From the NCBI GenBank assembly GCA_902500995.1, contig CABVSR010000020.1, forward strand, positions 1-64,000: 64,000 nucleotides of DNA, in the 5' to 3' direction. The notes below the pieces were generated by a model, which saw only the letters and a program-made list of their open reading frames with translations, ran no database searches and was not told the DNA's origin. The translations under genes and the position numbers were made by a program. Position 1 is the first letter of the stretch; each line of letters opens with the position of its first letter. Below, one piece after another: positions 1 to 64,000 of the stretch. Origin of the DNA: an uncultured Nitrospira sp. (GTDB lineage: Bacteria > Nitrospirota > Nitrospiria > Nitrospirales > Nitrospiraceae).

Positions 1-840
1 CATGTGTTCGTGCTGACGTTGGGCTTCAGTCGCCGTGGGTTCTATTACGCCTGTGTGGATGAGCGGCTCGCCCAGTTTCTCGAGTCCCATGAGCGGGCCT
101 TTGCCCATTTCGGGGGCCACACCCGCGAACATCTCTATGACCGGCCGCGGACGGTCTGTTATGCGGATGACACGGGGCGGCGGATCTGGAATCCCACGTT
201 CAAAGCGTTTGCCGACTACTGGGGCTTCGAGCCGCGCGTCTGTCGGCCCTATCGGGCGCAGACCAAGGGCAAGGTCGAATCGGGCGTCAAGTATGTGAAG
301 CGGAATTTTCTGCCCGGCCGGACGTTCATCGATCTCGTGGACTTCCAAGCCCAGCTGGATGAATGGAACGCGACCATCGCGGACTGCCGGCTCCACGGCA
401 CGACCCACGAACCACCCATTGCACGCTTTGAGCGAGAACGCGGGCAGCTGGTGCCGCTGGCGGGGCACCGCAGCTTCCAGCAGGAGGCCCGTGTCTCCCG
501 CATCGTCGCCGAGGACTATTTGGTCAGCTTGGCGACCAACCGCTACTCCGTGCCCTTCCGCCTCATCGGCCAGCGGGTCGAGGTACAGCGCCGGGGAGAC
601 ACCGTGCACATCTTCCATCGCGACCGCGAGGTGGCGACGCATCCCGTCTTATCCGGCACCCACCAATTCCGCATCCTGCCCGAGCACGGCCCCGGCGCCA
701 GTGCACGGACGGCCCGTCAACGCCGCTCGACCTGGCGTGACCCGGCGCGTTCCCCCAGCGCGCTGCCGGAGGTCGAAGTGCGGGATCTGGCGTGCTATGA
801 GGCGGTGTGCGGGAGTGTGCCCGTGGAGGTACGCCCATGA
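1..840 (+). CDS. istA: IS21 transposase IstA, 5'-truncated by window edge
   Basis: DDE-type transposase that would cut and join the IS ends together with IstB. The frame is open from base 1, so the N-terminal DNA-binding part and the first catalytic Asp are not visible. Within the 278 residues seen, LYD (D46) and the CRPYRAQTKGKVES block (E92) match the last two catalytic acids and the conserved IS21 core. A C-terminal Mu-type beta region follows (about 150-220). The stop codon overlaps the istB start as ATGA. Family assignment is firm. Confidence 0.9.
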   Translation, partial: HVFVLTLGFSRRGFYYACVDERLAQFLESHERAFAHFGGHTREHLYDRPRTVCYADDTGRRIWNPTFKAFADYWGFEPRVCRPYRAQTKGKVESGVKYVKRNFLPGRTFIDLVDFQAQLDEWNATIADCRLHGTTHEPPIARFERERGQLVPLAGHRSFQQEARVSRIVAEDYLVSLATNRYSVPFRLIGQRVEVQRRGDTVHIFHRDREVATHPVLSGTHQFRILPEHGPGASARTARQRRSTWRDPARSPSALPEVEVRDLACYEAVCGSVPVEVRP

Positions 841-1619
841 ACCCGGCTCAGTTGGAACGGCTCCGTGAACAACTGACGCGCCTGCGGCTGCTCAAGAGCC
901 GCGAGCGGCTCGACGCGCTCTTACAGGAGGCGGCCGCCAAGGACCTTTCCTACGCGGACTTTCTCGACCAGGTGCTGGGCGAAGAAGTCGCGGCCAAGGC
1001 GGAGAAGAACATCACGATGCGCACCAGCCTGGCTCGGTTTCCCTTCGTGAAGAGCCTGGAGGCCTTCGACTTCAGCTACCAGCCCTCCCTGGATAAGAAG
1101 CAGATCCAGCAGGTGGCGACCTGTCACTTCATCGAGCACGGCGAGAATGTCGTGATCCTGGGGCCGCCCGGGGTGGGCAAGAGCCACCTGGCCATCGGGC
1201 TGGGGCTCAAAGCCATTGAACAGGGCTACCGGGTGTTGTTCACCACCGCCGCGGCCATGATCGCCACGCTCACGCGGGCGCTGACGGAGAATCGATTGGA
1301 CGACAAGTTGAAGCTCTACACGATTCCCCGGTTACTGATCATTGATGAGATCGGCTATCTACCGATTGACCGCACCGGAGCCAACTTGTTTTTCCAGCTC
1401 ATCTCGCGTCGCTACGAGAAGGGGCCGATGATTCTGACCAGCAATCAGAGCTTCGGAGCCTGGGGCGAGGTGTTTGGCGACCGGGTGCTCGCGACCGCGA
1501 TCCTCGACCGGGTGCTCCACCACGCGATCACGATCAATATCCGTGGCCATTCGTACCGACTGAAGGAGAAGCTCAAAGCGGGATTGGTGCGCGTCGAGGA
1601 AGCATCATCGGCAACATAA
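837..1619 (+). CDS. istB: IS21 helper ATPase IstB
   Basis: AAA+ ATPase that regulates IS21 transposition and target choice. I place the start at 837, in the ATGA overlap with istA, because the next 260 residues match the family length; a frame-compatible codon at 807 would add ten unlikely residues. Walker A GPPGVGKS is at residues 109-116, Walker B LLIIDE at 166-171, and the sensor-like [15 protein letters not shown] lies further on. Reading frame and motifs are intact, so the element may be active if the unseen left part is. Confidence 0.93.
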
Positions 1620-1626
1620 CCGAGGC

Positions 1627-1675
1627 GGGGAATTTTCGATGCCCCGAACTGGGGAGAATTGGGTGCCCCTTGACA
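1627..1675 (+). repeat. IS21 right-end terminal repeats
   Basis: Two copies of a GGGGA-N9-TGCCCC module start at 1627 and 1651, 24 bp apart, followed by TTGACA ending at 1675. About 14 of 19 positions agree between copies. Tandem transposase-binding repeats just inside the tip are characteristic of IS21 ends. Confidence 0.6.
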
Positions 1676-2038
1676 TAATCTCGCGTTCATCCGGCTGGGG
1701 CAGTCCCGAGACTTGTTCCCTGTTGAATACTAGTCCGGATGCGAGCTTCCCACTCGGCCTGAATTCCAGGAGATCTGCCGGGGCCAACCGGTCAACTGTG
1801 GTCCTGTGGCCCCCCCCTCATTCAAACCGAGCGGACCGGGAGTTCCGAACCCGCCAATCGGGAAATGTGGATCAAAGGACCCGTGCAATGGCCTGGTATC
1901 CGATCCAATTGGTCCTGGTGTGCGTCCGCCGCCCATTGTCGAACCTGCCTATTCCACGAATGTCTGCGGCCGGAAAACGGAGCACTCGGGGTGAGTTCCG
2001 GTTCCCTGCTCCCAATTCAGATTTGCCAGCATGTCCTA
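1676..2038. other. Non-coding stretch between IS21 and the cargo island
   Basis: About 360 bp with no supported gene. Pro/Gly-rich open frames exist on both strands around 1730-1990 but have no ribosome-binding site and resemble no family I know. This may be the decayed tail of a gene interrupted by the IS, or spacer DNA. Confidence 0.5.
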
Positions 2039-2503
2039 TTATTTGCAATCCATGCCAATAACCTTAAGTACTTTTCCTTTCGAACCGATTTCCGCATCAA
2101 AACGACATGTGTGAACATTCGGGGGGATTTTGGTCTGAAGCTGAAGGGTAGTATTTCGATAGTGACAACGCAGTACCAAATCCGCACCGGGATCTCTGTA
2201 TCGATGTACCTCCCACAGATTCTTTATGATGCGTTTTTCTTCCTTTTGATTATCTGGAGCGAGTTCATATTCCCGGCCGTCGATCCCGATACTATAGAAG
2301 GATACTCCTCCGAGAGCGCGTTCAGCTTCGCCGTTGCGCGAGTTCCAACCATTGATCGGCTGCGTATGTTCTGTAGTATGGATAATCGTGGGACAGTGCA
2401 GGTCCATTTCCCCGGCCCAGGTTGAGAAAATATTTCCCCATACGCAAACCCATCCAAAACAAGCCATTCCCACGAACTGATAGCGCAACCTACTCAATGA
2501 CAT
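2039..2503 (-). CDS. STY0301-family periplasmic protein, putative immunity
   Basis: A 154-residue exported protein. I start at 2503 (ATG, overlapping the preceding gene by 14 bp) because this gives a classical signal peptide (about 1-31) ending near STWAGE; longer starts put a hydrophilic extension in front of it. Four cysteines (C37 in LHCP, C113 in LRCHY, C133 in HTCRF, C153) and the W...LRCHY...C pattern match the STY0301 family. Such genes are commonly paired with BPSL0067-type genes, as here. I infer that it neutralises the upstream product in the periplasm; no immunity test is implied by the sequence. Confidence 0.7.
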   Translation of the reverse strand: MSLSRLRYQFVGMACFGWVCVWGNIFSTWAGEMDLHCPTIIHTTEHTQPINGWNSRNGEAERALGGVSFYSIGIDGREYELAPDNQKEEKRIIKNLWEVHRYRDPGADLVLRCHYRNTTLQLQTKIPPNVHTCRFDAEIGSKGKVLKVIGMDCK

Positions 2504-2891
2504 AGTAATTGTCTCCATCATTGACCGGCTTTGGACTCTTCCCGAAAGGCTCAAACCTGATCCAGCGCGTGCCGGCTCCATTCGCACGAGTTTTCCACTG
2601 GTCCCAGACCTGAATGCCAACCGCGTCTTGCTGGACATAGATGGCTGCGTGAGAGCTCCCATCAGTATTGTTTTTGTAAGTCCCCTCGGAATCGAACGTC
2701 GCGATAGCCGTGCCGGGCCTAATTACCTTGTTGTCCCTGACCTTTTCTCCCCGCCTCCAAAGCCCTGTATGCGGAGCCTTGGTGACTTCTTGCACAAACG
2801 GCACACAATGACCGGTTCCAATCAGCTTACCTTTGTACTTCTTTTCGAAACCTTGCGGGTCACCGGTCAGATCATTCGCAACATAAGACAT
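2490..2891 (-). CDS. BPSL0067-family putative T6SS amidase effector
   Basis: A 133-residue protein of the BPSL0067 family, a compact NlpC/P60-like fold associated with type VI secretion. The catalytic candidates are C29 (GTGHCVPFVQ), H81 (SSHAAIY) and D97 (VWDQW), spaced as in a Cys-His-Asp hydrolase. GTAIATF at 60-66 is also typical. No signal peptide, as expected for T6SS cargo. ATG at 2891 is preceded by GGAGAGCAGG. It is followed with overlap by the STY0301 gene, so the two read as a toxin/immunity pair. Peptidoglycan is the expected target by family analogy. Confidence 0.75.
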   Translation of the reverse strand: MSYVANDLTGDPQGFEKKYKGKLIGTGHCVPFVQEVTKAPHTGLWRRGEKVRDNKVIRPGTAIATFDSEGTYKNNTDGSSHAAIYVQQDAVGIQVWDQWKTRANGAGTRWIRFEPFGKSPKPVNDGDNYYVIE

Positions 2892-2979
2892 CCTGCTCTC
2901 CTCGAAAGCCTAGCAATAGGTGAATTTACAAACCATGCATACTCCTGCACCTACTCTCGTCCAACCATTATCTCGTATC

Positions 2980-3150
2980 GGTTCTCAGCAACCCTGTTCC
3001 TACCGCACGTGTGCCGACTTGGCGCATGACAAATTCGATTGCCGAAGCGATGAGATTGTACTGCCGACAGATCTCCCAAGACTTGAGGGATCCGATGGTC
3101 ATCAGTTGGCCACAGCGATAAGAGTTCCGTTGGTGAAGTTTCCATCTGAA
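2980..3150 (-). pseudogene. Decayed 3' end of a TIGR02270-family gene
   Basis: On the minus strand this spacer encodes a peptide colinear with the C-terminus of the intact TIGR02270 protein at 6824-8080: MTIGSLK matches MTIDSLK and IEFVMRQVGT matches IELVMRQPGT at the same distance. At DNA level, 3011-3044 agrees with 6888-6921 at 28 of 34 positions. No start codon or upstream domain remains, so this is a relict, probably left by recombination that brought in the neighbouring effector cassette. Confidence 0.7.
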
Positions 3151-3175
3151 CCCATTTCGACACGTTCTTGCCCCC

Positions 3176-3649
3176 TTACTTCTCATGAGCAAAAAGCCAA
3201 AAATCCTTTTCATCGGCCCCCTTATCTTTGCACCAGACACCGGCTTTTAGCACTCTACTTGAAAGAGTTATCTGCTGCTTTTTGATCAAGAGGCCTTGAA
3301 TTTCCTCTCCGCAGATAAGGTCATCAGGCAGGTTCCAGCGCTGCCTTAGCTCCCTACTAATTGGTGAACCCATGACGATCAAGGCAGCGTTAGTCGATGT
3401 GTCCTGATAAGAAAAAGACTGGGGCTCCGAGCTTTCTCGCCTAAGAAAGTAGCACGGTGGGCGCGGGGCCAGGAGTATCTGACCTTTCTGTACAGAGCCC
3501 TCATATTTCAAGACACAGGTGTCTCCTTCGGCTCGAATCGTAAATTCGTATCCATAAAGGGTTGCATAGTCGCTTACTTGCCCGTGAGATTCAGGGGTCA
3601 TCCCGCATGACAGACACAAGGCTCCGATGACTAATACTGGTAATCTCAT
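3176..3649 (-). CDS. Putative periplasmic immunity protein for Tae4
   Basis: A 157-residue exported protein of no family I can name. The start at 3649 shares one base with the stop of the upstream Tae4 gene (TAATG), implying translational coupling. An N-terminal hydrophobic segment (about 3-17) acts as signal peptide; a cysteine at 15 is not in a good lipobox. Several later cysteines suggest disulfides in the periplasm. Position immediately after a Tae4-type toxin makes an immunity role likely, although I do not see a clear Tai4 signature. Confidence 0.6.
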   Translation of the reverse strand: MRLPVLVIGALCLSCGMTPESHGQVSDYATLYGYEFTIRAEGDTCVLKYEGSVQKGQILLAPRPPCYFLRRESSEPQSFSYQDTSTNAALIVMGSPISRELRQRWNLPDDLICGEEIQGLLIKKQQITLSSRVLKAGVWCKDKGADEKDFWLFAHEK

Positions 3650-4074
3650 TACAGTAACTCCCAAAACCACACCTCTTCACCCAAGGCAAAATACTCCCGT
3701 GCACCACCTTTCAGGGCGTCCCCATTCCATGCATCGATGTGATCTGTCGGCCCCCAGCCATTCTTGATGAAGACAAGGCCTTGTCTTCCAAGAAAATTCC
3801 CACTGGTGACTTTCTTATGAATTGTCACTTGTCCTACGAGGCTCGTCTGGGTCATCAGCCAATTCGCAAGTTCCTGGGCTCGAAGAATATGCCTAGGACT
3901 GTGTTTGAGGTTGGGATAACACACAGCCCCGCAAAATGATCCCAGGTTGACGCCGGCACCCCGCAAGGCCACACCCATTCGGATAGCACATTGGTTCGTG
4001 AAGTAGCGGGTATCACAAGGGCTGTCCGGATAGGGATGATGTTGCCAGAGATCTGAAAACTTCAATGTTGCCAC
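3649..4074 (-). CDS. tae4: T6SS amidase effector, Tae4 family
   Basis: A 141-residue D,L-endopeptidase-type T6SS effector that would cleave peptide stems of peptidoglycan in a rival's periplasm. The catalytic Cys is C29 in TNQCAIRMG, with H112 and D114 in DHIDAWNG; both blocks are hallmarks of Tae4. No signal peptide is present. The start is GTG at 4074 with a strong GGAGG six bases upstream. It is coupled by TAATG to a probable immunity gene. Length is slightly below the typical 150-170 residues but all motifs are present. Confidence 0.85.
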   Translation of the reverse strand: MATLKFSDLWQHHPYPDSPCDTRYFTNQCAIRMGVALRGAGVNLGSFCGAVCYPNLKHSPRHILRAQELANWLMTQTSLVGQVTIHKKVTSGNFLGRQGLVFIKNGWGPTDHIDAWNGDALKGGAREYFALGEEVWFWELL

Positions 4075-4381
4075 CCCCCACCTCCTTGAACAGCATGAAT
4101 GCTAGACTCCGCGGCATGCGGATCTCGCAAAAAACCAACCACTTCAATACGATTTCACACCTAACAACTGCTCATCACACCAAGGAATAGCTCCCGATCC
4201 CTATTCTGACTTTCGAACGATCGCTCATTAGCATAGGAACGCCAGCCACGGTTGGTGAGGCGATGTAGGTCTCGTTAGTTTTTCCCAAAGCGTAACGGGA
4301 CGATTGCTCGGTTTCATTCCTGGTTGTCTTCCCCTGACCACTCGTCATGTCACGTACTCGCGACGAACGAACTATCCCTGC
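4075..4381. other. Spacer upstream of tae4
   Basis: About 300 bp between the OmpA-like gene and tae4, both on the minus strand. It should hold the tae4 promoter, but I find no convincing -10/-35 pair, sigma-54 motif or hairpin. Only the Shine-Dalgarno sequence next to 4074 is clear. Confidence 0.4.
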
Positions 4382-5350
4382 CTACTGCTGGACCAATTCC
4401 ACTCGGCGGTTCTTGGCTCGCCCCTCTTCCGTTTGGTTTGAAGCCATTGGCGCGGCGAAAGACACGCCGAACGGCATCAAGCGATCTTTTCCAACCGTCT
4501 TCTTCGAGAGTAACGCATTGACTACGGCTTGCGCTCGCCGTTGAGAAAGATCCATGTTGGCGGCCAATGTTCCTACATTGTCAGTATGTCCCACCACGAG
4601 GAGTTTCAGGGAGGGCTGAGTCGTGAGCAACTTGGCAATTTCTTGAAGGGTGGGTTCAGACTCCGGCTTGATGTCTGTCTTGTTGGTGTCGAAGTAAATG
4701 CCGTACAGAGCGACGCGACCACCGGTAGCGATCTGGTCAGCCATTTCATCCGCCCCAACTAATCTATTGCCCTCCATGGGTTTGTCGACAATGACCTGAA
4801 CGTGCAATTGGGTTTGCCCACGCTCAAAACTCCAATATGGATCTCCGATGCTCGACAGAGCGTAGAGGATCACGTATGCATTCCCTTCCATCCGGGCGAG
4901 TTTCCACACGCTGAACCGATGATCACTTCCGTGCGCACGATCGAATTGTCTGCTGATAGAGAAAATTCTCTCAGCTTCTCCCCCCGTCACTGCATAGAGC
5001 GTCGTGAACCCACGTCGCTTCAGGTCTTGCTCGTAGTTCCTCATCACCTCCAACGATGACCTACCATTGGGAATCGAATAGACAATACGTGTGACCTCTC
5101 CTTCCAAATGCAGGGACTTGGTAAATTGTTCTTTCTGATACTCAGCGTTGGGAACCTCCCTTCCCAGCGGTACTGTGTACTCATCGAATGCTTTGTGGTC
5201 ATAATGAACGATCACGGCGCCATCATAGCGTTTCACCAGGGGATGATCTTTACCTCCAGATACATCGGTTATCTCCCCCGCTCCGGCTGAACTATTCGAA
5301 ATAGCGACGGCGACACATAGTCCGGTCATAAGCAGCAACATGGCTTTCAT
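4382..5350 (-). CDS. OmpA-family protein with DUF4892-like N-terminus
   Basis: A 322-residue exported protein. The start at 5350 has GGAGG five bases upstream and begins a clear signal peptide (about 1-25). Residues 40-190 resemble the DUF4892 domain that often precedes OmpA domains. Residues 213-318 form an OmpA C-terminal peptidoglycan-binding domain with GHTDNVG (254-260, D257) and LSQRRAQ (R271/R272). It probably anchors in or near the outer membrane by binding diaminopimelate. Its place among T6SS cargo genes is unexplained; it may serve envelope anchoring or simply be carried along. Confidence 0.8.
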   Translation of the reverse strand: MKAMLLLMTGLCVAVAISNSSAGAGEITDVSGGKDHPLVKRYDGAVIVHYDHKAFDEYTVPLGREVPNAEYQKEQFTKSLHLEGEVTRIVYSIPNGRSSLEVMRNYEQDLKRRGFTTLYAVTGGEAERIFSISRQFDRAHGSDHRFSVWKLARMEGNAYVILYALSSIGDPYWSFERGQTQLHVQVIVDKPMEGNRLVGADEMADQIATGGRVALYGIYFDTNKTDIKPESEPTLQEIAKLLTTQPSLKLLVVGHTDNVGTLAANMDLSQRRAQAVVNALLSKKTVGKDRLMPFGVSFAAPMASNQTEEGRAKNRRVELVQQ

Positions 5351-5489
5351 AACAGCCTCCAGCCTAACTCCAGAACGTTCCGGCATGTCACCTCTATTTT
5401 CACCCCTATCTCTTAGAATGGGCATTGACCTCAGCCTCCTCTGAGATATTCTTGGGTACAATCTCACTGAGCAGGAGCTGTCTCGCTCA

Positions 5490-5840
5490 TCAGTCCTCAC
5501 GTGGGTCTGTGTGTAGGTAACGAAACCAAAGCACGCGAAGATCGAACGGGCTTGTCCCCCGATCTGCAGCAACCATTTCGCCTTCTACGATATCAACGCC
5601 TAACCGTCTCAGCCCAGCCACTCGGTCACTATCGTGGGGAGTCATGAAGGCATCTTCTATTCCCCCCAAAACGTTGATCGCATCATCGATGATTTCATCG
5701 GTATCATGGGATGGTGCGGCCAATGCTATGGCACCACAGTCACAAATTCTTGATTCACATATCACCGGCGGGCTGCTAGGCTTGACCGCCATACGGCCAC
5801 ACCATGGGCAACGCAAACCAAAAATCGGCTCAGGGGACAT
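5490..5840 (-). CDS. Small Cys-rich protein, zinc-ribbon-like, unknown function
   Basis: A 116-residue protein starting at the ATG at 5840, which has AGGGTGG upstream. The N-terminus carries CPWC (C11, C14) and a second cluster C28/C33/C35 (ICESRICDC), consistent with one bound zinc. The rest is acidic and probably helical/beta mixed with no signal peptide. I know no function. An in-frame ATG at 5867 (residue 36 of the longer frame) is an alternative start. It lies head-to-tail with the OmpA-like gene, with about 140 bp between. Confidence 0.55.
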   Translation of the reverse strand: MSPEPIFGLRCPWCGRMAVKPSSPPVICESRICDCGAIALAAPSHDTDEIIDDAINVLGGIEDAFMTPHDSDRVAGLRRLGVDIVEGEMVAADRGTSPFDLRVLWFRYLHTDPRED

Positions 5841-5967
5841 CTGTGAGCCACCCTGTCTATGAATCATGCTGCATATTCTTGAAACCGAGTGATGGCCACC
5901 TGGTGACCGACTGGCCTCATTTGAACCGCCCCGCCATTTTTGCACACAGCTAACGCTTCTGAGTAAG

Positions 5968-6006
5968 GGCACTGGTGTTGAAGGGCGGGGTATAGGTCAG
6001 CGCATG
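5968..6006 (-). repeat. Short relict of the TIGR02270 3' end
   Basis: Bases 5968-5991 match 6866-6889, inside the 3' end of the intact TIGR02270 gene, with one mismatch in 24; similarity continues to GCGCATG with a one-base indel. Orientation is the same. This is a second decayed tail copy, placed on the far side of vapBC from the intact gene. Confidence 0.6.
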
Positions 6007-6074
6007 GTCCAGCCCTCGGCCTCGAAGACTGCAGGGCTGTGATCAGTCTTCACTAACAAGCAGCGCTTCACTTA

Positions 6075-6103
6075 TTGACATATTGATGCCTCATCAGTAT
6101 GCT
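6075..6103 (+). promoter_or_regulatory. vapBC promoter with palindromic operator
   Basis: TTGACA at 6075-6080, a 17-bp spacer and TATGCT at 6098-6103 form a sigma-70 promoter. Transcription would begin within a few bases of the vapB ATG at 6111, giving a nearly leaderless mRNA. Between the boxes, 6080-6100 is a 21-bp palindrome with one mismatched pair (core TGATG-CCT-CATCA), ideally placed for a ribbon-helix-helix antitoxin to block RNA polymerase. TTGACATAT also recurs at 6104-6112. Confidence 0.6.
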
Positions 6104-6110
6104 TTGACAT

Positions 6111-6362
6111 ATGCGCACAACCATTCGCCTGGATGATCAACTTCTGAAATCCGCTAAACGCTTCGCGCATGACACTGGCAAGTCATTGACTGCCGTGATC
6201 GAGGATGCCCTCCGACAAGTCCTCTCACGCCGGACGGTCAAGCAGCCGCGCAAAGCTGTGAAGCTCACCACCGTCTCTGGGCAGGGAGTTCGCTTCGGCG
6301 TCGATTTGGACAACTCTGCAGCCCTGCTCACTTTTATGGAAGAGCCGCATGGTTCTTCTTGA
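6111..6362 (+). CDS. vapB: VapB-like ribbon-helix-helix antitoxin
   Basis: An 83-residue antitoxin. MRTTIRLDDQLL at the N-terminus is a ribbon-helix-helix DNA-binding strand followed by two helices (about 12-42); the C-terminal half would wrap the toxin. The stop lies inside the toxin gene (14-bp overlap), so the two are translationally coupled. It is expected to repress its own promoter through the palindrome at 6080-6100. No Shine-Dalgarno sequence is visible, matching the short leader. Confidence 0.8.
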   Translation: MRTTIRLDDQLLKSAKRFAHDTGKSLTAVIEDALRQVLSRRTVKQPRKAVKLTTVSGQGVRFGVDLDNSAALLTFMEEPHGSS

Positions 6363-6777
6363 TGTCAATATCCTGGTCTACGCCCATCGCCAAGACTCTC
6401 ACCGCCACCACGAGTACCTCACCTGGCTCGAAGAGCTGATCAACTCAGATCAGGCTTACGGTCTCTCCGATCTGGTGCTCAGTGGCTTCATTCGCGTGGT
6501 CACTCACCAAAAGGTATTTACGCCGCCCAGCACGATGAATGCGGCGTTGGCATTTGTGCACGAGCTACGTCAACAACCAACCTGCACGATCATCGCTCCC
6601 GGACCACGCCATTGGGACATCTTCTGCCGACTCTGCAATTCCGCAGACATCAAAGGGAACCTTGTGCCGGATGCATTTCTGGCTGCCCTCGCCATTGAAA
6701 GTGGGAGTGAATGGGTCACAGCCGATCACGACTACCATCGGTTTCCCGGCCTGCGCGTTCGGCACCCTCTTGAATAA
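6349..6777 (+). CDS. vapC: VapC-like PIN-domain toxin
   Basis: A 142-residue PIN ribonuclease that would cleave RNA, typically tRNA, when the antitoxin is lost. Metal-binding acids are D5 (LLDVNILVYA), D108 (NLVPDAFLAA) and D126/D128 (TADHDYHRF). The usual acidic residue in the second motif is replaced by the sequence SDLVLSGF, as in one PIN subfamily. It overlaps vapB by 14 bp. The cassette sits between the intact TIGR02270 gene and a relict of its tail, and points against the surrounding minus-strand genes. Confidence 0.85.
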   Translation: MVLLDVNILVYAHRQDSHRHHEYLTWLEELINSDQAYGLSDLVLSGFIRVVTHQKVFTPPSTMNAALAFVHELRQQPTCTIIAPGPRHWDIFCRLCNSADIKGNLVPDAFLAALAIESGSEWVTADHDYHRFPGLRVRHPLE

Positions 6778-6823
6778 CCTTGCGCACACTCTTGAGTCGA
6801 CGGTCTTCATCTATCACGCATGT

Positions 6824-8080
6824 TCAGCACTTGAAGCCCAAAAGCTGCTGCTGCCGAAAACCTGTGGCACTGGTGTTGAAGAGCGGGGTGCCGGGTTGGC
6901 GCATGACGAGTTCAATCGCCGCGGCACGGCGCTGGCGCTGCTTGCCGTTCTTCAGTGCCTCTTTAAGCGAATCGATCGTCATGGGATTCCCAAGCAGGTA
7001 GCGCGTGCCGTCTGTAAATTCCAGCCGGTGGGTGAACCACCATTTTTCGATCAATTGAGGATTGGGCCAGGGCAAGTCTTCGTCCGGATCCATGTCCACG
7101 TTCTCGTCTTCGGGATTCTCCGTCGGGCCGCCTTCGAAACCCTCCGGCTTATCGGTATCCAAGTCGTCATAGGCGAGATCGACTCCGGTAATAAACGTGA
7201 ATGATTCACCCGCCACCCGAGCCATAAGCGGACTCGCCATCTGTTGGATCAACCAGGGAATGTCTGCAGGATCGCCGATGACTCCAGCTGCTTGCACAGC
7301 GAGACGAAGTGTCTTAGGACTGCTCGCCAGGCTCTTAACCCACGCTTGCGCCTGGTCTATTGACATGCGTCTCAGCGCCATCGCGCTAGCCGTTTCACGC
7401 TCAGGATGTCCACTTTCAACCAGCCGCTGAAGCACTGGAATGGCAGCCGGCTCTCCAAGCAAGGCACCAGACCACCCGGCCCAATACCGATAGGCCAGAT
7501 CTTCCACGATTAGCTCAGCCTTGATGGCTGGAATCAGGTTGGTCCTCCCAAGTTCGCCCGTTGCTTTCAGCGCCCGAGCCTTCAAGGCAAGATCCGATGA
7601 AGAGAGCGCATCCTTCAAGGCTGCACCAGGATCTTTACGATGAACAGCGTAGGTAGCGAGACCAATTCTTCGCTGAACAGATGATTCAGCACTGAGTAGT
7701 CGCTGGGCCTGGGAAGCAACTTGCTCAAACGGGATCCAGCCCAGCGCCGAAATGAGCCCCGCGCTCAACTCCGGATTCTGTTGCACCACATCAAGCACCG
7801 CCTGGATACGCGCCTCGATCCCCGTCTCAAACGCCATCACCGAAGCAGCAAAGACTTCGCCTGGCTCTTCAGTTCCCAGCGCAGCCTTGCACAATTCCCA
7901 GCCAGCTTCACTCGCTACGCGCAGCCCATCAAGATGGGCCTCAACACGGTCATCCAACTTGGCCAGATCTTTCAACGTATAGTGCGGCTGCCTGGTGGCA
8001 TTTGAGCGAAGCAGCCACAGAAATGCCGCCTCTTCCCCATGTTGTGAGACAATGGACGAGATCACGCCGGAGAACATCAA
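6824..8080 (-). CDS. TIGR02270-family HEAT-like protein, T6SS-associated
   Basis: A 418-residue cytoplasmic protein matching the TIGR02270 family. The N-terminal signature is EEAAFLWLLR followed by LDDRVEAHLDGL. Residues about 120-290 are alanine/leucine-rich helical pairs of HEAT type, then an acidic linker (about 305-340) and DLPWPNPQLIEKWW. HEAT repeats usually bind protein partners. It is the last gene of the vgrG-DUF2169-PAAR module, so an adaptor or immunity-like role for that module is possible but unproven. Two decayed copies of its 3' end lie at 5968-6006 and 2980-3150. Confidence 0.75.
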   Translation of the reverse strand: MMFSGVISSIVSQHGEEAAFLWLLRSNATRQPHYTLKDLAKLDDRVEAHLDGLRVASEAGWELCKAALGTEEPGEVFAASVMAFETGIEARIQAVLDVVQQNPELSAGLISALGWIPFEQVASQAQRLLSAESSVQRRIGLATYAVHRKDPGAALKDALSSSDLALKARALKATGELGRTNLIPAIKAELIVEDLAYRYWAGWSGALLGEPAAIPVLQRLVESGHPERETASAMALRRMSIDQAQAWVKSLASSPKTLRLAVQAAGVIGDPADIPWLIQQMASPLMARVAGESFTFITGVDLAYDDLDTDKPEGFEGGPTENPEDENVDMDPDEDLPWPNPQLIEKWWFTHRLEFTDGTRYLLGNPMTIDSLKEALKNGKQRQRRAAAIELVMRQPGTPLFNTSATGFRQQQLLGFKC

Positions 8081-8169
8081 ACTGCGACCTCCCTATCAAC
8101 TCTTAGCTAGATGACCAGCCATACCTGAATACAGAAGAAAATGACTCTCGACTCCATGGTTTCTCTCTA

Positions 8170-9105
8170 TTAGTTGGGACGAGGGACTTCGACCCACCTC
8201 ACCCCATCCTCTGTGTATGCAAGATCCTTTTGTCCCACTGACCAAAGCACACCATCATTTGCATCGAGATAAGCTGTACTTAGTTTGACGCTATCCCTGC
8301 GAAGTCCCAACTCAACGGGTGTCAACACATCGCCCTGTAATACAAAAACCCCATGGTAATTTGCGAGATATACTCTTCCATCAAACACGGCCATTCCCCA
8401 GAAATCTTCATCTGTTGTATCGTGGACGATGCTCTCCCACTGCCCTGCTCTACCACGCAGTAATATCCCTGCCATCCCGCCAACATAAACATTTCCATCA
8501 GGAAGACATCTGGCACAGGTCAAGGCTACATTTGTTGGGCTATCTTGCTGTGCCCAGGTCTTTCCATCATAAAACCAAATTTCACCCTGATACCCAACAG
8601 CATAAATGCCGCTCTCAGTTGTACCATCGATAGCATTGAAACCTATGGCTCTGTCCCTTTGCCCTCGCGGAGCGAACACCCCCTGGTCAATGGCTTGCCA
8701 GTTATTGGCTCCGACGCGCTTATAGACATGCCTTCCCATCCCAGCCACATACACATGCTGGCCAATTAGACGAATACACTTAAGATGCACCAACTCACTC
8801 GGACCTTCCTCCGAGACATCAACCTGCTCAGTTGCAGCCCCCGCCGCGCCTGGATTTGTAAATAGATTGATCTCCCCATTGATGCCCATACACAAGACTA
8901 ATCGTTCTGGTGTATCCATCTGACACAGTGACCCAACTGCGAACGCTAGAGAGCGATGAGCCCACTGACGTCCAAACCATCGGAACACCAATGCATGGTC
9001 ATCTTCAGTCTTAAATTCATCTGAAATGGCAGAAACATAAACATGGTCGCGCTTATGCACGACTACTCCCGTGAACGTATGCTCGTGCTGCACAGTCATC
9101 GCCAT
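8170..9105 (-). CDS. Beta-propeller-like protein, unknown function
   Basis: A 311-residue protein without signal peptide. It consists of about six or seven short beta-rich units of the form IYAVGYQGEIWFYDGKTW, VYVGGMAGILLRGRAGQW, VYLANYHGVFVLQGD, typical of a propeller. GC is visibly lower than in the tss genes. It follows the PAAR-like effector gene by 36 bp, a common place for an immunity gene; it could also be an accessory factor. An ATG two codons in is an alternative start. Confidence 0.6.
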   Translation of the reverse strand: MAMTVQHEHTFTGVVVHKRDHVYVSAISDEFKTEDDHALVFRWFGRQWAHRSLAFAVGSLCQMDTPERLVLCMGINGEINLFTNPGAAGAATEQVDVSEEGPSELVHLKCIRLIGQHVYVAGMGRHVYKRVGANNWQAIDQGVFAPRGQRDRAIGFNAIDGTTESGIYAVGYQGEIWFYDGKTWAQQDSPTNVALTCARCLPDGNVYVGGMAGILLRGRAGQWESIVHDTTDEDFWGMAVFDGRVYLANYHGVFVLQGDVLTPVELGLRRDSVKLSTAYLDANDGVLWSVGQKDLAYTEDGVRWVEVPRPN

Positions 9106-9141
9106 AACACCTTTCTCTTAGAATGGTCCGCAGCCAGATCT

Positions 9142-10155
9142 TTAACATGAAGGCGTTGATGTCAGTCTGTCTAAGGCCGCCTCACGCTGCTCAGCCTTAA
9201 GAGGCTGTTTCCTACTTGGGGTGTTGCACTTCTTCTCTGCCTCTTTTCCATAGAAGCTATCCAATTGGGCCTCAATACAGCCTTGGCTACAATTGCTGTC
9301 TGGATTTGCATCCTTATGCGATTGCAAAGCCATCTGCTTAGCATCCCCATAAGTGAGTGTCTTACCTATAAGCTGGTCTTCCCGAACTCCCCTAGTGCCA
9401 TGGGCAATACCGTGCTTACCGTGATATCTAGAACGATTCACACACATGCACGGCGCTCCGCTGTACAAGTTGGGAATGTTTTTGAAATCTGGCGCACCAT
9501 CTGTCATATGATCTTCGATTAGATGATCCCCGGTGTTGTCCGGACTGCAGCATTTCTCCTTGTCTTTCCCTTTTTGAACAAGAATGCACTCCATTGCTTT
9601 CTTACAATCCTCGGAGCAAATTTTATGTGTTCGGCTTCCTACCTGAACTGGTTTTGAATCAGCGCATGCCGTGTTCGCTTTTTCAGAGTCCGCTTTGCAT
9701 TCCGAAGGGTTACCAAAGGCTGTCGCATCTTGATGAGGAAGGGGGGGAGTCTGACCTGTCTCTGAGGAATGATTGTGGGTGGTGAGATCCAGATGCCTAA
9801 CTACATTCTCGCCCTCGAACTTGACGTCCATCGACCATGACTTGAAATAGACCTTCCCCATGTTCTTGTGGGTCACAACACCCTTCATTGGCGCGCAACC
9901 CGCTTCATCACCCATGCTCCTCTTAAAAAACGATTTATCCTTGAGCAGGACCTCTTTGCCGGAAATCTTGACGTTCTTGCTGCCATCCGTACAGTCGGAT
10001 GCCATACCGGTATTCGGATAGGGGATCGGGACACCAGGAGGGGTTGCTGGTGTTTGCGGCGGCGTCATACAGACATCCGGAAAAGCGCAGATGGTCTTTC
10101 CCTCTCCAGCTTTGCAGGAAATCTCGCGACCATTTGCATAAACCTGATTGGCCAT
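9142..10155 (-). CDS. PAAR-like (DUF4150) effector with GHH2-type C-terminus
   Basis: A 337-residue tip effector. The start at 10155 gives the canonical MANQVYANGRE opening of DUF4150 proteins. Residues 5-130 are the PAAR-like cone that sharpens the VgrG spike (TPPQTPATPPGVPIPYPNT, KISGKEVLLKDKS). Residues 200-305 form a Cys/His-rich domain: C202-C203, GDH at 209-211, YHGKHGIAH at 244-252 and further cysteines. This resembles the Tox-GHH2/HNH-endonuclease VII class, with GDH in place of the usual GHH. DNA cleavage in the target cell is the likely role. It is preceded by DUF2169 and ketosynthase-like genes that probably load it. Confidence 0.75.
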   Translation of the reverse strand: MANQVYANGREISCKAGEGKTICAFPDVCMTPPQTPATPPGVPIPYPNTGMASDCTDGSKNVKISGKEVLLKDKSFFKRSMGDEAGCAPMKGVVTHKNMGKVYFKSWSMDVKFEGENVVRHLDLTTHNHSSETGQTPPLPHQDATAFGNPSECKADSEKANTACADSKPVQVGSRTHKICSEDCKKAMECILVQKGKDKEKCCSPDNTGDHLIEDHMTDGAPDFKNIPNLYSGAPCMCVNRSRYHGKHGIAHGTRGVREDQLIGKTLTYGDAKQMALQSHKDANPDSNCSQGCIEAQLDSFYGKEAEKKCNTPSRKQPLKAEQREAALDRLTSTPSC

Positions 10156-10171
10156 AGCGCAAACCGTTCGA

Positions 10172-11188
10172 CTAGTGGGCGACAACCATAGCCGCTCGCT
10201 CTCCGTCGTCATTTGAAAAATGGCAGATGGCAGTTCTACCTAATGCGTACCCTTTTTGATTTGCAGCTAGCACAGCACCGAGCACGCACGGCACACTTGC
10301 GGCCCCAACCTCCCCGATCGAATCAGCGAGGTGAAGAATTTCAAACCGGTCCTTCCGTTGGCGCAAGGTCCTCATCACACTCAAGGTGGCCTCCTTGAAG
10401 CCATATTGTTCCCCATTTACATCTGCAAAGCGGTAATCAATGTCTCCCATTGTCTTGCTAGCATCTGCGAGGGATGCCTTGAATGCTTCGACCATCCCAT
10501 CAGCCCTCAACGGAAGTTCAGATTCAACAATCGCCGTTTCCCTAGCAAAGCCGACTCCTAGACACCTCACGGCTTCGGCTTTTTCCTGCTTGAAATTCCC
10601 CATAAGGACCGCTGCCCCCGCTTCCCCTGGAATGAAGCCATTAGAGTTCTTGCTCGTAAGTAGTCGATTCCCGCTCTCATAGGCAGCCAATGTGCGCGAT
10701 AGCAAAAAGCTGTCTGTACCGGCAATCACGCAGTAGCGAACCCTCCCTTCCCTTAACAAGTTCGACGCTTCTTGCACTGCCATTACACCCGACACCCTCC
10801 CCTGCGCAATCGTTTTAGATGCCGGATGAAATCTAGCTCCTACTTCAACCTGAACTTCTGTCATCAGAAGATCCTCTATGCCTGGCAGCCTCCCCGGGCG
10901 GTGTGGTTCTGCAACACATAAGATAAGCTGAATCCGATCTGCTGAAATATTCTTAATGGGCAAGAGGCATTCCTTAATTGCCGGTACAACCAACTGCTCC
11001 AGCTTCTTGCGCCCTCGGTACGGCCTTGCCAGGAGAGCTTCGGACCCAATAATCCACTTGCCGCCGGCGTCAATAAACCTTGTTTCCCCGAAGCGATTCA
11101 TCCCACAGCGCATTGCTGCACAAGTGGATGCCCAATCTAGACCAATCCCTGTCACCATTCCTGATCCCAAAATCTGCACTGGATACAC
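10172..11188 (-). CDS. Ketosynthase (thiolase-fold)-like protein lacking catalytic residues
   Basis: A 338-residue protein with the two-halved thiolase fold of beta-ketoacyl synthases. GEAGAAV (188-194), an AGTDSF turn (156-161) and DSIGEVGAAS (289-298) align with conserved KAS elements. However, the nucleophile Cys position falls in TIAQGR (126-131), and the two active-site His positions fall in DVNGEQYG (256-263) and IGEVG, so none of the Cys-His-His triad remains. Location between DUF2169 and PAAR-DUF4150 genes, a recurrent T6SS arrangement, argues for a structural or loading role rather than fatty acid synthesis. Confidence 0.7.
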   Translation of the reverse strand: MYPVQILGSGMVTGIGLDWASTCAAMRCGMNRFGETRFIDAGGKWIIGSEALLARPYRGRKKLEQLVVPAIKECLLPIKNISADRIQLILCVAEPHRPGRLPGIEDLLMTEVQVEVGARFHPASKTIAQGRVSGVMAVQEASNLLREGRVRYCVIAGTDSFLLSRTLAAYESGNRLLTSKNSNGFIPGEAGAAVLMGNFKQEKAEAVRCLGVGFARETAIVESELPLRADGMVEAFKASLADASKTMGDIDYRFADVNGEQYGFKEATLSVMRTLRQRKDRFEILHLADSIGEVGAASVPCVLGAVLAANQKGYALGRTAICHFSNDDGERAAMVVAH

Positions 11189-11190
11189 TG

Positions 11191-12300
11191 CTACTGTTCC
11201 TTCTCCACAAGTCGAGCCGCCACAAGTTCACCCAATGAACTGTAGAAGACCTTCCCGGTTGCCTGTGCCCGGTACCAGGCCTTCGGCATGACGCCCGCCA
11301 CAACTTGTACGACATCGAACATATTTCGTTTAAGTGGATAGGATTGCCGCCAAGTCAGCATGAATCGTCGCTGGTCGGGTTCGATGATGATGGTATCGAT
11401 TACGCCCTGTGTTTCTTGCTTCTCACCCTTCCTGGGAAAAAAGACGATGGGCATTTCAACGGTCGGAATGGCAAATCGGGTGGTGCCTTCTGGCGTCAGA
11501 TTCGTCAACGTCACCGTTTCTCCACCTCGCAGATAGGGAACTTGTTGATCAAAGGGAGCAGCTTGATAGTAGGCCTCCTGGAAATCCGGTGGAAGAAAGG
11601 GAAAGATATTGTCGATCCAGTTCTGGTCGTAGGTCCCCGCCAGTTTATAGCGAGGTTCCCAATTGCGGCCGATTGCCCCAAACGCCATGGGCCGATACTC
11701 CCCGCCTGGCTTCTTTATAGAGCGCCCTTCTTCCTCCGTATTGGGCAACGGTTTCCCGTTAATGAGTTTGCCGCTCAAATAATGGTGAAAGCCACGACCA
11801 ACCGGATTGGCCAGTACGAACTTGTGGTTTTGCGGCTTCTCATGTGAGGTATCGGTCCCACCAAAGGCCTTGCCATAGGAGATCGGCATGACGGCGAAGA
11901 GTTCAGGTCTTGTCGATGAAACCCCAAACCAGCCCTTCTTCCAGATCCGGTTGCCGACCACCACAAAGGACTTGCGCCAGTCGCCCACTTGGAGGGACAC
12001 AGTCACGCGCTTCGCTGGCCGACCGTCCGAGGCATAGGCGCTGCCGCTCAGAAGGACATCACATTTGGGTTTCTTAGGGGCAAATTCGCTTTCGTAGATC
12101 GGCGCAGAAAATCCAGGTTCTCCTTCAAACGTGTCGGCCATGATGAGGGGAAACTGTTGTTCCGCGAGTGCTGGTTGTTGATCCGGTTTGTCAGGGAATC
12201 GGAAGGTACCTTTGACGACCACGACAAGAGATTCACGACCATCCGGGGCCATGCCCATCGTATACCCGGCCTGCATCTTGGTGGCGTTGAGCAGTTCCAT
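11191..12300 (-). CDS. DUF2169-domain T6SS effector adaptor
   Basis: A 369-residue protein of the DUF2169 family. Members next to vgrG genes (for example Atu3641 of Agrobacterium) help couple a specific effector to its VgrG. Visible family blocks include KATFRF-like VVKGTFRFPDK near 30-37, YGKAFGG, NPVGRGF and the C-terminal WYRAQATGKVFYSSL. No signal peptide. It ends two bases before the ketosynthase-like gene and starts 12 bp after DUF6484, so the module is tightly co-transcribed. The cognate cargo is most likely the PAAR-DUF4150 effector two genes on. Confidence 0.85.
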   Translation of the reverse strand: MELLNATKMQAGYTMGMAPDGRESLVVVVKGTFRFPDKPDQQPALAEQQFPLIMADTFEGEPGFSAPIYESEFAPKKPKCDVLLSGSAYASDGRPAKRVTVSLQVGDWRKSFVVVGNRIWKKGWFGVSSTRPELFAVMPISYGKAFGGTDTSHEKPQNHKFVLANPVGRGFHHYLSGKLINGKPLPNTEEEGRSIKKPGGEYRPMAFGAIGRNWEPRYKLAGTYDQNWIDNIFPFLPPDFQEAYYQAAPFDQQVPYLRGGETVTLTNLTPEGTTRFAIPTVEMPIVFFPRKGEKQETQGVIDTIIIEPDQRRFMLTWRQSYPLKRNMFDVVQVVAGVMPKAWYRAQATGKVFYSSLGELVAARLVEKEQ

Positions 12301-12312
12301 GGCAGATGGTGA

Positions 12313-12825
12313 CTAATTGATCTGGACAGATCCACCTTTGACACGGTTGACGCCGGAGGAACGGCTAAGCAGGTAGGCTCCTCGAATGAGAACTTTGCCC
12401 TCGCGTGTGAGTGTGATGCTCGCCTTGCCGCACTTCAAGACGATTTCTTTCTCGCCCTCGACAACGATCCGCTGTCCGTCTACCTTCGCTTCGATCGGCG
12501 CGCCTTGGATCTTCGGAGCCTGTCCATGCTCCCAGAGGAGACCGACGATAAAGGGTTCTTGTGTCTCTCCTGCCTCAAATACAACAAGGACCTCTCGTCC
12601 AACGTCTGTTTGGGTGATCGGCACAATGGATCGCGTCACCATTGGCTCCAACAGGGACAGGTTGGGCACCACAATATAGATGCGTCCCGTCACCTGGTCG
12701 AACTCTGAAATCACCCCCCGCAGAATTCCCATTGAGGACAGGCCTTGCTTACGTTGAGATTCCTTTGCCTCCTGAGATGTGGAAGCCATCAGTTCAAACA
12801 CTGCCTCCGTTCTCCCTGGTTTCAT
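12313..12825 (-). CDS. DUF6484-like VgrG-associated protein
   Basis: A 170-residue protein with an OB-fold-like beta-rich region (about 30-100: GVISEFDQVTGRIYIVVP, EVLVVFEAG, PFIVGLLWE) and a C-terminal stretch that resembles the last strands of a VgrG spike (EIVLKCGKASITLTREGKV). This fits DUF6484 proteins found beside vgrG/DUF2169. The ATG at 12825 has AGGAGGGG upstream; a second ATG 12 codons in is less well placed. It may cap or extend the VgrG tip, but its function is not established. Confidence 0.65.
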   Translation of the reverse strand: MKPGRTEAVFELMASTSQEAKESQRKQGLSSMGILRGVISEFDQVTGRIYIVVPNLSLLEPMVTRSIVPITQTDVGREVLVVFEAGETQEPFIVGLLWEHGQAPKIQGAPIEAKVDGQRIVVEGEKEIVLKCGKASITLTREGKVLIRGAYLLSRSSGVNRVKGGSVQIN

Positions 12826-12838
12826 TTCCCTGCCCCTC

Positions 12839-15091
12839 CTAGTTCTGTAAAATCTTTTTACCTTTCATGACAATATCGCCGGAGGCCGTTACTGAAATCT
12901 TCTTGCCCTCGATCACGATGTCGCCATTCTTTTTCATCTGGATGCGGGCGCTGCCAGTCTGAATGGTGATTTCATCACCCGCATCCAGCAACATCTTCTT
13001 GCCAGCCTTCACCGTGACGTTTTTCCCAGCCGTCCCGGACATGTTATCGCCCGCCTCGGAACTGATATTTTTGCCGGCCTTCGCCGACATATCCTGGCCC
13101 GCATCCATCGCTATGTTCTTCCCCGCCTTCTCTGAAATATTGCTCGCGGCGTCGACAGACTTGTTGGCGCCCACCTTTTCGCTGCTGTTCCCACCAACGT
13201 TGACCGATTTGACTGCACCGATTTCTTCGGCCTTCGCCGCTCCAATGGTCTCATTCATCGCGCCCCCGACCGTAACCTGATACGCGCCACCGATGCTCAG
13301 TGCGCGAGCAAGGGCTATGGTATGGGCCGAGGCCATCCCAATGGTGATGGCTTCTGCGCCGCTGATCGTTTCGGTGTGATTACCACCCACGGAGAGGGTC
13401 TTATTGGCCACGATGGATTCCGTATGATTTGCGCCCACACTGATGGTCTTATTGTTCCCAATCGTTTCGCTCTGATCCACTCCGACCTTCTTCGTCCGAT
13501 TATTTCCGACGCTCAGCGATTCATCGTGTCCGACCGACTGGCTCTTGTCGTTTTCGATGACGATGTTCCAGTCTTTTTGACCATGCAGGTAAATCTCTTC
13601 GCCGCCCTTCTTATCCTCGAAACGCAATTCATTGGAGCCCGCGCCTCCTTTGGAGCTGTTGGACTTGATGGTGCTCTTCGTTTGTTCACCGGGCAAAGGG
13701 TAGGGCGGCATCTGCTCCGCGTTGTAGACGCGGCCTGTGATGATCGGCCAATCGGGATTGCCTTCAATAAATTCCACAATGACTTCTTGACCGATTCGTG
13801 GCAGAAACATGGCGCCCCATTGCTTGCCTGCCCAGTTTTGAGAAATCCGAGTCCAGCAGGAACTGAACTCGTCATATTTCCCCTCCCGATCCCAATGGAA
13901 CTGGACCTTCACTCGACCATAATTGTCCGTCCAGATTTCTTCGCCCGCCTTTCCCACCACGACCGCTGTCTGCACGCCTTGGATCACCGGCTTCGGCGTC
14001 ACCTGCGGCGGCCGGAACGGAACCTTGTGGGGAATACAGGTGAAGGAGTTGGTATAGGCCGATTCGTCCTTCCCTATCGTGGTCGTCGTATAGGTCCCGC
14101 CGACCGTGGCAGTGTGATGCAGACTCGTCAGCACATAGGCCTGGTTCATGTCCTTACGCACATAGTCTTTCAGATCGAAGCGATAGCCGGACGTAAACGC
14201 CCGGCAGGAACTGGTCCCACTGGCCACAAAATATTGGGCTTCCTCTTCCTCCATGCGGAGCTTGGCGATGGCCTCGCCTTCTTTCTTCTTCGTGTATTCT
14301 CCGGGGAAGTCGTAGATTTCAAGCTTGCTGTTCCCGCCCACTTCAATCGTGGTTTTCATTTCCGCATCGAGACTCGTACTGGGGGTCTCGAAATTATAGT
14401 CCGTGACGGCATACTTGCCCGGCCTCAGAGTCTGCTCCCATTGAAAGCTCGTGATGACATCTTCCGCCAGCGCACCGCTGCCCTGTGGATCCCATTTGGC
14501 GTCCTGCTGCTCCGGGCAGGGCTGATGCGCCGAGGGATCGTCGGCAATGACCAATGTGTGTTTGTCCTTTTCATGCTCAAAGAAATACAACAGGCCGTAC
14601 TGTTCCATCAGGCGCGACACGAAATTGAAATCCGTTTCCCGATACTGAACGCAGTAGTCGCGCGGTTCGAAGCTGCCTTGCAACTGCAGCTTATAATCCG
14701 TAAATCCTAGATCTTTAAACACTTGCTCAATAATGGCGGGAATGGTTTTCTTCTGGAAGATTCGACAATCGGACGTCCGCGTGAGGAACCAGGTCCAGGG
14801 CACCATGGTCGCCCGATAGTTGGCAAGCCCCCGGTCACTGCCGGTCTGACTAAAACGGCTGATAAAGCCGTTGAAGTACCGTTTTTTCTCGGAACCGAGT
14901 GTGACGCGAAGCGTGACACGTTTGCCGATGATGTCCTCAAATTTGATGTCGGGATCATGCGAGAGCAGGTCCAGATCAAAATTCGAGAGACGCGAGACGC
15001 CCTCCTGGCCGGAGAAGCCTCTCAAGAGGAGAACATCTTTTCCCAGCGGCGTCTCGATCCCGATCAGCCGGTTTTCTTGTGTATGTGGCAT
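12839..15091 (-). CDS. tssI: T6SS spike protein VgrG (TssI)
   Basis: A 750-residue VgrG, the trimeric spike carried on the Hcp tube. Residues 1 to about 340 match the gp27-like base, about 370-470 the gp5-like OB domain (GRVKVQFHWDREGKYDE, WGAMFLPRIGQEVIVEF, PIITGRVYNAEQMPPY). From about 520 onward comes an unusually regular run of short SVGxNxT/ETIGxN-type repeats, shifting to AGKNxxxxAG repeats near the end, which should build a long beta-helical needle. There is no separate catalytic domain. It heads the effector module that follows on the same strand. Confidence 0.95.
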   Translation of the reverse strand: MPHTQENRLIGIETPLGKDVLLLRGFSGQEGVSRLSNFDLDLLSHDPDIKFEDIIGKRVTLRVTLGSEKKRYFNGFISRFSQTGSDRGLANYRATMVPWTWFLTRTSDCRIFQKKTIPAIIEQVFKDLGFTDYKLQLQGSFEPRDYCVQYRETDFNFVSRLMEQYGLLYFFEHEKDKHTLVIADDPSAHQPCPEQQDAKWDPQGSGALAEDVITSFQWEQTLRPGKYAVTDYNFETPSTSLDAEMKTTIEVGGNSKLEIYDFPGEYTKKKEGEAIAKLRMEEEEAQYFVASGTSSCRAFTSGYRFDLKDYVRKDMNQAYVLTSLHHTATVGGTYTTTTIGKDESAYTNSFTCIPHKVPFRPPQVTPKPVIQGVQTAVVVGKAGEEIWTDNYGRVKVQFHWDREGKYDEFSSCWTRISQNWAGKQWGAMFLPRIGQEVIVEFIEGNPDWPIITGRVYNAEQMPPYPLPGEQTKSTIKSNSSKGGAGSNELRFEDKKGGEEIYLHGQKDWNIVIENDKSQSVGHDESLSVGNNRTKKVGVDQSETIGNNKTISVGANHTESIVANKTLSVGGNHTETISGAEAITIGMASAHTIALARALSIGGAYQVTVGGAMNETIGAAKAEEIGAVKSVNVGGNSSEKVGANKSVDAASNISEKAGKNIAMDAGQDMSAKAGKNISSEAGDNMSGTAGKNVTVKAGKKMLLDAGDEITIQTGSARIQMKKNGDIVIEGKKISVTASGDIVMKGKKILQN

Positions 15092-15127
15092 CGCTTCAAC
15101 TCACTGCCCACGGCGTTCTCTCGTTCC

Positions 15128-17839
15128 TTATGCCACGGCATAGCGGAACGCGCCACCCGGTTCAACTGAGATATGAACCTTGTTGACCGATTCCCCTGCC
15201 GCCATGCGCGCGAGAAATTCCGTCGAGAGCTCGGGCAACAAGGTGCGGGTCAGAATGTGATCCACATTCCGCGCGCCGCTTTCCACCTCGGTGCAACGGT
15301 CGGCAATCGCCGTGACGAGCGCTTCGTCGTAGGACATCGCCGCGCGGTGGTTGTCTTTGATCCGGCGCATGATCCGACTGAGCTGCAATCCGATGATGCG
15401 CCGCATGATGTCGGGAGAAATCGGAAAGAACGGGACGACGATGAGTCGACCAAGAAATGCCGGTTTGAAATACTTCAACAGGTCCGGCCTGATGGCATCG
15501 GCCAATGCCTCCGGTTCAGGTCTGGTTTCCGGATCGGCACAGAGTTTCATCACGGTATCCGTGCCGGCGTTGGAGGTCATGATGATCACGGTGTTCTTGA
15601 AATCGATGTCACGCCCCTCACCGTCTTTCATCATGCCCTTGTCAAACACCTGGTAAAAAATGTCCTGCACACCGGGATGGGCTTTCTCCATCTCATCCAG
15701 CAGGATGACGCTGTAGGGTCGCCGGCGCACCGCTTCCGTCAAGACCCCGCCTTCGCCATACCCGACATAGCCAGGCGGTGACCCCATGAGCAAAGAGACC
15801 TTGTGCTCTTCCTTGAACTCAGACATGTTGAGGGTGGTGATGTTTTGATCGCTGCCGAACAACAGCTCCGCGAGCGCCAGTCCTGTTTCGGTCTTACCCA
15901 CGCCGCTCGGTCCGACGAACATGAAGACGCCGATCGGCCGGCGAGGGTCCTCCAACTTGGCTCGCGCGGTTCGTAAGCGCTGGCTGAGCGCATCCAGGGC
16001 ATGGGTTTGTCCCACCACGCGCTTTTCCAAATGTTCCTTGAGACTCAACACCGTGTTGATCTCGTCTTTGACCATCCGTCCGATTGGAATACCAGTCCAG
16101 GCTGAAATCACCTGGGCAATGGCCTGCCCGTCCACAGAGGGCTGGAGCAATGGGTTCTCCCCCTGAAGTGCGGTTAATTCCTTTTTCAATCGCGCCAGAT
16201 CAGATTGCAGCGTCTCGACTTCCTGCGGAGTCAGAGGGACAGGAGGCTTGTCCGCTGGCTTGTCAGGAGCATTGCCGGTTGTTGCCTTCTCCGGCATCTG
16301 CTGCGGCGGCGCCGCTTGCTGCTCCAGCTTCTGGCGGATCCCCGCAATTTCACCGACCAGTTTCTTTTCCTGTTCCCACCGGACCTTGAGTTCAGCTTGG
16401 CGCTTCTCTTCAGCCGCTTTCTCCCGGCCCAATTCAGCAACACGTTCCCGATGGTTGCCCCCTGTGATGTCTTCCCGTTCCAGGATGTCGATTTCCGTAT
16501 CGATGAGTGAGATTCGCCGGCGTGCATCTTCCAAGGCGGGAGGTTCCGCGACCTGCCCGAGCGCCACTCTGGCGCAGGCTGTATCCAGGACGCTCACGGC
16601 TTTATCCGGCAGCTGCCGGCCTGAAATATAGCGATGGGAGAGCCTCACCGCAGCCTCGATCGCCTCATCCAACAGCCTCACTTTATGGTGCTGTTCCAGG
16701 GTTCCGGCCAATCCCCGCATCATATTGATGGCGGTGGCCTCCGTCGGTTCTTCCACCTTCACCACCTGAAACCGCCTGGTCAGCGCAGGATCCTTTTCGA
16801 AGTATTTTTTATATTCGGCCCAGGTGGTCGCAGCGATGGTCCGCAGTTCGCCCCGGGCCAGCGCGGGCTTGAGGATATTGGCTGCATCGCCCTGCCCCGC
16901 CGCGCCCCCGGCGCCAATCAACGTATGGGCCTCGTCGATAAAGGTGATGATCGGCTGCGGGGACGCCTTGACTTCGTTGATCACCGACTTGAGCCGGCTT
17001 TCGAATTCCCCCTTCACCCCTGCTCCTGCCTGTAACAACGCGAGGTCGAGCACCCGCACCGTCACGTTCTGCAATGGAGGCGGTACGTCGCCGGTGACGA
17101 TTCTCAGCGCCAACCCTTCCACGACGGCGGTTTTTCCCACTCCGGCCTCCCCGGTGAGAATGGGATTGTTCTGCCTGCGTCTGGTCAGAATATCGATGAC
17201 CTGCCTGATCTCCGCATCACGCCCCAAGACCGGATCGACCTGCCCTTGTTTGGCCCTCGCCGTCAGATCGATGGTGAACTGGTCAATCGCCGGGGTTTTG
17301 GAGGCATGAGGGGCTCCGCCCGCCGCCGGCGTTTCGACCCCGCCTGTCTGAACGTCTTCCTGATCTTCCACTGATCCCGACACGATCTTCGGCAGGTGAG
17401 CGTGCAAGTCCTCAGCCGAGATCTTTTGCAACTCAGGAGACATCTCGCGCATCATGCGGGCAAAATCGTCTTCAGCGAGCAGGGCCAGCATCACATGGCC
17501 GGATCGCACGCGATTCACTCCGTATTCAATGGAGGCCAGCGACCAGGCTTCATTGATCAGGCGCGGAACCCGGGGAGCCAGCGTCGGGGTCCTCGCGTTG
17601 CCGGTCTTGAATCGATCGAGCGTACGGGTGATGTCTCTGGCCAATCGCGATTGGTCGATGCCATAGTGACGGCAAATCTTGTGAGCATCCGTATTCGACA
17701 TTTCCAAGAGCTTGGTTAAGAGATGTTCGATGTCCACGTCGTAATGAGTGCGACTGAGACACAACCCTGCGGCCCCTTCCAATGCGCGGCGACAGGTATC
17801 ATCGAGCTTCCCGATCAGTCCCTTGAGATTGATGTTCAT
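15128..17839 (-). CDS. tssH: T6SS sheath-disassembly ATPase ClpV (TssH)
   Basis: A 903-residue AAA+ unfoldase that recycles contracted TssBC sheath. An N-terminal Clp repeat domain covers about 1-150. The first ATPase module has Walker A GEAGVGKT at 230-237 and IITFIDEAH at 297-305; the second has GPSGVGKT at 643-650 and ILLDEMEKAHP. Between them is a long coiled-coil middle domain (about 435-560) with a Pro-rich insertion. Length matches ClpV rather than ClpB by the distinct N-domain and context. It sits 22 bp after tssG. Confidence 0.95.
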   Translation of the reverse strand: MNINLKGLIGKLDDTCRRALEGAAGLCLSRTHYDVDIEHLLTKLLEMSNTDAHKICRHYGIDQSRLARDITRTLDRFKTGNARTPTLAPRVPRLINEAWSLASIEYGVNRVRSGHVMLALLAEDDFARMMREMSPELQKISAEDLHAHLPKIVSGSVEDQEDVQTGGVETPAAGGAPHASKTPAIDQFTIDLTARAKQGQVDPVLGRDAEIRQVIDILTRRRQNNPILTGEAGVGKTAVVEGLALRIVTGDVPPPLQNVTVRVLDLALLQAGAGVKGEFESRLKSVINEVKASPQPIITFIDEAHTLIGAGGAAGQGDAANILKPALARGELRTIAATTWAEYKKYFEKDPALTRRFQVVKVEEPTEATAINMMRGLAGTLEQHHKVRLLDEAIEAAVRLSHRYISGRQLPDKAVSVLDTACARVALGQVAEPPALEDARRRISLIDTEIDILEREDITGGNHRERVAELGREKAAEEKRQAELKVRWEQEKKLVGEIAGIRQKLEQQAAPPQQMPEKATTGNAPDKPADKPPVPLTPQEVETLQSDLARLKKELTALQGENPLLQPSVDGQAIAQVISAWTGIPIGRMVKDEINTVLSLKEHLEKRVVGQTHALDALSQRLRTARAKLEDPRRPIGVFMFVGPSGVGKTETGLALAELLFGSDQNITTLNMSEFKEEHKVSLLMGSPPGYVGYGEGGVLTEAVRRRPYSVILLDEMEKAHPGVQDIFYQVFDKGMMKDGEGRDIDFKNTVIIMTSNAGTDTVMKLCADPETRPEPEALADAIRPDLLKYFKPAFLGRLIVVPFFPISPDIMRRIIGLQLSRIMRRIKDNHRAAMSYDEALVTAIADRCTEVESGARNVDHILTRTLLPELSTEFLARMAAGESVNKVHISVEPGGAFRYAVA

Positions 17840-17861
17840 ATGTGACCCCTCGCGAGCCCTG

Positions 17862-18926
17862 TTACGCCCTACCGGCTCTGGCCATCATGGTGGTGCCGGA
17901 GAAACGCACCTCGTCTGCATGGTGATCAAACTCTTTGGTCTTCAACCACGTCGTCCAGCCGAGCCGTGGAACATAGCTCTCCGTCAAACGAAGTCTCGTG
18001 GGCGGTACTTCGTCGGCTCGCAAACGCAGCTGGACATCGAAATCCAACTCGGGCCCGACAAACAATTTGGTTAACTGCACGAGGGTCGGATAGGCCCTGC
18101 CGGACGGCAGCAGCCGGTTGAACTCTTCGAAGGCCAGCGGGCCCAACTCGACCTTACAGGCCGCCTGCTGATCCCAAATCTGGGTTCCGGCCAGAGAGGA
18201 CTGGCCCAAAAGATTGTTGCGTCCCGTCACGCCGATGGTTGTCCAATCTGCTTGTTCCAAAGGAAGCCAGGCTCCGATAAATTGGTTCACGCGCACCGGG
18301 ACCTGGAAGTAGTCTGTCAGACAGCGCTCCAGCGCTTCCGCTGACCGCGGACGTTGTCCCAGCAAACCGACATATCGCAGAACCGATCGATCATCGATGG
18401 TCAATCGCTCGCGCAGTCCCGTTGTGCCCAGACCCGCGACAGCAAACAGACAGCGAGCGAACCGATCATCGCTCCCCTTCAAGAGCCATTGCTCAAACCC
18501 CACCGTGCAATGGTGTTTTTCCCAGGCTCGAAAAAACAGGGAGATCATGCGATGGTTGAAGACATCGAAAAAATCACGCAGCGTCTGGTCCTTGGCTTGC
18601 AGCCGCTCCAGCATGAGTTCGGTGTAATAGCGGGGAAGGACACCTTGGGGACCGGTGAGCCCCATAAACGCCACGGTCATTTCAGCCGGCCGTCTCTCGT
18701 CGCGGGCCTGATTGATCTGATGAATGGCGCTCGGGGGGAAGGCAAGGGATTGATGGGCACGGAAGCGAACAACTTCCTTCGAAGGGATGGCGCTCTCGCC
18801 GACCGGTTGCCGATCCGGATAGACGCGCGCCAGCAGCCGGACCGCTTGAAAGAAATCGAAGCGAAAGCCCCGCTGCGTGAGGTCCTCTTTTAGATCAGGA
18901 TCTGTTCTCCTGCTCTGGGTGGCCAT
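17862..18926 (-). CDS. tssG: T6SS baseplate protein TssG
   Basis: A 354-residue wedge component of the T6SS baseplate. Characteristic blocks are FDFFQAVRLLARVYPD near the N-terminus, the GLTGPQGVLPRYYTELM motif, the FFDVFNHRMISLFFRAW motif, and a GRNNLLGQSSLAGTQIWDQQ region. It overlaps the end of tssF by 37 bp, so the two are translated together, as expected since TssF and TssG form a complex with TssE and TssK. Confidence 0.95.
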   Translation of the reverse strand: MATQSRRTDPDLKEDLTQRGFRFDFFQAVRLLARVYPDRQPVGESAIPSKEVVRFRAHQSLAFPPSAIHQINQARDERRPAEMTVAFMGLTGPQGVLPRYYTELMLERLQAKDQTLRDFFDVFNHRMISLFFRAWEKHHCTVGFEQWLLKGSDDRFARCLFAVAGLGTTGLRERLTIDDRSVLRYVGLLGQRPRSAEALERCLTDYFQVPVRVNQFIGAWLPLEQADWTTIGVTGRNNLLGQSSLAGTQIWDQQAACKVELGPLAFEEFNRLLPSGRAYPTLVQLTKLFVGPELDFDVQLRLRADEVPPTRLRLTESYVPRLGWTTWLKTKEFDHHADEVRFSGTTMMARAGRA

Positions 18927-20701
18927 TGTTTGAGCGGCCTTTCTCGTTGTTGGGTGCGGGCGACTAACTGGGTAAACGAGTTGAGCGAGGCATAGAGACC
19001 AAAAAACTTCTCCAACACACTCGCGAACAGATAGACGCTGCTCCCCACATATTTGTTCTCATCAAACTCCAGGGTCACTTCCATTCCGCGGCAGAACCCG
19101 TTCCAAGCCAGCGATGTCGGCCGGCGCGTCACCTGGCGAGAGGATACAGCCGTGATACCCTCGATTTGCTGATGAACCACGCTGGAATCCGAGAAATCAT
19201 AGAGCCGCAGGATTTCCTGCAAGGCTTGCGGATTCCCTTCAGTTAAGGAGAGGTAGTTCAATGACAGATGGGAAATCAGGCGCCATTGAGTTTCGCCGCC
19301 CAGCGGCGGCTGTATCGGCTCTGTCGGTTTCACGAGTGCTCGAATGCGCGCCACTGGCGCGGCTTTTTCGAGCTCAAAATCGCCCCGAATATCGTCCACC
19401 GCCATCCGTCTCGTGAGGCCACGGTTCGTACAGGTCGTGGAGACCATGAGTGTGTCCCCGGCCGGCAGAGTGGGATCCATGTCAAGATCGACCAGCGAGA
19501 GATACACCTCGGAGCCTGCATCGCCCTTCCGGTCTGACGACCGGCGGCTCTGGTACCAAAAGGCGCTCTGCTCGCGGTCCAGCCGCGTGTGTTTGAGGGA
19601 ATAGATCGGCTGCACTGGCCTCACCGTCTGCTTATCGCCGGACAACAGAGACACGGCATCAATGGAATAAATCTCGTTTGCCAGGGGCCGTCTCACTTCA
19701 GGGATGACCCGGTACTCGTGCTGTGTCTGGTCCAGGCGGATCGGTTCCGCCGTCTGCGTAAACAGGTTCACTACCGGCGCGCACCCCAACCGAAACGCAT
19801 CCGTGGTGGGCATGTAATCCGGGCGGGGGGGCTGATCGAGGACGATCTCAATTTCCACCTTGCTGCCCCCGGCCTTCAACACCTGTTGCAAGTGGGCAAT
19901 CTCTATGAACAGAAACTTCTGCGGGAACGTGAAATACTCGTGCAAGAGCCTGTAGCCCAGCAGCGCCTGCGACGGGTAAGGAAGCAGGCCTTCGTCCATG
20001 CCGAATCCCACCGGACGCAGGGAACCAGAGGGCAGCAGGACCGGTTTCTCTCCCGGCTTTCCCCCACCCGCCCGACAACGCACTTCATGCGTATGGTTCA
20101 GCAGCAGTTCGTACAGCGAATAGACGAGCGGAGCCTCGCCGTTGAGGTAGAACCGCAACTGGTCGACTTGGAGCTCTTTGAAGGTGAGCCCGCCCTGCGC
20201 GTGAAGTTCCAACTTGATGACCGCTGCCGGTTTTCCCCCCGGCAGGGCCCGCTCAGCCGGTTGCACTTTGACGGAGGCCAGCGTGATCGGCCAGAGGGTG
20301 GTGGAATAGCAGGTCCGAAATCGACATTGCGTGCCGTCGATCGGTCGGGAATAGAGTTGCGTCCCCACGGGCATGACGTACCCGCTCGTCAGTTTTCCCT
20401 GCTCCGGATCAAGGACGAACTCGACGACCGACATGGAGGGAATGGGAGCCAGGTAATGGGGATACAGCATTCCGAGCAAGGCATCGGTCACCTCGGGGAA
20501 TTCATCATCGATCTTGAGGTGAACCCTCGCGGCAAGGAACGCGAAGGCCTGGATCAACCGCTCAACATGAGGGTCCTCGCACTTATTGGGCTCCAGCAGG
20601 AGACGGCCGGCGACCTTGGGATAGGCCTGGGCGAATTCCTGCCCTAACTGCCGGAGGACTGAGAGTTCACGCTCGTAATATTCGAGCAGCGTCTCTTGCA
20701 C
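18890..20701 (-). CDS. tssF: T6SS baseplate protein TssF
   Basis: A 603-residue baseplate protein. The opening LLEYYERELSVLRQLGQEFA and FAFLAARVHLKIDDEFPEVTDALLGMLYPHYLAPIPSM are signature TssF sequence. The start is GTG at 20701, sharing one base with the TAG stop of tssE. TssF is the largest baseplate wedge subunit, making contacts to the VgrG hub. Length is normal for the family. Confidence 0.95.
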   Translation of the reverse strand: MQETLLEYYERELSVLRQLGQEFAQAYPKVAGRLLLEPNKCEDPHVERLIQAFAFLAARVHLKIDDEFPEVTDALLGMLYPHYLAPIPSMSVVEFVLDPEQGKLTSGYVMPVGTQLYSRPIDGTQCRFRTCYSTTLWPITLASVKVQPAERALPGGKPAAVIKLELHAQGGLTFKELQVDQLRFYLNGEAPLVYSLYELLLNHTHEVRCRAGGGKPGEKPVLLPSGSLRPVGFGMDEGLLPYPSQALLGYRLLHEYFTFPQKFLFIEIAHLQQVLKAGGSKVEIEIVLDQPPRPDYMPTTDAFRLGCAPVVNLFTQTAEPIRLDQTQHEYRVIPEVRRPLANEIYSIDAVSLLSGDKQTVRPVQPIYSLKHTRLDREQSAFWYQSRRSSDRKGDAGSEVYLSLVDLDMDPTLPAGDTLMVSTTCTNRGLTRRMAVDDIRGDFELEKAAPVARIRALVKPTEPIQPPLGGETQWRLISHLSLNYLSLTEGNPQALQEILRLYDFSDSSVVHQQIEGITAVSSRQVTRRPTSLAWNGFCRGMEVTLEFDENKYVGSSVYLFASVLEKFFGLYASLNSFTQLVARTQQRERPLKQWPPRAGEQILI

Positions 20702-21540
20702 TAGGCTTCTCCTCGCACGGAGTAAGATGACGTCCCCAGTTGGAGGGCTGCGTCGAAGCTCACCGGTTCCGGTGTCGGAGCCAGTCGCAGCAGGGCCTCA
20801 ATTCGAAAATGAAGCGCCACATCGAACTTGTTGGGCGCTTCCAGCGTGACCCGCACTGATTTCAGCCGTGGCTCGAACTTGGCCAAGGCCTCCTCCACGG
20901 ATCGCCGCATAATCTTGCGATGCTCGGGATTCAAGAGGCTATAACTGGTGAAATCCGGCAAACCGAACATCAACAGGGAGCGATTGACCTCGTCATATTC
21001 CGCAGGGGCCCCTTCCAGGAGTTCACGTCTGGTGTTCAGTAGGGCTTCTATATCCCGGGAAATCGATTTCTTCAGCTCGCGGAGATTCGTTGATGAAGGC
21101 ACAGGCCGTCGCATCCTGTGCAGTTCGTCGGCAAAGATCTCATCCAGCAACATGCGATTCAGCAGCGCCACATGAGAGGTTTTCCGGCTATCTTCCATAA
21201 GTCGGGCCGTCTCAGCTGAAAGCCGGATTCCTTCGAATCTCTTTCGTTCATAGAGAAGCGGTCCGCGTATGATGCGGTTGAGGCCTTCGGTCATGGCGAG
21301 CAGGAGATCATTGGTTACGGATCCAGACCCCTCACGGTCCACAAGTTCTCGCTCCTCCGGTCGAAGTTGCTCCCTCAAAAACCCTGTCACGGAACCCTGA
21401 GGGCTCCTCAGCCGCCCTGCCAGTTTCGCCGGATCCTTCAGATCCAGCGTGTCCAGATAGGGATCCCCAGCCTGCGGATCGTCATCGAGCAGGCGGTCCA
21501 AGACCGAGGCCACTACTCCGCTGTTTTCGGAGGCATTCAC
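20701..21540 (-). CDS. tssE: T6SS baseplate protein TssE, with N-terminal extension
   Basis: A gp25-like baseplate initiator that starts sheath polymerisation. The gp25 region is C-terminal: LKKSISRDIEALLNTRRELL followed by LLMFGLPDFTSYSLLNPEHRK and LRIEALLRL-like closing strands (about 155-265). The first 140 residues are extra compared with the usual 150-180-residue TssE; they are helical and contain IIRGPLLYERKRFEGIRLS. The extension could add a contact to TssF/TssG or the membrane complex. It is in frame with no sign of a false start. Confidence 0.85.
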   Translation of the reverse strand: MNASENSGVVASVLDRLLDDDPQAGDPYLDTLDLKDPAKLAGRLRSPQGSVTGFLREQLRPEERELVDREGSGSVTNDLLLAMTEGLNRIIRGPLLYERKRFEGIRLSAETARLMEDSRKTSHVALLNRMLLDEIFADELHRMRRPVPSSTNLRELKKSISRDIEALLNTRRELLEGAPAEYDEVNRSLLMFGLPDFTSYSLLNPEHRKIMRRSVEEALAKFEPRLKSVRVTLEAPNKFDVALHFRIEALLRLAPTPEPVSFDAALQLGTSSYSVRGEA

Positions 21541-21597
21541 ACCAATTCACTCTTCTCACAGGAACGTCACTACCACTCAGAGTCGTATGGTACGCAA

Positions 21598-22053
21598 CTA
21601 CTTCTTCACGCCCTTCCGCAGATCGTACCCGGCCTTTGACGTTCCCCACTCCCACATTGCTGCGCGATATCGTAAGGCAATCGTCTCTGTAGGCCTGGCC
21701 TCTGCGCTATGAAACCCGACGGATACGTTACTCACAATGACGTCATCTAAGGTCACCTTGCACATGACATCCTTACCCGAAATCAGTGTAATTTCCGCCT
21801 TGGGGATTTGTTCTTTTACCGCACAAGCCTTGGCGAGCGAGGGACTTGACGCATCCATTTCCTTCACGATCACGAGGTCGGCAAAGGTCGTGATATTGCC
21901 GGACAACCGGTCGCCTTCTTCCCATTCGCCGGCTTGATTCACCCCATAGGACATCGACTGAAAGACGATCTGGTCTTTGAACTTATCCGTCGTCGCCTTG
22001 CCTTTGATATCACCTAACTTTAAAAACGCATTCTCCTGCCTCACCTCTGCCAT
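21598..22053 (-). CDS. hcp: T6SS tube protein Hcp (TssD)
   Basis: A 151-residue Hcp that forms the hexameric-ring inner tube and can carry small effectors in its lumen. DKFKDQIVFQSMSYGVNQ and the C-terminal KAGYDLRKGVKK are typical of the compact Hcp subfamily. A very strong ribosome-binding site (AAGGAGGAGATC) precedes the ATG at 22053, consistent with high expression. It has its own upstream regulatory region with a sigma-54-like promoter, separate from tssBC. Confidence 0.93.
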   Translation of the reverse strand: MAEVRQENAFLKLGDIKGKATTDKFKDQIVFQSMSYGVNQAGEWEEGDRLSGNITTFADLVIVKEMDASSPSLAKACAVKEQIPKAEITLISGKDVMCKVTLDDVIVSNVSVGFHSAEARPTETIALRYRAAMWEWGTSKAGYDLRKGVKK

Positions 22054-22143
22054 GATGATCTCCTCCTTGTGAGTGCGGTTGGCCGTTTCGCGCCTTGTTC
22101 TTTTTCAGTGCATGTGTTTTGTTCGTCCCTCAACGCTACAAAA

Positions 22144-22159
22144 AGCAACATGCGTACCT
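22144..22159 (-). promoter_or_regulatory. Sigma-54-like promoter of hcp
   Basis: Read on the minus strand the sequence is AGGTACG-CATG-TTGCT, preserving the invariant GG and GC ten bases apart and differing from TGGCACG-N4-TTGCW at two positions. Transcription would start near 22132, leaving an approximately 80-base leader before hcp. hcp operons of several T6SSs are known to use RpoN. No enhancer-binding protein gene is visible in this window, so the activator must be encoded elsewhere. Confidence 0.55.
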
Positions 22160-22286
22160 AACGGAAGCCTCATATCTCCCCGCACAAGAATCTCGTCTGC
22201 GTTCATGTGCGTTTCACGAATGATCGGGAATGTCGGCTTTCTTCTTAGGTGGCCCCGCTTGAGACGTTCAGGTTTCTGCTTCGACG

Positions 22287-22325
22287 GTATCCAATAGGAT
22301 ACGCGATCAACACAATCGGATACGC
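22287..22325 (-). promoter_or_regulatory. Tandem activator-like sites upstream of hcp
   Basis: Two 13-base copies, 22292-22304 and 22313-22325, differ at one base and are spaced exactly 21 bp, two helical turns. The promoter-proximal copy is part of a perfect palindrome GTATCC-AATA-GGATAC at 22287-22302. They lie about 130-170 bp upstream of the sigma-54-like promoter, the usual distance for enhancer-binding sites. The palindrome could alternatively be a weak hairpin after tssC, but no T-run follows. Confidence 0.45.
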
Positions 22326-22368
22326 ACTGTAACTGTGAGAGGGAAGCGAAGATGAGACTCCCGTTCTT

Positions 22369-23862
22369 CTACCGCTTCGCCGGTGGCGGCAGCTCAGCGA
22401 CCAACCGCAGCGAGACTGTGAGCTCATCCAGTTGGAAGTGAGGCTTCAGGAAAGCGATAGCCTTATAGACCCCCGGCTTCCCAGCTACTTCGGCGACTTC
22501 CACTCGTGCTTCCTTCAAGGGAAACTTCGCTTTAATTTCCTGTCCGGCATCTTCGGTGCTGACCACATATTTGCTGATCCAGCGATTCAGGAAATCCTCA
22601 CAATCTTTTCGCGTCATGAAGCTGCCGATTTTGTCCCGCATAATCGACTTCAGATAATGGGCGAAGCGCGACATGGCCAGCAGATACTGTAGTTGCGTGG
22701 AGAGACGCGCATTGGCGTTGGCCGAGTCGGTGTCGTATTTCTTTGCCTTTTGGCAAGATTGCGCCCCGAAAAATGCCGCAAAGTCCGTTCCCTTGCAGTG
22801 CACGAGGGGAATAAACCCGAGATCCGACAACTCCTTTTCGCGACGATCGGTAATGGCGATTTCTGTCGGACATTTGAGCGCGATTTCTCCTTCATCGGTG
22901 CGGAACGTATGGGTCGGCAGGCCATCGACGCGCCCGCCTCCCTCAACCCCGCGGATGGCTGCGGTCCACCCATACTTTGCAAACGCATCCGTGAGCCGGG
23001 CCCCCATCGCGTAAGCGGCATTTCCCCAGAGATACTTGCCGTGATCCGTACCATCCACGTCTTCTTTGAAATTAAACGCCTCAACCGGCACCGTCTCCGG
23101 GCCATAAGGCAGGCGCATCAAGACATGAGGCAACGTGAGCCCCACATAACGTGAATCTTCCGACTCACGAAAGGACTTCCACTTGGCGTAATCCGGCGTT
23201 TCAAATTTCTTAGCCAGATCTCGGGGGTTAGGAAGGTCGGTCATGGTTTCAAGCCCGAGCAGACCTGGCGCAGCCGCTGAAATGAACGGCGCATGGGCTG
23301 CGGCCGCCACATTCGACACCTTTTCCAGCAATGCCAAATCCTGAGGATGTCGCCCGAATTCGAAGTCTCCGATCAAGGCGCCATAAGGCGCTCCGCCGAA
23401 GGTTCCATATTCCTCTTCATAGACTTTCTTGAACAAGGCGCTCTGGTCGAATTCAACGGCCTTCTCGAGATCCTTCCGTAGTTCGTCCTTGCTGATATTC
23501 AACACACGAATCTTCAGCATGGTGCTGGTTTCGCTCTGCATGACGAAATAGTGCAGCCCGCGCCAAGCCCCCTCCAGCTTTTGGAACTCCGGCGAATGCA
23601 TAATGGCATTGAGTTGGGCGGATAAGGCCCTGTCGATGTCCGCTATCCGCGCATTGATCGTCGCCTCGAGATCTTTGGAGATTCGGAGGGTACCCTTCAT
23701 CACCTCTTCCACGAGGGTGGCAATCTGCCGGCGCGACTGATCCCGCTCCCAATCGTCTTTCCCGATGCGGGTCTCACGGATAATTTGATCAAGAACCCCG
23801 GTTTCCTCCGTTCCCGCCACCGCCGCGCCCTGAGGCTGCGCTTGTTTCGCTTCTTCCGCCAT
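22369..23862 (-). CDS. tssC: T6SS contractile sheath large subunit TssC
   Basis: A 497-residue VipB-type sheath protein. Typical blocks are LEGAWRGLHYFV near the start, GALIGDFEFGRHPQDLALL, the FLMRLPYG-like VLMRLPYGPETVPVEAFNF, and SRFAHYLKSIMRDKIGSFM near the C-terminus. A strong GGAGGGG precedes the ATG. With TssB it assembles the sheath whose contraction drives Hcp/VgrG into the target; TssH later dismantles it. Confidence 0.96.
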   Translation of the reverse strand: MAEEAKQAQPQGAAVAGTEETGVLDQIIRETRIGKDDWERDQSRRQIATLVEEVMKGTLRISKDLEATINARIADIDRALSAQLNAIMHSPEFQKLEGAWRGLHYFVMQSETSTMLKIRVLNISKDELRKDLEKAVEFDQSALFKKVYEEEYGTFGGAPYGALIGDFEFGRHPQDLALLEKVSNVAAAAHAPFISAAAPGLLGLETMTDLPNPRDLAKKFETPDYAKWKSFRESEDSRYVGLTLPHVLMRLPYGPETVPVEAFNFKEDVDGTDHGKYLWGNAAYAMGARLTDAFAKYGWTAAIRGVEGGGRVDGLPTHTFRTDEGEIALKCPTEIAITDRREKELSDLGFIPLVHCKGTDFAAFFGAQSCQKAKKYDTDSANANARLSTQLQYLLAMSRFAHYLKSIMRDKIGSFMTRKDCEDFLNRWISKYVVSTEDAGQEIKAKFPLKEARVEVAEVAGKPGVYKAIAFLKPHFQLDELTVSLRLVAELPPPAKR

Positions 23863-23864
23863 GG

Positions 23865-24398
23865 TTACCCCTCCTTCTGAGAACCGCCTTCAGTTCCCAG
23901 TCCTGCCTCTTTTCCAATCTTCTGCTGCAATTCAGAATTGGCGATGATCTCCTGAAGTTTTTCCGCCAATTTGTCGTTGCCGTCGGTTTTCGCCAAAAGG
24001 GCGGACAGCTGTTTTCGGACCTCGACCAGTTTCCTCAACGGCTCGACTTGGTCGGCCACCTGCTCCGGGCTGAAGTCATCAATGGTATTGAACCGCAGCT
24101 CCACTCCGATTTTGGTATCGTCGTCCGTCAGCTTGTTGTCCACCTTGTACGCGAGGCGAGGGCCGATTCCCTTCATCACGTCATTGAAGTTATCCCGATC
24201 GGTCTCCACGAACTTGCGTTTGGGATCCTTCAGGGGCGCAGGGGGCTGCTCCGGCTTGCCGGCCAGGTCTGCCATGACGCCGACAACGAAGGGCAATTCC
24301 TTCATCTCAATGGCGCCACCCGTCTCCACGTCATAGGTGATCTGCACACGAGGCGGACGAACTCGATCCAACTTATGTTGAGTGCTTTCACGCGCCAT
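23865..24398 (-). CDS. tssB: T6SS contractile sheath small subunit TssB
   Basis: A 177-residue VipA-type protein starting with ARESTQHKLDRVRPPRVQITYDV. I use the ATG at 24398, six bases after GGAGG; an ATG six bases further upstream overlaps the ribosome-binding site. ELPFVVGVMADLAG and the LRFNTIDDFSPEQV stretch are signature sequences. It ends two bases before tssC. The C-terminal helix (about 130-165) interlocks with TssC and is where ClpV engages. Confidence 0.95.
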   Translation of the reverse strand: MARESTQHKLDRVRPPRVQITYDVETGGAIEMKELPFVVGVMADLAGKPEQPPAPLKDPKRKFVETDRDNFNDVMKGIGPRLAYKVDNKLTDDDTKIGVELRFNTIDDFSPEQVADQVEPLRKLVEVRKQLSALLAKTDGNDKLAEKLQEIIANSELQQKIGKEAGLGTEGGSQKEG

Positions 24399-24421
24399 GA
24401 GCATCCTCCATCGATAATTGA

Positions 24422-25540
24422 CTAAGTAGTTTGGTCACTCGCCGGGCGGCTCTGGTTCAGCCCCAGCGTCTCCCGAACGTTGCCGAGCACATCATCGCTT
24501 TTGATGACCTCTTGCAGCCATTCTTCCAGCGGCATTTCTCCCCACCGCGCGGCGCGCTGGACTAGGTAGGCGACAGGACTGTGCGGCTCCGTCCGACGAA
24601 AGAATTCCGCCACGGCTCCCAGTCTCCGTAATGCATCTGCACGGTCAACAGGCACAATGCCGGATCCGCTTGCCGCTATGTGTACCACCGGTGCCATTTC
24701 GGCCTCCTGAGGTGCAAGGTCTGGTTGACTTACGGTCGGGGCCCCGACACCCCCTTTTTTTCGAACGATGCCATTCATCAGGGACCGGCATTCAACCAAG
24801 GCTTCCTTCATGACTCGCAAACTCGGCGCTTCTGGGCGGTATTTTTCATCCAGAATACGCTCGAACCGCTCCAATTCGTCCCAACTCTGGTTCAGATTCT
24901 CCAAAATTGTTGAGCAATGGCTGAGCGGCGTCGCCGCGACCGCTCTCTCAAATGTGTCCCCTTCAAGCTTGCCTTCTTCCAATGCTTCGGCAAGCTGGCG
25001 TTTTCTTTCCCCATCCGTCGCCGCTCCCCGGCGCAGATTCTCGACCTCTTGTGATTGTTTGTACTGCCAGCAGCTGTAGGCCGGCCCGCCGGGCGGAAGA
25101 ACCAGCGGCATGTTGAGGATGGCGATCGGAAGGAGTTTATTCAGCGCTTCGAGCCGTCCACCGCGGTACTCCAGGTCGCCGTCCTCAATCGACGGATAAA
25201 ACGACTCCCAATACTGTTCATGTAATCCGCGCAGAACCTTGAGACCATCCCGGAGTCCTGCTGAGCCATGTTTCCGGACCAATCCTTCTGTCAGCCAGGT
25301 CGCCACCTGAAGGTCCTTGCCCTCAGTCGAGAGAATCTTTGTAGCGAGTTGAATGGCCTTCGGCCAGTCCGCCACTTTCACTTCACGCTTCCAGTCGCCC
25401 TGGCTTGCGGCATCTTCTTCCCGACGCGCTTCCTTGAGCAACTCAAAGGAGACGCCGTCTCGCGGATCGACCCCACAGGGTTTGTCGCCTGAGATGGGCT
25501 TGAGTATCGCATCAATGTCTACTGTCGGCATGGAAGCCAT
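24422..25540 (-). CDS. tssA: T6SS cap/baseplate organiser TssA
   Basis: A 372-residue TssA with an ImpA-type N-terminal domain (ILKPISGDKPCGVDPR, then GLRDGLKVLRGLHEQYWESFYP and RLEALNKLLP). The C-terminal region ends in AEFFRRTEPHSPVAYLVQRAARWG and LEEWLQEVI, the short-type C-terminal domain found in TssA proteins. TssA recruits the baseplate and stays at the distal end of the growing sheath. It begins 15 bp after tagJ. Confidence 0.92.
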   Translation of the reverse strand: MASMPTVDIDAILKPISGDKPCGVDPRDGVSFELLKEARREEDAASQGDWKREVKVADWPKAIQLATKILSTEGKDLQVATWLTEGLVRKHGSAGLRDGLKVLRGLHEQYWESFYPSIEDGDLEYRGGRLEALNKLLPIAILNMPLVLPPGGPAYSCWQYKQSQEVENLRRGAATDGERKRQLAEALEEGKLEGDTFERAVAATPLSHCSTILENLNQSWDELERFERILDEKYRPEAPSLRVMKEALVECRSLMNGIVRKKGGVGAPTVSQPDLAPQEAEMAPVVHIAASGSGIVPVDRADALRRLGAVAEFFRRTEPHSPVAYLVQRAARWGEMPLEEWLQEVIKSDDVLGNVRETLGLNQSRPASDQTT

Positions 25541-25555
25541 GATGTCCTCTTCCTC

Positions 25556-26356
25556 TCACACTGCCGCCAGCACTTCGAACTCCAGCTCGCCGACTTCCAG
25601 GATTGAGACTTCACGGTCATCCACGAGAAAGGTCTTCTGCCCGACTCCCCCGACCAACCCCGCACCAAGATCCAGCCATTCGGTCATCCGACCAAGACGC
25701 ACCTTGTCATCAGCCTCTCGCTCCGACCCTGCGTACAGGACGGGAAGAAAGGCTTCACCCACGGGGCCATCTTCTATCTCAACCGTCGCCGGCGCCCAGA
25801 GCAAATCCCGCAGCTGCTTCGGCTGTGGAATGACCACTTTGTGAATGCGTTCGAAGGGTATCCAGAGATAGGCATCTCGCACAATCACCTCCAGGACACC
25901 CCTGAGGCGATCGTCGGAATCTCGGAAGGAAGCGAAGGGTTGCCCTTTCATTCGACCTCGGATTGCCGGCCCGGTGCGCTGAGCTCGTTCATACAGCGCC
26001 TTGGCCTCCATTGGATGCGCTCCGCGCAACTGATTATGAGCGTCTACGTAGAGCGCGACGTGCTCAGGAGGCTCAAACAGGAAACCCGGCTTGATACCCT
26101 CATTGAAGAATCTCCGCCGAGAACCTTCGGCACGGAGGATATTTTTGTAGACCTCCACACCGATACCGACCTTTTCGTTTTGATGGCCGATGACGTCAAG
26201 TTGGCGTTGCGCCCGCTCATAGTCACCGGTGAAGCAGAGGAGTTCAAACAGGAACGTCCGAAGTCTGGTGTCGGTCGGATGTCGCTTGATATCGTCGGTT
26301 AACTCGAAAATCGCTGCGGAGAGTTGATGCTGTTTGAGTAACTCGTTTGCTCCCAT
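25556..26356 (-). CDS. tagJ: T6SS accessory protein TagJ (ImpE family)
   Basis: A 266-residue ImpE-family protein. The N-terminal third is TPR-like (LKQHQLSAAIFELTDDIKRH), then WIPFERIHKVVIPQPKQLRDLLWAPA and LPVLYAGSEREADDKVRLGRMTEW, which are diagnostic. In the Pseudomonas HSI-I system TagJ binds TssB and interacts with ClpV, modulating sheath recycling. Its presence places this T6SS close to the HSI-I type. It is 141 bp after tagF. Confidence 0.9.
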   Translation of the reverse strand: MGANELLKQHQLSAAIFELTDDIKRHPTDTRLRTFLFELLCFTGDYERAQRQLDVIGHQNEKVGIGVEVYKNILRAEGSRRRFFNEGIKPGFLFEPPEHVALYVDAHNQLRGAHPMEAKALYERAQRTGPAIRGRMKGQPFASFRDSDDRLRGVLEVIVRDAYLWIPFERIHKVVIPQPKQLRDLLWAPATVEIEDGPVGEAFLPVLYAGSEREADDKVRLGRMTEWLDLGAGLVGGVGQKTFLVDDREVSILEVGELEFEVLAAV

Positions 26357-26497
26357 ACCAGGGACCTCTGCTGAAGAGTGGAAGGATTTTCATCCTAGTG
26401 AAATCACAGGAAAAGAGCAAGGCTATCTCCCTGGGAAATACGTGCATTCCGACTTGTTCCATCCCCCTCTCAAACCTCTTCACACTCGCATCGTTTC

Positions 26498-27454
26498 CTA
26501 GCATCCTTCGGCTCTAAGGATCGATACACGATGCAAGAACGCTTCCAATGTCACCTCTCCATCGTCGAGAATCGCGCGTCCCGCCTCCGTTAACCGTCCC
26601 TCCTCATCGTCATCGAAGCATCCAATTGGCTTCCCTTCCGGACAAACCAGGTACAGCAGTAGTTGAGGGAGCGGTTGTTCCAGAGAGACCAGTAACAACG
26701 GCTTCACTGTGGCATGCCATCGATTCCAGAAAAGGATTCCTGCCTCCGGTCGGTGGCCCGAGGCCCGAGATATCAGGTCCATCCAAAAGGGGAGATCATA
26801 GGCCTCCTCCTCACTCTCCATCAGCAGGGGGAATCGACCCTGCCAGCTGCGCCGGCGCGAAGAATCCGATCCTGATCGGGAATGAAGCAACGACCGAATC
26901 AGGTCGTATTTCTGGGTACTGTCGAACGCGCCTAATACATCAGACCAGTGGTCATGCATCCGGCGACGGAGCAATTCAGCATGATATCGTGTCTCGATGG
27001 AGGCCGTCTCAGGAACCCCCACCGGCGACAACGCGTGGAGTCGAAATTTCAGGCGGTTGAGGTCTGACTCGGCGCTGACATCCTTCAGGAACCGGTGACT
27101 CTGCTCAAAGAACTCCTTGAAATGCATTGGGGCGCCCCAAGGCATTTCATGAAACTCAGTCTTCTCCAAAAGTAAGTAGATCAAGAAAGGGAACTCTCGC
27201 CCCGCCTTGTCCTGACTCGGTTTCAGAAGGCCAACCATGAATCGATCCCGGTCACGAGGCAGGTATAAAAATGCCCACTGATCTCCTTGCATGAAATCCC
27301 TGGACCAGGAGGGCCCTAAAGTAGATTTTCCGTGGAACATCCCCTCACGAATCCATTGATCCAGCTCATCGATCTCCGCGCCTGACGCTTGGCATCGAAT
27401 AAATTCCGCGGACAGAGGAAGTTTTCCGTAGTAGCCGAAGGTAGCGCTGTACAT
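26498..27454 (-). CDS. tagF: T6SS post-translational regulator TagF (ImpM family)
   Basis: A 318-residue TagF. The N-terminal YYGKLPLSAEFIRCQASG, LDQWIREGM and the WSRDFMQGDQWAFLYLP block are signatures of the DUF2094/ImpM domain. The C-terminal half is more divergent and lacks a phosphatase domain, unlike TagF-PppA fusions. In Pseudomonas TagF restrains firing by sequestering the FHA protein, and is relieved by another pathway. It starts five bases after tssM. Confidence 0.9.
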   Translation of the reverse strand: MYSATFGYYGKLPLSAEFIRCQASGAEIDELDQWIREGMFHGKSTLGPSWSRDFMQGDQWAFLYLPRDRDRFMVGLLKPSQDKAGREFPFLIYLLLEKTEFHEMPWGAPMHFKEFFEQSHRFLKDVSAESDLNRLKFRLHALSPVGVPETASIETRYHAELLRRRMHDHWSDVLGAFDSTQKYDLIRSLLHSRSGSDSSRRRSWQGRFPLLMESEEEAYDLPFWMDLISRASGHRPEAGILFWNRWHATVKPLLLVSLEQPLPQLLLYLVCPEGKPIGCFDDDEEGRLTEAGRAILDDGEVTLEAFLHRVSILRAEGC

Positions 27455-27459
27455 TGAGC

Positions 27460-30400
27460 TTATGTCACATGCGGCACACAGGTGAATTGCTCGAAGAAAC
27501 CTGGGCGAAAGGGATTCTTGACACTCTTGGCCCTTACGTCATATCGAATTTGCAGCGGCTTGGAGTCGGGGGTAAGCAGCTCCCATTGGACCTTCACCTT
27601 GACATCGCTATGATCAGATGACTCAATCACACCAGCTCTGATGAGCTTGAACAGACCCCAGACATCCTTGAACTCTTTCGCAACCGAGCTGTTGCCGACT
27701 TGGACCAGCAGAGCGGCTCCAAGGGAAGGCATAGGGCCAGGCCATTTCATCTCCCACCACTCTTGTGGCTCCATCCGATACCGCAAACGCTGATCACCGA
27801 TATCCAGCCGTACCTCACTGACACTTCGACCTGCGAGTCCCTGCGGCGGATAGGGGTAGACTTCTATTGTCGCACCCAAATCCTGCGATCCTTTGGTGAA
27901 CAGACTGTCTGAAACAAACTTGGCTTTCTCTAACGACTCGAGAAAGGCGTCGGAAACGGTCAGCGCGATGCCGTTCGAGACTCTGCGCACTACACGGTCG
28001 CCCCTCTCCTCCAGAAAGGGTTTTAAGTCTGCCTGGTAGAAACGCCACAGCGCACCCTGTTCCGGGTGCAACAGATTGACGACGTCCTCCACCACGGCAT
28101 CCTCGCCGGATGATCGGAAGGGATACTTCCCTTCGATCGTGCGCTGGCAGGCTTGAAACACGTCGGTGCCCCAGCGTTGATCGATATCCAACCGTGTGCG
28201 CTCCAACACCCCGCGCATGGTCATCAACCAGGGTTCCGACAGCAGCGTCACCATGGATTCTCGTAATTCGGTATCCAGCTTCTGCAGCAAGGAATCTGTC
28301 TTGTCTATCCCCTGCTGAAGACCATTCGAACCTCCAGCCACAATGGTCCTCGCAAGGGTTTTCGTGTCCGGGCTGATGGTCTCCGAAAGCAGGACCGGTC
28401 GAATCATCTGATGCGCCTTCCGCAATTCCGTCAGGTATTGAATGAGGGGCGTCTCTTCCTTCGCCTCCTTCCGGGCAGCGATCAGATCATGCAATGCCAG
28501 AAAATGCACGGTCACTCCGCCAGGAAACTCAGCCGCGTCCGGGGCACGTTGTGGCTTCTCGAGCTTCTTGCCGACTGTTTCCAGTCCTAGCTTTTCCTTC
28601 ATCTTTCCCAGCAAGCCGACTGCAGACTCCTGAAGTTTCGCAATGCCTTCCGGCTCCGGCACGGTATTGCGATCGACGGCTTCCAGTATCCGCAAGAACG
28701 GCGAATCTGTCTGGCTCAAGGCCGAGAGCAATTCTTCCATGTTCGCCGGAGTGACGGCGGGACCGAGCGCCAGCGATTTCACAAACGCTCGCCAATGAAG
28801 CACATAGTCCTGGAAATACAGCCTCTTAATCCCCCGCTCCACGTCGACCTGTTTCGTGTCAGGCTCGCCCACGACCCAGGCTTCGCTCCCAAGCCTTTCG
28901 AGCACTCGGCCCATGGCAACCTGGAATGGTCCTTTCCACCCCTCGTAGGTGAACACACCGGGAATCGGGTGGTCGCTGATAATTGTGCCCTGCTGAGTTC
29001 CTTGCAGCGCCGTCTCGACTGAAAATGGCGCCGGTCGAAGAGATTCGTCGACTTCGCGAAGGCTGAGACCGTAGAGCCGGTCCACAATGGGTATCTCCCG
29101 CAAGCGCTCTTGAACGCTTGCCACGAGGCGTTTGTTTAATTCGACACGGCCTTGTGGCGCACGAGCCAATACCCCCGTGTAGAGAACCATGTGCCGTTGA
29201 ATGCTGTCCTGCACCCAGTCCGGAACCGCATAGGTCGCATACAGGCCCTTCAGCCGTTCGTTCCAGTGGGCGGTCAGCCATCGATCCAAGTAAGGGCTGT
29301 TCAGACGCTTGGGCTCACCAAGCATGATGTAGGCTTTGAGCATGGAATGGTAGTAATCACTCGCCGCGATTGCCTCCCTGCGCTCATCTCCCGAGGCAAA
29401 TTGATCGAGCTCCGTCTCCATGGCACGCTTGGTGGGAATGAGAAAGATTTTTTCAAACTGGTGCGCATAGACCTCCTGAAGGTCGTCGAGCAGGCGCTCT
29501 CCTCGATACAAGCCCCAGAGATGAAATGGCACCCCGTTCTCGCTATAGGAAACCAGGTCGCCGAACCGTTCGCCCAGCCTATCGAGATAGGCCAGATTCT
29601 TTTCGAGGCTCGCCGCGTCCGTGACGGCGAGGTCTGGAGCATTCAACGCCACCGAGAGGGTATTGCTGACCAGCGCCCGATTCCCGATATAAGAGAAGGC
29701 CAGTGCGACCACGGAAATTGCGACAAACAGCGTTCCCGCAGCAAAGGCGGCCACGCGCAGAACGCCCCGTTGTTTGTGGATAGCGGTCGAGGGACCCGCG
29801 AGAAACTGATCCGGAAAGATGACGTCGGTAAACAGATTCTTCAGGAAATAACTCTTGGTCTCGGCAGGCGAAAAAACCGAGGCGACCATATCACCCAGTC
29901 CGGACGCGCGACTGATGACGTCGAGGATACGATCGATGGGCGTCCCCTCCTGCGTCCCACTCGTCAAATAGAACCCGCGGAACATCGGATTTTCCTGATA
30001 CGGATTCGATTGAAACAACAGTTCGACAAAACGGGTCAGCTTGTCGGTCGCAGAAGCGAGCTGGAGGGGAAACGTCAAAATATTCAGCTTGTATGGTCCG
30101 CGGGCATTAACCAGGCGGGCGAGCCGGCGGGATTTGACGGCGGCGAGCAACTGCTCAAATTCGGTTTTGAAACGCACTTGCGCCGGTTCCTTGGCGGCGC
30201 TCTTGGGAAACGTGCATCCCCAGATCTTCTCCCGCTCCGCTTTGGTGAGTTCTTCGAAAAACTCAACGAAGCCTCTGACCAAATCGCATTTGGTGAAGAT
30301 AAGGTAGACGGGGAAGACAATCCCGAGATGCGTCATCAGTTCATCGATACGGCCGCGAATTTTCTTGGCATGAGCCTCCAGTTCTTCTTCACCGGCCTGC

Positions 30401-31092
30401 ATCAAATCGGCGATGCTGATGGCAACCAGAATACCGTTGAGTGGTTTCTCCTTCCGGCACTTCTTGAGCAGATCGAGAAAGCCCAGCCATTCCTTCTGAT
30501 CTTCCTCATGGGTGACATACCGGCCTGCCGTGTCGAGCAGCACCGCATCGTTCGTAAACCACCAATCGCAGTTCCTGGTTCCACCCATCCCCTGCAGCCC
30601 TTGCCCTGATTCGCCGAGATAGGGAAACTGCAACCCCGAATGCCGCAGGGCCGTGCTTTTCCCAGATGCGGGCGGGCCGATGAACATGTACCAAGGCAAC
30701 GCATAGAGGGCGGCTTTCCCCTTGACCCCTTTCCCGATCGCAGACTCTTTCAGAGCCGCGACACCCTTATCAAACTGGCGGCGCAACGCTTCCAGCTCTT
30801 CCTTATGATCAGGCCTGGCTGCCGCCACCTGTATTTGCGCCTGTTGTCGAAGCGATGCCTCCAATTGGGATGCACGGCGCTGCGAGACGAGATGGTGAGC
30901 GAGATAGAACACGAACCGCAGCAGGCCGATGATAATAATCACCTGAACCCGGCTTTCAACCGATTCAAGACCCACCTGAGGGCCCATCAACCACACCAGC
31001 CAGATGAGACAGACCACTCCGAACTCGACCACCAGCCGAGGATGCCCCAAGATGGCAACGAACAGCGATGCGATCTTCGCGAACAACCCCAT
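27460..31092 (-). CDS. tssM: T6SS inner-membrane channel protein TssM (IcmF)
   Basis: A 1210-residue IcmF protein. N-terminal membrane segments lie at about 24-38 and 50-66, with a third near 455-475. The cytoplasmic loop carries Walker A GPPASGKS (139-146), so this TssM probably binds nucleotide, and NCDWWFTNDAVLLDTAGRY (Walker B region). The large periplasmic part ends in the usual beta-rich C-terminal domain that binds TssJ. It overlaps tssL by one base (TAATG). Confidence 0.96.
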   Translation of the reverse strand: MGLFAKIASLFVAILGHPRLVVEFGVVCLIWLVWLMGPQVGLESVESRVQVIIIIGLLRFVFYLAHHLVSQRRASQLEASLRQQAQIQVAAARPDHKEELEALRRQFDKGVAALKESAIGKGVKGKAALYALPWYMFIGPPASGKSTALRHSGLQFPYLGESGQGLQGMGGTRNCDWWFTNDAVLLDTAGRYVTHEEDQKEWLGFLDLLKKCRKEKPLNGILVAISIADLMQAGEEELEAHAKKIRGRIDELMTHLGIVFPVYLIFTKCDLVRGFVEFFEELTKAEREKIWGCTFPKSAAKEPAQVRFKTEFEQLLAAVKSRRLARLVNARGPYKLNILTFPLQLASATDKLTRFVELLFQSNPYQENPMFRGFYLTSGTQEGTPIDRILDVISRASGLGDMVASVFSPAETKSYFLKNLFTDVIFPDQFLAGPSTAIHKQRGVLRVAAFAAGTLFVAISVVALAFSYIGNRALVSNTLSVALNAPDLAVTDAASLEKNLAYLDRLGERFGDLVSYSENGVPFHLWGLYRGERLLDDLQEVYAHQFEKIFLIPTKRAMETELDQFASGDERREAIAASDYYHSMLKAYIMLGEPKRLNSPYLDRWLTAHWNERLKGLYATYAVPDWVQDSIQRHMVLYTGVLARAPQGRVELNKRLVASVQERLREIPIVDRLYGLSLREVDESLRPAPFSVETALQGTQQGTIISDHPIPGVFTYEGWKGPFQVAMGRVLERLGSEAWVVGEPDTKQVDVERGIKRLYFQDYVLHWRAFVKSLALGPAVTPANMEELLSALSQTDSPFLRILEAVDRNTVPEPEGIAKLQESAVGLLGKMKEKLGLETVGKKLEKPQRAPDAAEFPGGVTVHFLALHDLIAARKEAKEETPLIQYLTELRKAHQMIRPVLLSETISPDTKTLARTIVAGGSNGLQQGIDKTDSLLQKLDTELRESMVTLLSEPWLMTMRGVLERTRLDIDQRWGTDVFQACQRTIEGKYPFRSSGEDAVVEDVVNLLHPEQGALWRFYQADLKPFLEERGDRVVRRVSNGIALTVSDAFLESLEKAKFVSDSLFTKGSQDLGATIEVYPYPPQGLAGRSVSEVRLDIGDQRLRYRMEPQEWWEMKWPGPMPSLGAALLVQVGNSSVAKEFKDVWGLFKLIRAGVIESSDHSDVKVKVQWELLTPDSKPLQIRYDVRAKSVKNPFRPGFFEQFTCVPHVT

Positions 31093-31790
31093 TATCCCCT
31101 CGCCTCCTGGAGGAGCCGTCTCAATTCATGGCCGACATAAGCGGAGTCTTGTCCGATCAAAATGGATAGGCCGAGATAAAAGAGCAGGACCAGTGAGGTG
31201 CTGACTGCAATAATGACCCACACGGGAAGCTCGCGCTTGACCATCTCCAGCAACTCTTCCGGACGCCGCCCGCGCGGCGACAGCGGTGGAATCTCCCCGC
31301 GCTTTCCCTGAATCTGGCGTGTCAGATCCTCCACCAAGCCACGTAACCGTTCCCGATTTTCCAGCTTGTATTGCCCCTCGAATCCGAGCAGGAGGCAGTA
31401 TGTATAGAGCTCCAGCAGGTCGACATCCAGCGGAACGCCGCCGCGAATATGATCCAGTCGCCTAAAGAACCCTTCGCCGGCCGTAAATTCCCCGAACAAT
31501 TCGTATTGCAGCGGCCGAGCGGCCCATTCATCCTTTTGGGGCCAGCGCGAGTTGATGAGCATCTCGTCAAGAAAGGCGGCCACAGCGTAACGAGCCTGTG
31601 TCAAGGCGTCCTGGGGCAAGCCGGAGATCCGGCCTCTTTCCTCAGCCGATTGAAATAACTGGTGCAGCCGTGCCCGCAGGCTCTCGACCCCTCCTGGATT
31701 GGCGGCGTCGCGAAGTTGCACCCCAAGCACCAAGAGGTCGTTGAACACTTCGCTCAGAGAACTCGTCTTCTCGGACTGGGCGATGACCAT
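31092..31790 (-). CDS. tssL: T6SS inner-membrane protein TssL (DotU)
   Basis: A 232-residue DotU-type protein. The cytoplasmic hook has QARYAVAAFLDEMLINSRWP and LELYTYCLLLGFEGQYKL, the classic motifs; one C-terminal membrane segment spans about 192-213. There is no fused peptidoglycan-binding domain, so anchoring to the cell wall must come from another protein, possibly one of the OmpA-like proteins in the window. Confidence 0.95.
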   Translation of the reverse strand: MVIAQSEKTSSLSEVFNDLLVLGVQLRDAANPGGVESLRARLHQLFQSAEERGRISGLPQDALTQARYAVAAFLDEMLINSRWPQKDEWAARPLQYELFGEFTAGEGFFRRLDHIRGGVPLDVDLLELYTYCLLLGFEGQYKLENRERLRGLVEDLTRQIQGKRGEIPPLSPRGRRPEELLEMVKRELPVWVIIAVSTSLVLLFYLGLSILIGQDSAYVGHELRRLLQEARG

Positions 31791-31796
31791 GGCTGG

Positions 31797-33137
31797 TTAC
31801 TCCTTCGTAGCCAGAAGCTGTAACCGAAGAGACTGGAGACTTTGGGGAACATGCAGGGCAATGATTTGCGTGCGCTTGATGTCCTCCCAAAACACCCCTC
31901 GATCATCGAGACGAAAGTACTGCTGGCCGACCCGCACCGGCAAGGTCGCTGGAGGGCGTGGGGTATGGTACAGCCGGACTCCTGGCATTGCCGCTGCCAC
32001 TATCTCCTTGAGCTTGGCGGGTGAGCCGATCCGGATAAATTGCGGCACCTGCTGCCGGATCTGGTCTTCGCTGAGATCGCCGGCTGCGACCAAGAAAAAC
32101 TGAGAGGACGCGAAGAGGCGGCTCTCCGGGACCCGCGCCACCCATACATTATCCCCGCTTGCCTCCAGCGCGATGGTCAGATAATGCGTGGGCTGGAACC
32201 GTTCGACGATGGAACGAATGGTATGGTCCAAGTCTTCGAAGGTCGCCGCAAGGTTGTCGTGTCGATAGGGCGCCAACGTCCACACTTCCGCCGGACCGGC
32301 CAACATCGCGAGTGCCCCTGCCAAACGGGCAAGGATCAGGTAGAGATCTTCCGGATGTACTTTTTCGACGAGATCCGCATGTTGCATGGCCGGCAGATTG
32401 GCCATGAGCGCGGAGAGCAGATGATACTTCCCTAAATCCATTCCAATCGCTTCTAAAATGCCCCGCTGGGCATTGCCGTACGAACCGATTTGAGCCGTGA
32501 GGAGTTCAATCAGCCCGCGATGAAGCCGCATGAGGTAGGAAGAAGCGGAGATCCACAAACATGGAGGAATATAGGTTTCCTTCAATGCGATGGCGCCAGC
32601 CTGGGTCCTGAGCAACTCGCCGATCTTCAAGACCACCATGTCGCTCGTAGGCTCGCCCGAAAATAAGAGACGGAGATTCTTCCGTGCGACCAGGATCTCC
32701 TGAGGATTCCCGCCTGTCGTGGAGTCCTTCCGTTCGATGTAGGCGGAGGAATAGCGGGCGGCTCGGGTGCCGGACTCATCGCCCAATGCGCAGTTCACTC
32801 CGTCTGGCTGCTCCACCGGCAGAGCCAGAAACACATCGAGGTGGTCCAGCGAGGGCGGGAACAGATCACCGATCAACCGCGTTTGCGGAGCCATGTCTTC
32901 TTCCGGAATCCTGACGACCACGCCATCCGGCAACAGGCCCTGAAAACCAAGCAAGGTCACGCGGCCGTTGGAAAGCCCGTCATGATCAAAATCCAACCTC
33001 AAGGCGCCGTAGCCGAACGCCACCAGCGCACGGAACCGTTCATTGAGATGACGCTCGTAATATTGATCCCACTGTTGAAATAACTGCGGAGTGAGGAGCA
33101 TCCCCTCGCTCCAGACGACTTTTTGGTTATTCTCCAT
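31797..33137 (-). CDS. tssK: T6SS baseplate-membrane connector TssK
   Basis: A 446-residue TssK, the trimeric adaptor joining baseplate wedges to the TssL/TssM complex. The opening VVWSEGMLLTPQLFQQWDQY and MRLHRGLIELLTAQIG are characteristic, as are FPPSLDHLDVFLALP and the C-terminal LPVRVGQQYFRLD. It begins 20 bp after tssJ and ends six bases before tssL, in the usual J-K-L-M order. Confidence 0.95.
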   Translation of the reverse strand: MENNQKVVWSEGMLLTPQLFQQWDQYYERHLNERFRALVAFGYGALRLDFDHDGLSNGRVTLLGFQGLLPDGVVVRIPEEDMAPQTRLIGDLFPPSLDHLDVFLALPVEQPDGVNCALGDESGTRAARYSSAYIERKDSTTGGNPQEILVARKNLRLLFSGEPTSDMVVLKIGELLRTQAGAIALKETYIPPCLWISASSYLMRLHRGLIELLTAQIGSYGNAQRGILEAIGMDLGKYHLLSALMANLPAMQHADLVEKVHPEDLYLILARLAGALAMLAGPAEVWTLAPYRHDNLAATFEDLDHTIRSIVERFQPTHYLTIALEASGDNVWVARVPESRLFASSQFFLVAAGDLSEDQIRQQVPQFIRIGSPAKLKEIVAAAMPGVRLYHTPRPPATLPVRVGQQYFRLDDRGVFWEDIKRTQIIALHVPQSLQSLRLQLLATKE

Positions 33138-33157
33138 TGTGTTGACCGACGCCTTCC

Positions 33158-33652
33158 TTATTCGTCCTTCAATTTGAGCCTGTGTTCATCCAGCATCAAT
33201 TTGACGGTCGGAGTTTTAAAGGGGATCCAGGTGGACTGGTCCGACGACACGACTCGCCGCCATTGCTCTCCTTCCGGCCTACGAAAGAGTGCCATGACAC
33301 CCAGGAACTGGACCCCCTTTTTCTGATCCACCTGCAATTCTATGGAGGCCTTCGTTTCAGGATAGACGGTCACCTCTCTCCGTTCGAGCATATCCCCTTC
33401 CAACACCTTCTCGTCATTCCTCCACAGCGCCCGAAAATCGGCTCGATCGAACCGCTCCCTGTTCCTCAATTGATACACGCGCACGACAACGGACAAGGGC
33501 GCGCCGGACTCATCGGGATTCAGCCTATAGGTCGGGAGGAGCGTGACGCGGACATCCTTGATGCCGCTCCCGCACCCGACAGTGATCCCTCCCATCATGA
33601 GGATGATCAGGAATAAAGAAAGATTATCGACCACGTTGAGTCTTCTGGACAT
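33158..33652 (-). CDS. tssJ: T6SS outer-membrane lipoprotein TssJ
   Basis: A 164-residue lipoprotein that anchors the membrane complex to the outer membrane by binding the TssM C-terminus. I use the ATG at 33652, overlapping the FHA gene by 29 bp, because it gives a compact signal peptide ending in ITVGCGSG with the lipidated Cys at 27. The transthyretin-like fold follows: LNPDESGAPLSVVVRVYQLR, LRRR-like basic stretches and GVQFLGVMALFRRPEGEQW. Confidence 0.92.
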   Translation of the reverse strand: MSRRLNVVDNLSLFLIILMMGGITVGCGSGIKDVRVTLLPTYRLNPDESGAPLSVVVRVYQLRNRERFDRADFRALWRNDEKVLEGDMLERREVTVYPETKASIELQVDQKKGVQFLGVMALFRRPEGEQWRRVVSSDQSTWIPFKTPTVKLMLDEHRLKLKDE

Positions 33653-34877
33653 CCAAATACCCCTTCGCGAAATGTGGCGCCAGTATTTGTTCAAAGATCC
33701 TGACTTCCTCCTCCGTAAATCGTCGATGTTTGTGCTTGAAGTGTTTCCAGGCTCCCCATCGTTTCAGAAGACGGAAGGAAGCCGGAAGCCGCAGCGGCCC
33801 GAGTTGAACAGGACTGGCATCCATCTCGGCTTCGATTGTCGCCGGATCGAACTCCCTCAAAACGGCGCGAAGACTTTCTTCGAATCCTTTAATCACACCG
33901 ATCTGATGGAGGGCCAAATCGCGAAACACTCGTTGAAGGTCTGCCATGACGACTTCTGTATCCTGGGGATTCGAAAGCTGGTCAAGAAGATAGGCCCCGA
34001 CCTGGCGCTCATTCTCCGCCTGTTTGATCTGATTCGGCGCCCAGTTGAGAATGCGCGTCGCCTCGACGTCTAACTCACGAGCGAACTGCCGTCGGCCTTG
34101 CAATGACTCGACCAGATTGCCGAAAGTAATGTCGAGGATCTTATCGATCCGGCGGATCAATTGGCCGACGAATTCAGCGGTCGCCGGCGAGGGAAGCCTT
34201 TGGTAGTATTTCTGCGCAATGGCGAGTAGACCTCTATAGGCAGCTTCCTCGGCAGCCTGATTCGCGCATACCGATTGTGGCGGAGCCGACTCCGGAGGAT
34301 GAGCGGGCGTCGGCAGACCGAGTCGGAGCGATAGACCGTCGCGGACTTTTGCCATCAGAGATTGAGCGCCTCCTGCACCTTGCCGTGTCAAAGCCGGGCG
34401 GAGCATGTCCATCAATGCCGCTTCACGCTCCTGACTCGTACATCCCTGCAATTCGGCATAGCGGCGGCAGAGCTCGTATATCAACCCATCCGGGTCGCTG
34501 CTCTGCACCGCAGTCTGCTGCTCCTCCACCACACTATGCGCCGTGCCGTTGGGCTGCGGGGCCTGGACTGAAAACAGAATGGTGAAATCACCGATCAGAA
34601 TGCGGTCGCCTTCCCGCAGAGGATATTCACGTTGGGGCACCAGCGACTGATCGTTCATCCTAGTGCCATTGGTGCTCCCTACATCAACCAGCACGCAGGC
34701 GTCCGCTTTGCGGCGAATCGCCGCGTGACGAGAAGAGATGACCCGTTGAGGATCCTGCAACGTCACATCGTTCGAAGAAGCCCGTCCGATCGTCACCTCA
34801 CTCTGATCAAAGACATGCTTCCGCACCTGGCCGCCATCAAGAATCTCGCGAGGGTGAATTTCCAATCGAATAGCCAT
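33624..34877 (-). CDS. tagH: T6SS-associated FHA-domain protein (TagH/Fha)
   Basis: A 417-residue scaffold. The N-terminal FHA domain has GRASSND (31-37), SSRH (48-51) and STNGT (68-72), all the phosphothreonine-binding positions. A Pro-rich linker leads to the C-terminal T6SS-specific domain (about 240-417) with LRLPASFRLLKRWGAWKHFK and FFEQ-like helices. In Pseudomonas the homologue is phosphorylated by PpkA to license assembly and held off by TagF. It is eight bases downstream of the kinase-like gene. Confidence 0.92.
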   Translation of the reverse strand: MAIRLEIHPREILDGGQVRKHVFDQSEVTIGRASSNDVTLQDPQRVISSRHAAIRRKADACVLVDVGSTNGTRMNDQSLVPQREYPLREGDRILIGDFTILFSVQAPQPNGTAHSVVEEQQTAVQSSDPDGLIYELCRRYAELQGCTSQEREAALMDMLRPALTRQGAGGAQSLMAKVRDGLSLRLGLPTPAHPPESAPPQSVCANQAAEEAAYRGLLAIAQKYYQRLPSPATAEFVGQLIRRIDKILDITFGNLVESLQGRRQFARELDVEATRILNWAPNQIKQAENERQVGAYLLDQLSNPQDTEVVMADLQRVFRDLALHQIGVIKGFEESLRAVLREFDPATIEAEMDASPVQLGPLRLPASFRLLKRWGAWKHFKHKHRRFTEEEVRIFEQILAPHFAKGYLDVQKTQRGR

Positions 34878-34885
34878 CGACCCAA

Positions 34886-36196
34886 TTACATACGCTCGGC
34901 CGACACGAGATCGCAGATTCGCAGAAGCTCGCGATGCCGAGCAGCGGCTTCAAACAAATCTATTCTCGCCTGCTCGGCCAAGTGTTCTGCACCTTGCACT
35001 GCACCAGTTAACGCTCCCGGTACAGCCGCCGTGTCTCTCGCCCCGGTATTGCTACAAAAGCCAAAACCCGGGATGCGTGACGTCAGCCGTAATCCATAGA
35101 TCAACGCGTCGTACCAAGCAAACTCAGACAGGCAGTCGGAGGATGGAGCAAAGATGTCTCGTTGTTCTTTTAATCTTCCGCTGACCCGCGTGAAGCGAGT
35201 CCAGTGATCGTCCGGCTCCAGGCCCTGAACGAGTGGCTCCAATCTATCAAGTACCGCGCTCAGTTCCCGCTGCACGACCTCGAAAGGACGAGATGGATTC
35301 ACAAGGAGGCATCCAAAGAGCAACATCCCTAAACTATAGAGGTCGCACGCATGATTAAATGCACGAAAGACCTCTGTCTGGGCTTCGGACAACACTTGTT
35401 GTTTGGCCCTCTCCAATTGCGACCATACGGCCTGTGGGATTGCATCCGTCACGCCGCTGACGACGAGCCCTCTTTCCGCCGCCTCGACCTTTCTTGCCCA
35501 CAGAGAAATCAACGTGGTTCCATTTCCCGGTAACCGCAGGGATAAGTGAAATACATCGTGTTCGGAAAAGTCAGCGAATGACACCGCATTGGAAAACACA
35601 TGGGCTCGTATAAGCCCGCGTGAGGCTTGTTCATCCCCGTCATCCGGGATACGCTCCACCGCACGAAGCAGAACCGTAACCGAGAGTTCACGCCCCATCG
35701 GCCATTGCTTTATGGCGGGCGCAGTGTAGGTGGGATCAATATCTCCAGAGGGGACAAAGATTTCCTGAGCCATTTCCTTTCGCATCGTTTCATGGACCAA
35801 TGGGGTTGCCCCGTTCGCCTCATCTAGATTCACCGCGAATAACCATCGAGCCGGTAGCCACGCAAATGTAGGGTCGCTAGGATGCGCCCTGATATGTTCG
35901 GGGGCTAGAGACAAATGAGGACGTTGATGTTGCCGATAAAATTCAGCTGTAGCACGACATAGGCAGGCAAACCCACTGAGTTTTAACCACAAACATTCAA
36001 GTGGAAGCCGGACAGGATCATCCTGAAAGAGAAACTGCCGACCTACGGAGAATCTGGCTCGAAATGGAGGGAACGATTGGACCAGCTCAGGAACAGTTGA
36101 CCAATCGGCTCCACCTAGCAGGTCACAGGCTGTGTCCCATCGAAGAGATGGAGCCGCAGCTCCAAATGACGGAATGTGTGGCCCATGATTAGACAT
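34886..36196 (-). CDS. Kinase-like protein, probably a pseudokinase, T6SS-associated
   Basis: A 436-residue protein in the slot where T6SS loci often carry a Ser/Thr kinase. PHLSLAPEHI (93-102) aligns with the kinase catalytic loop HRDLKPENI but lacks its Asp and Lys; CDLYSLGMLLFGCLL (284-298) matches the alpha-F helix. No glycine loop, VAIK lysine or DFG is recognisable, and about 180 residues separate the two remnants. I infer a regulatory pseudokinase. The ATG at 36196 is used; 36229 is possible. A TTGACA lies at 36331-36326 upstream but without a good -10 box. Confidence 0.55.
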   Translation of the reverse strand: MSNHGPHIPSFGAAAPSLRWDTACDLLGGADWSTVPELVQSFPPFRARFSVGRQFLFQDDPVRLPLECLWLKLSGFACLCRATAEFYRQHQRPHLSLAPEHIRAHPSDPTFAWLPARWLFAVNLDEANGATPLVHETMRKEMAQEIFVPSGDIDPTYTAPAIKQWPMGRELSVTVLLRAVERIPDDGDEQASRGLIRAHVFSNAVSFADFSEHDVFHLSLRLPGNGTTLISLWARKVEAAERGLVVSGVTDAIPQAVWSQLERAKQQVLSEAQTEVFRAFNHACDLYSLGMLLFGCLLVNPSRPFEVVQRELSAVLDRLEPLVQGLEPDDHWTRFTRVSGRLKEQRDIFAPSSDCLSEFAWYDALIYGLRLTSRIPGFGFCSNTGARDTAAVPGALTGAVQGAEHLAEQARIDLFEAAARHRELLRICDLVSAERM

Positions 36197-36367
36197 AGGG
36201 CAGTCACCGTACAGGACAAACGCCCACACTATTGATGCAGATGACTGGGTGGGTCTGTGGCGAATCGGAAGGTAGCTCTTTCAACGAAAGAAATCAAGCA
36301 CATAGATGTCGAAATGGAAGTATTATGTCAACGCCCCTGCCTGCCTTTAGAACCTAGCCGACTCTAA

Positions 36368-39300
36368 CTAACTACCGGAAAGTTGGTAGGGAGAGCCTCC
36401 ACCATCTCCCACCAGCATAAAGGAGGCCCACGCATGGGGATGGGCAAAGTACCTCTTTTCAGGATGCCTAACAGCGATCTCGAAGAGTGCCAGCATTCCC
36501 TCCCGCAGAGCTTTTGCGGGCGGAATGGATTCAACATCACTGTAGCGCTGAAATATCTGCTCCATTAGAGACCTGGTCGCTTCATCATCTACACTCCACT
36601 GACTAACCAATAGTGCCTTGGCTCCCGCAAAGAAAAAAGCTCGAGATAACCCTGACAAGCTTTCCCCACTTCCGTCTGCTCCCGCAGTGTTACATGCCGA
36701 CAAAATGACCCACTCAGTCGAGTGCAACTTGAGATCAAAAATGTCGTCCATAGATAAAAGCCCATCGTTTTCCTCTGTAGGAATATCTGGTGGTGTGAGG
36801 ACAAGAGCCGGCTGTGTGACTCCCTGCAATTCCCCGGCTAATAATCCATGGGTTGCGAACGAGAGAACCTTTGTGCTTCCTAGACGACCCGTAGAGTTAA
36901 GTCGACGCACCTCTGGCTCGGTTGCACGACGATTGATGAATACATTGGTTTCCGGATCAACACCGAGAAGCCGGGCCACAGCCAATAACTCGTCACGAGT
37001 CCCTGGTAAATTATCGAGCCTGCGTAATGTATCTCCTGCCACGCGCATACCGCGCGCGGGCACCATTTTTCCTCCTCGTTCATGCCCAGATCCTTGCAAG
37101 AGTGGATCACCGAAGCCAATGAAAGATTCTTTGGGAGTCTCAATAGTAGCTGCATTTTGACGCAGCATTTTCAATGCGGAAATGGACGGAAGAACTGTTG
37201 AGGTATACGACTTCACGAACCAAGGAAGACCCGCATAGTCAACTAAGTCATTCAGCGATGGGACTCTGCCCTGCTGAAATATTTGAGCAAAGCGACTAAA
37301 TTGTTTACTCCTCCGATCCGTTAGAAGAGCAGCAAACGGAAGAGGGAAAAGCACCTCATCCGGGGCTAAAAACAGCTGCGAAACATTTGCAAGATGTTGC
37401 TCTAAAGAATTAAAAAGAATCTGATAAAGATCTGCTGCGGCCTCGACATCATAGGCAACCGACACAGGGCTCTCACTATTAGTTCTTTGTTGAGGAACGA
37501 TGCTCGACCGAACCTTTTCAACTAAACTCACAAGCTTGGCGCGCGGCACCAGCGTTTCACGATAGGCCACAGGCTTGCCCGAGCGAAGCAACCACATTTG
37601 AACACGATCCCCAAGCGTATAAAACGATATCAGCGCCTCATCAGGTCGAAGCATGGGTAAGACAGCACTAATATCTAGCGGTCGAGGCTGTGCTAGTTCA
37701 GCATAACGTGGCGCTTGGGTTCGCAATTCCGCACCAGCCTGATCGAGGGAATACTGCAACTGGGACAGGTCCTGCTTAAGTTTGTCCAATTCACCCGCGG
37801 AACGATCCCTTTCAGGAACACCATAGACTTCATTCAGACGCGTCCATAGTTCCAGACGCTTGCGGCGAAGCTCTTCGAATCGCATCGCGACTCCGAGCGT
37901 TTTTTCACTCACCCCTTGGCGCTGAGCGATACTCTGAGCCACCGCTGCTTGCACCAACCAGCCTCGCGCTTCTTGCGCCACCACAAAGGCGTCCGATACA
38001 GCCGACTGTTGCTCAGCTGGTTGCTTTGTATCACGTGTGAGCGCGGCTAACATGTGAGCATAATCCTGCAAGCCTTTGAGATCGCTCTTCCAGATTTTGC
38101 TCATGGCTTCATCATCGAGTCCCGCATTCTCCGCACTTTGTGCCTGCAGAATTTGACGGGCGCGTTCATAGAGAGGTCGAGAAGCGACTAGGTGGCCCTG
38201 CGCGTGCTTTGCGCGTGCCAAGTCAAAGAGGCTCCGAGCTACATCCTTGTGGCCAGGCCCAAGCGCTGTCTCCCTAATTTGGACGGCGCGGCTAAAAAAC
38301 GACTCTGCTGAGGAGAATTTATTGGACTGGCCCTCGAGGTATCCTAGGATGGTTAAGGTCTGTGCCACAGCCGGATGATCGCGCCCCAGCGATCGTTCCT
38401 GGATCTGAAGCGCGCGCTGCAGTAATGCCCTAGCTCCACTGAGATCTCCGTCCTGACGCCTCGCTTCTGCCAACTCTATGAGGGTTGAAGCAACAAACGG
38501 ATGGTTCTGGTCCACGGCAGCATTCTGGATCTCCAGCGCTCGTTCGAACCTTTTTCGCGAGCTTTTCCCGTTTCCTAGGGCACGTTCAGCAAGACCGATC
38601 TCATAGAGATTACCGGCTATTTCTGGGTTATCCTCGCCATAGCTTCGTTCATTAATTGCAAGTGCCCTCATGAGCAATGACAAGGCGCCATCATAATTTC
38701 CAACCTTGCTTTCTAGCATCGCCAATTGGGTTAGCGCGGCTGCTACATACGGATGCTCCCGGCCCTTGGTCTCTTCGTAAAGCGACAACGATTCCAAGAG
38801 TAACGAGCGCGCTTGTTCGAATTTTCCTTGACGGCCCAAGATATTGCCCAGAACGTTAACGGCCATGGCAAGATCAGCGGGCCGAGGCGGATTAGCCCCC
38901 CGCAAGATTGTAACCGCCCTGTCTGCGGTAGAACGTGCCTGGACAAGCTGGCTCATTCCACGTTGAGCGATAGCGAGATGAGCCAGAGTCATCCCTAAAT
39001 CTGGATGAGAGGTGCCAAGTGTGCGCTCTTGAGTCCGGACACTTTGTTCCAACAACTGCATAGAATGCCCAAATTTTCCTCCTGCATACAACATCGCGGC
39101 CAGGTGTGTCAGACTTTCGCCCACTCGTGGATCGTCTCCTCCAAAAGCAGAGCGTCGAATAGCGAGGGCTCTTTCAAGAAGTGGTCTCGCTTCATTCAGT
39201 TTGACGAGAGCTGAGTGTACTAACCCTAATGTTGTTAGTGCCTCTGCCACACGTTCGTCTTTTGATCCCAGAGCACCTTCACGAAGAGTCAGCGACTCGC

Positions 39301-39571
39301 GAGCTGGTGCAACAGCCTGCCTGTAGTGACCTTGTTCATAAAGAGCTTGCGCCTGTTCATGGGCGGCCTGAGCTTTCTGCAAGAGGACTATTTGGTCGGC
39401 ATCCGTCAAGGGAACGGAGGGCTCTCGGGGTGCAGAAACTATTGAACATGCACCACATAGGGAAGCTATTACCAGAAGGGCAATCGAAAGATGCCTATCT
39501 ATCCTGTGGGACACAGGTTGTACCCAACACCACTCATAACAGCAAACAAGGTTAGCAAACTTTAACGTCAT
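36368..39571 (-). CDS. TPR-CHAT protein, probable lipoprotein
   Basis: A 1067-residue envelope protein. Hydrophobic residues 28-42 followed by a Cys near 42 suggest a lipoprotein signal, though the lipobox (CGAC) is imperfect. Residues about 65-480 are a long array of 42-residue kinesin-light-chain-type TPRs, each with phrases like RALEIQERSLGRDHPAVA. The C-terminal CHAT caspase-like domain (about 740-1067) has H908 in SFATHGLLAG and C960 in LSACNTAGAD, so it should be an active protease. It follows the TPR/barrel gene by 14 bp. GGGAG precedes the ATG. Confidence 0.88.
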   Translation of the reverse strand: MTLKFANLVCCYEWCWVQPVSHRIDRHLSIALLVIASLCGACSIVSAPREPSVPLTDADQIVLLQKAQAAHEQAQALYEQGHYRQAVAPARESLTLREGALGSKDERVAEALTTLGLVHSALVKLNEARPLLERALAIRRSAFGGDDPRVGESLTHLAAMLYAGGKFGHSMQLLEQSVRTQERTLGTSHPDLGMTLAHLAIAQRGMSQLVQARSTADRAVTILRGANPPRPADLAMAVNVLGNILGRQGKFEQARSLLLESLSLYEETKGREHPYVAAALTQLAMLESKVGNYDGALSLLMRALAINERSYGEDNPEIAGNLYEIGLAERALGNGKSSRKRFERALEIQNAAVDQNHPFVASTLIELAEARRQDGDLSGARALLQRALQIQERSLGRDHPAVAQTLTILGYLEGQSNKFSSAESFFSRAVQIRETALGPGHKDVARSLFDLARAKHAQGHLVASRPLYERARQILQAQSAENAGLDDEAMSKIWKSDLKGLQDYAHMLAALTRDTKQPAEQQSAVSDAFVVAQEARGWLVQAAVAQSIAQRQGVSEKTLGVAMRFEELRRKRLELWTRLNEVYGVPERDRSAGELDKLKQDLSQLQYSLDQAGAELRTQAPRYAELAQPRPLDISAVLPMLRPDEALISFYTLGDRVQMWLLRSGKPVAYRETLVPRAKLVSLVEKVRSSIVPQQRTNSESPVSVAYDVEAAADLYQILFNSLEQHLANVSQLFLAPDEVLFPLPFAALLTDRRSKQFSRFAQIFQQGRVPSLNDLVDYAGLPWFVKSYTSTVLPSISALKMLRQNAATIETPKESFIGFGDPLLQGSGHERGGKMVPARGMRVAGDTLRRLDNLPGTRDELLAVARLLGVDPETNVFINRRATEPEVRRLNSTGRLGSTKVLSFATHGLLAGELQGVTQPALVLTPPDIPTEENDGLLSMDDIFDLKLHSTEWVILSACNTAGADGSGESLSGLSRAFFFAGAKALLVSQWSVDDEATRSLMEQIFQRYSDVESIPPAKALREGMLALFEIAVRHPEKRYFAHPHAWASFMLVGDGGGSPYQLSGS

Positions 39572-39585
39572 GGATCACGAGCTCC

Positions 39586-41250
39586 CTAGTAGACCCACGT
39601 CACGAGACCTGTATAAACATTCTTCGTATAGTCATACACAGGGATATTCGAATCCTCTCTGATACGCTGATATTGGGCAGATACAGAGAAGTGATCGGAA
39701 AGCTGTTTACTGATTTGCACAAAGTGAGTCTGTTCGATATCCCGGCGCCTGGTACCGTTATTCAGATTATCGTCCACAAATAACGATTGACTATTCTTGT
39801 AATCTCTCCAGTGGATGTCATAGTCGTACCGGACAGTCACTCCCCATCCCAGTCCGACCTGTCCACCTACCTGAAGGCGATTGCCTACGTAAGAAAAGTC
39901 GGTGCCACTGGTCGACTCGTTGTCGTGTTGATAGCCAAGGCGGATGAGAAAGCGATCCTCAGCAAATCTGAATACATGGAGCAAACCTCCCATGGCATTG
40001 TAACCGTCTCGGAATTGGGAGATGAATCGGGAATCGAAATCGCCAAACTCTCCAAAGAAGCTCTTAACTTGATAACGGCCAATAAAAGTCGTCAAGTTCG
40101 CCATTTTTCCCAAGAGGGGCAGTTCTATCGTCGGCCCCGCGATTGAGAAGGTCGTGGATGGACTGTGACGGGACAGGAAGCCGGTCATGTTGAGAAACAA
40201 ATAATCGTAGGTATAGTGCAGTCCCCACTGGAAAGGCATATTGAACACAGTGCCCCGATAGAAGCCGTTGACACCTACCTGGTGATTCTGAAAATTGAAC
40301 CGATCCAGATCATTGTTGGCATTATATGTTTGCAGGAACCCATACGTCGCCGTGGCTTCAAAGGAGCCCTTTTGTAGGAACGAGTAATCAAAAAACGCAT
40401 TGGCGATTCCGCCCCCGGACGTTGTTTTTCTCGAGCGTAGGGTTTCAGCAAAAGGGTCGCGGCTGGGATTGGGATTAATCGCCACGTTGTCGTCGTAGTA
40501 CCCACCAAGGCTGATCTGGGCTTTAAGCCGCTTCTGAGACGTCACAGGTTGACCTGTGGCAATAACATCGCCAAGGCGCAGAAGCCCCGTCCCTGTGATG
40601 GGACTCACCATTTGAGTTTGCCGAGCCGTGCGGATTTCTGCCGCGGCCTCCTCAGACATGCCCATCACCCCTAGAGCCAAACCTCGATAAAAATGTGATA
40701 GCTGGACAAGATTTGGGTCTTGGATCTTGGCTTTCTCAAAAGCTTCCGCTGCTTCTTTATAATTCTTCTGCCGATAGCGATTGAAACCCACGTAATATCC
40801 AAGATTTTCTCGTTGAGGGTCAGTCTTATATAAGTCCTCAAATATAGGAGCTGCTTGATCAAACTTGCCGGCGGAAAAATACGCCACTCCGAGTTGGTAC
40901 CGTATGTTGGCGTCTTCAGGACTCAGTTGGCCTGCGGCTTCTAATGCTTGAACCGCTTTATCAGGTTGCTTAAGGGCCAGGTTGGTCAAACCCGAGTAGT
41001 AGAGGCCGCGGACATCTTGAGGGTCGAGCTCCAACGCGCGGGCGAGAAGATCTTGTGCCGCCTCATACCGTTCTTCCTCATAGGCCAAGACCGCCTGGGC
41101 AACCAAGACATCCGCATCAGCTTGCGGAGAAGCAGGCTTGGCCACTGCGCCCCAGGGCTGGCCCAACAGAGCCATAAAAAAAGATAGCGACACAACAAAA
41201 TACACGTATTTTTTATGGACGTATTCCCTCTGTTGACATGCTTCTTTCAT
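39586..41250 (-). CDS. TPR/beta-barrel outer-membrane protein
   Basis: A 554-residue exported protein. The start at 41250 has AAAGGTG upstream and gives a signal peptide ending near AVAKP. Residues about 45-260 contain five or six TPRs (LLARALELDPQDVRGLYYSGL, AAPIFEDLYKTDP). Residues 265-554 are alternating beta strands with aromatic belts, ending in a terminal aromatic residue (TWVY), as in outer-membrane barrels; the layout recalls surface-lipoprotein assembly modifier (DUF560) proteins. It is the first gene of an operon with the TPR-CHAT lipoprotein, so the two may act together at the outer membrane. Confidence 0.75.
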   Translation of the reverse strand: MKEACQQREYVHKKYVYFVVSLSFFMALLGQPWGAVAKPASPQADADVLVAQAVLAYEEERYEAAQDLLARALELDPQDVRGLYYSGLTNLALKQPDKAVQALEAAGQLSPEDANIRYQLGVAYFSAGKFDQAAPIFEDLYKTDPQRENLGYYVGFNRYRQKNYKEAAEAFEKAKIQDPNLVQLSHFYRGLALGVMGMSEEAAAEIRTARQTQMVSPITGTGLLRLGDVIATGQPVTSQKRLKAQISLGGYYDDNVAINPNPSRDPFAETLRSRKTTSGGGIANAFFDYSFLQKGSFEATATYGFLQTYNANNDLDRFNFQNHQVGVNGFYRGTVFNMPFQWGLHYTYDYLFLNMTGFLSRHSPSTTFSIAGPTIELPLLGKMANLTTFIGRYQVKSFFGEFGDFDSRFISQFRDGYNAMGGLLHVFRFAEDRFLIRLGYQHDNESTSGTDFSYVGNRLQVGGQVGLGWGVTVRYDYDIHWRDYKNSQSLFVDDNLNNGTRRRDIEQTHFVQISKQLSDHFSVSAQYQRIREDSNIPVYDYTKNVYTGLVTWVY

Positions 41251-41353
41251 TGTGGCACCTTTCCTTTCCACCCGCTCCCAGAGCCTGTTTTCGGGCATAT
41301 GAGGAACAACACCTATACGTAGCATCCTGCAACCATCATTTTCGTGCCGGTTC

Positions 41354-41382
41354 TCTCTACAGCGGAATGCCAGAGCTGTCAA
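41354..41382 (-). promoter_or_regulatory. Promoter of the TPR-barrel/CHAT operon
   Basis: On the minus strand a consensus TTGACA (41382-41377) is followed after 17 bp by TAGAGA (41359-41354). The start point would be about 100 bases before the ATG at 41250. The region is shared with the divergent FecR-type gene at 41420. Confidence 0.4.
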
Positions 41383-41419
41383 GTGGGAGGTCTTCTACCC
41401 CTAACCAAAGGAGCGCCGC

Positions 41420-44122
41420 ATGTTGACGCAACGACCTTCGGGCCTCTTAGCAGTCATGGTAGTGGCCACGCAGATTCTAGGGCCCTCCGTCCTGTGGGCC
41501 GCTGAGCTCGAGCGTGGCGCGCGTGTGGAGGCGGCTCAGCACGTTGTGGTGACAGGGGCAGCCGGCGGCGAGCTGCAGGCGCAAGGGCCGAATGCGGGGG
41601 AGAGTCCTCGCACGCTCCGCTTCCGTGATCGCGTGGCCTCGGGAGAGCGATTGTCGATCGGCCCCGACACGATCGCCGAAGTATTAGTCGGCCACCAGGC
41701 GCTCGTGACAGCGCAGGGGCCTTCCACATTTCGCATTACCCAACCGACCGATGGGCACCCTGTCATCTCCCTGGAGAAAGGAGAGTTGCTCGTTGCGGTG
41801 GCCTCGAGCGCCTCTGGCGACGAGCGCGACGTGACCCTCGAAACCCCCACGGCCCGACTCGTCACGGACGGGGGCTTGATCCGGGCCAGTACGGAAGGCG
41901 GATTCAAGCAGACGATGCCGCCACTGAGTCCGAGGCAGCTGCAGGTCGTGCTGGCGTCCTATACCATGACAGCCGAGCCACTCCTCGCCGCCGCACCCTC
42001 GACGACCGAATTCTTTCAAATCGTGGAAGGCCGCGGGACGGTCACGGCCGCGCAGGCAACAGACACCGCGGTCGCGTTGGAATCCGGCCAGGGCGTACAC
42101 ATCACAAACGGCGCCCTCGACACCCCGTTCGTGCCCCCCGCTTCAACCAACCGCGTGCCATCGGCTGCGGCGGTGGCGCAACATGCCAACACGCCGGCCC
42201 TCGGCGCGCAGCATCTGGCCGAACTGCAGATGCAACAGGCCGTGGCGCTGCAACAGGTGCTCTTAGGAGCCTCCGAGTCGACGAGTGATGAAGTACAGGG
42301 ACAGAATGCCTCGCGCAACGCAATCATCAGTACCTTGAATGCCAACCTGGGCAGCGGCACCAGTAGCAGCACCGATGCCTTGTTAGCGTCCCTGTTTGGC
42401 AGCGGCAATCCCTATGCGCAGGGTGCGCAAAATCCGCAGGATCGAGGAGGGGCGGCCTATGGTGGTGCTAATAATCAAGGATTTGAAACAACTCAAGGAG
42501 ATGCTCGTGTTTCTATAAGTGGAGGAAATGGCCTTCTTGTCTTTACTAAGAAAGATCCATTGACAGCTGTGTGGGTTGGACCACCGAACGAAAATTGCCT
42601 GGAGTTCTGCTCGCTCGCAGTTTTAAAGGATCCAAGTAGAGTTGCGTTAAAGTCACAGCCTTCAATTTCAAGCAATTTTACTGCCACTAAGGAGCTTCTA
42701 CTTGTCGGGGGAACTCCTAATGTGCGGCATGGCGGTGCCGCACCGACGGAAACATTGGTGGTCCGTGGAGCATCACCGGCTAGCGGCGCGACTGTTTTTT
42801 CAAACGTCGCTGCCACTCCGGTGCCCAAATCGGTTATTAGAGTTCCTCCTTTCACAGTTCCGCCTCGAGATGGCTTATTCATTGAGTCGGGCCCCTTTGG
42901 TCCGTTCGCAAACGATGCGGTCAATTTTGATGATTTCAGACCCCTCAAAAAGCCGTTGATCGCGCAAAATAGCACATTTGTAGTGGAAACGGCTTCTGTT
43001 GGAACCGTTAACGGAATTGAAGGAGGAACCCTATCGCAGTACTCCAACAGGGCCGACAGTCTTGTTCTCGCACACGAAACTCAAGAATTTTTTGATAGAA
43101 GCTTTGTGGACGGGGCCATCACGGCCACTGGCCCGAGTGTGGTGCTAAAAGGCGGCGTGACCTTGGATCATGGCACGGCCGTGACGATGGGGACGACGGC
43201 CGCCACCAACAACTACTTTGCCAACGCCGCCGCCCTCAACCCTGCCGATGCCAAATTCAGTGGCTCGCTGATCTCTGTCCTGACCGGCCCCAATGGACCC
43301 GTCTCGCTCACGATCAACGATCGCGCGCTCGCAGTGTTTGACGGCAGTTCGATCACCGGCGGAGGCGGCAACAAGGCCCTCTTGAGCGTGCTGGATAGCC
43401 GACTGATCGGCCCCGGCTCCGTCCCGTTGATCGATGTGGATGCCGCGGGAGGCGCACCGCCTTCGATACAAAATGTCACTTCCGCCTTCGTGGTTCGCTC
43501 GACCGTGCCGGTGGCCTCCCTCGATCAAGCCTTGCTCGTGGCCACGGCGCCCCTGCTCGCCCTGACCAATGGCACCATGACCACGACCAGCCATTTTGCC
43601 GATTTGGCCGGGAACAAGAATCAAGCGTTAAATCTGCAGGCGAATGCGTTAGTCGGACTCAACGCCGCGAGTTTGGCCATTCAGAGTGGGCACCTGCTCA
43701 ATCTCAATGCGGCCAGTGCGACGATCAGCGGCTACCTGTTCTCGTTGGCCAACGGCAGCACGTTGAGTATCAATAATGGCCTCCTCTTTAGTCTGACCAA
43801 TGGCTCCAATCTGAATCTCAATGCCAATGCGTTTGGGGTCTTCGGGGCCGGCACAAACATGCTGAATGTCACGAATGGCTTATGTGGCGCTGGGGCCGCC
43901 TGCGGGCAATTGGTCAACAGCGCGAATGCCCCCTTCAACGGGCCAAACGGCCCCATCAGGGTGGCAGGAACCAGCCAAAATCTTGTCCTACCCAATAACT
44001 TCAATGTTTTTGCCGCTCAGAACCCGGCCCTTCAGAAGGTGAACATTGGTGCAACGGACGCGCTCTTTAAAGTCGATACCACCTCAACCTTAACTATCAA
44101 TGGCACCCCGGTGAAAAAGTAG
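41420..44122 (+). CDS. Large secreted FecR-domain protein with repetitive C-terminus
   Basis: A 900-residue protein with a signal peptide (about 1-27) and an AAGGAG site before the ATG. Residues about 65-160 are a FecR-like beta domain (LRFRDRVASGERLSIG, ISLEKGELLVAV). A Gln/Ala-rich helix (about 260-290) and Gly/Ser linker follow. Residues about 600-890 are Asn/Leu/Gly-rich beta-helix-like repeats such as LNLQANALVGLNAASLAI and SINNGLLFSLTNGSNLNL. The part encoded by about 42470-43110 (residues 350-563) is clearly AT-richer than both flanks, suggesting replacement by recombination. Surface or periplasmic structural role inferred. Confidence 0.75.
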   Translation: MLTQRPSGLLAVMVVATQILGPSVLWAAELERGARVEAAQHVVVTGAAGGELQAQGPNAGESPRTLRFRDRVASGERLSIGPDTIAEVLVGHQALVTAQGPSTFRITQPTDGHPVISLEKGELLVAVASSASGDERDVTLETPTARLVTDGGLIRASTEGGFKQTMPPLSPRQLQVVLASYTMTAEPLLAAAPSTTEFFQIVEGRGTVTAAQATDTAVALESGQGVHITNGALDTPFVPPASTNRVPSAAAVAQHANTPALGAQHLAELQMQQAVALQQVLLGASESTSDEVQGQNASRNAIISTLNANLGSGTSSSTDALLASLFGSGNPYAQGAQNPQDRGGAAYGGANNQGFETTQGDARVSISGGNGLLVFTKKDPLTAVWVGPPNENCLEFCSLAVLKDPSRVALKSQPSISSNFTATKELLLVGGTPNVRHGGAAPTETLVVRGASPASGATVFSNVAATPVPKSVIRVPPFTVPPRDGLFIESGPFGPFANDAVNFDDFRPLKKPLIAQNSTFVVETASVGTVNGIEGGTLSQYSNRADSLVLAHETQEFFDRSFVDGAITATGPSVVLKGGVTLDHGTAVTMGTTAATNNYFANAAALNPADAKFSGSLISVLTGPNGPVSLTINDRALAVFDGSSITGGGGNKALLSVLDSRLIGPGSVPLIDVDAAGGAPPSIQNVTSAFVVRSTVPVASLDQALLVATAPLLALTNGTMTTTSHFADLAGNKNQALNLQANALVGLNAASLAIQSGHLLNLNAASATISGYLFSLANGSTLSINNGLLFSLTNGSNLNLNANAFGVFGAGTNMLNVTNGLCGAGAACGQLVNSANAPFNGPNGPIRVAGTSQNLVLPNNFNVFAAQNPALQKVNIGATDALFKVDTTSTLTINGTPVKK

Positions 44123-44124
44123 CT

Positions 44125-44595
44125 ATGCGAAAACCTTTGTGGCTTTGGCTTCTAGCAGGTATCGCGCTTCCGGTGGCAGTCGCGTTGGGGATAGACGCTC
44201 CGGCTGATCCGGTTATGGCACATCTGGAATATCTAGGATACCGCTGTGATTCCGTTGAACAGGGCATTAGGGCCCAGCACAGTTCGAAACTTCCTTTCGT
44301 CGTAACTTCCGAACGTGGGGGAATTTTGCTCCAGACAGGCTTTCCGGGGAAAGGTGACACCGTTGACACGTCTAGACGTTTCTCGGTGCTCAATATCGTG
44401 AACACCCGGATGCAAGTCGCGCGCGGATTCTGGACTGAAGAGGGAGACCTGTTTGTCAAAGCTTGGATGCCCGGACTGTATGACAAGCTACGCTTTGCGG
44501 CTTATATACAAGCCTGGGAAGATGATCTAAAAATCTTGCGAGAAGCTGGGCCAGCGCTGAGTGGATTTCTCCTAGAGAACTCCACTCAGCGCTAG
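44125..44595 (+). CDS. Small exported protein, YbjN-like, unknown function
   Basis: A 156-residue protein starting two bases after the FecR-type gene, so almost certainly co-translated. Residues 1-22 are a signal peptide. The remainder is alpha/beta with phrases such as LPFVVTSERGGILLQTGF, RRFSVLNIVNTRMQVARGFW and EEGDLFVKAWMPG, which recall the YbjN/type III chaperone-like fold, though I cannot confirm it. It may act as a periplasmic partner or chaperone for the large upstream protein. Confidence 0.6.
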   Translation: MRKPLWLWLLAGIALPVAVALGIDAPADPVMAHLEYLGYRCDSVEQGIRAQHSSKLPFVVTSERGGILLQTGFPGKGDTVDTSRRFSVLNIVNTRMQVARGFWTEEGDLFVKAWMPGLYDKLRFAAYIQAWEDDLKILREAGPALSGFLLENSTQR

Positions 44596-44600
44596 GAAAG

Positions 44601-45020
44601 TCAGTCGTGAGGGTGAAATTGGCCGAGCACAGCATGATGGAGCTCATGCCCACACACCTCGAAGTTCCATTTAGGGCAATAGAGCGTATTCGTCGCGAAG
44701 TTAAAGAACCCTCTGACCGTTTTTACCACGGGAACGCTGCTGTTCATTTGAGACGTGAATCGAATCGCCTGACGTTGAGCCACTTGTTCCCACTGGTCAC
44801 TGAGACTGTCTTCGTCCAGAAAAACTACAGTCAAGCTCTTGACCTCGTGTTTTTCCTCATAGCGGGTGGCGATAGACGAGCACCCGAAACTGAAAATGCA
44901 TAAGATAATGGCTATCAACCCGGCAACGATGGTTTGAAGACGAAGAATCGAAACAATCCCTGACTGGCCTTCCTGCAAAGACATTTTCATTACCAAAAAC
45001 CAGGCTTCCCTAACTAACAT
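44601..45020 (-). CDS. Small lipoprotein with HELHH motif
   Basis: A 139-residue lipoprotein: hydrophobic residues 29-46 end in FSFGCSS with Cys47 as the lipidation site. The C-terminus reads VCGHELHHAVLGQFHPHD; HELHH (125-129) fits the HExxH zinc-protease motif, with additional histidines at 135 and 138. The domain is very short for a peptidase, so it may only bind metal. The ATG at 45020 has AAGGG upstream; an ATG at 44990 is an alternative. It converges on the FecR/YbjN pair with five bases between. Confidence 0.6.
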   Translation of the reverse strand: MLVREAWFLVMKMSLQEGQSGIVSILRLQTIVAGLIAIILCIFSFGCSSIATRYEEKHEVKSLTVVFLDEDSLSDQWEQVAQRQAIRFTSQMNSSVPVVKTVRGFFNFATNTLYCPKWNFEVCGHELHHAVLGQFHPHD

Positions 45021-45272
45021 CGAATGCCCTTCGATTCTTCAGCACTTTCTATGCCCTCGATACAGTGGGAAATAACGTAAATGAACGGAATACATCTGCG
45101 CTATTCAGCATGATTTTTGGGTGTGTCTTCAAAACTTGACGGATCGTGGCTGTTCCATCGTTGTGCGTCCAGCGCAGAAATTGACAATGTTCCAACCGAA
45201 TCCTTGAAATGAATAGGAGTGCTGGTAACGGGCAGGCAGTCGCCAAGACAATGTCAGTCGAGTAAGCAAACC

Positions 45273-46924
45273 ATGGCCACACCCCACGAGTCTTTATCTC
45301 TTACGCCCGCAAGGACGGCGGAGAATTTGCCACCAGGCTGCGTAAACGTTTGGAGAGCGAGCACCCGGAAATCAGCCTCTGGCAGGACCGGTCAAGGATG
45401 GAAGGCGGGGTCGGATTGTGGAAGCAAATCACGGAAACATTGGAGAAGGTCCAATTTCTAGTCCTCATCATGACACCTGGGGCCATGCAATCGACGACAT
45501 CCCGCAAGGAATGGCGCTACGCACGCCAACTAGGACTCGGCGTTTATCCTGTGAAGGGCGTATCGGATGCAGAGCTTAACTGGACGAGTGTGCCTCATTG
45601 GATGAGCAAAGCCCATTTCTTTGACTTGGACCGCGAATGGGACAGCTTCATCAACCATTTGAAGAGTCCCTGCCAAGCGGCGCGGGTACCCTTCATGGCG
45701 CCTGATCCACAGGAGGGTTTGTCGAACGTCCGCTGTTGTTCGAACAGTTGATGAACCAGTTGTTGGACACGAGCCGCGAGAACCCCGTGACGATCACGAC
45801 GACCCTGCACGGAGCAGGCGGCTTAGGGAAAACCACGCTCGCCGTGGCCTTGTGTCATCACGATGACGTGATCACCGCCTTTGATGATGCATTCTGTGGG
45901 TCACCCTTGGGCAATAGCCACAGAGTCAGGCGGGGCTCACCAAACTACACGCTGCGCTAACGGGCGACATCCAGGGTTTGTCGATGAGGAGGATGCGGCC
46001 TTTCACCTCGCCCAGAAACTCGAAGACCAGAGTTGCCTCATCGTGATTGACGATGGTGACACTCTGCGCACTTACAGCCGTTCCTACGTGATGCGACCCA
46101 TTGCACGCCTGGCCCCAGAATTCAAGGTGGTTTTCGCAAGAGGTTGCGGTTATTGACCATTATGCCTGACGGCAACTGGATTTTAACGGCTTCCCTAAGC
46201 GGCAGCTCGCCAAAGTTGATTAATGTTGAAACCGGCTCTGTGAAGCAAACGTTTTCTGAACATATGGATCGCATCACCGCGCTCACGCTAACCAAGAATG
46301 GTTGCCGCGCAATCTCGGCATCTGACGACAACCTATAGTCCGGTGTGGAGGAACTGACCATCAATATCCGGCACCACTTGATCAGAGCATTGGCCGTTAC
46401 GCCAGATGATCGCTATCGCATTACGGCATCGGAAGGCCACGGCCTGAAGGTCTGGGACCTGCGGGAAGGAACAGAGGTATCCACGCTCAGGGGACATAAA
46501 GCCAGAGTAGATGGACTTGCAAGGAGCTCAGATGCGCGGTATGGATTTTCTGCCTCCACCGATCACTCATTGAAAGTCTGGTCCATTGAGCACAACCTCG
46601 CAGATTCGCGTCCCGAAAGCGGGGCTAGTAGAGCGCCGCTGATGGTCGATATTTGGGCCCTCGAGCATCAAATTATTGAACCACATACCCCTTGTGGGCC
46701 ATATCCATGAAGTCAAAGCAGTGGAGGTGACCGCGCATGGGTACTTCGCAATTTCAGCTTCTCTGGACTGCACGCTCAAAGTGTGAGAGCTGAACAGGGG
46801 CGAACTCGTGGCGACTTTTACCGGCGACAGACCCATGGTCGCTTGCGTAGCTGGAGAGCTGGACACTATTGTGGCGGGGGATCAATCAGGCACATTCATT
46901 TCTACGGCTCGAAACAAGGGGTGA
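45273..46924 (+). pseudogene. Broken TIR-NB-ARC-WD40 (STAND) gene
   Basis: Successive frames encode parts of one protein: a TIR domain (from 45290: VFISYARKDGGEFATRLRK ... FLVLIMTPGAMQS), an NB-ARC ATPase (from about 45721: GAGGLGKTTLAVALCH, then after another shift DEEDAAFHLAQKLEDQSCLI and VIDD), and degenerate WD40 repeats (LKVWDLREGTEVSTLRGHK, SASTDHSLKVW). At least four frameshifts, an early shift just after the ATG at 45273, a TAG at 46336-46338 and a TGA replacing a WD Trp near 46784 make it non-functional. Intact homologues are signalling or defence ATPases. DNA from 46925 to 47194 shows no gene. Confidence 0.8.
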
Positions 46925-47194
46925 GTAGTGTAGCCTGGGTAATGCACTTCACCTGCCCCTCTAACTCAATCGGAATGACTCTCGCATTTGCACCCCCTTG
47001 ATTGAAAGTCGAATGGCTTCGATGCTGGAACTTACGAAAACGATGCTCTTCTTTATTGGGAACAACGCTCACTAGAGGCTCGTTGAGAAACTGAGTCGGG
47101 TGCAGTAGCTTATGTACGCTAATCCTGATAGCAGGCGAGTTCTCCATACCGTCACTAATAGAATGCCGTTCTGAAAACGTTGCTCTTCACCTTG

Positions 47195-47992
47195 ATGAAC
47201 GCCATGCTTGCTGGTCTTGAGAGCTCAACTCCGCGATGGCGCGGTGCAGGGCTGAGTGATGTGGGCCTCCTCCGCTCGTCTAATCAGGATGCCTTCGTCG
47301 TAGACGATGACCTCGGCTTATGGGTGGTCGCCGACGGTATGGGAGGACATGCGGGAGGCAATATTGCGAGCAACCTGACCGTCAAGACTCTCATTGATCA
47401 CTTCCGACATGCTCAAGACAGCGAGGGATCCGCTCTCTTCAAACGGGACGATGTCGAGCCTTCAGTTCGATTGCACCAGGCCATTCAAGCAGCCGACGAA
47501 GCTGTGCGGCAAAGGGCCCTGGAAGAACCGGCATTGGACGGGATGGGGACCACCGTCGTTGCGGTGGTGGTCTCATCCTTGGCTCCATTACAACTCGTGA
47601 TTGGCCATGTCGGGGACAGCCGGGCTTATCTGTACCGTGATCGTGAACTTCGACTCCTCACTCGTGATCACTCACTCGTCGAGGATCTTTTTTCACGAGG
47701 CCAGATTTCACGAGAGCAAGTTTCCACTCATCCTCAGCGCCATATTCTCGTGCGTGCCTTGGGCATAGAGGGGCAGACAGAACCGGATATTTCCGATCAG
47801 GCGATTCAATCGGCGGATATCCTGCTGCTGTGTACCGACGGCATTACCAACATGTTGAGCGACCAGCAAATCATCGATCAGCTCACCCGCGCTGCTGATT
47901 CACCTGGTGAGGCTTGCAGGGGGCTCATCTCTGAAGCCAATGCGCGAGGAGGGAAGGACAATTCGACGGCGGTTGTCGTATGCTTTTCATGA
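47195..47992 (+). CDS. PP2C-type protein phosphatase (PppA-like)
   Basis: A 265-residue metal-dependent Ser/Thr phosphatase. Conserved blocks: RSSNQDAF (D32), VVADGMGGHAGG (D47), GMGTTVVAVV, GHVGDSRAYLYRD, LLLCTDGITNMLSD and GGKDNSTAVVV, so all metal-binding acids are present. I start at the ATG at 47195; a TTG at 47180 and an ATG at 47204 are alternatives and no strong ribosome-binding site is visible. Stand-alone phosphatases of this type reverse PpkA phosphorylation of FHA proteins in T6SS. Here it lies 11 kb from the tss operon and precedes a cyclase-FHA gene by 75 bp. Confidence 0.88.
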   Translation: MNAMLAGLESSTPRWRGAGLSDVGLLRSSNQDAFVVDDDLGLWVVADGMGGHAGGNIASNLTVKTLIDHFRHAQDSEGSALFKRDDVEPSVRLHQAIQAADEAVRQRALEEPALDGMGTTVVAVVVSSLAPLQLVIGHVGDSRAYLYRDRELRLLTRDHSLVEDLFSRGQISREQVSTHPQRHILVRALGIEGQTEPDISDQAIQSADILLLCTDGITNMLSDQQIIDQLTRAADSPGEACRGLISEANARGGKDNSTAVVVCFS

Positions 47993-48067
47993 AACAGCCA
48001 GACCACTTTCTGGCACCTGATCCCGCGAAATATTCTTGATTGGAGATGCCGGCGCATCCATCTATCC

Positions 48068-49045
48068 ATGTCATTTAATTTTGAATCCCTTAACCTCACG
48101 GAAATCATTCGCCTTCAAAACCAACTTTCGGCGTTGCTGGCCCGGCGGTTTAAAAAGACGCACGCACTGGCTTTCAGCGACGTGACCGGCTCGACCGCGT
48201 ATTTTGCTCGCTTTGGTAACGAAGCAGGTCGTGGACTGCAACAGCGACATGTCGATCTCATCGCTACGAGCCTGGAGGGGTCGTCGGGACGCATCGTGGA
48301 TACGGTCGGCGATGGGGTCTTTGTCTGCTTTCCCGACGTCGAAACGGCGCTTGAAATCCTGGGAAGGTTCCAGACGATACGCCTACAAGAAAATGATCAC
48401 TTTCCCCAAGAACATCACATGACAACCAGAATTGGCATCCATTGGGGCACCGTCTTGACGGATGGGGTCATCGTCACCGGCGATCCGGTCAACCTCTGCG
48501 CGAAGCTCGCCGCTACCGCGCAACCGAGCGAGATCCGCATCACAAAGCCGGCATTTCTCGAATTGACTCTCCAACGACGGCTTCGGTGCCGGCCCATCGG
48601 GCCAGTGAAACTTGCCGGGGTAAACGAGCCGATGGACATATTCGGTTTTTGCTGGGCTGATCCTGTCCGTTTTCCCGTGGCGGTGCTCATTGCGGAAACA
48701 GGAGAACAGCTGCCTCTCCCGCCGCAGCCGGTCATCACCTTCGGCCGATTACGCGAAATGAACGGCACTCGAGCGAATGATATTGTGCTGACCCACAAAG
48801 ATCCGTCTCGTGCGCAGCACATCAGTCGATGGCATTTTGAAATACGACGGACGCCGGAAGGACTGATCCTTCGCTCAGTATCGACTCAACCGACTGAGGT
48901 GAATGGAAAGACGATCTGTAAAGGAGAGGAAACGAGCATCTCGGCCGGGACTGTCGTTCGGCTGGCAGATGTCCTGACCCTGCGATTCATTGCAGACTCA
49001 TCAGACCAGGCATCTGAAGACAACGTCGTGACCACCGTTACTTAG
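48068..49045 (+). CDS. Class III nucleotide cyclase-FHA fusion
   Basis: A 325-residue soluble protein. The N-terminal class III cyclase domain has metal-binding D38 (FSDVTGST) and D82 (DTVGDG), and N142 in GDPVNLCAKL. Two substitutions stand out: the base-recognition Lys is D78, and the transition-state Arg is K146, so activity or specificity may be altered. The C-terminal FHA domain (about 226-310) has ITFGR, QHISRWHFE and TEVNGK. It probably couples phosphothreonine signals, perhaps set by the adjacent PP2C, to cyclic nucleotide output. No transmembrane segment. Confidence 0.85.
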   Translation: MSFNFESLNLTEIIRLQNQLSALLARRFKKTHALAFSDVTGSTAYFARFGNEAGRGLQQRHVDLIATSLEGSSGRIVDTVGDGVFVCFPDVETALEILGRFQTIRLQENDHFPQEHHMTTRIGIHWGTVLTDGVIVTGDPVNLCAKLAATAQPSEIRITKPAFLELTLQRRLRCRPIGPVKLAGVNEPMDIFGFCWADPVRFPVAVLIAETGEQLPLPPQPVITFGRLREMNGTRANDIVLTHKDPSRAQHISRWHFEIRRTPEGLILRSVSTQPTEVNGKTICKGEETSISAGTVVRLADVLTLRFIADSSDQASEDNVVTTVT

Positions 49046-49102
49046 AATTTCCAGGCAACGCTGTGAAAATTGTGCATTTCCCCCTACTGCACGGAAAAGG
49101 AT

Positions 49103-50044
49103 CTACTTCCGGCGTGGAGGTGGCGGCTTCTCTTTGCTATAGGTGTCGACGGCTTTACTCGTCGTAACCAACGGGACAGACCGATCCACCCCGGTTAACT
49201 TCGCCCCTCGACTCCCCTTCCTAATGTCGGACTCCAAACGTTGGAGGTAGTCCCGGCTCTCATCGCAGCCCTGTTTGGCATCACCACCGCTCTCCTCGAT
49301 CGGCACAGCGCTCAACATGGCTTTAATGGTTTCGGCGCCGAACGGGGGGGTAATGAGAATATGTTCCGGATCCGCATCGCCCCCGAACGAATAGGTCTGC
49401 CCACCACGAATCAGCGCCTGGCCGCGATATACATTCGGCACCAAGTGCAGGACACAGCCATCAGCCATGAAATAGTCGAGTTTGAGATAGGCATCGCGTT
49501 CAGCCTGCACAAACACGACCAAGCGATCGCCTTCAATGTAATGGCCATCAGCCTTATCGACCCATACCCTCAGTCCAAAACCTTGTGATTGCGGCAACAA
49601 AGGCGTTTGCGCCGCTTGCGCCACGTGTTTGGCGTTCGCTCGTTGTTTGATTAAATCTTCGAATGACACCGGACTCAGTTTCGCGGTCACCGTCAGACAA
49701 ATTTCCTGTCCCTTCTTTTCCTCATTTTCCACTCGGATCTGTTCCAGCATTCCGGCGCTCATCGTTTGAATCAGATCGTCTTCCAGCTGGAACTTCCTCA
49801 CGGTGGAGGTAGATTCAACAAACACACGGTGACTACGAACGGCTTGCTCCTGTGCAATGACCATTGCGGCTCTTTTTGCTTGAGCCGGCGTTTCATTGTC
49901 GCCATAGGAATAACAGCCAGTGCCGCGCACAGTTTCCAGTTCACGGGTCGTTTGTGTGTCTGCGATGACGTTCTGAGGGGTGGAGAGAGACAGTGTCGCG
50001 CAGAGCGTAAGCGGGATAAAGAACCGTGGCTGTAGCAGTTTCAT
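49103..50044 (-). CDS. Exported DUF4384-domain protein
   Basis: A 313-residue protein with a signal peptide (about 1-29). Residues 35-135 contain a LPP20/curli-like N-terminal region (ELETVRGTGCYSYGDN, AKRAAMVIAQEQAVRS). Residues about 150-245 are a DUF4384 domain (LRVWVDKADGHYIEGDRLVVFVQAERDAYLKLDYF, LVPN). The tail is Pro-rich. DUF4384 domains are frequent beside CHAT proteases and caspase-like proteins, as is the case here, with the second CHAT gene divergently transcribed. Likely periplasmic. Confidence 0.8.
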   Translation of the reverse strand: MKLLQPRFFIPLTLCATLSLSTPQNVIADTQTTRELETVRGTGCYSYGDNETPAQAKRAAMVIAQEQAVRSHRVFVESTSTVRKFQLEDDLIQTMSAGMLEQIRVENEEKKGQEICLTVTAKLSPVSFEDLIKQRANAKHVAQAAQTPLLPQSQGFGLRVWVDKADGHYIEGDRLVVFVQAERDAYLKLDYFMADGCVLHLVPNVYRGQALIRGGQTYSFGGDADPEHILITPPFGAETIKAMLSAVPIEESGGDAKQGCDESRDYLQRLESDIRKGSRGAKLTGVDRSVPLVTTSKAVDTYSKEKPPPPRRK

Positions 50045-50112
50045 CTGACACCCCTTGTCCTATCAATCGGCAAAGCGGGCAGTTGTGCTCACGCCGCCGA
50101 TAGAGACAAGAA

Positions 50113-50141
50113 AATATAACCATTCCTCCCCTTGTTGTCGA
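50113..50141 (-). promoter_or_regulatory. Promoter of the DUF4384 gene
   Basis: On the minus strand TCGACA (50141-50136) and TATATT (50118-50113) are separated by 17 bp, each one base from consensus. Transcription would start near 50106, about 60 bases before the ATG at 50044. Confidence 0.5.
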
Positions 50142-50206
50142 GGAGTACTCCCCCAGAAATGCACGCATAGAGGGCAGAGTTTTCTCTCATCCTCCGGCAA
50201 CGTCCA

Positions 50207-50235
50207 TTGCAGCAATCTTGTCTTCCCGATACAAT
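50207..50235 (+). promoter_or_regulatory. Promoter of the second CHAT gene
   Basis: TTGCAG (50207-50212), a 17-bp spacer and TACAAT (50230-50235) precede the ATG at 50336 by about 100 bp. The -10 is one base from consensus, the -35 is weak. It faces away from the DUF4384 promoter in the same 290-bp divergent region. Confidence 0.35.
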
Positions 50236-50335
50236 TCAGCCGAACAATCAAACGCGATTCTTCACACGGCATCTTGCCATAGGAAGCAGGGACACATGAT
50301 GCCGTCGATCAGCCAGGAAAGAAGAAGGTTGCGTC

Positions 50336-52885
50336 ATGGAAAAAATGCTTGAGCCTCCATACGTCCACGACAGACTTCTGCCGTTTCTCTCGCGAAGCCC
50401 GGCATCGCATGTGACAGCCACAGGGAACACTCTCGCGCTGCTTGTGCTGTTCTTTCTCTGCATCGTAGCGGCCAGTCACGCCTGGACCACCGAGGCGTCC
50501 GCACAAGAAACGGTCACTCCTGAGAAGCTGATGGAACAGGGACAGTCTGCCTACCGACAAGGGGCCTTTACCCAAGCCATGCAGCATTGGACCGAGGCCG
50601 GGCGCCGCTATGAGCGGGAGGGCCAAACACGGGAGCAAATCAAGGCGCAAGTGAACCTCACACAAGCGCTCTACCAAACCGGACATTACAGGGAAGCCGG
50701 AACGATCCTGGTCGATTCCGGCAAACTTGCGGATCGAATTGGAGACAGCCTCCTTAAAGCCATTGTGCAGGGACGGCTTGGTTCTATCTTATTTGCCCTG
50801 GGCGACAATGAGCAGGCGTTGCGGGCAATTGAAGAGGGTCTCTCTTTAGCCAGGGCGCTCGACAATTCGGCCCTCGCCGCGACTATGCTGAACGATCAGG
50901 GCAACATTCTCACTGCGGAAGGACGATACTCTGCTGCTGTGGGGGCCTATACCGAATCGTCCATCCTGGCGAAAGCCTCCCATCAACCGGCGTTGACGAC
51001 CATCGCCCTGATCAATGCCGGCCGAGCCACGATCCAAGAGGGGTCGCTCACCACGGCAAAGGCGCGCTTGGATCTTGCCGCGCAGGAAATCGGCTCCATA
51101 CCGGATTCATTCGAGAAGGCGAATGCGTGGCTCAACCTGGGGGACGCATATGAAGAAATCGTCCAACCTCGCGTCGGCGACGTCGCTTCGAGAAATGTCG
51201 TGCAACGGACATTGCTCGCGGCCAAGAGTTCACGGGGTGTCGAACTACAGCCGGGGACGCCTTCGACGCAGGGGCCGTCCGCAACCACACCTCCACCTGA
51301 TAAACAGCCATCTCAAAAAAAGCCTAGCCCTCTGCCCGCCCCACCCGTCCTTCGGCAGGCGGCGGAGGCCTACTGGAATGCCATTCAGATCGCGACCAAA
51401 GTAGGTGATTCACGGAATGAGTCCTACGGCTGGGGCTACTTAGGTCACCTTTACGAGTCGCAGCACCGCACGGACGAAGCCCTGGATCTGACCAGGCGCG
51501 CGATCCTCGCAGCGCAAGAGGTGAACGCGCCGGAGTCACTCTACCGATGGCACTGGCAGACCGCTCGCCTCCTGCGGAGCAAAGGCCAGATCAACGACGC
51601 CATTGCTGCCTACCAGAGAGCCATCGAGACGTTGCAACCCATCCGGTCGGAGTTCTTGGTAGGCGGCCAAAACCGCCGATTTTCATTTCGTGAGACGACC
51701 GGCAATCTCTTCTTTGAGTTGTCGGATCTGCTTCTGCAACGAGCCTCGTCAGCATCTGACCTTGCGGTCCGCCAGCACCTGCTTGGACAAGCGCAGAACA
51801 CGGTGGAACTCTACAAGGCAGCGGAGCTTCAAGACTATTTTCGAGACGAATGTGTTGCGACGGCCCGCTCGACCAGTACGGCGGTCGCCCAACAATCTAA
51901 GACCACAGCCATCGTCTATCCGATCATCCTGACAGACCGCATGGAGCTGCTCGTGAGTCTGCCAACCGGCCTGAAACAATTCGTAGTGCCTGTGACCGGC
52001 GCGCAGCTGACGGAGGAAATCCGTGCCTTCAGACTCGGCCTCGAAGACCGCTCCACCACCGCCTACCGTCCCCATGCCCAGAAGCTCTATCAGTGGTTGA
52101 TTCACCCGATGGAAACAGACCTGGCCAACGCCGACATCACCACTCTGGTCTTCGTACCCGACGGACCCCTGAGAACCATTCCAATGGCTCCTCTGCATGA
52201 CGGCACCAAATTCTTGATTGAGCGCTATGCGGTAGCCACCACACCCGGGTTGACCCTCACAGACCCCCGGCCGCTTAACCGGAAGCAGATCCGCCTGTTC
52301 TCGATGGGGCTGACCGAATCGGTGCAGGGATTTCCGGCCTTGCCTTATGTGGGCGATGAATTAAAGGCGGTCCAAGCTATTTACGGCGGGAAGCCGGTGC
52401 TGAATGAGGAATTTCGCGCCGGAAAGATCGAACGCGACCTCAATGAACAGCCGTATAACATGATCCACATCGCCTCGCACGGCAAGGTCGAAAGCGACGT
52501 CACGAAGAGTTTTGTGCTCACGTTCGACGACCGCATCACCATGGACCGCCTAAGCCATCTCGTGGGAATGTTCGAGGCGCGCACTGTGCCTCTCGAACTG
52601 TTGACGCTCAGCGCTTGCGAAACGGCTGCCGGGGACGATCGAGCGGCCTTGGGATTGGCAGGAATGGCGATCAAAGCCGGAGCAAAAAGTGCCTTGGCGA
52701 CCCTCTGGTTTATCGATGACGAAGCCACCGCCGAGCTCATCGCCGCGTTCTACAAGACCCTCCAGGACCCAGCCGCCTCCAAGGCCGTCGCGCTGCAACA
52801 GGCCCAACTCACGCTGTTGAAAAACCCCCAGCGGGCCCATCCTGGCTTGTGGGCACCGTTCCTGTTGATTAACAACTGGTTGTAG
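50336..52885 (+). CDS. Exported TPR-CHAT protein
   Basis: An 849-residue protein. A hydrophobic segment at about 30-50 ending in ASAQ acts as signal peptide or anchor after a long n-region. TPR units fill about 60-270 and 335-430 with a Pro/Ser/Lys linker between (around 300-335). The CHAT domain (about 520-849) has H715 in MIHIASHGKVE and C761 in LSACETAAGDD, with ALATLWFIDDEAT downstream, so a functional Cys-His protease is expected. It is the second TPR-CHAT protein in the window but has a different TPR layout and is not a recent duplicate. Confidence 0.9.
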   Translation: MEKMLEPPYVHDRLLPFLSRSPASHVTATGNTLALLVLFFLCIVAASHAWTTEASAQETVTPEKLMEQGQSAYRQGAFTQAMQHWTEAGRRYEREGQTREQIKAQVNLTQALYQTGHYREAGTILVDSGKLADRIGDSLLKAIVQGRLGSILFALGDNEQALRAIEEGLSLARALDNSALAATMLNDQGNILTAEGRYSAAVGAYTESSILAKASHQPALTTIALINAGRATIQEGSLTTAKARLDLAAQEIGSIPDSFEKANAWLNLGDAYEEIVQPRVGDVASRNVVQRTLLAAKSSRGVELQPGTPSTQGPSATTPPPDKQPSQKKPSPLPAPPVLRQAAEAYWNAIQIATKVGDSRNESYGWGYLGHLYESQHRTDEALDLTRRAILAAQEVNAPESLYRWHWQTARLLRSKGQINDAIAAYQRAIETLQPIRSEFLVGGQNRRFSFRETTGNLFFELSDLLLQRASSASDLAVRQHLLGQAQNTVELYKAAELQDYFRDECVATARSTSTAVAQQSKTTAIVYPIILTDRMELLVSLPTGLKQFVVPVTGAQLTEEIRAFRLGLEDRSTTAYRPHAQKLYQWLIHPMETDLANADITTLVFVPDGPLRTIPMAPLHDGTKFLIERYAVATTPGLTLTDPRPLNRKQIRLFSMGLTESVQGFPALPYVGDELKAVQAIYGGKPVLNEEFRAGKIERDLNEQPYNMIHIASHGKVESDVTKSFVLTFDDRITMDRLSHLVGMFEARTVPLELLTLSACETAAGDDRAALGLAGMAIKAGAKSALATLWFIDDEATAELIAAFYKTLQDPAASKAVALQQAQLTLLKNPQRAHPGLWAPFLLINNWL

Positions 52886-53083
52886 ATCAACTGCACGGCC
52901 ATCCCGGCTGCACACATCTCCTAATCAGTCTGGTGCTCCTCCGCGTGCCTAGCAAGACTCTTCGCCGTTGGTTCCCCTTCCTAGCCAGTTAAAGACCGCC
53001 TGCTATAGTTGATGGAGAGCGATGTTGCTCGTGCGGCACTTGATCTCCCTCGCCCAACGGAGCATTGCGCTTCATGGAATCTC

Positions 53084-53929
53084 ATGACACATCCCTTTCC
53101 CACTGCCATGCCTGCCCTCCACAAATGCCTCCTGATTGGGCTCATTGTCCTTTCGATCCCCATCAGTGAAGCTCGTTTGTCTCTGGCCGCAGAGGTCGTT
53201 CTCGGTGGGGTGCCGAGGACCGCCATCTCCTCCTGGCCCTCCCTTGCGTATGTTTCTCCAAAAGAACGAGTCAAACCAAATCCCACCGGTGAAGAGTTCG
53301 GGTACTTTCCCAGGGTCGAAACCGGACCGCTCGTAGCGACGGTGGAAGACAGTCCCATAGCCGCCACAAGAGCGGCCCACAACACGCTTGCCCGCTCACA
53401 GACAGATCGTCCGCTTCATTCAGGAACGGGTACCACCGTGCTCGGCGACCTGTACCTTGCCGATGATCACCCCACCGTTGCGGCAGAGGCCGCAGAGCTC
53501 CTGGCGTCGACCGCCCTGCTCCTTGATAGAGATCCGAAAGCGCATCTGATGTTGGAGGCTTATTGCGACGAGCGCGGAACAGAAGCCTATAGCTTTCTAA
53601 TAGGCCGGGAATGGGCCTTGGATGTCGAGCGTCGATTGCAGGAGATGCGAGTGGAAGACAAGCGGGTGACGACGGTCAGTTATGGTCTGCAACAACCGGC
53701 TTGTCAGGAAGAAACGACGACCTGTTGGGAAGACAATCTGCGCATGAGATGGTCCATCCGCCTGCTCTCTCCGGTCGCCTCACAACAAGGCTGTCTGATC
53801 CGGTTCAAGCTCGCGACCAACGCTCCGCCCGGTGAGAAAGCTCTGCTCGCAACCAGTCAGTCCTACCTCCGCCGCATCCAACAGGGCGAACCCTACTCAG
53901 GGACCGTTTCATCCCCTTCATCTCGTTAG
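53084..53929 (+). CDS. Exported Pal/OmpA-like protein
   Basis: A 281-residue protein; the ATG at 53084 or one eight codons later yields a signal peptide ending near LSLAAE. Residues about 120-235 resemble the Pal/OmpA domain: LMLEAYCDERGTEAYSF, REWALDVERRLQEM and VSYGLQQPAC, with DERGTE replacing the more usual TDxRG. An odd CQEETTTCWEDN insertion may form a disulfide. It lies 198 bp after the CHAT gene on the same strand and converges on tpsB. Cell-wall anchoring in the outer-membrane zone is likely. Confidence 0.75.
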   Translation: MTHPFPTAMPALHKCLLIGLIVLSIPISEARLSLAAEVVLGGVPRTAISSWPSLAYVSPKERVKPNPTGEEFGYFPRVETGPLVATVEDSPIAATRAAHNTLARSQTDRPLHSGTGTTVLGDLYLADDHPTVAAEAAELLASTALLLDRDPKAHLMLEAYCDERGTEAYSFLIGREWALDVERRLQEMRVEDKRVTTVSYGLQQPACQEETTTCWEDNLRMRWSIRLLSPVASQQGCLIRFKLATNAPPGEKALLATSQSYLRRIQQGEPYSGTVSSPSSR

Positions 53930-53962
53930 TAGCAGCAGTTGGCCCGCCACCCGGATTTTTTC

Positions 53963-55816
53963 CTACATCACGTTCAAAACGAACTGTATATGCACCCCCT
54001 CATCCTGCAGGCCGTTGTGGGGATTCGAGACATTGCTCGTCACGAGCCGCCTCCCCCAGTACACATTGAGGTTGGCCACCGTGGTGATATTAAACCGTAG
54101 TCCGGCGCCCACGCTCGCCAACGTTTGCGGATCGCCGCTCACCCCCTTGGCCGACCAGGAATGGCCGACATCCGCGAAGGGACAGAACTGCACATATGGA
54201 AATCCCTCACTGGACTTCCACACAGGAAAGCGGGTCTCAAACTGGTATACGATGGCGTTGTCGCGAAGCAGCGTGTTCTCTCGATACCCTCGCACACTGT
54301 ACCGTCCTCCCACCGGCATTTGCTCCAGAGGGAACAGACGGTCATTCGCCAGCTGCATGTTCAAAAAGTTCAATATTTCGATCCGCGATTCAAACCGCTT
54401 CAACCATTCCGCCTGCCCGAGCCAGGAAAAGAATTGTCCGTCCGCCGCTCCCGGCGCCCCGTTTACCGTCGCCCCCAGCACATCGACCCCCGTGGAAAAG
54501 CGAGAGCGAACGGAGAACACGGATTCCGCCGTGCGATGGGTCCATTCCTGAATGAAGCGTAATGCGGCGACATTGCCGAATCCGTTTTTCATGCCGTTGA
54601 CGAAGTCGAACGGCGTGCCAAGAAGGGTATTGGCATTCTGCTCGTATTCGCCCACGAGTGCGATGACCACCTCGTCGTTCAACGTGCGATAGACCGGCTG
54701 GCGTAGCGATAGAGTGAAAATCTGAGTCTCGCTCTTGATGTCCAGCGGTCGAAACGGATCTTCCACTACCTTGAACTTGAAGAATCGATAGCCGGCAAAA
54801 AAAGTGGTGTCGTACCGGTTAAGAGGCACCGCATAGAAAGCGTCCACAGATGGAAACACGCCGATCTTCGCAGGGGACGCCTGTCCCGATGCGCCGAAAC
54901 TCATGCTCAACACATCTCCACGGCCCGTGAGGTTGCGATGAGCCACCGTTCCCCGCAATTGATTTTCTCCCACCGTCGGGTTGATGTAATTGTTGTACTC
55001 CACATAGGCCCGGACGGGGTTTGTCTCCTGCACCGAGACATCCAGAATGGCTTCTCCTGGGACTGCGCCGGGTTTGAGCTCGGCATTCAGACGCTCCAGC
55101 CGGTCATCCTGCAAGAGCAGCTGCAGCCGATCCCGCAGCGGGTTCATGTTGACCGGAGGCCCCGCACTCAGTTCGATGCGGTCGCGAAGGTACGACGGCC
55201 GAAACCATTTCGTGCCTTGAATCCTGACATCACTGAGTCTGCCCTCGATCACCTGCATCGTGATCATCCCATCGACCACGGCCTGATCGGGAAGCACAGC
55301 ACCTGAATTGGGGTAGCCCTTGTCGATATAGGCCAGGGTGATCTGTCTCCGTAACTCCTCGAGATCTTCCGTCGTCACCTCCCGGTTTTCGTAGGGCGCA
55401 GTGAGTTGGGCCCACTCCTCAGGCGACAGCACCGTGCTGCCGACCACTTCGATCTGTCGAACAAACACGCGCAGCACAGGGCCCTTCTCAGCCGGACCTC
55501 TTGGCGTAGGTTGTACAGGAGGAAGGATGTCCGTAGGAGGTTGCTCCGGCTGCAACGGCTTTTTCTGTTTGACCGGCGGTGGAAGGCCGGAACGACCGGA
55601 CGGATCGATCACAGGGGGCAAGGCGATCTGCGCAGAGCCCAGGTCTGCTAGCAACAGGCTACAGGCGAGGAGCATCAGGAGTTGAAAGGATACGCCCCGG
55701 GGAAAACCGCTCCACCTTATCTGCGTCCTGTTCTGCCGCGAGGAAGGCAGAGGCTGATGCTGCGTGGCGTAACGGACGGTTCCGTTGCCTTGATGGCTAT
55801 CGTTTCGGCACCTCAT
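53963..55816 (-). CDS. Two-partner secretion transporter TpsB (ShlB/FhaC family)
   Basis: A 617-residue outer-membrane transporter. After a signal segment (about 43-62) and a Pro-rich linker comes a POTRA domain pair (about 108-240: VRQIEVVGSTVLS, AYIDKGYPNSGAVLP, VIEGRLSDVRI). The C-terminal 16-strand barrel includes the conserved loop motif VGGRYSVRGYREN near 510-525 and ends in a terminal Met after HIQFVLNV. It starts ten bases after the tpsA stop, so the pair is one operon. The start at 55816 leaves a long basic leader before the hydrophobic core. Confidence 0.92.
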   Translation of the reverse strand: MRCRNDSHQGNGTVRYATQHQPLPSSRQNRTQIRWSGFPRGVSFQLLMLLACSLLLADLGSAQIALPPVIDPSGRSGLPPPVKQKKPLQPEQPPTDILPPVQPTPRGPAEKGPVLRVFVRQIEVVGSTVLSPEEWAQLTAPYENREVTTEDLEELRRQITLAYIDKGYPNSGAVLPDQAVVDGMITMQVIEGRLSDVRIQGTKWFRPSYLRDRIELSAGPPVNMNPLRDRLQLLLQDDRLERLNAELKPGAVPGEAILDVSVQETNPVRAYVEYNNYINPTVGENQLRGTVAHRNLTGRGDVLSMSFGASGQASPAKIGVFPSVDAFYAVPLNRYDTTFFAGYRFFKFKVVEDPFRPLDIKSETQIFTLSLRQPVYRTLNDEVVIALVGEYEQNANTLLGTPFDFVNGMKNGFGNVAALRFIQEWTHRTAESVFSVRSRFSTGVDVLGATVNGAPGAADGQFFSWLGQAEWLKRFESRIEILNFLNMQLANDRLFPLEQMPVGGRYSVRGYRENTLLRDNAIVYQFETRFPVWKSSEGFPYVQFCPFADVGHSWSAKGVSGDPQTLASVGAGLRFNITTVANLNVYWGRRLVTSNVSNPHNGLQDEGVHIQFVLNVM

Positions 55817-55825
55817 GACAACGTC

Positions 55826-58696
55826 CTACGATCGGCAGCCGGAAAAGACCGTCAGGCTGCTGGGAGACGTCTGCTCGAACTCAGGCAATCCGAGACGGAT
55901 CGCGGCAAGTCTTGGGATTGACTGCGAGCCAGCGCTGAATGGCACCTCCTCAAGCTGCAGCATGAGCGGGCTTGGAATCAGGTCGCCCGGTTGTGGGGGG
56001 ACGCCATCCCGCGCCCCTTCCACGAAGCTGCTGAATTGACCGCCCTTCTGAGTGGCACAGCGCTGGCCATAGAGATTGGTCGCCACCGCAAAGGCTTGGG
56101 GTAAAGGTGCAATCGCGCCGGACAGCTGTTGGATGGGAGCCTGAATGTTAATGGTTCCGCTGAGGCCTATTCCGGAGCTCGCATTAAGCACAGTACCAGG
56201 CTCTTGAAGCACCACACCTGCAAAAATGTTGATGTTGCCACCTTGCCCCTCAGGGGCATTGGCCAGAATCTGAGAATTGCCTTGGATGACAACAGCCTGA
56301 GGGCGGACTGTATCAATGGTGATGTCCCCGCCCTTGGGCACCACTGGCTCACCATTAACAAACTGCATTTGTCCCTTGACGTCGCTACTCAGCGTCGCAC
56401 CAACAAGCTGCACCACATTCGGCGCCGTGAGCGTAATATTGCCACCCGACGCGTCGGCCGCCGAGGTCGTCACCGAACTGTTCGCAATCAAGATGTTGTG
56501 ACCGGAGGTCAGAGCAATATCGCCCGCCAACCCCGCTTTTTCCGGAATGGGAATAGTTTCTGAAGTGCCCGTGCTACTGCTCGATATCGCGGCCCCCTTC
56601 GCGAGGCTAATGGCGCCTCCAGCATTGAAGGCAATGTTTCCGGCTGGCGCGGTCCCACTCGTGTCGGCCTTTATCTGAGCACCGTTGATCAGATCGATGT
56701 TTTGTGCGTTTATGGAAATATTTGTGCGACCGACAGTTCCCCCGCTGATGGTCGTGGTACTAATGGTACTGTTGTCAATGACCACGTGAGTTGCTGGAGG
56801 TGGTGGACTTCCGTTTACGCCAATGCCCTGAACAGTAATGGTTCCAGGTGTGCCTGCAGAAGCCCCATCTCCCCGTAGCCCCGAAGAGGATACAATTGCG
56901 GGTTGTATAGTGGCACCCGTTTGGAGTGCACTGATGTTAAGAGTGTCGACATTAAAGGTAATAGGTACTGCTCCATCAGTGCCACTATCCGTCAAAATCT
57001 TTCCTCCCTGGATAGTAATCACCGGAGCAGTCAGCCTGACATTCGCTGCGCTTTTACTCAATTCATTAGTTGTTTGAATAGTTGTGGCCGATAAGTCGAT
57101 CTCGTTTCCTGCGGTGAGAGCTACCACGCCTGCTGCTCCAATAGTTGGGTGCGTTAAAGAGGAATTTTGAATATGTATTCTATCCGAAGACTGAATCATG
57201 AAGTCGCTGGCAGTTGCATCGCCTGAAGCCCCCGTGTATGTAAGCCGATCAAATAAAACTTCGCTTGCACGAATCGTCACGCCCCCACGTGTCCCACGAT
57301 CTGATCCCAAAGCCACTTGGTCGTTTATGGTACTGGTCTGCAGGTTGACAACACGGGCCTCAGGAGCTGGCTCCCCTATCCCTTGTATATTGAGTTGACC
57401 AGCCACCGCTTGCTCAAGTGAACTGCCGGTATCCAACCGAGAGCCGTCTGCAACCAGGGCTCCCACATTCAAGTTGATCGTACCGGGTATTATCAGGTTA
57501 TCGAGGGCAAGGCCGGCCTGACCGAGACTAAAAAAACCCGGTAGCAAGTCGGGCGGAAGGGATCCGCTTTGTATTAGGCTGTTTGTGAAGGTAATTTGAT
57601 CAGCAGTGATCGTGATGCCACCAGCCTGCACATCACCACCAGGATGGGTATCAAGGAGTTGAGCATCCCGATCAAAGCGGTCTTTCCCTTCGAAAACGAA
57701 ACCCCGGCTCGTAGCTTTGAGAGACGAATCGCTCATCTCAAGTTGTCCAGCGCGGATGTAGATGGGGCCCGCTGCCACCGGAACATTGTTCGCGTCTTCA
57801 ATGGGATTTAGCATTCTCTGGTTTGTGCTGGTGTCCACACTCGCACCCTGCGAAAGAGCGACCCTTCCAAAATTCGTAAAATCCGCGAACGTGGGCGGAG
57901 CAAATGGCCCATTCGAATTGTTGAGACCTACCTCGCCTTCCGACGCGACGCTCACAATATTGATCCGACCGCCAGGAGTAGAGAGGGAGCCTCCGGTCAT
58001 CGTGACTCCAGAAGGCACGTTGACACTTGGGTTATCGGGGTCAGGAAAAGTGCGGTTCCCCCCCACCAATGAGAGAGTCTGACCATTCGGCACGGCCAAG
58101 TTGCTGCCCTTGACCGCGATTGCCGCCGGATTGGAATTTAGGAATCCAAAAGCCGTCACCTCTGCGCTCGTCAGTTGGCTCGTCTTGCCTAAATCCGCAT
58201 AGAAGCGGTCGTTGCCGCTGCCGAGTCGCAGATAATCCGCCGTGCTGAAGTGCACCGAGCCGCCGACATTCAGCGAAGCCGTGGGACCGAAGACAATACC
58301 GGCGGGATTGATCAGAAAGAGATTGGCGCTCCCGAAGGACTGGGTGTTGATCTCGCCAAAAATAGCAGAGGGAATGCCACTCGTGACCCGGCTCAAAATG
58401 TTCGTGGTGGCGCGGCCGGACTCGTTAAAAAAGCGAGCCACATTGTTGGTCCCGACGCTGAACTCTCCAAAACTATGGAACAGATTGGGGCCGTCTCCCG
58501 GCCTGGTCCCTCCGGTAATGGTGTAATTCAGCCTACCGACAGGATCGATGCTAGGGGGTGAGATTGTTGTGCCTAACCCCGACGACGTAATCGAGGTCGT
58601 CTGCCCCTCGCTTCCCGCCACCGAGAACAGCAGGCACAGACTCGTGACCGCCGTTAGAATGCAGACTGTTCGTAGCGAACTTGGGCTCCCCTCCAT
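55826..58696 (-). CDS. Secreted filamentous-haemagglutinin-type TpsA
   Basis: A 956-residue exoprotein. Signal peptide about 1-31; TPS recognition domain about 35-165 with FHSFGEFSVGTNNVARF and FLINPAGIVFGPTASL, the family's hallmark NPxGI-type motif. The rest is a right-handed beta-helix of repeats such as GGITITADQITFTNSLI and GGNITLTAPNVVQL. The C-terminus (GQRCATQKGGQFSSFVEG, then a GVPPQPGD motif) is the type seen mostly in cyanobacterial TpsA-like proteins, without a toxin domain. It is exported by the TpsB encoded downstream. AAAGGGGAG precedes the ATG. Confidence 0.92.
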   Translation of the reverse strand: MEGSPSSLRTVCILTAVTSLCLLFSVAGSEGQTTSITSSGLGTTISPPSIDPVGRLNYTITGGTRPGDGPNLFHSFGEFSVGTNNVARFFNESGRATTNILSRVTSGIPSAIFGEINTQSFGSANLFLINPAGIVFGPTASLNVGGSVHFSTADYLRLGSGNDRFYADLGKTSQLTSAEVTAFGFLNSNPAAIAVKGSNLAVPNGQTLSLVGGNRTFPDPDNPSVNVPSGVTMTGGSLSTPGGRINIVSVASEGEVGLNNSNGPFAPPTFADFTNFGRVALSQGASVDTSTNQRMLNPIEDANNVPVAAGPIYIRAGQLEMSDSSLKATSRGFVFEGKDRFDRDAQLLDTHPGGDVQAGGITITADQITFTNSLIQSGSLPPDLLPGFFSLGQAGLALDNLIIPGTINLNVGALVADGSRLDTGSSLEQAVAGQLNIQGIGEPAPEARVVNLQTSTINDQVALGSDRGTRGGVTIRASEVLFDRLTYTGASGDATASDFMIQSSDRIHIQNSSLTHPTIGAAGVVALTAGNEIDLSATTIQTTNELSKSAANVRLTAPVITIQGGKILTDSGTDGAVPITFNVDTLNISALQTGATIQPAIVSSSGLRGDGASAGTPGTITVQGIGVNGSPPPPATHVVIDNSTISTTTISGGTVGRTNISINAQNIDLINGAQIKADTSGTAPAGNIAFNAGGAISLAKGAAISSSSTGTSETIPIPEKAGLAGDIALTSGHNILIANSSVTTSAADASGGNITLTAPNVVQLVGATLSSDVKGQMQFVNGEPVVPKGGDITIDTVRPQAVVIQGNSQILANAPEGQGGNINIFAGVVLQEPGTVLNASSGIGLSGTINIQAPIQQLSGAIAPLPQAFAVATNLYGQRCATQKGGQFSSFVEGARDGVPPQPGDLIPSPLMLQLEEVPFSAGSQSIPRLAAIRLGLPEFEQTSPSSLTVFSGCRS

Positions 58697-59150
58697 GGGA
58701 ACTCCCCTTTCTTATTGCTGAACAGCGCTACGGAATCATGCCACCGGTTCATGCCACATGACAGTCAGACATATTCTTGCATGCTTTTCTTCTCAAGCCC
58801 ACCCTTCGTCACGCTGCTTCCAGCTGCCGATACCAATTTGCAGGCTCTCTCGATACTCTCGCACGCTCTTCCGACTCAAACTTCCACCTCACCTCGGATG
58901 TTCTACATCGAGTGGAGCAATGTCTGTACCTCACCTGGGCACAATCGGCGTCGCTAAAAATTGCAGATAACCAGACAATTACAGAATTTTCACAACGGGC
59001 GGCAGGAGCGACTAAGGGCAAGATGCTACAGATGAGCAGTGATGCTCTGAGGCAGGATGGGACAGCTGCATGGAGGTCCCTCTCCATTACCGCCAAGATC
59101 AGATGGTCAGGAAGCTCTTGCGCTGGAAAGTTGCAAGACTGGATCGCCGA
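58697..59150. other. Intergenic region upstream of tpsA
   Basis: About 450 bp between the tpsA start and the end of the glycoside hydrolase gene, both on the minus strand. Apart from the tpsA promoter candidate near 58768-58796, I see no gene, RNA or clear hairpin. Confidence 0.4.
58768..58796 (-). promoter_or_regulatory. Possible tpsBA promoter
   Basis: On the minus strand TTGAGA (58796-58791) and TATGTC (58773-58768) are 17 bp apart. The -35 box is close to consensus, the -10 box poor. The start would be about 65 bases before the tpsA ATG. Confidence 0.3.
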
Positions 59151-60488
59151 TTACCGATGTGCCGGACAGTTGGCCGATGGTCCAACCACAACCTGGTAGG
59201 CATCGGAATGGTAAAACTCAGGCAGATCGAAGGAGATCTCCTCCCCTGAAACCGGCAGGCTCTGATTGAGCGTGACCACGGTCCTGTCAAGCGGAGCAGA
59301 GCCGACGTCAGGAATGCGCTCGGCACAGACGTGTAGCCTTCCGTCTTGCGCAGACAGCATCCTTCCGCGGCTGTTCCTGATTACGACTCTGGTTGCTTCG
59401 GATGAACGGTCTTCGTATTTCCCCAGTAGCAACCGCAGGGTACCCTCAGATTTTTCTAACGCTGCGAGGGCGTGAAGTTTCGGACTATCGGTCATGGTCT
59501 GCAGACGAACGCCCTCCATTTCCGCATACGCTTTGTAGATGTGCCATCCCGGCCGCTTCGACTGCCGATCGACATAGAGCAGCCCGTCAAGCGTGGGATT
59601 GTCACAGGTATTTTCCACCCTGCCTTGGCTCATGTCTTGCGGATCCGGCCAGCACGATCTCATGGCGCTGAGGATGTCGGCCCGCTCATACGCAGCGATG
59701 ACGCCCGCTGTATAACCTGCGATGGTCCACGTTTCCTGCCCCAGGATCTCGTTCACAGAAATCGGTCTCGCGAGCCCTTTCTCCTTCAAGTAGCTGCGCA
59801 AGTCCTCCACAAGCCCGGGAGCATTCGATGGGTCGTCGTATTCATGATAGGACACGACGTCGGGAAACACGTTGTGCTCCTGACTCCATTCCAGGAAGGG
59901 CTTCAACAATCGATATCGGCTCACACTTGGGCCGACGACCAGCGCGCCGGGAATCCGCTGCTTAATGCGCTGGTAGGCCTGCCGCCATCCTTCTTTGAGT
60001 CGTTCGTTGTCATTGATAGGAAGCGCAGCTAAATCCGGTTCATTGTAGATATCCCACAGCACGGTCAGGTGACGAGCCAACACCTGATCGATCACTCGAT
60101 CCACATGCGCCAGCCAGGCATCATAGGAGCCATCCTGCCCAATATGATTGATATCAAAAATTTGAAGGGGAAGGTCCGTGAACACCAGGCCGAGGGTCAG
60201 TTGAAACTCCGTCACGCCCGCCTGCTTGAGCCGATCGTAATTCTTCAGGACGTAGCCGGCATTGCCCCGAAAACTGGTCGGCTTCAGCGGCAGGATGAGT
60301 TCCATGCTCGGCTCATGCGGCTCGATGCTCACCAGATACCCGTTCGCTCGATGGTTCATCGGTCCCTGCTCAACACCGAGGTCCACCACGATGGTGCCAG
60401 CCTGGCCCCATGCGGTGCAGCACAAGACAAGCACATAGGTGCATGTCATGGTAAGCCAGATGGCGCTGTATGGCCGGCGACGGATCAT
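59151..60488 (-). CDS. Secreted GH-A clan glycoside hydrolase
   Basis: A 445-residue exported enzyme with a signal peptide (about 1-28). The TIM-barrel region has the acid/base Glu150 in LWDIYNEPDL and the probable nucleophile Glu247 in ISVNEILGQE, with SYHEYDDP between, an arrangement like GH39 and related clan A families. A small C-terminal beta domain follows (about 350-440). The substrate cannot be told; a role in remodelling an exopolysaccharide is plausible. It stands 80 bp upstream of the HDOD regulator gene on the same strand. Confidence 0.75.
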   Translation of the reverse strand: MIRRRPYSAIWLTMTCTYVLVLCCTAWGQAGTIVVDLGVEQGPMNHRANGYLVSIEPHEPSMELILPLKPTSFRGNAGYVLKNYDRLKQAGVTEFQLTLGLVFTDLPLQIFDINHIGQDGSYDAWLAHVDRVIDQVLARHLTVLWDIYNEPDLAALPINDNERLKEGWRQAYQRIKQRIPGALVVGPSVSRYRLLKPFLEWSQEHNVFPDVVSYHEYDDPSNAPGLVEDLRSYLKEKGLARPISVNEILGQETWTIAGYTAGVIAAYERADILSAMRSCWPDPQDMSQGRVENTCDNPTLDGLLYVDRQSKRPGWHIYKAYAEMEGVRLQTMTDSPKLHALAALEKSEGTLRLLLGKYEDRSSEATRVVIRNSRGRMLSAQDGRLHVCAERIPDVGSAPLDRTVVTLNQSLPVSGEEISFDLPEFYHSDAYQVVVGPSANCPAHR

Positions 60489-60568
60489 ACGGGCTCGGTC
60501 AGGAACGGAGTAGAAAGAATGTGGTTGTACGCGGGATGGGCGCGAGGGTCAAGCCGAACGAGTTGCAA

Positions 60569-61759
60569 TCAGGCGGCGCACAACTCGCGCCAGCGAGGAA
60601 TACTCACAAGAAGATGTTCACGCGCCAGGTAGGTCTGATCCAGGCCGGCCAAATCAGCCGCGCCGGCATCCGTGCTCCCTTGCGTCTCGGCTAAGGCATT
60701 TCCCACATGAACGGCGGTCACGGCTTGAAAGCCGGCCGCCATGTAATCGCCGGGGTGCTGATGAAAGGCCACGGCCTCAATGATCCCGTCGCCGAGCCCC
60801 CAAATACCCAGCAAATAGGCGCCCACATGGGCATGGTCCGCTCCGAATATCTCTCGCTCGGCGGCCCAGTCCGGCATCTGCTTGGCCTGCATTACATCGA
60901 GCACTCGCGCGTACTCGTCGGGCTTGTTCGCCACGAGCACCAGCACACCCACATCGTGCAACAGCCCGGCGGTAAAGGCCTCATCGATCACCGCTTGGCT
61001 TGCGCCGGCGTCCTTGGCAATGCGGCGGGCACAGGTGGCGGTCTGCATGGCGTGCCGCCACAACTCTTCCAGTGAAAATGCCGGCAGTCTGGCCTGATCA
61101 AATTGCGCGAACACCTGGCTTGAGAGCACCAGCGATTTAATCGTGTCAAAACCCAGCAAGGCAACCGCTTGCTCAGGATCGGACACATGGGTACGGAGCC
61201 CAAAAAAAGCGGAATTCACCAGCTGGAGAATTTTTGTGACCATCCCGAGATCTTTGGCCACAATGCGGGAGGCTTTCTTCAGCGACGCCTGCGGCCCCTG
61301 CATCTCCTGCATCAAATCCTGATAGATCGAGGGCAGACTCGGGAGCGATTTGATTTCACTGACCAGCGTCCGCAGCGCGGGATTTGCCAGCACGGCCCGC
61401 AAGGCCTCGGCCTGCGCGATGACGGCGGTTAAGGTCTTCACGTCTACCGGCTTCTGCAAGAACCGGTGGGCCACGGAAGCCGATCGCAGGTAGTTCACCG
61501 GGCTCTGATCGCCGGAAAGGACAATCCGGATCGTCTGAGGACTGACCTTGCGCACCTCGGCGAGAAATTGTGCGCCGTCCATCCCCGGCATCGTCATGTC
61601 CGACACCACCACGTCACAGGCAGACTCACTCAAGTGGGTCAACGCGCTCTTGGCGGAAGAAAAAAACTCCATCGTCCATTCGGACTGCATGGGCGCCAGC
61701 GTCCGCTGCAAATGTTTGAGAATCTCTGGCGCATCGTCCACAAACAACACGCGGCGCAT
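60569..61759 (-). CDS. Response regulator with HDOD output domain
   Basis: A 396-residue protein starting at the ATG at 61759, directly after GGAGGAGGGG. The receiver domain (1-120) has acidic D8/D9, phosphoacceptor D54 (VVSDMTMPGMDG) and K103 (FLQKPVD). The HDOD domain (about 135-345) includes LPSLPSIYQDLM, IVAKDLGMVTKILQLVNSAFFG and LLHDVGVLVL. HDOD proteins act in signalling such as motility, stress or c-di-GMP-linked control. No sensor kinase is adjacent, so the input is unknown. Confidence 0.9.
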   Translation of the reverse strand: MRRVLFVDDAPEILKHLQRTLAPMQSEWTMEFFSSAKSALTHLSESACDVVVSDMTMPGMDGAQFLAEVRKVSPQTIRIVLSGDQSPVNYLRSASVAHRFLQKPVDVKTLTAVIAQAEALRAVLANPALRTLVSEIKSLPSLPSIYQDLMQEMQGPQASLKKASRIVAKDLGMVTKILQLVNSAFFGLRTHVSDPEQAVALLGFDTIKSLVLSSQVFAQFDQARLPAFSLEELWRHAMQTATCARRIAKDAGASQAVIDEAFTAGLLHDVGVLVLVANKPDEYARVLDVMQAKQMPDWAAEREIFGADHAHVGAYLLGIWGLGDGIIEAVAFHQHPGDYMAAGFQAVTAVHVGNALAETQGSTDAGAADLAGLDQTYLAREHLLVSIPRWRELCAA

Positions 61760-61911
61760 AGCCCCTCCTCCCGGGCAGGATTCGTCTCTTCTCTTCATCG
61801 GTCGAGAAAGGCAGGACCTTGAATCAGATCCCAAGGCCTTGAGCGAGGCGTTGGAGGCTATTGTGCGGATGTGGCAGAGGTTGGGCTAGTCGGAACCGGG
61901 TACGACACAGG

Positions 61912-62092
61912 CTAGCCCGGATTATTCATGAATGCCTCCGCGAGGCGTTCGAGACCGAAGGCCGCCGGCGCTTCTCGCAAGTGAGGCCGACGCAGGCGTA
62001 CTTTCAGTCCGTTGAGGAGGCCGAACGAGAAAAGCCCCGCCGGGCGAGAGGATCGGACGACGCAGCGGGTGTTCATGAATAGTCCGGGCTAG
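61912..62092. mobile_element. 181-bp element with terminal inverted repeats (MITE/REP-like)
   Basis: The 21-base ends (61912-61932 and 62072-62092) are inverted repeats with one mismatch: CTAGCCCGGA-type outer part and a TTCATGAA palindrome at the inner side. The 139-bp interior is GC-rich with short inverted segments and no gene. This is typical of a small non-autonomous or structured dispersed repeat. Its right end supplies the stop codon of the neighbouring gspG-like gene. Confidence 0.65.
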
Positions 62093-62607
62093 TTGCGGTC
62101 CAAATCCCAGCTGACGATGTCGGCGTTTTTGCCGTCGCCGCCGGCAGCACCATCGGCGCCGAAGGAGACGATTTCGAACTCTGCCCCTTGCGAAGCAGGA
62201 ACCGTATATTTGTAGGGCGTGCCCCAAGGATCCAGCGGCACCTTCGGGAGATACCCCCCCGCCTTCCAATTCGACGCGGCGGGCCCTGATGCCGGGCGTT
62301 CAACGAGCGCTTTCAACCCCTGCTCAGTCGACGGCAGATTGCCGTTATCAAGCTTGTACAATTGGAGCGCGCTTTCGATGTTTGAAATTTGCGCCTTGGC
62401 GGCGGCCCGTTTGGCATCTTCCGTGCGTCCCATCACCCTGGGAATCAGGAGCGTCGCGAGGATGGCGAGGATCACCACGACGATCATGACCTCGATGAAC
62501 GAAAAGCCCTGCGTATCTTTCAGCTTTCCGACAAGATCCGAGCAAGAGTGCCTCGGCGATCCCCCGCAGGCGCTCCCGGAAGCCTTCATGTCATCGCGAA
62601 ATCCCAT
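62089..62607 (-). CDS. gspG: Type II secretion major pseudopilin, GspG-like
   Basis: A 172-residue prepilin. A 34-residue leader ends in DTQG, cut before FSFIEVMIVVVILAILA with the required Glu39 at mature position 5. The C-terminal part has the GspG signature NGNLPSTEQGLKALVERP and YLPKVPLDPWGTPYKY. The ATG at 62607 has AAGGAG eight bases upstream. The leader is longer than usual. The stop codon lies inside the inverted repeat of the adjacent element, so the C-terminus may have been redefined by its insertion. No other gsp genes are visible nearby. Confidence 0.88.
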   Translation of the reverse strand: MGFRDDMKASGSACGGSPRHSCSDLVGKLKDTQGFSFIEVMIVVVILAILATLLIPRVMGRTEDAKRAAAKAQISNIESALQLYKLDNGNLPSTEQGLKALVERPASGPAASNWKAGGYLPKVPLDPWGTPYKYTVPASQGAEFEIVSFGADGAAGGDGKNADIVSWDLDRN

Positions 62608-62766
62608 ACTCGGTGCTCCTTCTCTCAATCAGTCCGAGTTCCGAACCGGCGGACCGATTGGGAATTGTAACAGGAACGTTTATGAGACGGTAATGGTATT
62701 CCCTGGTGTCGCCTGCATTTCGTTCGCTCGGGCGTCTGGATCATCCGTTCGACAGGATGCCTCCAT

Positions 62767-64000
62767 TCAACGGCGAACGATCTGATAGAGCATGATGCCC
62801 GGTTTGAGTTGCGCACGAGGCAGCACACTTTGATGCATGCGAAACGTAGGAAGGGAGGCGACCGGAGTCATAGCCTGCAACTGCAGGCCGACCGTTCGGC
62901 AACTCTCCGCAACGACCGGCGGACCGACGATAAAGGCCACCGCTCCGGGCGACAGTTGCCCTGCCAATTGCTGTACCCTGCTGTGGATAGCCTCCGGCCG
63001 GTCAAAGAAACTGAACGGCGTCCATTCATAAGCCAGGTCATACCCTTCGTGGACTCTTCCGTCACCACCGGTTGCGCAAGGCCGCATACGCACCTGGGAG
63101 AGCCACTCCAGCCGGTGGGCTCGCGCCAGGACGTTCCACCACATCTGCGCCTGGCGCTGCGCAAAGGCCGCATGGTCATACAGCACCGTATACGCGCGCG
63201 GGCGGTCGGAGCCGAGACAGGTCGTGATGGCGGCATCCAGCCTGGAAATCAGCACCCGCTCCGCACGGGCGACTTTGGCGGCCAGCAGGCGATCCTGTTC
63301 GAGAAGGTCTTGTAGATAATCGGAGACGAACGGTTGGGTCGCCAGCTCGCCGATTTCCCGTTCATCGTCCGGGTACAGGAGTACAGCGCCGAACGCCGCC
63401 TCCGGGTCCACATGGGGCGGAGGTCCGTCGAAGACTGATCTCCAATCAGCGGAGGACGAAGGGGCGGTGGATGGGGAAGGTCCGTCCACCCGGCCCCAGG
63501 TGTCCGGCAAGGGAATCGCGTGCGTCGCCTCTCCATCAGCCAACAGGAGTTGACCCTGCCGGATCGTCAGTCCGCGCCCGCACGGCGCCACCCCTCGCTG
63601 GTCAACCGGTTGAAAGGAAAGTCCGGCCGGATCGTTCCAGCAGGTCGCCTTCAACATTCGTTCGCCTTGAATCGTGACGCACAGCTTCCGCGCCACGTCG
63701 ACATGTCTTCGCGGCGGATGCGGGACCGGCGCCCATGTCACCAGGTGGGATCGCGGCGCATCCATGAATACCGCAAAGGGATCCCCGCCGCCGGTCAGGC
63801 GCGGGGAGAAAAAGTTGCTGAATAGACGGTAGGCCGCTTCGGACGGATAGGTCGGAATCCCGCGATACCGCAACGGCCTCGGAACGGACTTCCCGCGATT
63901 CTGATCGTCATAGAGGCCCCGAATCAATTCAAAGAGAGCGGAGCCGGTGCCGGGTAACAGTGATAAAAATAATTCCACAACCGGCAGAAAATCGATGTCT
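62767..64000 (-). CDS. Unrecognised protein, 5' end beyond window
   Basis: An open frame of at least 410 codons on the minus strand that stays open to the window edge; a GTG at 63978 is a possible internal start but the frame continues upstream (DIDFLPVVELF). No signal peptide or membrane segment is seen in the visible part. It is rich in Pro, Arg and Trp, with a possible alpha/beta C-terminal domain (GQLSPGAVAFIVGPPVVAES). I do not recognise the family. Codon use matches the neighbouring genes, so it is likely real. Confidence 0.6.
   Translation of the reverse strand, partial: DIDFLPVVELFLSLLPGTGSALFELIRGLYDDQNRGKSVPRPLRYRGIPTYPSEAAYRLFSNFFSPRLTGGGDPFAVFMDAPRSHLVTWAPVPHPPRRHVDVARKLCVTIQGERMLKATCWNDPAGLSFQPVDQRGVAPCGRGLTIRQGQLLLADGEATHAIPLPDTWGRVDGPSPSTAPSSSADWRSVFDGPPPHVDPEAAFGAVLLYPDDEREIGELATQPFVSDYLQDLLEQDRLLAAKVARAERVLISRLDAAITTCLGSDRPRAYTVLYDHAAFAQRQAQMWWNVLARAHRLEWLSQVRMRPCATGGDGRVHEGYDLAYEWTPFSFFDRPEAIHSRVQQLAGQLSPGAVAFIVGPPVVAESCRTVGLQLQAMTPVASLPTFRMHQSVLPRAQLKPGIMLYQIVRR

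Follow-up and report, generated by a model that had tools for sequence, protein, structure and literature searches.

A ketosynthase-fold pseudoenzyme, probably TvpD, in a class II T6SS spike-tip loading module of a Nitrospiraceae bacterium

DUF2169 loci of synteny type A are defined by a downstream 'thiolase-like' gene, and the hydrophobic PIPY domain is chaperoned by DUF2169 (Sachar et al., 2025; PMC11883445). The P. aeruginosa protein PA0098 (PRK06147) has been named TvpD and described as a co-chaperone restricted to class II (Monlezun et al., 2026, EMBO J; PMC13373197). The assembly of PA0096, PA0097, PA0098 and the PAAR domain of Tse7 presented in that work is an AlphaFold model (ipTM 0.753) rather than a structure, and in it the PAAR domain is surrounded by a groove made up of PA0097 and PA0098. 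This model is also the published form of the TvpC-TvpA-TvpD-PIPY pre-complex. The same paper (PMC13373197) cites bioinformatic work of 2020 in which PRK06147 was proposed to be an adaptor. The words catalytic, thiolase and ketoacyl are absent from the 2026 TvpD paper, and the loss of the catalytic triad is thus not discussed there.

Three other proteins bear on this family. Insertion into P. mirabilis PMI0754 abolishes killing and Dienes line formation; only the gene together with the rest of the operon rescued the mutant, so that polarity is possible, and acylation by PMI0754 was suggested (Alteri et al., 2013; PMC3764213). The pseudo-ketoacyl synthase TsmK was described from the T6SS of Acinetobacter in 2023 (PMC10564176). 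A structural survey of the same year noted a thiolase-like fold in VP1399 and found it enigmatic how modification of fatty acids or polyketides relates to the T6SS (PMC10734457); VP1399 has since been proposed as TvpD. The databases still label the PRK06147 family '3-oxoacyl-ACP synthase'.

The window analysed here is a 64,000-nucleotide stretch of DNA from a Nitrospiraceae bacterium. Its minus strand carries, in this order, genes for VgrG (TssI; 12839–15091, 750 residues, TIGR03361, E = 5e-206), a short DUF6484 protein of the TvpC type that is an OB-fold mimic of VgrG (12313–12825, 170 residues, PF20093, E = 1.1e-10), a DUF2169 protein of the TvpA type (11191–12300, 369 residues, PF09937, E = 4.6e-95), a TvpD-type protein (10172–11188, 338 residues) and a PIPY/DUF4150 effector (9142–10155, PF13665, E = 6e-36). 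The DUF2169 domain spans residues 20–318 and is the only domain of its protein, which has no pentapeptide-repeat extension. The TvpD-type gene begins with GTG two bases beyond the end of the DUF2169 gene. The effector, which bears a VPIPYPNTG motif, likely starts at an inner ATG at 10155, 16 bases past the stop codon of the TvpD-type gene, rather than at the ATG at 10212 chosen by open reading frame prediction. A sequence-only reading had placed the TvpD-type protein between a DUF2169 adaptor and a PAAR effector. Both neighbours do adjoin it, and the effector is of the PIPY/DUF4150, Tox-PAAR-like kind and not a canonical PAAR protein.

The C-terminal domain of the effector is related to that of the Tse7-type effector of P. 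aeruginosa PA7 (locus L100), with which it clusters by single linkage; the cluster unites the C-terminus with 69 others. Tse7-like toxins dominate the module, and a few loci, for example L052, have unrelated C-termini. The effector gene is followed by a gene for a 311-residue protein (8170–9105, minus strand) without a Pfam family, relatives of which occupy the same place downstream of the effector in 69 of 80 homologous loci, including that of P. aeruginosa PA7. This is probably the cognate immunity protein, and its relatives an immunity protein family for Tse7-type effectors. The module further includes a TIGR02270 HEAT-repeat protein of the PA0101 type (6824–8080, minus strand, E = 6e-122).

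Upstream of VgrG, the same strand encodes ClpV (TssH; 15128–17839, TIGR03345, 1309.6 bits), TssG (17862–18926, TIGR03347), TssF (18890–20701, TIGR03359), TssE (20701–21540, TIGR03357), an Hcp (TssD)-like protein (21598–22053), TssC (22369–23862, TIGR03355), TssB (23865–24404, TIGR03358) and TssA (24422–25540, TIGR03363). The Hcp-like protein scores 47.7 bits against TIGR03344, below the cut-off of 58.9, and the system may therefore use a divergent Hcp. An IS21-family transposase (4–840, plus strand) lies close to the window edge. The effector module is present in a minority of same-genus genomes, and gain or loss through mobile elements is possible.

The 338-residue protein matches NF004798 (PRK06147) of NCBIfam with 379.6 bits (E = 1.4e-113), above the cut-off of 342. 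All 68 aligned family members match this model too. Its match to the Pfam ketoacyl-synt family (E = 4e-4) falls slightly below the cut-off. Among solved structures, sequence comparison returned weak ketosynthase matches only; a search of viral contigs found no relatives and a PADLOC run gave no match. The locus has the features of Tvp class II, or DUF2169 synteny type A, namely a DUF2169 protein without the pentapeptide extension and a short DUF6484 protein. The gene itself is placed as expected of TvpD, between the DUF2169 and DUF4150/PIPY genes, with the DUF6484 gene downstream of vgrG. PA0098 belongs to the same NCBIfam family and has the same order of VgrG, DUF6484, DUF2169, TvpD and PIPY effector, in P. 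aeruginosa rather than in a Nitrospiraceae bacterium; the protein of the P. aeruginosa PA7 locus is 48% identical to the window protein.

The protein has a ketosynthase fold. A profile of the family aligned over residues 1–318 with a profile of FabF-type enzymes from its own and related genomes (98.8% probability, E = 5.7e-17). An AlphaFold2 model built from a 68-sequence alignment has a pLDDT of 94.5 and a pTM of 0.93, and superimposes on E. coli FabF (KAS II, 1kas) over 331 residues at 3.0 Å with a Z score of 36.5. The window protein is about 70 residues shorter than FabF, having lost them from several loops. Foldseek and VIA-align matched the model to FabF and to type II PKS ketosynthases or chain length factors. 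Two chain length factors, 1tqy_B and 6smp_B, were among the best structural matches, with a Z gap to FabF that is within the range of a tie. In type II PKS, the chain length factor has no nucleophile and acts as the protein partner of an active ketosynthase. TvpD resembles it in having the fold without the nucleophile; the effector module of the window showed no gene for an active ketosynthase.

The catalytic residues are missing. In two alignments, the columns of FabF Cys163, His303, His340 and Lys335 hold R131, D256, E293 and A288, an equivalence resting on profile alignment and matching secondary structure. In the AlphaFold model R131 lies at the N-terminus of helix 130–146, D256 right behind strand 252–255, and E293 in the loop ahead of helix 295–312. 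In each of the 24 FabF-type controls, these columns contain the Cys, the two His and the Lys. The family was surveyed through 102 sequences, which contain three duplicate pairs, each representing one locus. Position 131 is Arg in 59 of them, His in 31, Lys in 4, Gln in 3, Ser in 3, and Cys and Gly in one each; position 256 is Asp in 96, and position 293 is Glu in 86 and Asp in 13. None of the 102 has His at 256 or 293, and L058, alone in having Cys at 131, carries D256 and E293. Eighty sequences were found by patterns covering residues 181–189 and 259–266, and conservation within these segments is partly selected; positions 131, 256, 286–290 and 293 lie outside the patterns, and the triad is also missing in members found through profile search alone. 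Because the absence is family-wide and the controls are intact, the loss of the triad is ancient and fixed, and what took its place is not random but charged and conserved. With the catalytic residues gone, TvpD-type proteins presumably have no enzyme activity. The sequence-only reading, of a protein that keeps the landmarks of the thiolase fold and has none of the Cys-His-His residues, is thus borne out: the fold by NF004798 membership, the profile-profile match, the model confidence and the similarity to FabF, the missing residues by the alignments with FabF-type enzymes. The survey of T6SS-linked homologues that it asked for is given by the family sequences and loci, and the loss of the triad is family-wide.

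That reading would have been overturned by an intact Cys-His pair at shifted positions, and no conserved pair of this kind was found in the sequence columns of the 102 family members. The only conserved Cys and His that lie close to each other by the former active site are C290 (92 of 102) and H286 (98 of 102), and the window protein has Ser at position 290, which breaks the pair. C322-H323, also considered, sit side by side on a strand, and Cys occurs at 322 in just 42 of 102.

With conserved polar residues surrounding the former active site (D256, E260, E266, H286 and C290), a new ligand or activity is conceivable. A pseudoenzyme with a kept or rebuilt pocket, in which R/H131, D256, E260, E266, H286, C/S290 and E293 bind a ligand or peptide or support a new activity, overlaps with a co-chaperone role, as the peptide might be a segment of PIPY or DUF2169. 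These positions are among the most conserved of the family (E266 in 101 of 102 sequences, E260 and H286 in 98 each, D256 in 96, C290 in 92), part of this conservation being selected by the search patterns. The Ser290 of the window protein shows that the Cys-His pair is not universal, and the conserved charges may merely stabilise an emptied active site; we regard a rebuilt pocket as unlikely. A narrower version, in which the active site has been converted into a charged site of R/H131, D256, E260, E266, H286 and E293 that works in tip loading, for example by gripping a PIPY or DUF2169 segment or a small ligand, is similarly doubtful, and fractionally more so. If true, the former substrate pocket would have been put to a new functional use as the charged site, and TvpD would not be a passive scaffold.

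Gene context links the family to the spike tip. The survey covered 80 named genome loci, drawn from Nitrospirota, Acidobacteria, Planctomycetota, KSB1, Desulfobacterota-related MAGs, Rhodothermales and the alpha-, beta- and gammaproteobacteria. DUF2169 accompanies the TvpD-type gene in all 80 and PIPY in 78, the contig ending just after the TvpD-type gene in the other two. DUF6484 is found in 71 of the 80 and VgrG in 67. Divergent members from related genomes, some only 21–27% identical, also lie beside VgrG, DUF2169 and PIPY; in the divergent clusters L138, L140 and L141 the order is DUF2169-PIPY-TvpD rather than DUF2169-TvpD-PIPY. No TvpD member outside a T6SS module was seen among the surveyed loci and related genomes. 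Within the bacterium's own class, DUF2169 is present in 21 of 21 genomes carrying a TvpD-type protein. Of the 20 genomes in which DUF6484 is strongly matched as a stand-alone protein, 19 have a TvpD-type protein, the exception being a 72% complete genome with a short contig. Three genomes of the class that have DUF2169 in open reading frames of 936–1146 residues are without a TvpD-type protein. In this class, therefore, TvpD-type proteins and class II modules co-occur nearly one to one.

One same-genus genome (G028) carries an 834-residue open reading frame (L131:3850-6351, minus strand) in which TvpD (residues 27–365) is fused to a TIGR02270-type HEAT protein (residues 421–808), within a VgrG-DUF6484-PIPY-DUF2169 cluster. 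This natural fusion suggests that TvpD also works together with the HEAT protein. Together with the precedent of TsmK, it raises the possibility that the window protein is a structural subunit on the HEAT protein or on the T6SS baseplate or membrane complex instead of at the PIPY tip. The conserved adjacency is, however, to DUF2169 and PIPY, and HEAT genes occur in 59 of the 80 loci at varying positions, with truncated contigs contributing to the absences; such a subunit is decidedly unlikely. TsmK is comparable by description, as a ketosynthase fold without the full catalytic set that has been co-opted by the T6SS, and differs from TvpD in its membrane complex role, in keeping one catalytic His and in its gene context.

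The retained fold and the database name would suit an enzyme that still transfers acyl groups or acts like a ketosynthase and so modifies the effector or the immunity protein, for instance by the acylation suggested for PMI0754 (PMC3764213). Such an enzyme is highly improbable given the missing Cys, Lys and both His in the window protein and across the family and a score of 17.5 bits against the FabF (KAS II) model TIGR03150, whose cut-off is 493.75. PMI0754 (PefC), annotated as a 3-oxoacyl-ACP synthase (PMC3764213), resembles the window protein in gene context, lying between a DUF2169 gene and a DUF4150 effector gene in an hcp-vgrG effector operon. The consistent R/H-D-E in place of C-H-H in the TvpD family argues against the acyl-transfer role suggested for it.

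The 338-residue protein is, with good confidence, a ketosynthase-fold pseudoenzyme that serves as TvpD in a spike-tip loading module of Tvp class II (DUF2169 synteny type A). A non-catalytic co-chaperone is the best explanation because the protein agrees with TvpD in every sequence and gene-order feature that was checked. TvpD and the DUF2169 protein (TvpA) would cradle the hydrophobic PIPY/DUF4150 effector tip, which would first sit on a trimer of the short DUF6484 protein (TvpC) and then be passed to VgrG for baseplate assembly. Contact of TvpD with PIPY and TvpA in a pre-complex, and a need for TvpD in delivery, are both predicted from published modelling and genetics on homologues. The earlier suggestion of a scaffold or chaperone for effector loading thus stands on the features of the TvpD family, and its novelty does not: the view that such a role was not established for ketosynthases is out of date in light of the TvpD co-chaperone model (PMC13373197) and of TsmK (PMC10564176).

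The TvpD/PRK06147 family and its loading role had already been proposed, and TsmK was an earlier T6SS example of a dead ketosynthase fold. The additions made here are modest: the R/H-D-E replacement of the triad, which we did not find stated for the whole TvpD family in the open-access literature examined, the near one-to-one co-occurrence with class II modules, and the TvpD-HEAT fusion. The analysis documents a complete class II module in Nitrospiraceae, and the residues that replace the triad are targets for mutagenesis. The family-wide loss of the catalytic set supports re-annotation of this '3-oxoacyl-ACP synthase' as the structural T6SS subunit TvpD. TvpD would then join TsmK as a second example in which a T6SS apparently employs a ketosynthase fold for something other than catalysis.

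Follow-up and report, generated by a model that had tools for sequence, protein, structure and literature searches.

PsK, a putative catalytically dead, kinase-like protein encoded directly before fha in T6SS loci of Nitrospirota

Threonine phosphorylation in the T6SS was worked out in Pseudomonadota, where one kinase, PpkA, writes the mark and also recruits parts. Another system to be considered here is that of MviN, a membrane protein of cell-wall synthesis. According to the sections of a 2025 review on bacterial pseudokinases used here, MviN of Mycobacterium has a dead kinase domain and works with an FHA protein, FhaA, and a separate active kinase, while in the T7SSb a catalytically dead kinase domain, that of EssB/YukC, serves the secretion machine (PMC12599244). 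The same sections list seven bacterial pseudokinase families (ActPs1-3, GLW, CP1, DLHK and DYD), of which all or many members are without catalytic residues, and ActPs2 carries a long insert in its activation loop (PMC12599244). In the main text of this review, as available to us, the terms T6SS, PpkA and Nitrospir- each occur zero times, and the titles and abstract openings that we searched, mostly from outside the subscription journals, describe no T6SS pseudokinase. For the T6SS itself, excerpts of the respective papers state that the localisation of PpkA in A. citrulli is independent of its catalytic activity (PMC12607579) and that TagF binds Fha independently of phosphorylation in A. tumefaciens and P. 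aeruginosa (PMC5995506), and they provide a precedent for Fha and phospho-TssL (PMC3953482).

The locus described here lies in a 64,000-nt stretch of DNA from an uncultured Nitrospira species (the window; contig C20 of the genome that we number G000). The ORF at 34886-36196 on the minus strand reads open from an ATG, with a GTG at 36229 as a possible alternative start, and encodes a protein of 436 aa, for which we coined the name PsK. It has no Pfam or NCBIfam family at E<=1, and its closest named relative, with 90% identity, is found in Ca. Nitrospira defluvii. The gene for Fha/TagH (33624-34877, minus strand) begins 8 bp after the PsK frame and encodes an FHA domain and T6SS_FHA_C (Pfam, 8e-18 and 3.9e-16; TIGR03354 above its cut-off). 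The genes downstream on the same strand encode the lipoprotein TssJ (33158-33694; Pfam T6SS-SciN, 1.9e-30), TssK (31797-33137), TssL (31092-31790), TssM (27460-31092) and TagF (26498-27454), the last four assigned by Pfam and NCBIfam, followed by ImpE/TagJ (25556-26356; Pfam ImpE, 2e-44) and TssA. On the plus strand, a T6SS-linked PP2C, a candidate PppA (47180-47992; Pfam), adjoins a nucleotidyl cyclase with an FHA domain (48068-49045; Pfam Guanylate_cyc, 5e-08, and FHA, 1e-07), whose role in the T6SS is putative. Thus FHA, TagF and PP2C, which the first-pass annotation had described as retained beside a pseudokinase, are present in the window according to Pfam and NCBIfam, and the FHA and PP2C motifs are intact by eye.

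The same region encodes two TPR-CHAT proteins (36368-39571, minus strand, and 50336-52885, plus strand) and a two-partner secretion pair (53963-58696). Further, a 900-aa protein (41420-44122, plus strand) and two small proteins (44125-44595, plus strand, and 44601-45020, minus strand) are encoded there. None of these three has a Pfam match, they diverge fast among relatives, and they are possibly T6SS cargo and its partners.

A search of 100 genomes, among them that of the window, gave a PsK match at E<=0.001 in 6. In a sample of the phylum, 12 of 395 genomes had a match at E<=0.01; one of them (G068; 38 residues, E 0.0055) was left out, and the remaining 11 genomes span six genera, four families and at least two classes. 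Within Nitrospira PsK is present in 6 of 29 genomes; in the genus g6 it occurs in G242, G282 and G420 (3 of 39 genomes), and also in G273. TssK is encoded in 33 of the 395 genomes and T6SS_FHA_C exceeds its cut-off in 12, with a weak match in G138. Both are present in all 11 PsK genomes, so that, of the 12 sampled genomes whose T6SS Fha is clear, 11 carry PsK, and no genome outside these 12 does (Fisher p 6e-8 for PsK and FHA_C within the 33 T6SS genomes, relatedness being ignored). The order PsK-fha-tssJ-tssK-tssL-tssM-tagF was found in the window, in four close relatives and at eight distant loci, with G028 seen as a contig fragment and tssJ of locus L048 dropped by the ORF filter. PsK is thus a conserved Nitrospirota family sited directly before the fha-tssJ-tssK-tssL-tssM-tagF genes. 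Viral contigs gave 25 pattern matches to PsK, of which none was confirmed, plasmids searched for relatives gave none, and a scan of genome contigs with the single PsK protein returned close Nitrospira matches only.

The one genome with a clear Fha in which PsK was missing, G260, has a PP2C (L194:12623-13534, minus strand) directly before fha. In G138, a protein of 661 aa (L196:8958-10943, plus strand) shares residues 23-129 with PsK (28 bits), and the short Fha-like protein of this genome is without an FHA domain match. These two cases suggest that the slot before fha is filled by a phosphorylation-pathway gene of varying form. The 661-aa protein terminates in three T-[VI]-I-L stretches, which we take to resemble FHA-binding phosphothreonine sites.

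The first-pass annotation saw remnants of a kinase catalytic loop and of helix alpha-F in PsK, and called for a profile-profile comparison. We aligned PsK with 13 relatives (31-90% identity to the window protein) and compared the family with 17 Nitrospirota kinases. The alpha-F remnant was borne out: the stretch D-L-Y-S-L-G (residues 285-290; 35327-35344) lies in a region with an hhalign score of 43.4-43.8, which was reached by none of 100 column shuffles, while 17 other families of the window scored 13.0-25.5 against the same kinases. With Asp285 and Gly290 invariant in all 14 sequences, this helix with its DxxSLG Asp appears to be a real kinase remnant, beyond what chance would produce. The catalytic loop fared less well. 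A helix-E-like stretch followed by a catalytic-loop-like H-L-S-L-A-P-E-H-I (residues 66-102; 35891-36001) stands in the expected order and register; the comparison of this region (residues 60-169), however, scored 16.0, a value equalled or exceeded by 8 of 100 shuffles, and a catalytic-loop remnant is weakly supported. Between the two lie the L-P-A-R-W at the presumed DFG site (residues 114-118; 35843-35857) and an APE-like Y-x-A-P (residues 157-160; 35717-35728; Tyr157 in 13 and Pro160 in 14 of 14 sequences, tentatively assigned). Pro99 is also invariant. Before alpha-F, residues 163-262 (35411-35710) are predicted to form an inserted five-stranded beta domain (AF2 mean pLDDT 72.5, pTM 0.62).

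Could PsK be a T6SS accessory with a fold of its own, in which a DLYSLG-like helix arose by convergence? Such a protein could still link Fha to the membrane complex, and several observations speak for this reading. Kinase models gave no match to the 14 family members at E<=10, PF00069 (Pkinase) did not reach its cut-off, and PDB sequence searches with the intact proteins or their profile returned no kinase. By our reading of the alignment, the N-terminal part seems too short for a usual N-lobe; no register to an N-lobe was obtained for it, and neither a VAIK motif with the beta-3 Lys nor a Gly-rich loop motif was seen in it. Finally, the distant relative in G138 shares nothing beyond the N-terminal stretch mentioned above. 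Against this stand the alpha-F scores and the result of scanning 680 ORFs with a kinase HMM, in which the 16 top rows were kinases and PsK orthologs made up 11 of the 14 ORFs behind them (E 0.06-2), although the alignments inspected covered about 18-46 residues, helix F and its surroundings only. Moreover, after removal of residues 170-276, Pkinase was the sole Pfam match (one of seven members, E 0.26), and without the insert a kinase ranked third in the PDB search, near the expected place (E 1.6). On balance we regard an independent fold as possible but doubtful. We hold a kinase ancestry, resting mainly on helix alpha-F, to be rather probable and no firmer than that, because the profile signal is mainly that of alpha-F, the loop falls within the shuffle range and AF2 confidence is low for the full-length protein (mean pLDDT 35.7 with the window protein and three relatives). 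Kinase or PilZ rows missing from the fold-search lists were not counted as evidence.

The inserted domain raises a different possibility, namely that PsK is a sensor whose PilZ-like barrel binds a ligand and thereby switches Fha docking. Modelled by itself, the insert folds, and in VIA-align the PilZ domains of BcsA lead (Z 8.3, rmsd 2.6, 85 aligned residues); PilZ domains (BcsA, YcgR, MrkH, MotI, Alg44 and one other) make up 14 of the top 23 rows. The first unrelated row, VgrG1, however, follows at Z 6.8, the program cautions that top Z scores of 7 to 8 are often seen, and the best Foldseek match had an E of 0.17, none being found at E<=0.001. At the profile level the insert behaved like shuffled sequence against PilZ (10, 12 and 24 of 60 shuffles as high; BcsA against YcgR gave 34.2), with one of the ten PilZ rows used running through a stop codon close to its end. 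The PilZ motifs for c-di-GMP are RxxxR and (D/N)xSxxG. In PsK, the R178xxxR182 is found in 8 of 14 sequences and the counterpart of DxSxxG is without its D and G. We therefore consider a sensor role distinctly unlikely, and describe the modelled insert as PilZ-like in shape only, not as a PilZ domain.

As to catalysis, the claim that the Lys, Asp and DFG residues are missing was largely right. In the kinase register, which we chose from the alignment and hhalign, the position of the HRD Asp is S, N, V, A, Y or M in all 14 sequences, the loop Lys is K in none of them, and P-[AMT]-[RY] replaces DFG. These data are best explained by a catalytically dead protein with kinase-like features in the Fha operon. 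One could imagine that PsK retains the kinase fold for another chemistry, as in SelO and SidJ, and pseudokinases with such activity exist according to the review sections cited above (PMC12599244). But the pattern for nucleotide binding is not conserved in PsK, which has neither HRD Asp nor DFG nor a recognisable Gly-rich loop, and we find this very unlikely.

The loss of catalytic residues beside a kinase-like helix could also be expected of a decaying PpkA remnant. This was rejected and has next to no chance of being correct: the frames are intact in six genera of four families (the match in G131 contains a TAA, yet its ORF of 452 aa starts just past it), 25 columns are invariant in the 14 sequences, and dN/dS is 0.15-0.20, near the 0.13-0.18 of Fha. 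By these measures on the coding sequences, the PsK gene is intact and conserved and evolves under purifying selection. When the window (34886-36300) was compared with N. defluvii (L004), the PsK gene was 83-95% identical in 150-bp steps, the DNA upstream of it about 40% and fha 57-81%, and dS was 0.265 for PsK and 1.54 for fha. Identity so far above the flanks and the low dS suggest that the PsK gene was exchanged as a unit.

Where, then, is the active kinase? It had been suggested that an unlinked kinase serves the pathway, and the proposed search of the genome was rewarding: the window's genome encodes three full kinases. Two of them, on contig C21 about 5-11 kb from the contig's end, flank a gene for an FHA-transglycosylase; in both, a kinase domain at the N-terminus is followed by a hydrophobic span and a further C-terminal part, and their VAIK, HRD and DFG motifs are intact by eye. 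The protein between them (L061:13707-15188, minus strand) combines an FHA domain with a lytic transglycosylase (SLT), a hydrophobic span lying in between, and a protein with Sel1 repeats and a caspase-like (Peptidase_C14) domain (L061:17097-19085, minus strand) adjoins the kinases. The N. defluvii island encodes, among its kinase genes, a protein of 523 aa (L094:3907-5478, minus strand) that has both VipA-like and VipB-like T6SS sheath domains. The third kinase, on contig C14, is adjoined by a PP2C and an FHA gene.

The extra kinases occur together with PsK. Three kinase matches over 150 bits were found in five Nitrospira genomes (G000, G005, G014, G022 and G024). In the sixth PsK-bearing one (G028, 66% complete), a single match reaches this score and three others are partial; the 23 of 29 Nitrospira genomes without PsK have one full-scoring kinase each. 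Similarly, orthologs of the window PP2C with 72-74% identity are confined to the six PsK genomes among the 29, all of which have one (the window's own at 100%), the best in the other 23 reaching 44% among the matches listed. In genus g6, a kinase lies next to an FHA-SLT gene in all four PsK genomes; in G282 this pair adjoins homologs of the window genes at 6824-12300. Second kinases are also found in some other g6 genomes, and it was the extra kinase found before PsK that singled out G420. Full-length FHA-SLT was detected in 8 of 390 genomes, all eight with PsK, and is absent from 3 of the 11 PsK genomes (G355, G131 and G162, the last being 70% complete and without any kinase match). Thus the intact membrane kinases, the FHA-transglycosylase and the PP2C are inherited with PsK. 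For the first-pass annotation this means that "in place of PpkA" holds for the position of PsK alone, as two intact membrane kinases belong to the same island. The kinases do lie apart from the PsK locus; in G005, G014 and G024, however, PsK and the pair share the T6SS contig at distances of about 40, 39 and 53 kb, so that the pair is not truly unlinked.

Relatives of the C14 kinase are found in 25 of 30 other genomes (76-88% identity within the genus, 46% in two outgroups), besides G004 with 59% and a wrong row for G028. A tree of this housekeeping kinase (28 rows including two outgroups; G009, G007 and G001 not recovered, G004 divergent) places the PsK genomes at scattered positions in the genus, and its starred branches force at least four changes, one of which may be due to the G028 row, a wrong paralog that we disregarded. 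On account of this scatter we rejected the idea that the genus inherited the whole package once, and the island seems to have been moved or lost several times as a unit. Since kinases and PP2C share the island with PsK, their joint inheritance may be hitchhiking, and linkage alone could explain the pattern.

In comparison to the described systems, PsK resembles PpkA of Pseudomonas, Agrobacterium and Acidovorax in being an Fha partner by gene order, encoded beside fha in the T6SS cluster, in its kinase-like helix and in its clustering with TagF and PP2C. It differs from PpkA in having neither the catalytic residues of an active kinase domain nor a membrane span (its maximum 19-residue hydropathy is 1.42, whereas the island kinases reach 2.68 and 2.24) and thus no periplasmic part; with kinase domain, span and C-terminal part, the island kinases are nearer to PpkA than PsK is. 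By its description, MviN-FhaA may be the nearest precedent; unlike MviN, PsK is predicted to be soluble, belongs to a T6SS operon and carries an inserted barrel. EssB/YukC is a Bacillota membrane protein of another machine, compared by sequence through the PDB searches, which returned no kinase, and the seven pseudokinase families of the review were compared by their descriptions.

Based on these observations, we propose that PsK is a soluble, non-catalytic, kinase-derived Fha partner in the control of T6SS threonine phosphorylation, a proposal to which we assign an even chance. The two island kinases would take the catalytic part of PpkA and mark Fha, PsK or TssL, and the PP2C would reverse the signal. 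PsK might tether Fha at the membrane complex of TssJ, TssL and TssM, possibly by serving as a phosphorylated scaffold comparable to MviN with FhaA, and TagF could repress via Fha, apart from phosphorylation, as described for A. tumefaciens and P. aeruginosa (PMC5995506). In a more elaborate and as a whole unlikely version, a kinase C-lobe without catalysis or the usual N-lobe, split by the barrel before helix F, would read a ligand and gate Fha docking, with the separate membrane kinases writing the threonine mark.

PsK defines a T6SS gene family that is conserved yet matched by no Pfam or NCBIfam model. In the nitrite oxidiser Nitrospira marina, T6SS-related proteins were reported, in the text excerpt used here, to be more abundant under low oxygen (PMC8115632). 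If the proposed role of PsK holds up, Nitrospirota would have divided the two jobs of PpkA, with a catalytically dead kinase-like protein as adaptor and other proteins as kinases, and which of the functions of PpkA need catalysis could be put to a direct test.
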